From Clostridia bacterium (GTDB lineage: Bacteria > Bacillota > Clostridia > Christensenellales > Aristaeellaceae): a stretch of 32,606 nt of DNA. The notes below the pieces were generated by a model. That model did not search any database. It saw only the letters and a program-made list of their open reading frames with translations, and had not been told where the DNA came from. A program made the position numbers and the translations under genes. Positions within the stretch are counted from its first letter, which is position 1. Every line of letters begins with the position of its first letter. Below are positions 1-32,606 of this stretch, piece by piece. The stretch lies in contig JAFRBK010000037.1 of NCBI GenBank assembly GCA_017404985.1, forward strand, positions 1-32,606, given 5' to 3'.

Positions 1-193
1 CCTTGTTTCGATAGAGAAATCGGTATGGATACCGGTTTCAGAAATAAATGTCAACGAGATTTCAGATTTCAAGGTTCGATGCTAATGGAATCGGGAATCT
101 CAGAGCGTCTGTTGGATACCCCTTCTGACGCTCACATCATATCATTAGCTACAGGCATTAACATAAGACAAATTCCGTAATGCTTCTCATATA
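1..193. other. Intergenic left edge, no gene seen
   Basis: This stretch lies 3' of the leftward protease gene and is A+T-rich. It has two weak inverted repeats: CGGTAT/ATACCG around 23-37, and GAGCGTC/GACGCTC at 103-109 and 127-133. Neither is followed by a T tract, so I do not call a terminator. No reading frame here has a ribosome binding site or recognisable product. Confidence 0.4.
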
Positions 194-2854
194 CTATTTC
201 GGAATAGCAACACTAACCTCAGACCAACTATACTTTGTGTATTTTAATGCCTCAACTTTATACTTTTTTCTACTTCCCTTTTCGATATTTTTTAATACCC
301 ATTTGCATTCCTTGGTTGTTCCTATTAACACGTAATCGCCCTGAACATTTATTGTAATACTACGTGTTTTTATTCCGGTTTCATATTCATACACTTTATA
401 TTCAATTGCGCCAGGTATTTTCATCCATGTTAGAGTAACTGTATCATTGTTTATCTTCGCCTTAATTTGGGGTGTATCTATCCTAACCGGTTTATTAAGA
501 ATGACTTCATATTCTTCACGCGTTACAACTCCATCCACTTTCAATCCATAATCTTTTTCAGATTTCTTGATAGCATTAAGATAATTATTCTTGTATTCAC
601 TATGATCCTCAGGTAGATTCTTGAGATAATCTAAGTCAGCCAGCTTTTCCAAAAGATACTTAACCATTTCATCTTTACAACCCACATAAATCAGGTCCTT
701 AATGGTAATATATTCATCTAATGAAATCCTGCCATCTGCTGTCAGGCTAAAGTACTCCTCCATTTTCTGAACAGCCTGTTCATACTCCTCTTTATAGCTC
801 TTGGCATTTTGCGGAATATTTTTACCCAGATTCAATGCTTTCACAGCACCTAGAACAAAAGCAGGTATATCCCCATCATCTCCGACCTGCATTATGAACA
901 CATTTTGATCATAACCGCGAGGAATCATTTTGTTGTGTAGCAGAGAACTTGCTTCATCATAATTCTGTTCGCTAATCAAGGTTTCAAGATATTGCTTTGC
1001 AACTTCGAGCAGTTGATTAGAGGCATCGGAATAATCATCTGCCATCTCAAAATTACTGATAGCTTGAACCATTTTCCCGTTTGTGCGATTCACAATACCC
1101 ATCGAATATGCAATTTCTTTTTTCAATTCCTTTGCTTCTTCATAATTGAGATATTTCATCAATTCAGATTGCAACTGAAGAAAGCTGCCAATATATATCC
1201 CCTTCTTCTTTTGTTTTATGAATTCTTCTCTAATCAGACCTATTGCAGATTTATCCGCATATTCATCCGCATCAAGGTAACCAGATAGCTTCAAAAATTC
1301 ATCTTTCGCTTCCTGGTATGATCCTTCGTTATATAATAACATAGCAGCCGCATAAGCCTTTTCTTTATCTGCTTCCTCTATCTGTACAATCAGTTCTGCC
1401 GAGTCTTTATACCCGTTTGATTTGGTAAGATAATCGATGGCTTCCTGTGACTGACCATTCTGCATGGCGGCTTTTCCCAATGCGTAATAGCACTGGGAAA
1501 TAGAATCCTTTGCTCCTGGATAATTTTTCGCTTTTTCCAACAGGTCAATTGCTTCCGAGTATTCTCCCGCTTCGACTTTTTCCAGGCCAGCTGTATAAAA
1601 CGCACCATAGTATCGATCATTTTCAGTCTGAATCTGTTTCTTCGCATCTTCATACTCTCCGGCTTTCGTAAAGCAATCCAGGATCTGACTGTGATCTCCA
1701 TGGTTGGCCGCAAGGTATTTGCCTTTTTCATAATAGGCTGCGGGCAAATAATCGCTGGCAGCAACATGCGTTCCTTTTGCAGTCGAGTACGAGCCACTGT
1801 TGAACTGGCCCAGATCCTGAAGAATGGCGATTGCTTCATCAAAAGCATGATTGGAAACTGAAAGCATTGCCTGGTTAAACTGGCCAACGAGTTCTTCGGC
1901 TTTCTTTCCGCAGCTTCCACAGAATTTCCCGCTGTTCTGCCTTCCGCAGACGCAATTCCAGCTGTGTTTCTCTGTTCCGCACTCCTGGCAGAAACGATCA
2001 GCGTTTTCTTTTCCGCAGCTAGGACAAATCCACGTTTCAGTACCCAGATTGCTGACATTTCCGGAATCGCCAGACGCTTTATTATCCTCAGCTGCTGAGT
2101 CATGACGGTATACATCCGTGAAATCCATCTTTGCTGTGGTTTTTTGTTCTCCAAAGGAGTATCTTGTTCCATCCCAAGCGTTATACATAGCCTGAGGAAC
2201 GGCGATGTTGATAGCAAAATTGATGTTCTGCGCTCCGGTACTCTGGCCTGCATCATCGACAGCTTTATAACCGGAAGCAGTTACACCGATCACCTTCCCA
2301 TCATCATTAAACAGCGCTCCGCCGCTGCTGCCAGGGGAAATGGCTGCGTCAATCTGAATCTCTGGGATTCCATTAGAATAATAAGTATTGCTGATGATTC
2401 CTCTTGAAACAGTATTCTTTGTTTCCTTTGGACTCCCGATGGCAATGATCGAAGCGCCTCTTTTTAGCTGGTCATCCGGATAGAGCTCCAGTGGTGTTAA
2501 ATCGGTTGGTTCATTAAACTCGAGAATTGCAATATCACTTTCTTTATCAGCACAAAGCACATAGCCAAATGCATATGCGTAATCTTTATCGTCCAATGCC
2601 AGGACCATTTTCGCATCTTCAATAACGTGATAATTCGTAATCAACGTTGATCTGTTAAAAGCAACAAAACCACTGCCGGTAGCATAATAATCCCCTACAT
2701 CATCATCAAGGCTTTCATAAACAAACAGTTTCAGGACAGATCTGGTCGCTTTCTCAATCTGATCGCTGTTCTGGGTAAAACCATCCGCCACTGCACAGGA
2801 CAACAGCAAAGCAAATATCAGAATATATATCAGCACTCTTGCTGCTCTTCTCAT
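194..2854 (-). CDS. Exported trypsin-like serine protease with zinc ribbons, TPR-like repeats and FN3-like tail
   Basis: 886 aa. The N-terminus has a basic start and hydrophobic core (about residues 6-23) ending LLLSC, so it is exported, possibly as a lipoprotein through Cys20, though the lipobox is imperfect. Residues ~35-220 form an S1/HtrA-type protease domain with the triad His76 (TNYHV), Asp107 (ESDIAI) and Ser177 (GSSGG). No PDZ domain is visible. Two CxxC-type zinc ribbons follow (Cys277/280/289/292 and Cys301/303/312/315), then a long helical TPR-like region (~325-640). Next come two stretches resembling degenerate peptidoglycan-binding repeats (each ending near LxxDGxxxxxEY) and an FN3-like beta domain (~790-886). 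GGAGGT precedes the ATG and a promoter lies upstream. Likely role is surface or envelope proteolysis; the substrate is unknown. Its base composition looks more A+T-rich than the central locus. Confidence 0.85.
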   Translation of the reverse strand: MRRAARVLIYILIFALLLSCAVADGFTQNSDQIEKATRSVLKLFVYESLDDDVGDYYATGSGFVAFNRSTLITNYHVIEDAKMVLALDDKDYAYAFGYVLCADKESDIAILEFNEPTDLTPLELYPDDQLKRGASIIAIGSPKETKNTVSRGIISNTYYSNGIPEIQIDAAISPGSSGGALFNDDGKVIGVTASGYKAVDDAGQSTGAQNINFAINIAVPQAMYNAWDGTRYSFGEQKTTAKMDFTDVYRHDSAAEDNKASGDSGNVSNLGTETWICPSCGKENADRFCQECGTEKHSWNCVCGRQNSGKFCGSCGKKAEELVGQFNQAMLSVSNHAFDEAIAILQDLGQFNSGSYSTAKGTHVAASDYLPAAYYEKGKYLAANHGDHSQILDCFTKAGEYEDAKKQIQTENDRYYGAFYTAGLEKVEAGEYSEAIDLLEKAKNYPGAKDSISQCYYALGKAAMQNGQSQEAIDYLTKSNGYKDSAELIVQIEEADKEKAYAAAMLLYNEGSYQEAKDEFLKLSGYLDADEYADKSAIGLIREEFIKQKKKGIYIGSFLQLQSELMKYLNYEEAKELKKEIAYSMGIVNRTNGKMVQAISNFEMADDYSDASNQLLEVAKQYLETLISEQNYDEASSLLHNKMIPRGYDQNVFIMQVGDDGDIPAFVLGAVKALNLGKNIPQNAKSYKEEYEQAVQKMEEYFSLTADGRISLDEYITIKDLIYVGCKDEMVKYLLEKLADLDYLKNLPEDHSEYKNNYLNAIKKSEKDYGLKVDGVVTREEYEVILNKPVRIDTPQIKAKINNDTVTLTWMKIPGAIEYKVYEYETGIKTRSITINVQGDYVLIGTTKECKWVLKNIEKGSRKKYKVEALKYTKYSWSEVSVAIPK

Positions 2855-2903
2855 TCCGGGTAACCTCCACTAATGAAATATACAATTCATTCCTGTTTTA
2901 ACA

Positions 2904-2932
2904 ATTATATACCAAAAAAGGCGAATTGAAAA
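2904..2932 (-). promoter_or_regulatory. Promoter of the protease gene
   Basis: On the minus strand TTTTCA (2927-2932) and a perfect TATAAT (2904-2909) are separated by 17 bp, about 50 bp before the protease start. The GGAGGT ribosome binding site lies between. Confidence 0.45.
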
Positions 2933-3060
2933 GAATGGGGATTTTTACATTTTTCTTTACAGGAGTGAATTTGTGGATTGCGGTATTGTATCCTTGCGCA
3001 ATCAAGCAGAATCAAAGGACGGAATAAATATAGATGGACCGTTTCCGTGTATTTCACAGT

Positions 3061-3945
3061 TTACCCCAATTCAATTCTCCACGGGATTGATTCGGCCGCT
3101 CCGGGCCGGGTTACCGACAGCGCTGAGGCGCGGCTGGCTTTCTCCATGCACATCCGCAGCGGCTTCCCTGCCGTCAGGCCGGCGATAAAATATCCCGTAT
3201 ATGTATCGCCCGCCGCGGTCGTATCTACCGCTTTCACGGGAACGGCATCCACGCGGCAGGTTTCCACGGCGTCTCCGTTCACCCGGTACGCGGCGCTTCC
3301 GCGGCTTCCCAGGGTAAACAGCAGCGAAAGAGCCGGATACCGTTCATGCAGCACTGCCCACACTTTTTCCGGTTCCCGTTCACCGGATATCTGTTCGGCT
3401 TCGATCTCATTGACCAGGATCCAGTCCAACTGGGAATAATCGATTTCTCTCAGTTTTCCGTCAAAGGGCGACGGATTCAGGACGATATGCATGCCCAGCG
3501 TCGAAGCAAGCTCCGTGATCAGCGGAAGGCCATTGATCTCATTCTGCAGGAGCAGCCAGTCTCCCCTGCCGAACCTGCTGAGAACCCGGCGGATATGCTC
3601 CTCCGGCACGCACCGGTTGGATCCGCCGTACAGCAGGATACAGTTCTCGCCTGCCCGATTCACCTGGATCACCGCATGCCCCTGGGCTTCGGGGACGGGC
3701 AGCAGAAATTCCGTATCCACGCCATTCTCTTCCAGGATGCTTTTCAACATGTCCCCGCCGGCTCCCAGGCAGCCGGCATGGCTCACCGGTGCGCCTGCAC
3801 GCGCCAGCGCAACGGACTGGTTCAGCCCTTTTCCGCCGGCCTTCACGGCACGGGAAGCCGCCGCCAGGGTCTCCCCCGGCCGGGCAAAATGCTCCACGCT
3901 GTATACATAATCCAGGTTCAGGGAACCGAAATTGAGGATCCGCAT
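3061..3945 (-). CDS. PfkB-family sugar kinase, ribokinase-like
   Basis: 294 aa, the normal length for ribokinase. It should transfer phosphate from ATP to a pentose or related sugar in the cytoplasm. The N-terminus carries the substrate-site motif GGKGLNQSVALARAGA (ribokinase signature GGKGxNQ) near residue 38. A mid-protein NPSPFDGKL and LVNEIEAEQISG match the NPAP...NxxEAxxLTG region. The C-terminal ATP/catalytic motif is DTTAAGDTYTGYF, whose Asp is the general base. The end (VTRPGAAESIPW) also follows ribokinase. AGGGAGAACGGAGAA precedes the ATG. The gene stands alone, divergent from the TPR-like gene, with a good promoter of its own. It may serve the glycan locus but does not share its operator. 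The sugar cannot be fixed from sequence alone. Confidence 0.88.
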   Translation of the reverse strand: MRILNFGSLNLDYVYSVEHFARPGETLAAASRAVKAGGKGLNQSVALARAGAPVSHAGCLGAGGDMLKSILEENGVDTEFLLPVPEAQGHAVIQVNRAGENCILLYGGSNRCVPEEHIRRVLSRFGRGDWLLLQNEINGLPLITELASTLGMHIVLNPSPFDGKLREIDYSQLDWILVNEIEAEQISGEREPEKVWAVLHERYPALSLLFTLGSRGSAAYRVNGDAVETCRVDAVPVKAVDTTAAGDTYTGYFIAGLTAGKPLRMCMEKASRASALSVTRPGAAESIPWRIELG

Positions 3946-4034
3946 TTCTCCGTTCTCCCTTCACAGGCTCAAAACAGGTCTTTCATTATCCTCCCTGTTT
4001 CAGGCATGGCTGTTCCATCTCCTAAGCTGCTGCC

Positions 4035-4064
4035 ATCATACCATAGAAAAAACGCATCCGTCAA
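4035..4064 (-). promoter_or_regulatory. Promoter of the ribokinase-like gene
   Basis: On the minus strand TTGACG (4059-4064), an 18-bp spacer and TATGAT (4035-4040) make a near-consensus sigma-A promoter, each box 5/6. It lies about 90 bp before the kinase start. Confidence 0.6.
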
Positions 4065-4094
4065 AGACAGACAAAACGTATCTGTCAAGATCAG

Positions 4095-4123
4095 TGGACA
4101 TTCCTGCCATTGCATGGTACAAT
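4095..4123 (+). promoter_or_regulatory. Promoter of the TPR-like gene
   Basis: TGGACA (4095-4100), a 17-bp spacer and TACAAT (4118-4123) give a near-consensus sigma-A promoter, each box 5/6, about 50 bp before the ATG at 4176. It is divergent from the kinase promoter and may also feed the glycosidase genes downstream. Confidence 0.6.
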
Positions 4124-4175
4124 TCTTACATGATGATGAACCGGAACAGAATACACGGAAAGAGGATGCTTATTC

Positions 4176-4775
4176 ATGCAGACAAACAACAACGGGATGT
4201 TCCGCAATGAAGACCCGACTCAGCGGAACCGCATGTTTATCCTGGCCCGGCAAGCCGTTTCAAACAGTGAATACTCCGAAGCCAGGCGGTATTATGATCT
4301 GCTGCTTGCGGAAGAACCGAACAACTGGGAAGCCTATTATTTTGACACCCTCTGCTGGGCGCTGGAAAACAGCGATCCCGAGGAGGAGGAGAACTGCGCC
4401 GTACTGCTGAACCGCGCCATTCCGGAAACAATCCAGCTGATTGTCCAATACGAAAAACCGCAGAATCAGATAAACGCATTTGACACCATTCTTCATACGA
4501 TCAACACGTATATCCGCTACAAAACGGCCAGCATCGAAAACTACTATCAGGAGAACCGAAGATACCTGGGATTGCTGCCGGGATGGTTATTCCGCAAAAC
4601 CGAAGCCTACGGTTCCATCTATGAAACCTACAGGAACTCGGTACCCTTCCGTTTTCCGAATGCCGACAACATTTTATCGCTCGTCAATGACTACTACCAG
4701 CGCTATGCTGACTCCCATATGCGCATCATGCCATCCAGGCAGCGGCGATACATCATCCGGTATATCCGGTATTAG
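4176..4775 (+). CDS. Small TPR-like protein of unknown function
   Basis: 199 aa, no signal peptide or membrane segment, so probably cytoplasmic. Residues ~20-55 (ARQAVSNSEYSEARRYYDLL then NNWEAYYFDTL) read as one tetratricopeptide-like helical hairpin. The rest is predicted helical, rich in Tyr and Asn, with a basic tail (SRQRRYIIRYIRY). AGAGG precedes the ATG and a good promoter lies upstream. It is followed after 56 bp by the glycosidase genes with no visible terminator, so it could be their first gene. A scaffold role is possible; no catalytic motif is seen. Confidence 0.65.
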   Translation: MQTNNNGMFRNEDPTQRNRMFILARQAVSNSEYSEARRYYDLLLAEEPNNWEAYYFDTLCWALENSDPEEEENCAVLLNRAIPETIQLIVQYEKPQNQINAFDTILHTINTYIRYKTASIENYYQENRRYLGLLPGWLFRKTEAYGSIYETYRNSVPFRFPNADNILSLVNDYYQRYADSHMRIMPSRQRRYIIRYIRY

Positions 4776-4831
4776 CTACCCTTGCTGGCCACACCAAACC
4801 GGTTGCATTCCTGAAAGAAGGAAGAAATAAA

Positions 4832-6070
4832 ATGACAGATTCCACCGGCAGGGTTCGTTTTTCCTTCGGAAACGCGGAGCTGGAAAAAGCGTTTCATCTG
4901 GCGCTTGAAACGCTTTCATTCAACACGCATCCGATCCGGTCCGGCCTCCTTCGGGAAAGCCGCCCCTGCCTGATGGCCGGGGCGGAATATCCCTCGCCCT
5001 GGACCCGGGACGCCGCCATCAACATCTGGTTTGCCGGGGCGGTGATGGATATAGAGACCGTACACAACACGCTTCTCTGTGTCCTGGATGAGGGGGACGA
5101 AGGGCCGGTTGTGGGCGGACAGTACTGGGACCGGATTATTTGGGCCCTCGGCGCCGAACGGGTGTGGGACCTGACCAGGGATCCGGACTTCCTCCGGTTT
5201 TCCTACGGCGTATTATGCCGGACGGCGAACGCCTGCCTGCGGGAGGAATACGATCCCGCGGACGGGCTTTTCCGCGGGCCGGCGGTCTACGGAGACGGGG
5301 TGTCCGCCTATCCGGAAAAATACAGGAACCCTTCCCTGTCCTCCTCCATTCTGCGGTGGCCGGAGGAGCATCCGGACCAACGCGTTCCCATCGGAGCAGG
5401 CATTCCGATGAAGGCGCTGTCCACCAACTGTATCTATGAGCACGCGTTTCGCGTGCTTGCACGGTTTGCCGAAGCGCTGGAAGAGGACGCGAAACCATGG
5501 GTTCGCCGCGCGGACGCGCTGAAAAACGCCATCAACATGAGATTTTGGAATCCGGAAACAAACACATATGATTACCTGGCAGGCGAATGCAGCGCCCAGG
5601 AAAGCCTGGGGCTTGCATTTGCGATTCTTTTTGATATCGCTGACAGCGCGCAGACCGGGTCCATTCTGGAACACGCCTATGTTTCGGAGCAAGGCGTCCC
5701 CTGCGTGTGGCCGGCTTTTCCGCCCTACTGCCGCAGCGGTTTCGGGCGCCACAGCGGCACGGTATGGCCGCATATCCAGGGATTCTGGGCGCTTGCCGCC
5801 CTGAAAGCCGGGAGAGAGGACCTGTTTGCCCATGAGCTGTCCACTCTGGCCCGGCACACCGTACGGGACGGGCATTTCGCCGAAATCTATCACCCGGTGG
5901 ACGGGCGGATTTACGGCGGAATCCAGGACGGCGGCGGAGAATACCTGGAATGGCATTCCTGCGAAAAACAGACCTGGAGCGCATCCGCGCTGATCGCCAT
6001 GATTCTGTATGGGCTATTCGGGCCGGAAGCAGAAAAGAAGGAATTGAAGGAGCAAGCATATGACCAATGA
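4832..6070 (+). CDS. (alpha/alpha)6-barrel glycosidase-like protein
   Basis: 412 aa. The pattern fits the MGH1-like / amylo-alpha-1,6-glucosidase-like six-hairpin glycosidases (GH63 and relatives): SPWTRDAAIN around residues 55-64, QYWDRIIWALGAERVW near 97, HSGTVWPHIQGFWALAALKAG near 307, and a closing EYLEWHSCEKQTWSASALI. In this fold acidic residues near WTRD and in the C-terminal third act as catalysts; candidates are Asp60 and Glu near 369-373. No signal peptide, so it should act on imported oligosaccharide. AGAAGGAAG precedes the ATG. Its stop overlaps the start of the next gene by 11 bp, which suggests coupled translation. The bond cleaved is not predictable; an alpha-linked hexose is likely given the alpha-mannosidase next to it. 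Confidence 0.72.
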   Translation: MTDSTGRVRFSFGNAELEKAFHLALETLSFNTHPIRSGLLRESRPCLMAGAEYPSPWTRDAAINIWFAGAVMDIETVHNTLLCVLDEGDEGPVVGGQYWDRIIWALGAERVWDLTRDPDFLRFSYGVLCRTANACLREEYDPADGLFRGPAVYGDGVSAYPEKYRNPSLSSSILRWPEEHPDQRVPIGAGIPMKALSTNCIYEHAFRVLARFAEALEEDAKPWVRRADALKNAINMRFWNPETNTYDYLAGECSAQESLGLAFAILFDIADSAQTGSILEHAYVSEQGVPCVWPAFPPYCRSGFGRHSGTVWPHIQGFWALAALKAGREDLFAHELSTLARHTVRDGHFAEIYHPVDGRIYGGIQDGGGEYLEWHSCEKQTWSASALIAMILYGLFGPEAEKKELKEQAYDQ

Positions 6071-9000
6071 GATTACAGAGCAGCTGGGGCATCTGATCGA
6101 TGCCCTGGAAGCGGATCTGTACCATGCTCTGGGGGATATTCCCGTGGAGGGATTCCTGGCTTCCGGGCCGCTGACCCTGCAGGAAGCGGAAACGCATGAA
6201 CGCAGTCCCTGGCCGGCCGGAACCGCCTGGGGACATCCGTGGGAATACGCGTGGATGTTCGGCAGTTTCACCGTGCCTGAAGAAGCCCGGGGCGAACGGA
6301 TCGTGATGGACCTGAATCCCGGCGGCGAATCCGTCCTGTTTGTGAACGGGAAAGTCTTCGGCGCCCGGCGAGCAGACCGGATGCCCTGGAGGCACCAGTA
6401 CATCTCCGACCAGACCGTCTGCCGCAGGGCGGAAGGCGGAGAACGATTCTCCATCGCCATGGAGGCATACGGCGGCACGCCTCTGCCGGACCATCCGAGC
6501 CGGCCCGTTTTCCCGGAAGACGGCGTCACCTTCACCCGTACCGGTCCCGCGGTTGCCGGACAGAGCACTTTCGGCTGGTGGAACGAGGAAGCCTACCAGC
6601 TGTGGCTGGACCTGACTGTTCTGCGGGACGTACACGACTGCCTGGGCCCGCACGACAGTTTCCGCGAAGCGCTGGCAGCCGGGTTTGCCCGCCTCCTTGA
6701 CAGCCTTGATCCAGAACTTTCCCTTCCGGAGCGCCGGCAGGCGTATATTGCCGCACGCCGGCTGATTGCTCCGCTGGTGAATGCACACAACGGCACTTTT
6801 GCCGCGTCCATGGGCATTGTCGCCAATTCCCATCTGGACCTTGCCTGGCTCTGGCCCATGGAGGAAACGCGCCGGAAAACCGCCCGCACCTTCGGCGCCG
6901 TGCTCCGCCTGCTGGAGGAATACCCGGAGGCGCTGTTTCTCCAAAGCCAGTGCGCGGAATATGAGCTATGCCGGAAACACTACCCGGAGCTCTTTGAACG
7001 GGTAAAAGCCGCGATCTCGGAAGGCCGCTGGATCGCTGACGGCGGGATGTGGGTCGAGCCGGATACGAACCTGGCGGGAGGAGAGGCGCTGGTTCGCCAG
7101 TTCCTGTACGGGAGGCGCTATTTCCGGGAGGTGCTCGGCGTGGAAAGCCGCGTAGCCTGGCTACCGGACACTTTCGGCTACAGCGCCGCGCTGCCGCAGA
7201 TTATCAAAGGATTCGGCATGACCGGGCTGACCACGCAAAAGATCTTCTGGTCCTACAACGATTCGGAGCCGTTCCCGCACCATGCGTTTCTCTGGCGGGG
7301 GCTGGACGGAACCGTCATTCCCAGTTTCCTGCACATGTTCTACGAAACCCAGGTGGATGTGAAGACCGTGCACACCCGCTGGAACAGCCGTCTCGAGCAG
7401 GACGGCACCTGTGATTTCTACCTGCCTTTCGGACAGGGAGACGGAGGCGGCGGGCCAAGCCGCACCGACATGGAGCAGGTTCGCCGCCAGCGCGACCTGC
7501 AGGGATCGCCGAAGCTCTACTGGATGGGGCCGGAGGATTACCTGAAAAAACGGAACAACGGTTCCCTTCCCGTCTACCGGGGCGAGCTGTATGTGCCCTG
7601 CCACCGCGGAACATATACTACCCAGGCCCTGATCAAAAAGGGAAACCGCCGCGCGGAACACGTCCTGCGCACATGGGAAATGCTGGCCGCGATGGCTGCC
7701 TTTTCCGGACGGGCGGAGTATCCCGCCGGACTGATCGAGGAAAACTGGAAGCTGCTCCTGACCAATCAGTTCCACGACATTCTGCCGGGTTCATCGATCA
7801 CCCGGGTTTACGAAGAAGCGCGGGCGGATATCGCCCGGATCCGCGACACAGCCGTACACGGCGCCCGTGAGGCCCTGCTCGCTTTCTGCCAAAGCGGCGA
7901 GGGCATGACCGTCTTCAACCCTTCTTCGCACCGGATTACCCGCGTGATCCGTGCGGACAGCCGGTTCTCCGGCGGCGCGGTCACACAGGACGGCGTACGC
8001 TTCCAGGCGGCTGCCTGGAAGGATGAGGCGCTGGTGCTCGCCTGCCTCGAACCGATGTCCGCGCTGACGATGTACCCGGCCGAGGTACCGGTGCACAGCA
8101 CCGTTACCGCCAGCCGGCAAGGCGGCAGCTATATCCTGCAAAATTCCTGCCTGCGCGCGGAAATCACGAACAAGGGCGAACTGGTATCCATGGTCACCCT
8201 GCACGACGGCCGCGAGAGGGTCCGCACCGCCTCGAACGTTTTTCATCTGTATCGCGACCTTCCCCGGCGTTTTGACGCCTGGGACCTGGACAGCCAGACG
8301 GAACGGCGGGAAGTGCCCCTCAATGCGCAATACGAAACGGAAATCACATGCCAGAACGGGCTCTTTGCCGAACTGACGATAACAGCGCGTTTTTCCGCTT
8401 CCACCATGACACAGCAGATCCGGCTGACCGCGGAAGAGCCGCAGCTGGAATTCATCACCCAGATGAACTGGCAGGAGCGCCACCGCCTGCTGAAGGTTTC
8501 CTTTGATACCGGCATTGATTCAGACAACGCAGACCACCAGATCCAGTTCGGTTTCATTTCCCGCCCCGCGCACCGTTCCCGGAAGTACGACGCGGACCGG
8601 TTCGAAGTCTGTGCACACGGCTGGACGGCGCTGCGCGACGCAACCCATGGCGCGGCGCTGCTGAACGACTGCAAATACGGCGTATCCGCCAACGACGGCG
8701 TCATCAGCCTGAGCCTGCTGCGCTCCCCGACCTATCCGGATGCCGCGGCGGACCGGGGATGGCATCGTTTCATCTACGCCTACCGCGCATGGGACGGCCC
8801 GCTGGAAACCAGCGGCGTCACCGAAGCTGCCGAAGTCTTGAACGACCCGCTGATCACCGTGCCCGGCTCGTCCGATCCGCTGCGCCTTCTGACCTGCAGC
8901 GATTCCTGCATTACCGTCGAGAGCGTGAAGCTTTCAGAGGACGGAACCGGGGACCTCGTCATCCGCATGTATGAAAGCATGGGCGGTTCACGCACGGCAG

Positions 9001-9158
9001 TGATCCACCCTTTCCTGCCGTTCAGCACAGCGCGCCTTTGCTCGCTGGCGGAGGAACCCGAAAAGGACCTGCCCGTTACGGACGGAACGGTCACCGTTTC
9101 ATTCCGTCCGTTTGAAATGATTACCCTGCGCCTGACCGACAACGCAAAAGGAGGCTGA
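6060..9158 (+). CDS. GH38 alpha-mannosidase
   Basis: 1032 aa, typical for bacterial GH38. GH38 enzymes remove alpha-linked mannose by a retaining, zinc-dependent mechanism. After an N-terminal beta domain (~1-250) the catalytic domain opens with ANSHLDLAWLWP (His258 and Asp260 as metal ligands). The nucleophile is Asp370 in WLPDTFGYS. The conserved QFHDILPGSSI follows at about 570-580 (His572, Asp573 metal site). The rest is the usual middle and C-terminal beta-sandwich region. No signal peptide, so cytoplasmic. AAGGAG lies just upstream, the start overlaps the previous stop by 11 bp, and the next gene begins 2 bp after its stop, so this is a tight operon. All key residues are present. Confidence 0.93.
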   Translation: MTNEITEQLGHLIDALEADLYHALGDIPVEGFLASGPLTLQEAETHERSPWPAGTAWGHPWEYAWMFGSFTVPEEARGERIVMDLNPGGESVLFVNGKVFGARRADRMPWRHQYISDQTVCRRAEGGERFSIAMEAYGGTPLPDHPSRPVFPEDGVTFTRTGPAVAGQSTFGWWNEEAYQLWLDLTVLRDVHDCLGPHDSFREALAAGFARLLDSLDPELSLPERRQAYIAARRLIAPLVNAHNGTFAASMGIVANSHLDLAWLWPMEETRRKTARTFGAVLRLLEEYPEALFLQSQCAEYELCRKHYPELFERVKAAISEGRWIADGGMWVEPDTNLAGGEALVRQFLYGRRYFREVLGVESRVAWLPDTFGYSAALPQIIKGFGMTGLTTQKIFWSYNDSEPFPHHAFLWRGLDGTVIPSFLHMFYETQVDVKTVHTRWNSRLEQDGTCDFYLPFGQGDGGGGPSRTDMEQVRRQRDLQGSPKLYWMGPEDYLKKRNNGSLPVYRGELYVPCHRGTYTTQALIKKGNRRAEHVLRTWEMLAAMAAFSGRAEYPAGLIEENWKLLLTNQFHDILPGSSITRVYEEARADIARIRDTAVHGAREALLAFCQSGEGMTVFNPSSHRITRVIRADSRFSGGAVTQDGVRFQAAAWKDEALVLACLEPMSALTMYPAEVPVHSTVTASRQGGSYILQNSCLRAEITNKGELVSMVTLHDGRERVRTASNVFHLYRDLPRRFDAWDLDSQTERREVPLNAQYETEITCQNGLFAELTITARFSASTMTQQIRLTAEEPQLEFITQMNWQERHRLLKVSFDTGIDSDNADHQIQFGFISRPAHRSRKYDADRFEVCAHGWTALRDATHGAALLNDCKYGVSANDGVISLSLLRSPTYPDAAADRGWHRFIYAYRAWDGPLETSGVTEAAEVLNDPLITVPGSSDPLRLLTCSDSCITVESVKLSEDGTGDLVIRMYESMGGSRTAVIHPFLPFSTARLCSLAEEPEKDLPVTDGTVTVSFRPFEMITLRLTDNAKGG

Positions 9159-9160
9159 AC

Positions 9161-12100
9161 ATGCTTTATCCGAGATCAAACGACCCGACGCCGAATCCGG
9201 AGCTTTTCCGCAATCCCGGTTCCGAATACCGCTGCACCCCTTTCTGGGCCTGGAACTGTGACCTGGACGAAGGCCTGCTCCTGCGCGAAATCGGCTACAT
9301 GAAACAGATGGGGATGGGCGGGTTTCATATGCATACCCGAAGCGGCATGTCCGTTCCCTATCTGTCCGACGCGTTTATGGCGCGGATCCGCGCCTGCGTG
9401 GAAGAAGCCCGGAAAGAGGGCATGCTTGCCTGGCTGTATGACGAAGACCGCTGGCCGTCCGGATTCGCCGGAGGATATGTGACGGAAAAAGAAGAAAACC
9501 GCCAGCGTTTCCTGCTGCTGACGCCGAAGGACCCCCCGGCGGGCGAAGGCCGGCTGCTGGCCCGATACGAAGTACGGCTGGACAGCCGCGGCTCCCTGGC
9601 GGCATACCGCCGGCTCGCGGCAGGAGAAACCGCTTCCGGAACGGTATGGCACGCCGTGGAAAAAACCACGGCCCCGAGCCCCTGGTTCCATTTCCACGGC
9701 TACGCGGATACCATGAATCCCGCCGCCATCCGGGACTTTATCCGCATCACCCACGAGCGCTATCTGGAGGAGCTCGGCGACGACCTGGGAACCATATGCC
9801 CCGCGATTTTCACAGATGAGCCGCAGATGCCCCGAAAGATCAACCTTTCCCGCTCCGCGGACCTGCAGGACGTGCTGCTGGACTGGACCGGCGACCTGGA
9901 GGAAACCTACCGCGCCGCCTACGGTGAGAGCCTGCTCGACCGCCTGCCCGAAGTCGTCTGGGAGCAGCCGGAGGGCATTTCCCCCGTACGCTACAGGTAC
10001 TTTGACCATACGACGGAGCGCTTTGTATCCGCTTTCTGCGACCAGATCGGCGCCTGGTGCCGGGAGCACGGCATCCTGATGACCGGCCACATGATGGACG
10101 AACAAACGCTGGAAAGCCAGTCCCGCTCTGTCGGCGAGGCCATGCGCGCATACCGCGCGTTTACCCTGCCCGGCGTCGACCAGCTTTGCGACGGGCGCGA
10201 GTTCACCACCGTGAAGCAAGCAGCCTCCGCCGCGCATCAGCAGGGATGCCCGGGCGTGACCAGCGAGCTCTACGGCGTGACAAACTGGGATTTTGATTTC
10301 AAAGGGCACAAACTGCAGGGCGACTGGCAGGCTGCCCTCGGCGTGACCGTCCGCGTGCCCCACCTGTACTGGTGCTCCATGCACGGGGAAGCCAAGCGCG
10401 ACTACCCGGCATCCATCGGCCACCAGAGCTCCTGGTGGCGGGAATATCCATTTATCGAGGACCATTTTGCCCGCGTGAACACCCTGATGACCCGCGGAAA
10501 ACCCCTGATCCGCATCGGCGTGATCCATCCGGTGGAATCCTGCTGGATCGCCTTCGGCCCCGACGACCGCACCGGGCTGGCGCGCAGGGAGCTGGACCGC
10601 CGGTTTGCGGAACTGACCCGGTGGCTGCTGCAGGATACGCTGGACTTCGACTACATCTGCGAATCCACGCTTCCGAACCTGTTCCGGCCGGGAGACGCCT
10701 TCCGTGTCGGCGAGATGGGGTACGACGCAGTGATCGTACCCGGCTGCGACACACTTCGCCGCACGACGCTCGACGCGCTGCGGGCCTTCAGGGAACGCGG
10801 CGGCAGGGTGATCTTCCTCGGTTCCGCTCCGCGCTATGTTGACGCGCTGCCCAGCACGGAAGCGGAGCTTTTCAGCCGGGAATGCGAGCGCCTGCCCTGG
10901 AACCGGGTGCTGCTGAATGAAAGCCTCCTGCCCCTGCGGGAAATCCGCATCCGCACAAAGGACGGGCGACCGGCGGAGAGCCTGCTGAGCGCCATCCGGG
11001 AGGACGGCGATTGCCGCAATGTCTTCGTCGTCCACTCGGAGCCGGCCGTACACGGCAAACCGGACGAAGAGGAGGAATACGACATTTCCCTCACCGGGCT
11101 TTGGGCCGTGGAACAGTGGGATACGCTCACCGGCAAGATTTCCACGTATCCCGCCGAATATACGGAACAGACGACGGAGCTCACCTGGACATGCTGGGGG
11201 CAGGACAGCCTGCTGCTGCGGCTTACGCCCGCGGCCCGGGAAACCATCCGGCAGTCCGGAAGCCGGGAGGCTGAGCTGAACGGCAGCTACGGCATCCATA
11301 TGGCGGAAGAGCTGGCGCCGGACAGCGGAAGCAGCACGGAGCGCCTGCTGCCCCCGCCGGAGGAAATCATCCTCGGCGAAGACAACGTGCTGGTGCTCGA
11401 TACCGCCGAATGGCGGACCGACGACGGGCCCTGGGAGGCGCCGGAGGAAATGCTCCGCATCGGCATTCTCGCAAAGAACCGGCTGGGCATCTCCACCGCC
11501 GCGGCCTCCGGCGCGCAGCCGTGGGTGCTGCCGCCGGAACCCGCCGCGCACACCCTGTCGCTGCGGATCACGTTCCGCTCGGAAATTGAGATTCCTTCCG
11601 TACGCCTGGCACTGGAAGACGCGGAGGAGTGCCGCGTTCTGTTCAACGGCGCGCCGCTCAGCGGAGAACAGAACGGTTTCTTCACGGACGAAGCCATCCG
11701 CTGTTTCCCCGCCGGGCCTGTCCGGGCCGGGGTGAACACCATAGAAATCACCCGGCCGCTGGCCGCCGCCACCTGCACGGAAAACCTTTTCCTTCTGGGC
11801 AATTTCGGCGTCCGCGTGCGAGGTGCGGAAACCGTGCTGATTCCCGCCCCTCGCACGCTGTCCTACGGCGACTGGACCGTTCAGGGGCTCCCCTTCTATT
11901 CCGGCCCGCTCACATACCGCTGGCACCTTGCCGGCGGGGAACGCCTGCGCCTGCGGCTGGGGCTGTTTTCGGCGCCCTGCGTGACGGCGGAGCTGGACGG
12001 GAAACGCATCGCGAACCTTTCCCTGTCCCCGTCGGAGGCGGATCTCGGGCCGCTTGGGGAAGGCGAACACATTCTGGATATCACCGTGTACCCCAGCCGG

Positions 12101-12250
12101 ATCAATTCCTTCGGCACGTTCCACCTGAACGATTATTCCGTCCGCTGGTTCGGGCCGCAGGCATGGCGCAGCACCGGTATGCAATGGACACGCACATACC
12201 GGCTGGCGCCGTCCGGGCTGCTCAGCGAACCGCATCTGTTCAATTCCTGA
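9161..12250 (+). CDS. GH106-like glycoside hydrolase (alpha-L-rhamnosidase family)
   Basis: 1029 aa. The N-terminus matches the GH106/PF17132 type: PFWAWNCDLDEGLLLREIGY, then MGMGGFHMHTRSGM, then WLYDEDRWPSGFAGGYV. A (beta/alpha)8-like catalytic region (~1-450) includes a candidate acid in IFTDEPQ (~210). After it come a beta-galactosidase-trimerisation-like segment (IRIGVIHPVES, VIVPGCDTLRR) and C-terminal jelly-roll regions ending RWFGPQAWRSTGMQWTRTY. Characterised GH106 enzymes remove L-rhamnose, but many relatives are untested, so rhamnosidase is a family-level guess. No signal peptide. AAAGGAGG overlaps the end of the GH38 gene. It is the last gene of the operon, 32 bp from the converging GH38-like gene. 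Confidence 0.75.
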   Translation: MLYPRSNDPTPNPELFRNPGSEYRCTPFWAWNCDLDEGLLLREIGYMKQMGMGGFHMHTRSGMSVPYLSDAFMARIRACVEEARKEGMLAWLYDEDRWPSGFAGGYVTEKEENRQRFLLLTPKDPPAGEGRLLARYEVRLDSRGSLAAYRRLAAGETASGTVWHAVEKTTAPSPWFHFHGYADTMNPAAIRDFIRITHERYLEELGDDLGTICPAIFTDEPQMPRKINLSRSADLQDVLLDWTGDLEETYRAAYGESLLDRLPEVVWEQPEGISPVRYRYFDHTTERFVSAFCDQIGAWCREHGILMTGHMMDEQTLESQSRSVGEAMRAYRAFTLPGVDQLCDGREFTTVKQAASAAHQQGCPGVTSELYGVTNWDFDFKGHKLQGDWQAALGVTVRVPHLYWCSMHGEAKRDYPASIGHQSSWWREYPFIEDHFARVNTLMTRGKPLIRIGVIHPVESCWIAFGPDDRTGLARRELDRRFAELTRWLLQDTLDFDYICESTLPNLFRPGDAFRVGEMGYDAVIVPGCDTLRRTTLDALRAFRERGGRVIFLGSAPRYVDALPSTEAELFSRECERLPWNRVLLNESLLPLREIRIRTKDGRPAESLLSAIREDGDCRNVFVVHSEPAVHGKPDEEEEYDISLTGLWAVEQWDTLTGKISTYPAEYTEQTTELTWTCWGQDSLLLRLTPAARETIRQSGSREAELNGSYGIHMAEELAPDSGSSTERLLPPPEEIILGEDNVLVLDTAEWRTDDGPWEAPEEMLRIGILAKNRLGISTAAASGAQPWVLPPEPAAHTLSLRITFRSEIEIPSVRLALEDAEECRVLFNGAPLSGEQNGFFTDEAIRCFPAGPVRAGVNTIEITRPLAAATCTENLFLLGNFGVRVRGAETVLIPAPRTLSYGDWTVQGLPFYSGPLTYRWHLAGGERLRLRLGLFSAPCVTAELDGKRIANLSLSPSEADLGPLGEGEHILDITVYPSRINSFGTFHLNDYSVRWFGPQAWRSTGMQWTRTYRLAPSGLLSEPHLFNS

Positions 12251-12282
12251 GAGAAAGGAGAAAAACCTGTTCAGGTTCCTGC

Positions 12283-14745
12283 CTACAGTTCCAGCACCGG
12301 CAGCCCGGCCGCCAGCGCCGCGCTGCGGCGGAACTGTTCCGCCGGATCCCCGGGCGGCTCCAGCGTGACGATATAGCGGAACTCATGCCAGCCGCCCAGG
12401 TCCGCCGCGAAATTGGTTTCCCAGTAGTTATTCATCACCCGGCTGCGGATTTCCGCCCGGTTCAGCCCGGTGCTTTGCCCGCCACACAACGTGACGGGCC
12501 CTTTTTCGCCCTCCCCGAAGGACACCAGCGGCACATCCGGGCAGGTGACCAGCAGGTCGAAATCCCTGCCGCGGCGAAGCACGCCGTTCTGCAGGCACCA
12601 GAAGGCCTGGCAGGTGCCCGGGAGCTGGTCCAGCCCGGGGCGGATCACACAGCCGGTTTTATCAATCCAGGTTTCGTCGTCCCCGCCCGCTGTAAACGGC
12701 ATCACCAGCTGAATCTCCTCCGCGTCCGGACAGCTTTTTTTCCGGATCCGCAGCCGCACGTCCAGCCGACGGATCTGCCGGTAAACCTTCAGGTCAACCT
12801 GGCACTCATCCGTTCCTTCCAGGCTGTATTCCGCCCGCAGCGTCACGGAAACGCTGCCGTTTTCCGCAACGGAGAACCGCGTCGGCCGCGCGGCGTACTC
12901 CCGGGTATTCACGGTTTCCCGGCGGCGGCCCATCTTGCGCCGCGAGGAGGTTACCGGCCCCGCGGACGGCGTAACCCGGTACAGGCAGGCAAAGGCGCCG
13001 AAGCGGGAAGCCGGATCCAGCAGTTCCCGCCCGGTTTGCCTGTCCGTGATGGAAGCGAACCCTTTCACCGGATCCGTGCGCACCGTGAAGCAGGCGGTTT
13101 CCACCATCTCCGGCAGCGCAAGCCCCTCCAGCCCCGCCTGGTCCGTGATTGCGTCCGCGCACATTCCGGGCGTATGCCCGGCCATCTCCCGGCCCGCCGG
13201 CGCATATTCCAGCCGCAGTTCCCGGCTCTCCCCGGGATTCAGGCTGAGCACAGCCTCCGCCAGGCGCCCGCGGGGCCCGGGGCCCGTCTGGGTCGGCAAA
13301 AGCAGGCCGGATTCCGCATCCCGCAGCGCCAGCGGGCGATCCTGCTGGCGGCATCCGTCCGGGTATTCCCAGCCCAGCAGCGGCACAGCTGCCGGCATGG
13401 CAACCGGGAAGGGATACGGATTGACAACCCGCGCGCGGCCCGGGCGATCCGGCCGGATGGCGCGGTTTCCGAGCCCCGCCAGGACGCCGTCCAGCAGCGC
13501 ATTTGCAGCGGTGTTCGCGTTCACGGCGAAGGCTGCCTTTTTCATGTTCATGGAACTGACCAGCGTGCTGTACGGATCGGAAACGGAAGCGGAATGCCCC
13601 CAGGTATGCTCCGCGTACATCATCAGGTTTTCCCCGGCCTGCCGCCGGAGCGCATCATCCGAATACCTCCCGCCGGGATCCAGCAGGGCGGCGAGATTCC
13701 GGCACCGCTGGGCCTCCCGGTACAGCTTCACCGCATCCGGTGTGGAGCCGACGCCGTCCGCCCACCAGTCGGTCCAGTCGCCGGCGTAAGCGGGAATCTC
13801 CGCTCCGGCGGCTTCCAGCTTCCGGAAGAAAGCATCCAGCGTCGTCATCCGCAGCACCACCTTGCCGCCGAAAAGGCGGTTCAGCCGGTTGATCCGCTCC
13901 GCCACGCGCCCGTTCGGCGGGGAATTGTCCGACAGGATGCCGCTCACAAACACAGGCACGAAATCCAGCGGCCAGCCGGATTCTTCCAGGCCGGCCAGGT
14001 ACCGCGTGATCCGCTTCTGCGCGACTTCCGTTTCCTGCCGGTCCGTGGTTTCCGCGTCGGCGGTAAAGAGCCTGCCGCTCTCAATATCCCGCAGGATATC
14101 GTCCTCCAGCATGAAGGAAGAGGTGCCCCGGGGGCACAGCCCCAGCACATGGCCCCAGTGATAATGCTCACCGCAGAAAACGAGCACGCTTTTTCCCGCC
14201 GGCCCGACCCAGCGGAAGAACGCCGGATTCCGATACAGGGGATACATCCCATGGTGGGTATGCAGGGCGCTGTAGAAATAGCGCACGCCCGCATCCGCAA
14301 GCAGGTCCGGAAGCGCGGCGGAATAGCCGTTCACATCCGCCGTCATGGCGCTGCGGATTGCCAGCCCGTTTTCCCGGGCCCAGTTTTCAGCCCGCTCCAG
14401 GTGCTCCCGGAGCACGGCTTCATCGATCAGGTCGGTCAGGTTCAGGTAAGACGCGCTCAGCCCGATGCGCCCCTCCCGGACATAACGGACCAGATCCTCC
14501 CTGTCCTTTGGGCCCGCCGCTTTCAGGAACTGTTCCACCTGCCAGTGGTTCTCGCACTGCCAGCAGAAGCCCTGCTGTTCCTCCGCCTCTCCGGCGTCAA
14601 TCCGGCGCAGAATGTCCACCGCGCCGAGCAGGAAGCCCGCGTGCTGGCGGGCCGCCAGTTCCTGCCGGACCGTATACCCGACATCCGTATGGGAATGGTG
14701 CAGCACGTCAATCTGCCACGTTCTCCGCAACTCCTTCATGCGCAT
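12283..14745 (-). CDS. Second GH38-like alpha-mannosidase
   Basis: 820 aa from the ATG at 14745, chosen because AAAGGA sits 6 bp upstream and the GH38 core begins at once (LHHSHTDVGYT, metal ligands His19 and Asp21). The open frame extends further upstream but crosses the hairpin at 14795-14824. The probable nucleophile is Asp137 in TADVNGYSAALPDLL. YAEHTWGHSAS matches the later His motif of the family. It is shorter than and only distantly like the first GH38, and lacks its N-terminal beta domain, so a different linkage specificity is likely. No signal peptide. It lies downstream of the ABC transporter genes on the same strand, separated by a strong hairpin, so it probably acts on the imported ligand and is expressed below the binding protein. 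Confidence 0.85.
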   Translation of the reverse strand: MRMKELRRTWQIDVLHHSHTDVGYTVRQELAARQHAGFLLGAVDILRRIDAGEAEEQQGFCWQCENHWQVEQFLKAAGPKDREDLVRYVREGRIGLSASYLNLTDLIDEAVLREHLERAENWARENGLAIRSAMTADVNGYSAALPDLLADAGVRYFYSALHTHHGMYPLYRNPAFFRWVGPAGKSVLVFCGEHYHWGHVLGLCPRGTSSFMLEDDILRDIESGRLFTADAETTDRQETEVAQKRITRYLAGLEESGWPLDFVPVFVSGILSDNSPPNGRVAERINRLNRLFGGKVVLRMTTLDAFFRKLEAAGAEIPAYAGDWTDWWADGVGSTPDAVKLYREAQRCRNLAALLDPGGRYSDDALRRQAGENLMMYAEHTWGHSASVSDPYSTLVSSMNMKKAAFAVNANTAANALLDGVLAGLGNRAIRPDRPGRARVVNPYPFPVAMPAAVPLLGWEYPDGCRQQDRPLALRDAESGLLLPTQTGPGPRGRLAEAVLSLNPGESRELRLEYAPAGREMAGHTPGMCADAITDQAGLEGLALPEMVETACFTVRTDPVKGFASITDRQTGRELLDPASRFGAFACLYRVTPSAGPVTSSRRKMGRRRETVNTREYAARPTRFSVAENGSVSVTLRAEYSLEGTDECQVDLKVYRQIRRLDVRLRIRKKSCPDAEEIQLVMPFTAGGDDETWIDKTGCVIRPGLDQLPGTCQAFWCLQNGVLRRGRDFDLLVTCPDVPLVSFGEGEKGPVTLCGGQSTGLNRAEIRSRVMNNYWETNFAADLGGWHEFRYIVTLEPPGDPAEQFRRSAALAAGLPVLEL

Positions 14746-14785
14746 CTTCTGTCCTTTCGCATGTTTTTGCTTTACAAGCCAATGA

Positions 14786-14824
14786 TTTGAAACAGGGGCT
14801 GCCGCGAAAACCCGCGGCAGCCCC
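14786..14824 (-). terminator. Strong hairpin, probable (partial) terminator after the binding-protein gene
   Basis: GGGGCTGCCGCG (14795-14806) pairs perfectly over 12 bp with CGCGGCAGCCCC (14813-14824) around a 6-nt loop. On the minus strand it is followed by TGTTTC, a weak T tract, 19 nt after the binding-protein stop. The GH38-like gene lies beyond it, so it may act as an attenuator or as an mRNA 3'-end stabiliser. Confidence 0.7.
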
Positions 14825-14843
14825 TTCTCAGGGTGCTCCAAAA

Positions 14844-16472
14844 TTACTGGGCTGCATACCATGCGTTTGCTTCGTCGGTCAGCGTCTGTCCGCCGGCATT
14901 CAGCCATTCCTGTACAAAGTCATCCCAGGTGTCCAGGGAACGTTCGCCGCGGATGAAGGCGGTAAACGCTTCGTCGCGGATGGTGTTCAGTTCGCCGAAC
15001 AGGTCGTTGCTCGGGAGCGTTTCCGTCACGACATCCTGGATATAGCTGTTATACTGATCCTTCTTGAACCAGTTCAGGCGGTTCGCGATGGATTTGTCAT
15101 TGTAGAAGGCCAGGTCATAGCCCAGCTTGGAGAAGGCGCGGTCGGCGCCGTACAGGCTGCGGCAGCCCCAGACGCCCACGGCGTTCAGTTCGTCGTTGCC
15201 CAGGAGGCGCTGAATCGTGCCGTCATCGTTCTTCGTATAGTGTTCCCCTTCGATGCCGGCAAAGGCGAGCATATAGAGTTCGTCATCCGTCGCGAAGGCG
15301 TTCATGATTTTGAAGATCAGGGCCAGCTTCTCATCGGACATGCTGGCGTTGTACACGGCGCTCTCGCTGACAGCCACGGGCGTGCCGACCACCCAGCCGT
15401 AATCGCCGCTGGGGCCTGCCGGCCACGGGCCGTAAACAAAGGTGGAATCCGCGCCGTTCACTTCCCAGTATTCCGTCGCGCAGCGTCCACCGGCGTCATC
15501 CGGGCCGGTGACGCCCTTCAGGCGGTAGTGGTCGATGGACGCGTTGGCGCTGGCGCCGTACAGACCGGTGACCATGCCGTGGGAAATGGCCCAGTAGCTG
15601 CCTTCCACGGATTCCTTGCCGGCCACGAATTCCTTGTCGATCAGGCCCTTCGCGTACATATCCGCGAGGATCCCGACCACGGTCTTCGCATCATCGGTCA
15701 CGTCGCCGTTCACCACTTTGCCGTCCCGAATCGTCCAGTAGGCGCTGCTTCCGGAATAACCGGTGCCCAGGCCATAGGAGCCGAACAGCGCCTTCATCGC
15801 CGTGATGGAGCAGCCATAGGTGTCATCCTGGCCGTCGCCGTCCGGGTCTTCCTTCGTGAAGCGCTCCATCAGGGCAACGAATTCATCCACAGTTTTCGGC
15901 AGGGTTTCCTCCGTGACGCCCAGCTTCTCCAGCCAGTCGCCGCGGTAGATCAGGGTTTTGTAGGGCATGGATCCGTCCGGCTTGAAGGACGGGACCACGA
16001 CCATTTTGCCGTCCCGCATGGAGGCTTTTCTCCAGGCTTCGACGTCGGCCTTCAGGTCGCCGTAGGCGGCGCCGCCCATGATGAACTCATACACATCCGG
16101 AGCATTCTCTTTGAAGAACGCCTCGTCCCAGGTCTTGATGGCGCCCTGGTCATAATAGGTGTTCAGCATGGTGGTGCTCGAGGCCAGGAAGACATCGGGC
16201 GCCGTGGCCAGGTCGTTCAGCCGGGGGTTCAGGATTTCCGTGTAGTTGGCATTTTCAATATAGACCACTTCAATGTCCACATTGATGCCGTGCTTTTCCT
16301 TGAGCATTTTCTCCACAGCGGGGGTAATGACATCCTTGTCATGGTCAACCGGGCCGAACATGTAGCCTGCCACAGAAATCTTGACAGGTTCATCATCGGC
16401 CACAGCGGTCGGCGCCAGCGCGACGAGCATCATCAGCGCAAGCAGCAGTGCGAGAATACGGGTACCTTTCAT
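14844..16472 (-). CDS. ABC sugar transporter, extracellular solute-binding protein
   Basis: 542 aa, the size of LplA/YtcQ-type oligosaccharide-binding proteins. The ATG at 16472 is preceded by AAAGGAGGT, the best ribosome binding site of the operon, fitting the high output binding proteins need. Residues 1-26 are a signal peptide (LALLLALMMLVALAPTAVA, cleavage before DDEP). There is no lipobox cysteine, unlike most Gram-positive binding proteins. The mature part shows the periplasmic-binding fold: NVDIEVVYIENANYTEILN, LATAPDVFLASSTTML, then GDWLEKLGVTEETLPKTVDEF and an acidic DPDGDGQDDTYG loop that may bind calcium. It captures the sugar and delivers it to the two permeases encoded upstream. 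Substrate unknown; the context suggests a mannose-containing oligosaccharide. Confidence 0.9.
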   Translation of the reverse strand: MKGTRILALLLALMMLVALAPTAVADDEPVKISVAGYMFGPVDHDKDVITPAVEKMLKEKHGINVDIEVVYIENANYTEILNPRLNDLATAPDVFLASSTTMLNTYYDQGAIKTWDEAFFKENAPDVYEFIMGGAAYGDLKADVEAWRKASMRDGKMVVVPSFKPDGSMPYKTLIYRGDWLEKLGVTEETLPKTVDEFVALMERFTKEDPDGDGQDDTYGCSITAMKALFGSYGLGTGYSGSSAYWTIRDGKVVNGDVTDDAKTVVGILADMYAKGLIDKEFVAGKESVEGSYWAISHGMVTGLYGASANASIDHYRLKGVTGPDDAGGRCATEYWEVNGADSTFVYGPWPAGPSGDYGWVVGTPVAVSESAVYNASMSDEKLALIFKIMNAFATDDELYMLAFAGIEGEHYTKNDDGTIQRLLGNDELNAVGVWGCRSLYGADRAFSKLGYDLAFYNDKSIANRLNWFKKDQYNSYIQDVVTETLPSNDLFGELNTIRDEAFTAFIRGERSLDTWDDFVQEWLNAGGQTLTDEANAWYAAQ

Positions 16473-16504
16473 GTTTCTACCTCCTTTTAATTTCAGAAAG
16501 GATT

Positions 16505-17386
16505 TCATCCTTTCAGAGATCCGATCATAATGCCCTTCACGAAGAACTTCTGCACAAAGGGATACGCGCACAGAATCGGGAACGTCGTGACAAAGATGCA
16601 GGCGGCCTTCAGGCCCTCCGAGGAGACGACCGACTCGATTTCCGCCGCGTTGGCCGCGGCGCTGGTGTCCAGGATTTCCTTGGAGCCGGTCAGGATGATC
16701 CGCCGCAACACGATCTGCAGCGTAAACTTGGTGTCGTCCGAGATATAGATCAGCACATCGAACCAGCTGTTCCAGTGCCCGACCACGAGCCAAAGGGCGA
16801 CCGTCGCCAGGATCGGCTTGGACAGGGGCAGCACAAACTGCAGGAAGATCCGGAAACGCCCGGCGCCGTCGATCAGACAGCTTTCCTCAATTTCCTCCGG
16901 CAGGGACTGGAAATAATTGCGGATGATCACCATATTGTAAGCGCTGATCAGCCCCGGCAGGATCATGGACGAGTATGTGTTCAGCAGCCCCAGGTCCTTA
17001 ACCAGCAGGTAATTCGGAATCAGGCCGCCGGAAAAAAACATCGTGAAAATGATGAAAAACGTCCAGAACGTACGGTGCGGGAAAAAACGCTTGCTGAGCA
17101 CATAGGCGCCCATCGCAGTGAAGAAGAGCTGCAGCACCGTGCCGATCACCGTGCGGATGAGGGTATTCTTGTATCCCATCCAGATATAGCGGTTGCCGAC
17201 CACCCGGGCGTAATTGTCCCACGTCAGCTCCTTCGGATACAACAACAGGCCGCCCTTTGTGGCGATATGGCTGGGGGACAGGCTCAGGTTCAACAGATGC
17301 CAGAAGGCGACCACGATGGTTGCGCACAGCATCGTGAGGATCAGGTAAATCAGGGCTTTGCCGAAGGTAAACCGTTTCTGTATCAC
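16505..17386 (-). CDS. ABC sugar transporter permease (YtcP/LplC type)
   Basis: 293 aa inner-membrane protein with about six hydrophobic segments. It begins with GTG (17386), 13 bp after the previous permease stop. The EAA loop that docks to the ATPase is EEIEESCLIDGAGRFRIFLQ (~residues 190-209). The KELTWDNYARVV segment after the first helix and the C-terminal PFVQKFFVKGIMIGSLKG are typical of this CUT1 subgroup. It forms the channel with the neighbouring permease. No ATPase gene occurs in the window, so a shared MsmX-like ATPase encoded elsewhere is probable, as known for related systems. Confidence 0.93.
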   Translation of the reverse strand: MIQKRFTFGKALIYLILTMLCATIVVAFWHLLNLSLSPSHIATKGGLLLYPKELTWDNYARVVGNRYIWMGYKNTLIRTVIGTVLQLFFTAMGAYVLSKRFFPHRTFWTFFIIFTMFFSGGLIPNYLLVKDLGLLNTYSSMILPGLISAYNMVIIRNYFQSLPEEIEESCLIDGAGRFRIFLQFVLPLSKPILATVALWLVVGHWNSWFDVLIYISDDTKFTLQIVLRRIILTGSKEILDTSAAANAAEIESVVSSEGLKAACIFVTTFPILCAYPFVQKFFVKGIMIGSLKG

Positions 17387-17399
17387 TTGAGGCGCCCCC

Positions 17400-18362
17400 T
17401 CACCAGATGCCTTCGCCGCTGATTTTGCGGGTAATCAGATTCGTCCCCACCACCAGCACAAAGGCAATCACATTCTTGAAGAGGCCGACCGCGGTCGCGA
17501 GCGAATACTTCATATCGCCCAGGCCATAGCGGTACACATAGGTGTCGATGATATCGCCGGTCTGGTACACGGCGCTGTTATACAGGTTGAACACCTGGTC
17601 AAAGCCGGCATCCATGATGGAGCCGACGCTCAGGATCAGCATGATCACGATCGTGCTCACCAGCGAAGGAATCGTGATATAGCGCGTGCACTGCCAGCGG
17701 GTCGCCCCGTCCACCGTCGCGGCTTCGTACAGGGTCGGGTCGATCCCGGCGATCGTCGCGAGGTACAGGATGGAGGACCAGCCGACATTCTTCCAGATAT
17801 CCGTAACGATCAGCGTCCCGCGGAAATACTTGTTGTTGCCGAGGAAATAAATGGACTCCTTCACCCCGAAAACATCCCGCAGGATGGCATTCACGGCGCC
17901 GTTGTTCGGCGAAAGCAGCTGCTGGAACATGCCGGCCAGCACGACCCAGCTCAGAAAATGGGGCAGATAGGAAATCGTCTGGACTGATTTCTTGAAGCGC
18001 GCATGGGTCACCTCATTGAGCATCAGCGCCAGAATGATCGGCGCGGGAAAACCGAACAGCAGCTTCAGCCCGCTGATCGTCAACGTATTCCGGACCGACC
18101 GGGCAAAGGTGGGGGTGTTGAAGGCCTTTGTAAAATTATCCAGCCCGACCCAGGCGCTGCCGAAGATGCCCTGGCTGATCTTGTAATTCTTGAAAGCGAT
18201 CACGATGCCGCCCATGGGGATATACTTGAAGATGAAGAAATAAACCACCACGGGGATGAACATCAGCGTCAGCGCCGGATATTTCCTGTAGCCCGCGAAT
18301 CCGTGAAGCCAGCGCCTGAAGGCGTTTTCCCGCTTCGGAACCCGCGTATCAATGACGGACAC
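17400..18362 (-). CDS. ABC sugar transporter permease (YteP/LplB type)
   Basis: 320 aa when started at the GTG at 18362, which has GGGGAGG 8 bp upstream. An in-frame ATG further upstream lacks such a site and would give an odd N-terminal extension. The N-terminus (RKYPALTLMFIPVVVYFFIF then YIPMGGIVIAFKNY) is diagnostic of the LplB/YteP group. The EAA loop is LYEAATVDGATRWQCTRYI, and the end ITRKISGEGIW is also typical. First gene of the transporter operon. Its promoter has a TACAAT -10 and an upstream element shared with the glycyl radical enzyme promoter, so expression is probably under the adjacent AraC protein. Confidence 0.93.
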   Translation of the reverse strand: MSVIDTRVPKRENAFRRWLHGFAGYRKYPALTLMFIPVVVYFFIFKYIPMGGIVIAFKNYKISQGIFGSAWVGLDNFTKAFNTPTFARSVRNTLTISGLKLLFGFPAPIILALMLNEVTHARFKKSVQTISYLPHFLSWVVLAGMFQQLLSPNNGAVNAILRDVFGVKESIYFLGNNKYFRGTLIVTDIWKNVGWSSILYLATIAGIDPTLYEAATVDGATRWQCTRYITIPSLVSTIVIMLILSVGSIMDAGFDQVFNLYNSAVYQTGDIIDTYVYRYGLGDMKYSLATAVGLFKNVIAFVLVVGTNLITRKISGEGIW

Positions 18363-18418
18363 GGCCCATTCCTCCCCTGTCGGCATATGTATTTCAGACA
18401 AGCAATCATGCTGTGAAA

Positions 18419-18424
18419 ATTGTA
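18419..18424 (-). promoter_or_regulatory. -10 box of the ABC transporter operon
   Basis: On the minus strand TACAAT lies at 18419-18424, about 57 bp before the GTG start. The -35 region is poor (TTCTCG at 18442-18447), as expected for an activator-dependent promoter. Confidence 0.5.
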
Positions 18425-18445
18425 TCAACAACTGCCATGGGCGAG

Positions 18446-18482
18446 AAGTGCCGCAGCGAATCTAAAATGTGCAAAAGTTAAG
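18446..18482 (-). promoter_or_regulatory. Candidate AraC-family operator upstream of the ABC transporter
   Basis: On the minus strand CTTAACTTTTGCACATTTT (18464-18482) is followed after 12 bp by GCACTT (18446-18451). It ends 39 bp before the -10 box. The same arrangement, 16/19 identical and in the same orientation, precedes the glycyl radical enzyme gene. The TGCA and GGCA cores are 21 bp apart, the half-site spacing usual for AraC-family activators. Confidence 0.6.
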
Positions 18483-18497
18483 AATCGGGAAGACGCG

Positions 18498-19229
18498 TCA
18501 GGGCTTGCGAAATCCCTTCCGGTATTTCTGCGGGGCCACGCCGTAATACTTCCGGAAGGCGCGGGTGAAGGTGCTGGAATCGGTGTAGCCGCAGGCATAG
18601 CAGACCTCCTCATTCGGCAGGCCCTTGTTCAGCTGGGTCACCGCGTACTGCATCCGCTGCTGGACAATATACTGGTACGGCGTATAGCCGGTTTCCCGCC
18701 GGAAAAGGCGGATGAAATAGTTGGGATGGTAACTGAACAGCTGGCTGAGCTGATCAATGGTCAGCTCCTCGGAGATATGGCGGATGATATGCCGCTGCAC
18801 CTGGGTCAGCATCCTGGAATTCTGGATAAAGCATTCGCTGCCCTTCAGGAAAAACGAGAAGGCCTCCGCGAGCTGCTCCAGCAGTTCAATCCGTTCTTCA
18901 CGGATCGCCTCGGCCACCGTCGCGACAAAATGGGCCAGGCAGCTGTTTTCCTCCACAGGAAGCTCAATCAGGCCGCTGACGCGGTACCGGCTGAAATCCA
19001 CATGAAGATAGGTGCACGCGAAGGGTTTCGATTTATCCCGCCATACATGATACGGCACGGTGGAAGGCAGCACATACAGGAATCCCGGCTTCAGCGCCTG
19101 CCGGACGTCCGCGGACTCATAGGTCACATCCCCTTCCAGCACATAATAAATCCGTGAATACCCCGTAGGCACTTCTTCATTCAGCTCCCACTTTTCCTTC
19201 ACGACCGTGTTGCCAAATTCGATCAGCAT
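18498..19229 (-). CDS. AraC-family transcriptional regulator
   Basis: 243 aa from the ATG at 19229, which follows GGAGGAAAAGGAAAC. Residues ~1-110 look like a cupin-type ligand-binding domain (SRIYYVLEGDVTYES, KPGFLYVLPSTVPYHVW). The C-terminal ~100 residues hold two helix-turn-helix motifs: LTIDQLSQLFSYHPNYFIRLF and EEVCYACGYTDSSTFTRAFRKYYG, followed by APQKYRKGF, the family signature. It lies between the transporter operon and the glycyl radical enzyme operon, and the two promoters share an operator-like element, so it probably activates both when its sugar ligand is present. The element also lies 20 bp upstream of its own -35, so self-control is possible. Confidence 0.93.
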   Translation of the reverse strand: MLIEFGNTVVKEKWELNEEVPTGYSRIYYVLEGDVTYESADVRQALKPGFLYVLPSTVPYHVWRDKSKPFACTYLHVDFSRYRVSGLIELPVEENSCLAHFVATVAEAIREERIELLEQLAEAFSFFLKGSECFIQNSRMLTQVQRHIIRHISEELTIDQLSQLFSYHPNYFIRLFRRETGYTPYQYIVQQRMQYAVTQLNKGLPNEEVCYACGYTDSSTFTRAFRKYYGVAPQKYRKGFRKP

Positions 19230-19256
19230 GTTTCCTTTTCCTCCATCAACGCTTCC

Positions 19257-19285
19257 ATTATACTGTCCCCGCGCCGGAAAGTAAA
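19257..19285 (-). promoter_or_regulatory. Promoter of the AraC-family gene
   Basis: On the minus strand TTTACT (19280-19285), a 17-bp spacer and a perfect TATAAT (19257-19262). Transcription would start about 20 bp before the ATG. Confidence 0.55.
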
Positions 19286-19305
19286 CGCGCCCGGGCGGCA
19301 TTCAT

Positions 19306-19342
19306 CTTACTTTTTGCATATTTTGCGCTTGTTCCTGCACTT
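19306..19342 (+). promoter_or_regulatory. Candidate AraC-family operator upstream of the glycyl radical enzyme operon
   Basis: CTTACTTTTTGCATATTTT (19306-19324), then 12 bp, then GCACTT (19337-19342). The box ends 38 bp before the -10. TGCA cores at 19315 and 19336 are 21 bp apart. It matches the element before the ABC transporter at 16 of 19 positions. Confidence 0.6.
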
Positions 19343-19368
19343 GGGTTTCAGGGCGCGTGTTTTACAAT
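19341..19368 (+). promoter_or_regulatory. Promoter of the glycyl radical enzyme operon
   Basis: TACAAT (19363-19368) with a weak TTGGGT (19341-19346), spacer 16 bp. The weak -35 overlaps the end of the candidate activator site, fitting positive control. Confidence 0.5.
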
Positions 19369-19420
19369 AAATCAGGAGCCGAATACCACAATCGATGATC
19401 ATGCTTGTCGGAGGTCAGTT

Positions 19421-21691
19421 ATGAGAGGATACCTGGCTTGGGATGATGCACATCTGGAAGACAGCCTGGATCCGGAATTCCGGTATACGCAGGCATACAA
19501 AGACTCAAGCGGGCTCAGCCCAGCAGCCCGGGAGCTGAAATGCCTGGAAATATTCCTGCCCGCGTCCGTCGCCCCGCCGCGCGAGGGAGACCTGCTGGCC
19601 GGGCGGCGCATGTTCCGCCCGCTGGGGGTCGCGCCCAGCTACTGGGACGACGACACCGACGGGCTGGACAACGTGTCCTTTTACGCGGACCTCGGGCGGC
19701 TGGAACGGGTGATGAACCGGCCCTCCCAGACACCGGAAAACCGCGAAAAAATCGCCGGGCTGATCGATTTCTGGAAGACAGAAAACGTGAACGCGAAAGT
19801 CCGCGCGAAGTTTGACGACGAGATGAAGCGCGAGATGCCGAGCGACCTCTGGGCACAGGATTCCGGCGTGATCTTCGGCCTGTACCGCCTGGTTTTCTCC
19901 CAGCTGGACTACGACAAGCTGGTGCGCCTCGGCCTGCCCGGGCTTCGGGCGGAAGTGTCCGCACGGATGGCGGACGAAACCCTCAGCGAGGACCAGCGCG
20001 ATTTCCTGCAGGCCCTCTGTTCCCTGACGGACCTGATGACGGCAATTCTCGGCCTGTATGAACAACAGTTCCGCCGGGCGCTGGAGGACGGCGCGGACCC
20101 CGCACGGATCCGCCCGGTGCTGGACAGCCTGGGCCGCCTGCAAACCGGCGCCCCCGCCTGTTTCCGGGACGCGCTGCAGCTGGTATGGGTTTATTCCGCG
20201 ATGACGGGCGGCCGGGATTTCGGGCGCATGGATGTGTACCTGGGCGACCTGTACGCGCGGGACCTGGACAGCGGCGCCCTCACGGAGGAGGCGGCCATTG
20301 AACTTCTGCTCTCCTTCTACCGGCTCATGAAGGAGACGGACAGCCGGGACGGGCGGATCATCATGGGCGGGCTCGGGCGGCGGAACCCCGAAAACGCGGA
20401 CCGCGTTTCCCTGGCGATCATGAAGGCGGGGATTCGCTTTCGCGAGCTCAAGCCCGAATTCTCCCTGCGGATGTACAAAGGCCTTTCCGAAGAAGTGATC
20501 GGGCTGGCGATGGAGATGCTGGGCGACGGAATGACCTATCCGCTGCTGTTCAACGACGAGGCTTCCATCCGCGCGGTGGAAAAAACGATGCATGTTTCCC
20601 CCCGCGAAGCGGAGCAGTACGGATTCTTCGGCTGCGGAGAATATGTCCTGGGCCACCGCAGCATCGGCACGCCGAACGACATCATCAACCTGGCCAAGGC
20701 GCTGGAGGTCACGCTGCACAGCGGCACAGACCCGGTCCGCGGCTGCCCGCACGGGCTGAACCTGGGCGCCCCCGAAAGCTTCGACACCTTTGAAAAGCTC
20801 CTGGACGCATACCGGCGCCAGGTCGAATACTTCACCGCCATCGCGGCGCGGCACCAGCGCCTCGTGTATGATACCGTCCGCGAAAACGGCGCGATGCTGC
20901 TCATGAGCCTGCTGATGGACGACTGCGTCGAGCGGGCGAAACCGCTGGTCGGCGGCGGCGTCCGCTACCTGGCCGGCACCTATGAAACCTACGGCAACAC
21001 CACCGTATCCGACAGCCTGCTGGCCATCCGGCAGCTGGTTTACGAGCAGAAGCTGCTTTCCCTCCGGGAGCTTGTGGACATTCTGGACGCCGACTTCGAA
21101 GGGCATGAGGACCTTCGCATGAAGCTGCTGCATTGCCCGAAGTTCGGCAACGACGATCCCGACGCGGACGCAATGGCGCGGGCCGTGAACACCCACGTGT
21201 TTGAAACCACCGCCCGCCAGGCGCAGGCCCAGGGGCTTTCCTCCTATCTGGTCGTGATGATCAACAACGGGGCCAACGTGGACCTGGGGCGCAACACCCT
21301 CGCCACAGCGGACGGGCGCCACGCCTACACCTACCTGTCCAACGGCAACAATCCCATGGCCGGGATGGACCACAACGGCTTGCCGGCGCTGCTGCGTTCG
21401 ATCGCTTCCACGCGGATGGACCTCACCGCCGGCACGGCGCAGAACCTGAAGCTGAGCGCGGACCTGTTCCGGAAGCATCCGGACGTGGTTCGGGACCTGA
21501 TTGACACCGCGTTCGACATGGGGATCCTCTCGCTCAACATCAGCGTGATGGACCGCGGCGAAATGGAGGACGCCATGCTCCATCCGGAACTGCACCAGAA
21601 CCTGTTCGTGCGCGTCGGCGGTTTCAGCGCACGATTCGTTACCCTGGACAAAGGCACCCAGGCGGATATGCTTTCCCGAGCCTTATACTGA
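19421..21691 (+). CDS. Glycyl radical enzyme (pyruvate formate-lyase family), specificity unknown
   Basis: 756 aa, somewhat shorter than the ~780-850 aa of known dehydratase-type GREs. CGGAGG lies 6 bp before the ATG. The thiyl-radical cysteine is Cys405 in FFGCGEYVLGHRS, with Glu407 in the GCxE position that serves as general base in the C-O-lyase GREs. The C-terminal glycyl radical loop is RVGGFSARF (731-739), the radical glycine being Gly734. These residues make it an active-looking GRE. The Cys loop is not the SCC of pyruvate formate-lyase nor the GCVEP common in diol dehydratases, so an eliminase of unassigned substrate is the better guess. The activase gene starts 3 bp after its stop, and a sugar kinase and isomerase-like protein follow in the same operon. 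It should need anaerobic conditions. A carbohydrate-derived substrate is inferred from context. Confidence 0.9.
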   Translation: MRGYLAWDDAHLEDSLDPEFRYTQAYKDSSGLSPAARELKCLEIFLPASVAPPREGDLLAGRRMFRPLGVAPSYWDDDTDGLDNVSFYADLGRLERVMNRPSQTPENREKIAGLIDFWKTENVNAKVRAKFDDEMKREMPSDLWAQDSGVIFGLYRLVFSQLDYDKLVRLGLPGLRAEVSARMADETLSEDQRDFLQALCSLTDLMTAILGLYEQQFRRALEDGADPARIRPVLDSLGRLQTGAPACFRDALQLVWVYSAMTGGRDFGRMDVYLGDLYARDLDSGALTEEAAIELLLSFYRLMKETDSRDGRIIMGGLGRRNPENADRVSLAIMKAGIRFRELKPEFSLRMYKGLSEEVIGLAMEMLGDGMTYPLLFNDEASIRAVEKTMHVSPREAEQYGFFGCGEYVLGHRSIGTPNDIINLAKALEVTLHSGTDPVRGCPHGLNLGAPESFDTFEKLLDAYRRQVEYFTAIAARHQRLVYDTVRENGAMLLMSLLMDDCVERAKPLVGGGVRYLAGTYETYGNTTVSDSLLAIRQLVYEQKLLSLRELVDILDADFEGHEDLRMKLLHCPKFGNDDPDADAMARAVNTHVFETTARQAQAQGLSSYLVVMINNGANVDLGRNTLATADGRHAYTYLSNGNNPMAGMDHNGLPALLRSIASTRMDLTAGTAQNLKLSADLFRKHPDVVRDLIDTAFDMGILSLNISVMDRGEMEDAMLHPELHQNLFVRVGGFSARFVTLDKGTQADMLSRALY

Positions 21692-21694
21692 TGT

Positions 21695-22576
21695 ATGACG
21701 GGCATAATCACCGATATACTCCCCTTCTCCGTCAACGACGGACCTGGCATCCGCACCGGAATCTTCTTCAAGGGCTGCCCGCTCAGCTGCCGGTGGTGCC
21801 ACAACCCGGAAACGCAGCGGCCCGGGCCGCAGGCGATGGTGCTTCCGTCCCGATGCACCGGCTGCGGGACATGTGCCTCCGCCTGCCCTACCGGCGCGCG
21901 CGGCGCGCACGGGGAAATGGATTCCTCCCGGTGCACCGGCTGCGGGGCGTGTGTCTCCGCCTGCCCGGCAAAGGCCTGCCGGATCAGCGGAACGGCGATG
22001 ACTCCCGGGGACGTGCTGGCCCGGATCCTGCCGGACAAGCCCTTCTTCCGCGGCCGCGGCGGCGTCACGCTCACGGGCGGCGAGCCCATGGAGCAGGCCG
22101 GCTTCGTGCTTGAACTGGCCGCGCTGCTGCGGGAAGAAGGCATCGGCGTTGCCATGGAAACCAGCGGCTGCGCGCCGGCGGAAGCCTTCCGGGCCGTGCT
22201 GCCGTACATCGGCCTTTTCCTGTACGACTGGAAGATGACGGATCCGGAACAGCACCGCTTCTGGACCGGCAGGGACAATGCCCTGATCCGGAAAAACCTG
22301 GAAATGCTGCATGACAGCGGCGCGGAGATTGTTCTGCGGTGCCTTATCGTTCCCGGTGTCAACGACACGCGGGAGCATTTCCGCGGGATTGGCGAACTGA
22401 CGCAGGACCTGCCCCGGATCCGCCGGGTGGACCTGCTGCCCTATCACGCCCTGGGCAACAACAAACGCACGCAGCTCGGCCTGCCCGCAGACGGATTTTC
22501 CGTGCCGGAGGAGGAAACCGTCCGGGGATGGCAGGAAGAGCTCCGTTCCCTCTGCCGCGTTCCGGTCTGCCGGTAA
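21695..22576 (+). CDS. Glycyl radical enzyme activating protein (radical SAM)
   Basis: 293 aa. It uses S-adenosylmethionine and a [4Fe-4S] cluster to remove a hydrogen from the glycine of the partner enzyme encoded 3 bp upstream. The radical-SAM motif is Cys28-x3-Cys32-x2-Cys35 in GCPLSCRWCHNPE. A ferredoxin-like insert has two full [4Fe-4S] motifs (Cys54/57/60/64 and Cys80/83/86/90), as in activases of the dehydratase-type GREs but not of pyruvate formate-lyase itself. TLTGGEPMEQ follows, the SAM-binding GGE motif. The tight spacing points to coupled translation. It supports a non-PFL reaction for the partner. Confidence 0.94.
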   Translation: MTGIITDILPFSVNDGPGIRTGIFFKGCPLSCRWCHNPETQRPGPQAMVLPSRCTGCGTCASACPTGARGAHGEMDSSRCTGCGACVSACPAKACRISGTAMTPGDVLARILPDKPFFRGRGGVTLTGGEPMEQAGFVLELAALLREEGIGVAMETSGCAPAEAFRAVLPYIGLFLYDWKMTDPEQHRFWTGRDNALIRKNLEMLHDSGAEIVLRCLIVPGVNDTREHFRGIGELTQDLPRIRRVDLLPYHALGNNKRTQLGLPADGFSVPEEETVRGWQEELRSLCRVPVCR

Positions 22577-22631
22577 GCCGGCGGCGATTTCATTCCCCCT
22601 TTCATTCATCCAACCGGGAGGCATACATTAT

Positions 22632-23537
22632 ATGATTCGCCTGGGTATCGATCTTGGAGGAACCGCCATCAAATGCGGCCTGGTGGAGGATGGCACGCTG
22701 CTGCACACGGGCCAGGCGCCCACCCCGCTCAGGGAAGGCTACCGCGCCGTGCTGGAGGCCATTGTTAAGGCCGTAAAGCAGCTGCCGGAGGAGCCGGGGG
22801 CCAGCGAAGCCGGCCTGGCTGTTCCCGGGCTGATCGACCCCGGGGAAGGCCGGGTTCTTTACTCCAATAATTTCGGCTGGGAAAACAGGCCCATCGCCCG
22901 GGACCTTTCGGAGCTGCTGGGGATGCCCGTCCGGATTGCCAACGACGCACAGACCGCGGCCCTTGGGGAGGCGCTTTACGGAGCGGGCCGGGGCTGCCGC
23001 CGGATCGCAGTGATCACCATCGGAACAGGCGTCGGCGGCGGGTTTGTGAAGGACGGCCGGCTGGAGAAGGATGTGTCCGGCGGCATGGCCTATATCTTCG
23101 GGCATATGCTTTACCAGGCCGGCGGGCTGCGCTGCAACTGCGGGAGGGCCGGCTGCTACGAACAGTACGCCTCGGCAGGGGCGGTTGAAAGGATCTACCA
23201 CGAGCTGTCCGGGCAGGCGAAACCGGTCCGGGAGATCTTCGCATCCGTCCGGGAAGACCGCCACGCGGAGGAAACGCTCCAGCTGTTTTCCGGGGCGCTC
23301 GGCGCGCTGTGCGCGGATATCGCCAACGCCTTCCGGCCGGAAATCATCGCCATCGGCGGAGGAGTCAGCCGGTCGGCCGATCTCTTCCTGCCCGCCGTCA
23401 ACCGGATCCTGGCCGAAGAGGTATACGGCAGCCGCTTTGCCCCGGTGAAGGCTGTGCCGGCCCTGCTCGGGAACCAGGCCGGCGTGATCGGCGCCGCAAG
23501 CCTCAATACAAAAGCGCACAAAGGAGGCCGGCCATGA
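22632..23537 (+). CDS. ROK-family sugar kinase
   Basis: 301 aa. ROK kinases phosphorylate hexoses or N-acetylhexosamines, usually at O6, with ATP. The N-terminal phosphate loop is LGIDLGGTAIKCGLV, the probable catalytic base is Asp105 in IANDAQTAALGEALYG, and ITIGTGVGGGFV is the second nucleotide loop. The ROK zinc site is CNCGRAGCYEQYAS (Cys168, 170, 175). No DNA-binding domain, so it is a kinase and not a ROK repressor. GGGAGG lies 10 bp before the ATG. Its stop overlaps the start of the next gene (ATGA), so the two are probably made together. Mannose or another hexose freed by the local glycosidases is the natural substrate; an anhydro- or deoxy-sugar feeding the GRE is the alternative. 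Confidence 0.92.
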   Translation: MIRLGIDLGGTAIKCGLVEDGTLLHTGQAPTPLREGYRAVLEAIVKAVKQLPEEPGASEAGLAVPGLIDPGEGRVLYSNNFGWENRPIARDLSELLGMPVRIANDAQTAALGEALYGAGRGCRRIAVITIGTGVGGGFVKDGRLEKDVSGGMAYIFGHMLYQAGGLRCNCGRAGCYEQYASAGAVERIYHELSGQAKPVREIFASVREDRHAEETLQLFSGALGALCADIANAFRPEIIAIGGGVSRSADLFLPAVNRILAEEVYGSRFAPVKAVPALLGNQAGVIGAASLNTKAHKGGRP

Positions 23538-25243
23538 AAAGCGCCTTTGATCTGCACCCGGAAAAAAGGATTCCGGGGTATCCGGCGTATTGCGGATGGA
23601 AGGAAATCCTGTCCCGGCTGGCGCCGCCGGAGGGAAGCCGCTATGTGATCACGGCGGAGTTCTATCCCCAGGTGAACCGGGAGGAAATCGTCCGCGCGCT
23701 TTCGAAGCTGGGCGGCACCCTGTTCGACGCCGAGGAATGCGCGATCCCGGACGACGCGTATCTGAAGAGGATTTCCCCCTTCCTGACAGACGACCGCGTA
23801 TTCGGCGTCATGAATACCCTGCGCCTGGAGGATGTGTTTCTCCGTGAAAAAATCGCGGAACTTCAGGAACAGATCCGGAACACCGACGGCATTGTCATCG
23901 TCTACGGAACCGGCGCGTCGCTGGTCACCCGCGGGGATTCCCTGCTGTATTTCGATATGCCCCGCTGGGAGATTCAGAAACGCTTCCGCCGGGGAATGAC
24001 GAACTGGAAAAGCCACAATCCTCAGGAAGACAGGCTTCGCAAATTCAAGCAGGGATATTTTGTCGAATGGCGAATGGCCGACCGGAGAAAAAAAGAGCTG
24101 CTGCCCCGGATCGACTGGTATCTGGACACATGCGTCGAAGATGCTCCCCGGATGATCAGCGGAGAAGCACTGCGGGCCGGCCTGGCCGTTTTTTCACGGG
24201 AGCCGTTCCGCCTGGTGCCGTATTACGCCCCGGAAGTCTGGGGCGGCCAGTGGCTGAAAGAAACCTGCGGCCTTGATCCGGAAGCGGAAAACTACGCGTG
24301 GGCTTTTGACGGCGTGCCGGAGGAAAACAGCATCTGTATACGGTTCGGCGACGTGAGGGTTGAACTTCCCGCGATCAATGTCGTCCTGTTCGCCGCGCGA
24401 AAGCTCCTGGGCGACAGGGTCCAGGCACGCTTTGGGGATGAATTCCCGATCCGTTTTGACTTTCTGGACACCATGGGCGGACAGAACCTGTCGTTGCAGG
24501 TGCATCCGACGACGGAGTATATCCAGGACCGCTTCGGCATGCACTACACGCAGGACGAGAGCTATTACATCATGGCGGCCTCCGACGATTCCGTGGTATA
24601 TCTCGGGCTGAAGGAAGGCATCCGCCCGGAGGAAATGGTCCGGGACCTGGAGCGGGCACAGGAGACCGGCGAACCCTTCCCGGCCGAACAATACGTCAAC
24701 GCCTTCCCTGTCCGGAAGCACGACCACTGCCTGATTCCGGCCGGCACCGTTCACTGTTCCGGAAAAAACACCGTCGTTCTGGAGATCAGCGCGACGCCTT
24801 ATATCTTCACCTTCAAGCTATGGGACTGGAACAGGCTCGGGCTGGACGGCAGGCCCCGCCCGGTCCATATCGGCCACGGCAAGCACACCATTGACTGGAA
24901 CAGGACCACCGGATGGGTGCGCGAAAACCTTCTGAACCGCGTATCCATAATCGAGAAGAACGATGCCGGCACGGTCGAAAGGACGGGCCTGCACCCCCGG
25001 GAATTCATCGAAACCAGGCGATACACCCTGTCCGGGGAAATCACCATTGAAGCGGACGACAGCGTCAGCATGTGCAATATTGTCGAGGGGGAGGGCGCAG
25101 TGATCACTTCGCCGGAGGATTTGTTTTCTCCGTTTACGGTTCACTACGCGGAGACGTTTATCATTCCCGGAAGCATCCAGCGGTTTTCCGTCCGGCCGCT
25201 GAACCGGCGCTGCGTCCTGCTGCGCGCCACGGTCAGGAATTAG
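23534..25243 (+). CDS. Class I mannose-6-phosphate isomerase-like protein with N-terminal extra domain
   Basis: 569 aa from the ATG at 23534, with AGGAGG upstream and a 4-bp overlap with the ROK stop. The C-terminal ~340 residues are a type I phosphomannose isomerase-like cupin: RLVPYYAPEVWGGQWLKE (~226), QNLSLQVHP with Gln322 and His324, DESYY with Glu342, and IPAGTVHCSG with His407, which correspond to the zinc ligands of the family. Residues 1-~215 are an added domain of unknown role. It includes VYGTGASL (125-129 GTGAS, a possible phosphate loop) and FDMPRWEIQKRFRRGM. The predicted job is to interconvert mannose-6-P and fructose-6-P, or a related sugar phosphate. Together with the ROK kinase it makes a two-step entry to glycolysis. 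Last gene of the operon. Confidence 0.85.
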   Translation: MKSAFDLHPEKRIPGYPAYCGWKEILSRLAPPEGSRYVITAEFYPQVNREEIVRALSKLGGTLFDAEECAIPDDAYLKRISPFLTDDRVFGVMNTLRLEDVFLREKIAELQEQIRNTDGIVIVYGTGASLVTRGDSLLYFDMPRWEIQKRFRRGMTNWKSHNPQEDRLRKFKQGYFVEWRMADRRKKELLPRIDWYLDTCVEDAPRMISGEALRAGLAVFSREPFRLVPYYAPEVWGGQWLKETCGLDPEAENYAWAFDGVPEENSICIRFGDVRVELPAINVVLFAARKLLGDRVQARFGDEFPIRFDFLDTMGGQNLSLQVHPTTEYIQDRFGMHYTQDESYYIMAASDDSVVYLGLKEGIRPEEMVRDLERAQETGEPFPAEQYVNAFPVRKHDHCLIPAGTVHCSGKNTVVLEISATPYIFTFKLWDWNRLGLDGRPRPVHIGHGKHTIDWNRTTGWVRENLLNRVSIIEKNDAGTVERTGLHPREFIETRRYTLSGEITIEADDSVSMCNIVEGEGAVITSPEDLFSPFTVHYAETFIIPGSIQRFSVRPLNRRCVLLRATVRN

Positions 25244-25282
25244 CGCCGCGTTTCCGCACAGAAGCAAAGAATAACAACCTGT

Positions 25283-25790
25283 TCAGGCTGATGAACCCAT
25301 ACTGCTTTGGAACCTTTTTTGCTTTATCAGCCTATCCCTTATTTTCATCACAAAATCTTCCGGGGATCTGACTTTGACCACAGGGCCGAAGGAAAGAAGC
25401 CGGATAAGCATTTCTGTTTCATCTTCCTCATTGTATGTGACCAGGATTCGATAATGCAGATCATCCTGTTTCTCCGCCCGGCTCCGGGTGCCCGGCAAGC
25501 TGCAAGCGATATGGATTATCCTTCGAAATGCCTCTGCATTGCTTTCGACACTCTGACAGACTGACAGCGGGCTGCGCCTCATGCAACAGATGGGAAAACG
25601 CTGCCAGGTTTTCCGGCCTGAGGCTGCACAGCTCAACGATGGCGCGCTGCTTGCTGCCGCAAAGAGGGCAAACCGCATCCGGACAGTTTTTCTCCCGATA
25701 CAGTTCCACCCACTTTCCGCAACGGGGATTGATACAGCGGGTTTTCCTATGATCACGAAAGCATTTGTTTTTCACGGAATACTGCTTCAT
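25283..25790 (-). pseudogene. Frameshifted zinc-ribbon / WYL-domain gene remnant
   Basis: An ATG at 25790 with a strong AGGAGG starts a frame encoding a zinc-ribbon-like head (CINPRCGKW then CPLCGSKQ), which runs to a stop at 25461. In the next frame, from about 25490 to 25283, the sequence YRILVTYNEEDETEMLIRLL then SFGPVVKVRSPEDFVMKIRD is a clear C-terminal (WCX) segment of a WYL-domain transcription factor. The two recognisable halves lie in different frames and the core of a WYL regulator (HTH and WYL domain) is missing. I read it as a decayed regulator; two short overlapping genes are less likely. Confidence 0.5.
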
Positions 25791-26059
25791 TTTCCTTCCT
25801 CCTTTCTTCCATGCTGGCAGTATTTCAACCGCCGCGAGAACAGCAATCCACTTCTCAGGCCAGCGTCCGGAAAGGCGTTTTCCCGGACATCATCCATGCG
25901 GAGCAGGTTTTTTCGCCGGACACTGCTTCCTATGGCAGACAGCCGCATTTTTCCTTCGCTCTCAGAAAAACCGAACGCAGCAAGCATTTCAGCCCCTGCG
26001 CCGTTGCGTACCGCCTGCGAAGAACCTTTCGCGTTCCCCGATACCAATCTGATCTGCAC
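25787..26059 (-). CDS. Possible small protein of unknown function
   Basis: 90 aa. A GGGAGA-type site precedes the ATG, and its TGA overlaps the ATG of the zinc-ribbon frame (ATGA), a coupling seen in real gene pairs. The protein is basic, with no recognised domain or membrane segment. It sits beside a pseudogene, so it may be debris. Confidence 0.2.
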   Translation of the reverse strand: MQIRLVSGNAKGSSQAVRNGAGAEMLAAFGFSESEGKMRLSAIGSSVRRKNLLRMDDVRENAFPDAGLRSGLLFSRRLKYCQHGRKEEGK

Positions 26060-26294
26060 ATTTCCATTCTCCCCGTTTCGGGAAGCAAACCCGGAAAAGA
26101 AAAGCCGCCTATCCTTTCATGGACCCTGCGCCTGTCTTTTCGTTTACCGGGTTTTTGCCTTTCGACAAAGACAGCTTATCACCGCCATGCTTTCCTATCA
26201 CGGAAAAAAACTGCGAACCCTGACTTCCTTTCCGGAATCAAAAACAGGCAACACAAAATGAATTCCTGTGAAAAAAATACTCATGGAGATTGTA
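26060..26294. other. Intergenic, nothing recognised
   Basis: Open frames cross this stretch on both strands, but none has a good ribosome binding site or a recognisable product. With the WYL remnant next to it, decayed coding DNA is the likeliest content. Confidence 0.35.
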
Positions 26295-26323
26295 TTGTTT
26301 CCAGAATGCAAACCTGATAAAAT
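26295..26323 (+). promoter_or_regulatory. Promoter of the exported nucleosidase gene
   Basis: TTGTTT (26295-26300), a 17-bp spacer and TAAAAT (26318-26323), about 45 bp before the ATG. Confidence 0.4.
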
Positions 26324-26368
26324 AATAAACTGAGAACTGAAACCATTGAAACAGGAGGACAGGGTGCT

Positions 26369-27187
26369 ATGATGTTACACAAAAAATGGATTTCTTTGTT
26401 CATTGTTCTTGTTCTGATGCTGACATTCGGCGGTTTCGCCTTCGGAGAGACAGCCGCGGATGCTCCGGCCCAGCCGAAATGCATCGGCATCATTTCCGCG
26501 ATGCAGAACGAAGTGGACCTGCTCATATCGAAAGCGGACATCGAGCGGATCGAAACCGTCGGAAAAGTAGATTTCCATATTGGAACCCTCTGCGGGCTTC
26601 CGGTTGTGGTCGCCAAAGCCGGCGTCGGAAAAGTACAGGCTGCCTCCGGAATGGCCGCGATGCTGAACCGTTACCCTGTTACGGAAGTCATTTTCACCGG
26701 CGTTGCGGGCGGCGTGGGGGACGAAACGCAGGTGCTGGATGAGGTGATTGCCACCCGGCTGATTCAGCATGACTTTGGCCAGATTACCGCAGACGGTTTC
26801 GAATGGTTTGCCAGCGCCGACGGAGAGGCGGATTACTGTGACTGTGATCCCGGCCTGGTCAGCATTGCCTATGACGCCGCAGCCGCCGAGCTGGGTGAAG
26901 CGCACGTTTTCAAGGGAATTATCGCCTCCGGCGACCAGTTCATTGCTTCAGAAGCACACGTGAAGAAACTGCAGGACGACTTTAACGCCATTGCCTGTGA
27001 GATGGAAGGGGCGGCCATCGCAGCGGTCTGCCGCAACTATGACATCCCCTTCGTCGTCATCCGCTGCATGTCCGACAAAGCAGACGGCAAAGCCCATGAA
27101 TCCTACGAGAATCTGGTTGACCTTGCCGCCAACCAATCCTCCCGAATCGTGCTCCGGATGCTTCAGGCCATCCATGACAGCCCATAA
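26369..27187 (+). CDS. Exported MTA/SAH nucleosidase-like protein
   Basis: 272 aa. AGGAGG lies 10 bp before the ATG. Residues 1-27 are a signal peptide (KKWISLFIVLVLMLTFGGFAFG), then a short linker and a full 5'-methylthioadenosine/S-adenosylhomocysteine nucleosidase fold. It starts at IGIISAMQNEVDLL (first catalytic Glu) and includes VIFTGVAGGVGD, ACEMEGAAIA (ribose-binding Glu) and IRCMSDKADGKA (catalytic Asp). All three catalytic acids known from E. coli MTAN are in place. Family members are normally cytoplasmic and split adenine from MTA or SAH; this one should act outside the membrane, perhaps salvaging nucleosides. Two small membrane-protein genes follow in a likely operon. Confidence 0.88.
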   Translation: MMLHKKWISLFIVLVLMLTFGGFAFGETAADAPAQPKCIGIISAMQNEVDLLISKADIERIETVGKVDFHIGTLCGLPVVVAKAGVGKVQAASGMAAMLNRYPVTEVIFTGVAGGVGDETQVLDEVIATRLIQHDFGQITADGFEWFASADGEADYCDCDPGLVSIAYDAAAAELGEAHVFKGIIASGDQFIASEAHVKKLQDDFNAIACEMEGAAIAAVCRNYDIPFVVIRCMSDKADGKAHESYENLVDLAANQSSRIVLRMLQAIHDSP

Positions 27188-27241
27188 AAACAGCGCATTT
27201 CAATCTGTAAAGAACCTATATTTCAAAGGAGGAAAAAGAAA

Positions 27242-27463
27242 ATGAACAAAACCACCAAGGCTATTCTCTACGGCGTCGCGTCCTTTGCGGCTTTTATCCT
27301 GGCTATGTCAGGCATCCGCTCCCTGATCAAAGGCGTTCCCTTCGTCGACCAATTCAAGCAATGGTCCAACTGGGTGTTTGCAGCCTGCTTCGGCATTTCC
27401 ATTGCATGGTCCACCCTGAAGAAGGACAACGAAAACAACAAAGATAAAAAGGACAACGAATAA
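27242..27463 (+). CDS. Small two-helix membrane protein
   Basis: 73 aa. AAAGGAGG precedes the ATG, 54 bp after the nucleosidase stop. Two hydrophobic helices (about residues 7-25 and 44-58) are followed by a highly charged tail (KKDNENNKDKKDNE), probably cytoplasmic. No family recognised. Gene spacing suggests one transcript with its neighbours. Confidence 0.65.
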   Translation: MNKTTKAILYGVASFAAFILAMSGIRSLIKGVPFVDQFKQWSNWVFAACFGISIAWSTLKKDNENNKDKKDNE

Positions 27464-27501
27464 CATGAACGCAGCTGCCCGGGCAAAAGGAGAACAGAAA
27501 A

Positions 27502-28218
27502 ATGAATATCTATCTCGCCCTGTTGCTTTTTTCCTTTATCATCCTTTTATACTGGGTCATTACCGAGCTGTTTACCTTTTTCTTCCGGTTAACAGGACTG
27601 CCGGTTGAAAAAGCCCGGTTTCAGGTGATTTCGCTGCTGACCGGCACGGGATTCACCACGAGGGAAAGCGAGATGGTTCTGTCCTCCCGCCGGCGGCGGC
27701 GCCTCGCACGGGTTACCATGCTCTTCGGATATGTATTCAATATTACAATTGTGACCGCATTTATCAACGTTTTTTTAACCATGAAGCTGAGCCAGGTCGG
27801 ATACCATTTTCTCAGCTTCCTGATTCCGCTGGGTACCGCCGCCCTGATTTTTATCTTCATGCGTGTTCCGAAAATCCGCGCCATCGGCGACAATCTGCTT
27901 CGCCGTTTGGCAGACCGCGCTTTTGACCGGAAGGAAGCATTCAACGCCGTCATGCTGATCGACAACATCAGCTCGGAATCCATCGTCCAGGTTACGCTGC
28001 GCCACATTCCGGAAGAATACCAGGGGCTCAGCCTTGCCGAAACCCGGCTGCGCGCGGAAACCGGCATCATGGTCATGCTGATTGAACGCCAGGGCGGCAA
28101 ACCCATGCCAGCCCACGCGGATACCGTATTTGAAGTCGGCGATAAACTGACCGTCTTCGGAGACTATAATGCCATTTGCAAAGCCTTTCACGCGCGGGAG
28201 CACTTCGCAGACGACTGA
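27502..28218 (+). CDS. Membrane protein with C-terminal TrkA-C (RCK_C) domain
   Basis: 238 aa. AAAGGAG precedes the ATG. A first helix (3-25), a segment LTGTGFTTRESE that resembles the TGFTT of Trk/Ktr pore loops, an Arg-rich patch (SSRRRRRLAR) and two further helices (~68-92 and 98-121) come first. A TrkA-C-type ligand-binding domain (~150-230: EYQGLSLAETRLRAETGIMV, VFEVGDKLTVFG) follows. RCK_C domains sense small ligands such as cyclic di-AMP or nucleotides in ion transporters. With no full pore and no RCK_N domain, this is more likely a regulatory subunit or sensor than a channel. Confidence 0.75.
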   Translation: MNIYLALLLFSFIILLYWVITELFTFFFRLTGLPVEKARFQVISLLTGTGFTTRESEMVLSSRRRRRLARVTMLFGYVFNITIVTAFINVFLTMKLSQVGYHFLSFLIPLGTAALIFIFMRVPKIRAIGDNLLRRLADRAFDRKEAFNAVMLIDNISSESIVQVTLRHIPEEYQGLSLAETRLRAETGIMVMLIERQGGKPMPAHADTVFEVGDKLTVFGDYNAICKAFHAREHFADD

Positions 28219-28238
28219 CCCTGATTGCCCCGCGGCAC

Positions 28239-28266
28239 AAAAAAGGCCTGCCGAAAAACGGCAGGC
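28239..28266 (-). terminator. Terminator of the coiled-coil gene
   Basis: GCCTGCCG/CGGCAGGC (28246-28253 and 28259-28266), 8-bp stem and 5-nt loop, followed on the minus strand by six T (28239-28244). It lies 15 nt after the minus-strand stop. It has no T tract in the plus direction. Confidence 0.75.
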
Positions 28267-28281
28267 GCGGCAGACACACCC

Positions 28282-28653
28282 TTACAGCAACTCCGCAATC
28301 GCCTTTTTCAGTTTTGCCACTTCGGCTTCCAGCTTGGCAAGCTTTTCCTTCAAAATAGCGTTTTCCGCAGCCAGCGCATTCTCTTCCTCTTTGGCGGCAG
28401 CCTTCGGCTCCTTTTCCTTCTTTTCAGCAGGCTTCTTCGCTTCTTTGGGCGCCTTTTTCCCGGAACGGGATTGCGCCGCCTTCTTCTCCGCCGATACGCC
28501 CGCAGCGGCTTCAGCAGCCCTGCGCTTCATCTGGGCAATCACCTGCCACGGAACACCATAGGCATCCGCCGCGGCTTTCACGCCAATCTCTTCCGCCTTC
28601 GCGAGCATTTCGGCGCGCTGTTCCTCTGAATAAACCACCTTTTCCCTGGCCAT
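28282..28653 (-). CDS. HTH protein with Lys/Ala-rich linker and C-terminal coiled coil
   Basis: 123 aa, start after AAAGGAG and a strong promoter. Residues ~8-45 (YSEEQRAEMLAKAEEIGVKA then AADAYGVPWQVIAQMKRR) look like a transposase-type helix-turn-helix. Residues ~46-87 are a basic Lys/Ala/Pro-rich stretch like the tail of histone H1 or bacterial H1-like proteins. Residues ~88-123 (ENAILKEKLAKLEAEVAKLK) form a heptad leucine-zipper helix. A dimeric DNA-binding protein is the natural reading, perhaps nucleoid-associated; no target is known. It is too short for a transposase and no IS ends were seen. Confidence 0.65.
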   Translation of the reverse strand: MAREKVVYSEEQRAEMLAKAEEIGVKAAADAYGVPWQVIAQMKRRAAEAAAGVSAEKKAAQSRSGKKAPKEAKKPAEKKEKEPKAAAKEEENALAAENAILKEKLAKLEAEVAKLKKAIAELL

Positions 28654-28690
28654 TGGTTTCTCCTTTCACGATTCGTAAATCTTTATTCCA

Positions 28691-28719
28691 ATTTTATCAT
28701 GATGAACCTGTTTTGTAAA
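28691..28719 (-). promoter_or_regulatory. Promoter of the HTH/coiled-coil gene
   Basis: On the minus strand TTTACA (28714-28719), 17 bp, TAAAAT (28691-28696); each box matches consensus at 5/6. It starts about 40 bp before the ATG. Confidence 0.6.
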
Positions 28720-28747
28720 TTCTTCTTCCAAAATCAAACAATGAAGG

Positions 28748-28776
28748 TTGTCCGGGAACGCGCTGTGTGGTATTCT
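28748..28776 (+). promoter_or_regulatory. Possible promoter of the phosphatase gene
   Basis: TTGTCC (28748-28753), 17 bp, TATTCT (28771-28776), each box 4/6, about 40 bp before the ATG. Confidence 0.35.
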
Positions 28777-28818
28777 TTTCTTTGAAAAAAAACAGGACAG
28801 CCGGAGGTGGAGAGATCC

Positions 28819-30042
28819 ATGATGAAAAAAGCAGGCGGAAAAACGGCGGTTGTTTTCCTGCTTACGCTGATTCTGACCTTCTCCGTATGGTCATCCTGCT
28901 TCGCCGAAGACCCCTCCGAACTGAACTTCCGGAGGGATTCGATGAGCCGTACCGGCTCGGAGTTCCCGGGGAACATGCGGTTCCTGATCGGGGAGGAAGG
29001 GAATCCCGCGGGGAATTATACTTACAGTGACCGGAGCAGCAGCAGATACGGGCTTCCCTCGAAAGAGGATGTCAACAAAAAAGGCGTTGACCAATTATAT
29101 ATATCCGGCAGTGCTGAGTATACTGCAAGCCAGTTTGCCAGGATGGTGGACTGGATTAAAACATATGCACCCGGGAAAGCTATCTATGTCATCGACCTGC
29201 GGCAGGAAACCCACGGTTTTGTCTATGGAACAAATGAAGATACCAGTGAGGCAATCAGCGGCATCCCCTTTTCGGCGCAGGCCGAGCATAACTGGGTCAA
29301 TATCGGGATGTCAACCAAGGAAGTCATCGCAAATGAAAAATCGATCCTTGCCGGCATGGCAGGCAAAGAAATCACCTACAGCAGCGGCCGTCCCGGCAGG
29401 CCAGGCAGTTCCGGTACCACTCCTACCATCACTACCATCAGCATGAGCAGATTTATTACCGAAGAGCAGATGGTTAAGGAAACAGATGAAAACATCGGAT
29501 ACCTTCGCCTTGCGATTCCTGACAGAACCTGCCCGGAGCCGGAAATCATCGACATGTTTATTAATTTCGTCAAGGGCATCGACATGAATAACTCCTGGCT
29601 GCATTTCCACTGCCTGGCCGGCATCGGGCGCACCGGGATCATGATGTCCGTTTACGACATGATGAAGAATCCGGATGTGCCGATGACCGACATTCTGACC
29701 CGGCAGACGATGACCGGCAGCGGCTATCCAATGTCCCCGGCCAGCAGCCAGGAATACCTGGCTGCCTACGACGCGGAGCGGCTCCGCCTGATTCCGCTGA
29801 TCTACCAGTATATCCAGGAGAACTGGAAAGCGAACTACCCCATTTCCTTCTCCGAATGGCTGGTGAAGAAGGATGAACCGGAACCCACCGAAGCGCCGGC
29901 TTCCCCGACACCTGCGCCGACGCCCCGCCCGGCTGTGATTCCGAAAACCGGGGACACCTTCGACCTGACGCTGCTGCTGGCCATCGCCGCGATCGGGCTG
30001 GCGGGCATGCTGGCTGTTTCCATACGGCGCCTTCGGAAATAA
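28819..30042 (+). CDS. Secreted, wall-anchored PTP-like (phytase-type) phosphatase
   Basis: 407 aa from the ATG at 28819, with GGAGG 11 bp upstream (a GTG at 28807 overlaps that site and is less likely). Residues 1-32 are a signal peptide ending in CFA. The active site is HCLAGIGRTG with Cys265 as nucleophile, the CX5R of cysteine phosphatases. Asp235 in IPDRTCPEPE corresponds to the general-acid loop of PTP-like phytases. A Pro-rich spacer (PTEAPASPTPAPTPRP) leads to IPKTGD (374-379), a hydrophobic helix and RRLRK, the layout of a sortase substrate with an IPxTG-type motif. So it probably removes phosphate from inositol phosphates or phosphoproteins at the cell surface. No sortase gene is in the window. 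A terminator follows. Confidence 0.85.
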   Translation: MMKKAGGKTAVVFLLTLILTFSVWSSCFAEDPSELNFRRDSMSRTGSEFPGNMRFLIGEEGNPAGNYTYSDRSSSRYGLPSKEDVNKKGVDQLYISGSAEYTASQFARMVDWIKTYAPGKAIYVIDLRQETHGFVYGTNEDTSEAISGIPFSAQAEHNWVNIGMSTKEVIANEKSILAGMAGKEITYSSGRPGRPGSSGTTPTITTISMSRFITEEQMVKETDENIGYLRLAIPDRTCPEPEIIDMFINFVKGIDMNNSWLHFHCLAGIGRTGIMMSVYDMMKNPDVPMTDILTRQTMTGSGYPMSPASSQEYLAAYDAERLRLIPLIYQYIQENWKANYPISFSEWLVKKDEPEPTEAPASPTPAPTPRPAVIPKTGDTFDLTLLLAIAAIGLAGMLAVSIRRLRK

Positions 30043-30071
30043 AACCACCTTCCCCTGCGCTCAAATAAAAT

Positions 30072-30108
30072 TCCCTGCCGGACCACGCGGCAGGGATTTT
30101 TGTTTCGG
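30072..30108. terminator. Bidirectional terminator between phosphatase and metallo-hydrolase genes
   Basis: TCCCTGCCG/CGGCAGGGA (30072-30080 and 30088-30096), 9-bp stem and 7-nt loop, followed by TTTTTGTTT on plus and by ATTTTATTT on minus. It sits between two converging genes. Confidence 0.8.
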
Positions 30109-30120
30109 TTTCAGCAGGCT

Positions 30121-31740
30121 TTACGGAAGCAGCTTGCGCAGCCTGTGCACCATCTGCTCCAGTTCCTGGTTGGAATGCCCTTCCATGGAATGGACATACC
30201 GGCCCAGCTCCTGTACCAGGGCGACCGCTTCGGAATAAAGGGTCTTATTCCGCTTGCCTCCCTCAGAAACTTCCCCGCCGCCGGCTGCCTCCTGCTTCTC
30301 ATACAGCGGAACCGGCTCACTCCGGTCGATCCATTCATCCGTGAGCAGGTCAAAGCAGGCGCCGGACCAGGGCGCCTCCGCCGGCAGACTGAATTTTTCG
30401 GACACCGTCCGCGCGAAGGTTTCGCAGGCTTCATTATCTCCGTGATTGATAAATACGCGCTTCGGCTTTTTTTCAAACCCATCAAGCCAGCGCAGCAGGC
30501 CGCTCCGGTCCGCATGGCCGGAGACGCCGGGAAGCAGGCGCACTTCCGCGTTGACATTGATTTTTTCGCCCATGATCGAGACAGATTCCGCTCCGTCAAA
30601 AATCGCACGACCCAGAGTTCCGACCGCCTGGTAACCGGCGAACAGAACCGTATTGTTTTTCTCCCAGATTCCGTTTTTCAAATGATGGCGGATCCGGCCG
30701 CCGTCGCACATGCCGCCGGAGGAAATAATGACCTTGGGCTCCTTGTTACCATTCAGCGCCTTGGATTCCTCCGAGGAAAGAACCGTATGCAGGCCTTCAA
30801 ACCAGATCGGATTCTCCCCTGATTTCAGGACTTGCTGCGTATCTTCGTCCAGGCATTCTATATTGCACTGCAGGAAAACCGCCGTGGCTTTCTCCGCCAG
30901 CGGGCTGTCCACATACACCGGGAAATCACGGAAATCAGGAAGCAGGGATTCCTGCTTGATTTTACGGAAGAAATACAGAAGTTCCTGGGTGCGCCCTACC
31001 GCGAAGGAGGGAATAATGACCGTGCCGCGCCGGGAGAAGGTCTTCCGCAGGATCTCCACCAGGACCGGGATCGGATCCACCACCTGGTCATGGTCCCTGA
31101 TGCCGTACGTGGATTCAAGCAGCAGGTAATCCGCATCCTTCACCACAGAAGGATCCCGGATAATCGGCTGGTTGGTGTTCCCGACATCGCCGGAAAAGAC
31201 CATCTTCACCTGCTTTCCGTTTTCCTCCATCATCATCTCCAGAAAAGAGGAGCCCAGCAGGTGCCCCGCATCGGTAAACCGTACAGACAGGCCTTCGTCA
31301 ATCATCATCTGCTGGCCGTAGGGACAGGGCTGGAAGCACGCCATCACCGCTTCCGCATCCCTCAGGGAATAGAGCGGTTCCACGGCAGGCTCGCCTTTGC
31401 GCTGGTTCTTTTTCGTTTCCGTCGCCGCGTCCATTTCCTGAATATGGGCGCTGTCCGCCAGCATGATTTCACACAGGCTGATCGTTTCCGGCGTCGCATA
31501 GATCACGCCGCGGAAACCTTTTTTATACAGAAGGGGCAGTTTTCCGGAATGATCAATATGCGCATGGGTCAGGAAAACATACTCGATTTTTGATTCCGGA
31601 ACGGGAAGTTCCTTCATCGCAAATTCATTCACTCCCTGATCAAGGCCGTAATCCACAATCAGATACCGGCCAGGCAACCATTCCACGAGGGTACAGCTTC
31701 CGGTTACCTGATGAGCAGCTCCCAGGAAAGTAATTTTCAT
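30121..31740 (-). CDS. MBL-fold, beta-CASP metallo-hydrolase (RNA-specificity type)
   Basis: 539 aa. The metallo-beta-lactamase fold opens with ITFLGAAHQVTGSC, and the metal motif is THAHIDHSG (His59, His61, Asp63, His64). GHLLGSSFLE and FSGDVGN supply further ligands. A beta-CASP domain follows (~200-330, YGIRDH then IPSFAVGRTQELLYF), then an RMMBL-type motif (VSGHADRSGLLRWL) and INHGDNEACETFA. These are features of the CPSF-73/RNase J-like group, so a cytoplasmic RNA nuclease is likely. The start GLDQG/VDYGLDQGVNEF pattern is that of the YSH1-like bacterial proteins and not of RNase J itself. A promoter lies upstream. Confidence 0.88.
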   Translation of the reverse strand: MKITFLGAAHQVTGSCTLVEWLPGRYLIVDYGLDQGVNEFAMKELPVPESKIEYVFLTHAHIDHSGKLPLLYKKGFRGVIYATPETISLCEIMLADSAHIQEMDAATETKKNQRKGEPAVEPLYSLRDAEAVMACFQPCPYGQQMMIDEGLSVRFTDAGHLLGSSFLEMMMEENGKQVKMVFSGDVGNTNQPIIRDPSVVKDADYLLLESTYGIRDHDQVVDPIPVLVEILRKTFSRRGTVIIPSFAVGRTQELLYFFRKIKQESLLPDFRDFPVYVDSPLAEKATAVFLQCNIECLDEDTQQVLKSGENPIWFEGLHTVLSSEESKALNGNKEPKVIISSGGMCDGGRIRHHLKNGIWEKNNTVLFAGYQAVGTLGRAIFDGAESVSIMGEKINVNAEVRLLPGVSGHADRSGLLRWLDGFEKKPKRVFINHGDNEACETFARTVSEKFSLPAEAPWSGACFDLLTDEWIDRSEPVPLYEKQEAAGGGEVSEGGKRNKTLYSEAVALVQELGRYVHSMEGHSNQELEQMVHRLRKLLP

Positions 31741-31789
31741 GGCAACGCCTCCGCATTATATGGCGCTTCCGCGCCTTTTTTCTGGTTTT

Positions 31790-31818
31790 ATCATACCATA
31801 CAGCCCGATGCCGGGCAA
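31790..31818 (-). promoter_or_regulatory. Possible promoter of the metallo-hydrolase gene
   Basis: On the minus strand TTGCCC (31813-31818), 17 bp, TATGAT (31790-31795). The leader then holds a short GGCGC/GCGCC hairpin (31762-31775). A run of nine G lies 23 bp upstream of the -35. Confidence 0.4.
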
Positions 31819-31840
31819 GCGATAGTTTTCGTATCGGACA

Positions 31841-31849
31841 GGGGGGGGG
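31841..31849 (+). repeat. Poly-G tract (nine G)
   Basis: Nine consecutive G between the metallo-hydrolase promoter and the GGCGAAT repeats. Such tracts slip during replication and are sometimes used to vary promoter strength. Confidence 0.8.
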
Positions 31850-31850
31850 T

Positions 31851-32055
31851 AATTCGCCGGCGAATTGGCGAATAGGCGAATAGACGCCTCCAGGCCTTGA
31901 AAAATAAGGAAAGTCTATTCGCCGAATTTTGGCGAATTGGCGAATAGGCGAATAGGCATTTGTCGAATTGGGGCCTCCAAGCCTTGAAAAATAAGGAAAG
32001 TCTATTCGCCAGGTGGATTTGGAAATTGGCGAATTGGCGGCGAATAGGCGAAACG
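31851..32055. repeat. Intergenic GGCGAAT-type repeat region with hairpins
   Basis: It begins with a perfect 16-bp palindrome AATTCGCCGGCGAATT (31851-31866). Two related units follow (about 31859-31923 and 31931-32010). Each has GGCGAATTGGCGAATAGGCG, then GCCTCCA, CCTTGAAAAATAAGGAAAG and TCTATTCGCC. In unit 1, GGCGAATAGAC (31875-31885) pairs perfectly with GTCTATTCGCC (31913-31923), and CCTT/AAGG pairs inside. A third partial copy runs to ~32055. No coding frame is credible here. Confidence 0.8.
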
Positions 32056-32079
32056 GCGAAACCACTTTGGAAAAACGCT

Positions 32080-32110
32080 GATGAAACTCAAAAAAAGTGA
32101 AACTCAAACA
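32080..32110 (+). repeat. 31-bp direct repeat, copy 1
   Basis: Identical over 31 bp to 32278-32308, 198 bp away. The unit itself contains TGAAACTCAAA twice. Confidence 0.85.
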
Positions 32111-32277
32111 CGGGAGATGCCCGGTGGTTCGAGTTTGTTCAGAACACGTGTATACTCAAAAATCAGTACACTCAAAATCGGATTCGACAACGAAAGCCGG
32201 AAGAAATATCCAACTGGAAGATCAGGCAGATTCGTTTTGTGTCTCGAATTTTTTGTGACTCGTTCGATCCGGAACGT

Positions 32278-32308
32278 GATGAAACTCAAAAAAAGTGAAA
32301 CTCAAACA
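32278..32308 (+). repeat. 31-bp direct repeat, copy 2
   Basis: Second identical copy. Between the copies ACTCAAA occurs twice more (about 32153 and 32168) and once in inverse orientation (about 32132). Confidence 0.85.
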
Positions 32309-32327
32309 GAGAAATGAGCTGTGCGGA

Positions 32328-32492
32328 ATGGTTAAGATGGAAAATATGGTCGGAAAAGTGACCAGCGGCTTTGCGGAAGACGGTGATACTAAAAAATGGT
32401 GTTACTAAATTCTCTATACAAAAGATGGCAAAGCAATCTCCCATGATGAGTTTAGTGAAGCACTTAAACCTGAATTATTCACGAACATATAG
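32328..32492 (+). pseudogene. Short ORF broken by a stop codon
   Basis: From ATG 32328 the frame reads MVKMENMVGKV then FAEDGDTKKWCY, stops at TAA (32406-32408), and continues in the same frame as ILYTKDGKAISHDEF then SEALKPELFTNI to TAG (32490-32492). The part after the stop has protein-like composition. No clear ribosome binding site, family unknown; remnant gene assumed. Confidence 0.3.
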
Positions 32493-32542
32493 CCAATGTC
32501 CCGTTATCCTATGAAAAGCAAAGGATTCCGGGCCATTTTCTT

Positions 32543-32561
32543 TTTCACCAAATAGGTGAAA
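32543..32561. promoter_or_regulatory. Inverted repeat, candidate operator
   Basis: TTTCACC (32543-32549), 5 bp, GGTGAAA (32555-32561), just upstream of the promoter at the right edge. No T tract follows, so an operator is more likely than a terminator. Confidence 0.4.
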
Positions 32562-32565
32562 TTCC

Positions 32566-32594
32566 TGCAAAAAGAACCCCAGATCTGGTATAAT
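32566..32594 (+). promoter_or_regulatory. Promoter of a gene beyond the right edge
   Basis: Extended -10 TGGTATAAT (TATAAT 32589-32594) with a poor -35 (TGCAAA 32566-32571, 17 bp). The gene it serves is outside the window. Confidence 0.5.
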
Positions 32595-32606
32595 AGAATC
32601 ACCACA

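Follow-up and report, generated by a model that had tools for sequence, protein, structure and literature searches.

We have studied an oxygen-sensitive glycyl radical enzyme (GRE) encoded in a stretch of 32,606 nucleotides from a Clostridia bacterium, termed here the window. The enzyme belongs to a distinct clade of GREs in which the catalytic residues are intact, a number of alignment columns have changed, and sugar-related genes recur nearby. On balance we favor, with modest confidence, an explanation in which the clade is probably part of the eliminases and has as its substrate a sugar, or a cyclic polyol derived from one, that arises from glycoside catabolism. Cleavage of a C-O bond is the predicted reaction; this, the sugar substrate and every product discussed below are what we infer from sequence and gene context.

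In Pfam the protein scores 321.5 bits on PF02901 and 62.4 bits on PF01228, well in excess of the gathering score in each case. Cys405 (codon 20633-20635) and Glu407 (20639-20641) lie within the sequence QYGFFGCGEYVLGH, and Gly734 (21620-21622) lies within FVRVGGFSARF. None of the three varies among the 20 divergent rows of the clade alignment. A preliminary description of this DNA had reported these three residues, and they are indeed found at those positions in an intact reading frame of 756 amino acids. It had also judged the Cys loop (GCGEY) to be atypical, which holds for part of the loop. Gly406 and Tyr408 are unusual, each occurring in none of the 61 other GREs aligned, but Cys-x-Glu is the ordinary motif of eliminases, with Glu at this column in 47 of the 61. 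The adjacent Cys-Cys of pyruvate formate-lyase (PFL) is absent from the loop.

The activase gene begins 3 bases after that of the GRE. Its product has CX3CX2C, the motif of radical-SAM enzymes, at residue 28; CxxCxxCxxxC follows at residues 54 and 80, and these last are the two extra [4Fe-4S] motifs that had been noted previously. A glycine in a C-terminal RVxG[FY] motif, a cysteine in the Cys loop and a radical-SAM activase place the protein in the GRE superfamily. In two other loci (L084 and L120) the locus search found no activase near the clade member.

Table 1. Features of the window around the GRE gene, with the evidence for each assignment
Feature	Position	Strand	Evidence
(alpha/alpha)6 glycosidase, MGH1/GH63-like	4832..6070	+	PF22422 57.2 bits; no PDB sequence match
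GH38 alpha-mannosidase	6060..9158	+	PF01074 245.5 bits; PDB alpha-mannosidases at 3e-101 or better
GH106-like protein, alpha-L-rhamnosidase superfamily by homology	9161..12250	+	Homologue in L139; no direct Pfam match
Divergent GH38-like enzyme	12283..14907	-	PF01074 62.5 bits; conserved in relatives
Extracellular solute-binding protein, oligosaccharide type	14844..16793	-	L083 orthologue matches; no Pfam match
ABC sugar permease 2	16505..17386	-	PF00528 37.5 bits
ABC sugar permease 1, start uncertain	17400..18431	-	PF00528 43.1 bits
AraC-family regulator	18498..19301	-	PF12833 80 bits; divergent from GRE
Glycyl radical enzyme (GRE), 756 aa	19421..21691	+	ORF open throughout; Pfam matches; catalytic residues
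Radical-SAM glycyl-radical activase	21695..22576	+	TIGR02494 285.5 bits, cut-off 174.35; two additional 4Fe-4S motifs
ROK-family sugar kinase	22632..23537	+	PF00480 220.8 bits; TIGR00744 175.9 bits, under cut-off 260.35
~570-aa protein with mannose-6-phosphate-isomerase-like (MPI-like, cupin) part	23534..25243	+	TIGR00218 32.5 bits, PF21621 19.9 bits, both under cut-off

A single clade in the tree (SH-aLRT 100, stem 1.43) unites the 19 rows of the window GRE and its relatives, apart from CutC, HypD, PFL, PflD and YbiW. The data reject its union with PflD and YbiW (p-AU 0.00105, for a group defined after a first tree). The window GRE reached no NCBIfam equivalog cut-off. For CutC, HypD, sulfopropanediol dehydratase, HPAD and indoleacetate decarboxylase its best score was 238.4 bits, where 1000 are required, and four further members of the clade likewise fell below every one of these cut-offs. 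The enzyme had been described as unassigned, and in both the NCBIfam comparison and the trees it clusters with no placed GRE of known substrate. Within the literature on GREs with sugar-type substrates, represented mostly by titles and the openings of abstracts, we recognized no description of the clade.

Of 398 genomes drawn from across the phylum and searched at E 1e-80, the one that carries the window was the only one in which a member of the clade was found. A class-wide profile search found it in 5 further genomes among 391, with proteins scoring 423-600 bits against the window protein, and the negative result of the phylum search thus reflects which genomes were drawn. Two other proteins that passed a search cut-off, G860:C8 (420 bits) and G898:C245 (414 bits), were left uncounted; the G860 protein branches outside the clade. 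The named relatives of the source genome come largely from ruminant guts.

Which GREs of solved structure are closest to the clade? The best match to the window GRE by single-sequence search of the PDB is YbiW (209 bits). With a profile of the clade, the highest scores were those of glycerol dehydratase (395 bits) and diol dehydratase (383), followed by HypD (369), YbiW (369) and CutC (367). These best relatives are eliminases; both this and the retention of Cys, Glu and Gly in all 20 rows would fit an eliminase. The ranking gives no clean divide, however, as the lowest eliminases, isethionate lyase (325 bits) and PflD (330), overlap with the best decarboxylase, a hydroxyphenylacetate decarboxylase structure (324), and with 8iof (336), an entry named benzylsuccinate synthase alpha subunit. 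The lowest scores were those of the other decarboxylase (241), TutD (238), MasD (247) and PFL (126). The overlap slightly lowers our confidence in the favored explanation, and slightly raises that in a decarboxylase.

The alignment was examined at the columns corresponding to His164, His281-Ser282 and Asp447 of glycerol dehydratase (GDH), which we take to be its glycerol-binding residues. The glycerol-dehydratase-type His occurs in 0 of 20 clade rows as against 38 of the 61 other GREs; the column of GDH His164 contains Gly in 15, Phe in 3 and Glu in 1 of the 20, with one gap. The loop of His281-Ser282 is deleted in every row, as is the loop around the SNxxS motif of PflD and YbiW. At the column of Asn419, aligned with GDH Asp447 by profile, 17 of the 20 rows have Asn and the other 3 have Ser. 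Judged from the alignment, the glycerol-dehydratase-type contacts are lost in the clade. Gains are seen at an Arg column (19/20 compared with 0/61) and an Asn column (20/20 compared with 2/61). We considered Arg156 as a direct counterpart of GDH His164 or PFL Arg176. Pairwise alignment with YbiW sets it opposite the His, whereas the MAFFT and profile alignments place it three residues earlier, inside a small insertion, and put Phe159 in the His column. Given this disagreement, the equivalence is not claimed.

The GRE had been described as lying inside a glycan-use locus, and this is supported by the glycosidases and transporter of the window, and by sugar genes beside distant relatives (see below). 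The solute-binding protein probably starts near 16475, judged by the length of its relatives; its orthologue in L083 matches PDB 5gub (2.9e-11) and AlgQ1 (1.6e-7). The homologue of the GH106-like protein in L139 (24% identity, 270 bits) itself has PF17132 at 122 bits. Searches against the sequences of solved structures gave no match for the GH106-like, GH63-like and divergent GH38 proteins. The usual partners of GREs were stated to be absent, and we likewise found no microcompartment (BMC) shell genes in the source genome (85% complete) and no aldehyde or alcohol dehydrogenase family among the 24 ORFs of the window. Pfam searches of the same 24 ORFs gave no PTS family, and no polyol, glycerate, rhamnose-pathway or propanediol-using family.

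An AraC regulator and an oligosaccharide-type ABC permease lie within ~4 kb of the GRE in all 16 close loci examined, and 15 of them have one or more of the glycosidase types of the window. Gene order is rearranged in L083 (66% identity), where a single strand carries AraC, the transporter, the GRE with its activase, and two GH38-type genes. The preliminary description had placed the GRE in an operon with a hexose kinase and an isomerase. Spacing in the window agrees with this: 55 bases separate activase from kinase, the kinase and isomerase-like genes overlap by 4 bases, and the latter starts at an ATG after GGAGG. But the pair adjoins the GRE in only 5 of the 16 close loci, and because the other 11 lack it there, these genes are weakened as guides to the substrate. 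The other ROK proteins are only 31-34% identical to that of the window, and L089 has a much weaker ROK match. On these grounds the kinase and isomerase do not serve as principal evidence on the substrate.

Further from the window sequence the neighbors differ. NanE is found beside the GRE in 5/5 loci of subclade II, two of which (L086 and L087) also contain a Gfo/Idh oxidoreductase. The GRE lies near DeoC (above cut-off) and an FGGY kinase in L120, an ABC transporter and GH42 in L121, Gfo/Idh in L122 and L141, and GH106 and a ribokinase at ~5 kb in L139. On a Persicobacter plasmid it is accompanied by a PhyH-family dioxygenase (by annotation), a malectin-domain protein and GH20. L047 and L084 have no evident sugar neighbors, L140 (a contig end) shows an AraC regulator as sole neighbor, and the neighbors in L142 and L143, with a metallo-beta-lactamase fold, have no specific link to sugars. 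Sugar genes abound in genomes of this kind.

Could the GRE act on something other than the sugar itself? A mannoside might be imported and its aglycone (such as glycerate, erythritol, inositol or some other polyol) processed by the GRE, with the released mannose left to the kinase and isomerase. The GH38 and MGH1-like enzymes of the window would fit this, in 5 of the 16 close loci the mannose would be dealt with by the ROK and MPI-like genes, and the constant partners are a transporter and a regulator. Yet it leaves NanE (5/5) and the DeoC beside other subclades unexplained, and the Pfam scan of the 24 window ORFs gave no polyol or glycerate pathway family; we regard it as unlikely. Equally, we see little likelihood that the clade has reached the PflD/YbiW function separately, converting 1,5-anhydromannitol-6-phosphate or 1,5-anhydroglucitol-6-phosphate into 1-deoxyfructose-6-phosphate with the ROK kinase replacing a PTS. 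YbiW is the best single-sequence match, a ROK kinase with mannosidases suits a manno-configured substrate, and L086 and L087 contain Gfo/Idh, a fold family to which a known 1,5-anhydrofructose reductase belongs. Moreover, the pairing of GRE with PhyH-family dioxygenase in Persicobacter resembles that in E. coli, where ybiU, the product of which we take to be of dioxygenase type, is one gene away from ybiW. Against this, a shared clade is rejected, the SNxxS-motif loop is deleted in 20/20, and the kinase is adjacent in only 5/16 close loci. Nor did queries with FsaA and FsaB find a homologue in 28 loci or in 5 more; the single TAL_FSA protein of the source genome is ~26% identical to these, and has Glu where FsaA has Gln59, presumably the mark of a transaldolase.

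The best profile matches would be explained by a glycerol or 1,2-propanediol dehydratase making fermentation end products, for example from rhamnose freed by the GH106-like enzyme. This is improbable, given the replacement of His164, the deletion of the His281-Ser282 loop and the alignment of Asp447 with Asn419, the lack of BMC genes in the source genome, and of rhamnose-pathway or propanediol-using families among the 24 window ORFs scanned. A decarboxylase, C-C lyase or PFL-like enzyme is very improbable. Such enzymes share the superfamily, and the hydroxyphenylacetate decarboxylase and 8iof score about as high as the weakest eliminases. But the window GRE has no Cys-Cys pair, PFL branches elsewhere in the trees, the remaining enzymes of these classes have the lowest scores, and the Glu two residues past the Cys is kept, although this alone does not exclude decarboxylases.

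In the favored explanation, the ABC transporter of the window would take up glycosides, and their cleavage by the GH38, GH63-like and GH106-like enzymes would supply the substrate. The activase would generate a glycyl radical at Gly734 that is passed to Cys405, and the resulting thiyl radical would abstract hydrogen at one of the substrate's carbinol carbons. The hydroxyl proton would go to Glu407, and the neighboring C-O bond (to an OH, ether or glycosidic oxygen) would be broken with expulsion of the leaving group. On regaining hydrogen, the product radical would give a deoxy-keto or deoxy-aldo sugar, which could enter ordinary sugar metabolism through an aldolase such as DeoC, epimerases or isomerases, and kinases. 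The clade may hold several substrates, because the neighbors differ so much between subclades.

A more far-reaching proposal is that these enzymes constitute a new family of GREs for the deoxygenation of sugars or sugar phosphates, an anaerobic radical entry to sugar catabolism separate from the anhydrohexitol route. We advance this tentatively, and consider it possible but somewhat unlikely. For the subclade linked to NanE the substrate might be a hexosamine-type 6-phosphate, and for that of the window a unit derived from mannose; deoxy-keto sugar products would be split by DeoC-type aldolases, and the PhyH-family dioxygenase of Persicobacter might perform the same step with oxygen. If the clade does deoxygenate ordinary sugars, radical chemistry would have a wider role in carbohydrate breakdown. 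Many abundant gut GREs have functions still to be assigned, according to PMC11574389. With its clear signature in sequence, the transporter and regulator that accompany it in all close loci examined, and the informative neighbors of other members (NanE, DeoC, the dioxygenase), the clade lends itself to a direct search for its substrate.

Sugars and sugar phosphates had been suggested to be new, or little described, as substrates of a GRE. That they would be new is not supported, since E. coli YbiW and PflD are reported to cleave 1,5-anhydroglucitol-6-phosphate and 1,5-anhydromannitol-6-phosphate (PMC12441222), and the novelty is lowered accordingly. Sugar-phosphate GREs are already known; the present clade is not one of those. 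PFL has the same superfamily membership and radical-storage glycine, but the window GRE lacks its Cys-Cys pair and scores 70.6 bits against a cut-off of 994.2. CutC and HypD are eliminases with similar profile scores, but they form separate branches and the window GRE reaches only 203.5 of 1050 and 234.1 of 1100 bits, respectively, at their equivalog cut-offs. The B12-independent glycerol/1,2-diol dehydratases (PDB 1r8w/1r9d and 5i2a) share the GRE domains, GC-x-E Cys loop and glycyl loop and have the best profile score, but differ in the changed or lost contact residues; the window GRE has sugar neighbors, and no BMC genes were found in its genome. YbiW and PflD differ from the clade in its separate position, its deleted loop and the lack of an FSA aldolase alongside. 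They resemble it as GRE eliminases of sugar-type substrates and in the pairing of GRE with activase, and the gene near ybiW, which we take to be of dioxygenase type, is comparable to that adjoining the Persicobacter member.

The ATG of the window GRE (glycyl radical enzyme) gene is preceded by GGAGGT, a Shine-Dalgarno-like sequence. Against Pfam the protein matches PFL-like with 321.5 bits and Gly_radical with 62.4 bits, and its translated sequence places Cys405, Glu407 and Gly734 where the preliminary description had put them. A scan of the window for promoters and terminators gave sites no commoner than in shuffled sequences, and is not used here.

Features of the window, and of GRE loci elsewhere (L-numbers)
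Feature	Location	Strand	Remarks
GRE	window 19421-21691	+	intact ORF, 756 aa
Activase	begins 3 bases past GRE stop		
ROK (sugar kinase family) kinase	begins 55 bases past activase		
MPI (mannose-6-phosphate isomerase)-like protein	4-base overlap with end of ROK kinase gene		~570 aa
AraC regulator, two ABC permeases, solute-binding protein		divergent from GRE	
Divergent GH38, GH106-like protein, GH38 alpha-mannosidase, MGH1/GH63-like glycosidase	farther left of GRE		
PNP_UDP_1 family gene	window 26369-27187		right of GRE operon
PTP-like phytase family gene	window 28807-30042		right of GRE operon
Locus of the second clade GRE of the same genome	L082:8841-12892		contig C28; ~35% identical
Clade GRE	L120:9403-11649		no activase match in ~19 kb
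Clade GRE	L084:9219-11480		no activase match in ~19 kb
Persicobacter GRE and adjoining PhyH-family gene	L092:15143-18124		
E. coli K-12 ybiU-ybiV-ybiW	L090:1-4607		ybiU (DUF1479) one gene from ybiW
Distant GRE, Flammeovirga kamogawensis plasmid	L093:7467-9608		Cys loop GCNWM without the usual Glu; near GH130, GH47, sulfatase
Four GRE reading frames, Candidatus Allocopromorpha excrementigallinarum contig	L051:3-12295		816-859 aa, in ~12 kb

To which GRE does the protein correspond? It reaches no NCBIfam equivalog (best 238.4 bits against a cut-off of 1000), nor do four further members of its clade; its highest NCBIfam score, 283.6 bits, is for the general subfamily TIGR01774 and falls short of the 678.2 cut-off. 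As a single sequence, its best PDB match is the E. coli GRE YbiW (209 bits). When a profile of 23 clade sequences was compared with PDB entries, the top scores (in bits) were those of glycerol dehydratase (395), diol dehydratase (383), HypD (369), YbiW (369) and CutC (367). Entry 9rco, a 'glycyl radical protein' with no name of its own, follows at 366. Below it are an entry named benzylsuccinate synthase alpha subunit (8iof) at 336, PflD at 330, isethionate lyase at 325, hydroxyphenylacetate decarboxylase at 324 and 241 (two entries), MasD at 247, TutD at 238 and PFL at 126. The ranking leans toward the eliminases, without a clean divide, and names no substrate.

In a tree of 47 rows a branch with SH-aLRT 100 sets the 15 clade rows apart from all the others. 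A second tree of 42 rows, including members of other orders and omitting L143 (a near relative of L142), again brought 19 clade rows together, on a stem of 1.43 changes per column; PflD, YbiW, HypD, CutC and PFL lie across a branch whose support is 99. Joining PflD, YbiW and a Klebsiella YbiW copy to the clade was rejected, at a cost of 39.4 log-likelihood units and a p-AU of 0.00105 that is somewhat flattering, because the grouping was chosen after the first tree had been seen. Glycerol dehydratase, hydroxyphenylacetate decarboxylase, indoleacetate decarboxylase, isethionate lyase and sulfopropanediol dehydratase, not knowingly in the trees, were compared with the clade by profile scores only. 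The window GRE is a real feature in a well-separated GRE clade, and its earlier description as lacking a known-substrate assignment holds as far as trees, NCBIfam and profile can test it.

Pocket positions were compared by aligning 20 divergent clade rows with 61 other GREs. The catalytic Cys, Glu and Gly are present in all 20 clade rows. Arg156 is found in 19 (the remaining row being a gap) and in none of the other GREs, Asn615 in 20/20 versus 2/61, Asn616 in 19/20 versus 9/61, Gly406 in 16/20 versus 0/61 and Tyr408 in 14/20 versus 0/61. At one column 38 of the other GREs carry His and 7 carry Arg, but no clade row has either residue: 15 have Gly, 3 Phe and 1 Glu, and one is a gap. The loop bearing the SNGHS motif of YbiW is absent from all 20 clade rows; this deletion alone is not unique to the clade, since among 44 of the 61 other rows listed the loop is equally short in L078 and nearly so in L016 and L061.

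A pattern scan of genome contigs found 31 loci, 14 of them at 75-88% identity to the window GRE and two more at 38-40%. Goat jejunum or the rumen of sheep or water buffalo is named in 7 of those 14 titles, and one title reads Christensenella sp. UBA2853. Within 61 relatives, a window-type GRE (at least 66% identity) occurs in 5 of 37 same-genus genomes, its own included, and is therefore an accessory trait. Clade members were found in 6 of 396 genomes of the order (matches of at least 446 bits) and 6 of 391 of the class, own included; 19 of 250 in the family passed the search cut-off, one of which (G860) lies outside the clade by tree, and in a sample of 398 genomes of the phylum the clade was found in its own only. 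Some GRE match occurs in 138 plasmid records. Among the 60 listed, Persicobacter psychrovividus pPP4 carries one clade member (37.6% identity); a second Persicobacter record is counted in the 138 but lies outside those 60. Another GRE group of the same order (L008, L069, L071, L072, L073, L117; ~706-742 aa) falls outside the clade; the aligned L069 sequence is shortened at its N-terminal part.

Neighboring genes were tallied with assemblies met in two collections counted once. The close set comprises the window and 15 loci (L033-L040, L042-L046, L083, L088), L041 being too short. All 16 have an AraC regulator and permease 1 within ~4 kb of the GRE, and 15 carry one or more of the window's glycosidase types, the exception (L037) being a 10-kb contig; the ROK and MPI-like pair occurs in five. 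In L083 (66% identity) rearrangement has brought the genes for AraC, the permeases, the binding protein, the GRE, its activase, GH38 and the divergent GH38 onto one strand. That the gene set stays together despite rearrangement argues for a common function.

More distant members have other partners, many of them sugar-related. In subclade II (L082, L085, L086, L087, L119) NanE directly adjoins the GRE in all five loci (239.3 bits against a cut-off of 189 in L087) and a ROK kinase is present in four; on raw neighbor counts, the NanE association is the pattern least likely to be due to chance. L086 and L087 also have ManA, Gfo/Idh and a xylose-isomerase-like barrel, and L085 a glucosamine-6-phosphate-isomerase-family gene on the opposite strand. 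The second GRE of the window's own genome (L082) is flanked on one side by NanE and ROK; opposite these lie the activase, a HAD-family protein and one that is GH94-like. Elsewhere we find an ABC sugar transporter and GH42 (L121), Gfo/Idh (L122, L141), a metallo-beta-lactamase-fold protein (L142, L143, the latter also with a xylose-isomerase-like barrel), esterases with an ABC transporter ~7 kb off (L048) and, ~5 kb upstream of the L139 GRE beyond intervening genes, a ribokinase and a GH106 protein homologous to that of the window. In Persicobacter an annotated PhyH-family dioxygenase lies 12 bases upstream, followed by GRE, activase, malectin-domain protein and GH20; genes for sulfatases, DeoC and ribokinase are found at a greater distance. 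Directly upstream of the L120 GRE are an FGGY kinase and a DeoC that scores 232 bits, over the cut-off of 117.3. No activase match was found within 19.9 kb in L120 or in the ~19 kb around the L084 GRE, and these enzymes may use an activase encoded elsewhere. No sugar-type partners were seen around L047 and L084, and L140, at a contig end, has an AraC regulator only.

On balance we favor the clade enzymes being C-O-cleaving eliminases of sugars or sugar derivatives, a reading that would account for the catalytic residues, for a profile that leans to eliminases, for the altered polar positions and for the recurring sugar partners. DeoC immediately adjoins one member, and a second member has it farther out in its locus; this is consistent with a deoxy-sugar phosphate product, though no proof of one.

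Many abundant gut GREs have no known function, according to a review (PMC11574389). The preliminary description held that a GRE acting on a sugar or sugar phosphate would be new or little described. This is not borne out, given YbiW and PflD, which, according to a review (PMC12441222), cleave 1,5-anhydroglucitol-6-P and 1,5-anhydromannitol-6-P to 1-deoxyfructose-6-P after PTS phosphorylation; since both act on anhydrohexitol phosphates, there is precedent for a GRE with a sugar-phosphate substrate. With the class of chemistry already known, the significance of the clade is moderate, and it would rise sharply if the substrate were a plain sugar or amino sugar. We found no paper on the clade in an open-licence collection of the literature, a scope leaving aside most subscription journals, and it may have been published outside that collection. 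The Persicobacter PhyH-family gene beside its GRE resembles the placing of E. coli ybiU near ybiW, YbiU presumably being of the dioxygenase type. By analogy, the two pairings suggest, as a lead only, that dioxygenase and GRE could be aerobic and anaerobic answers to one inert C-O bond.
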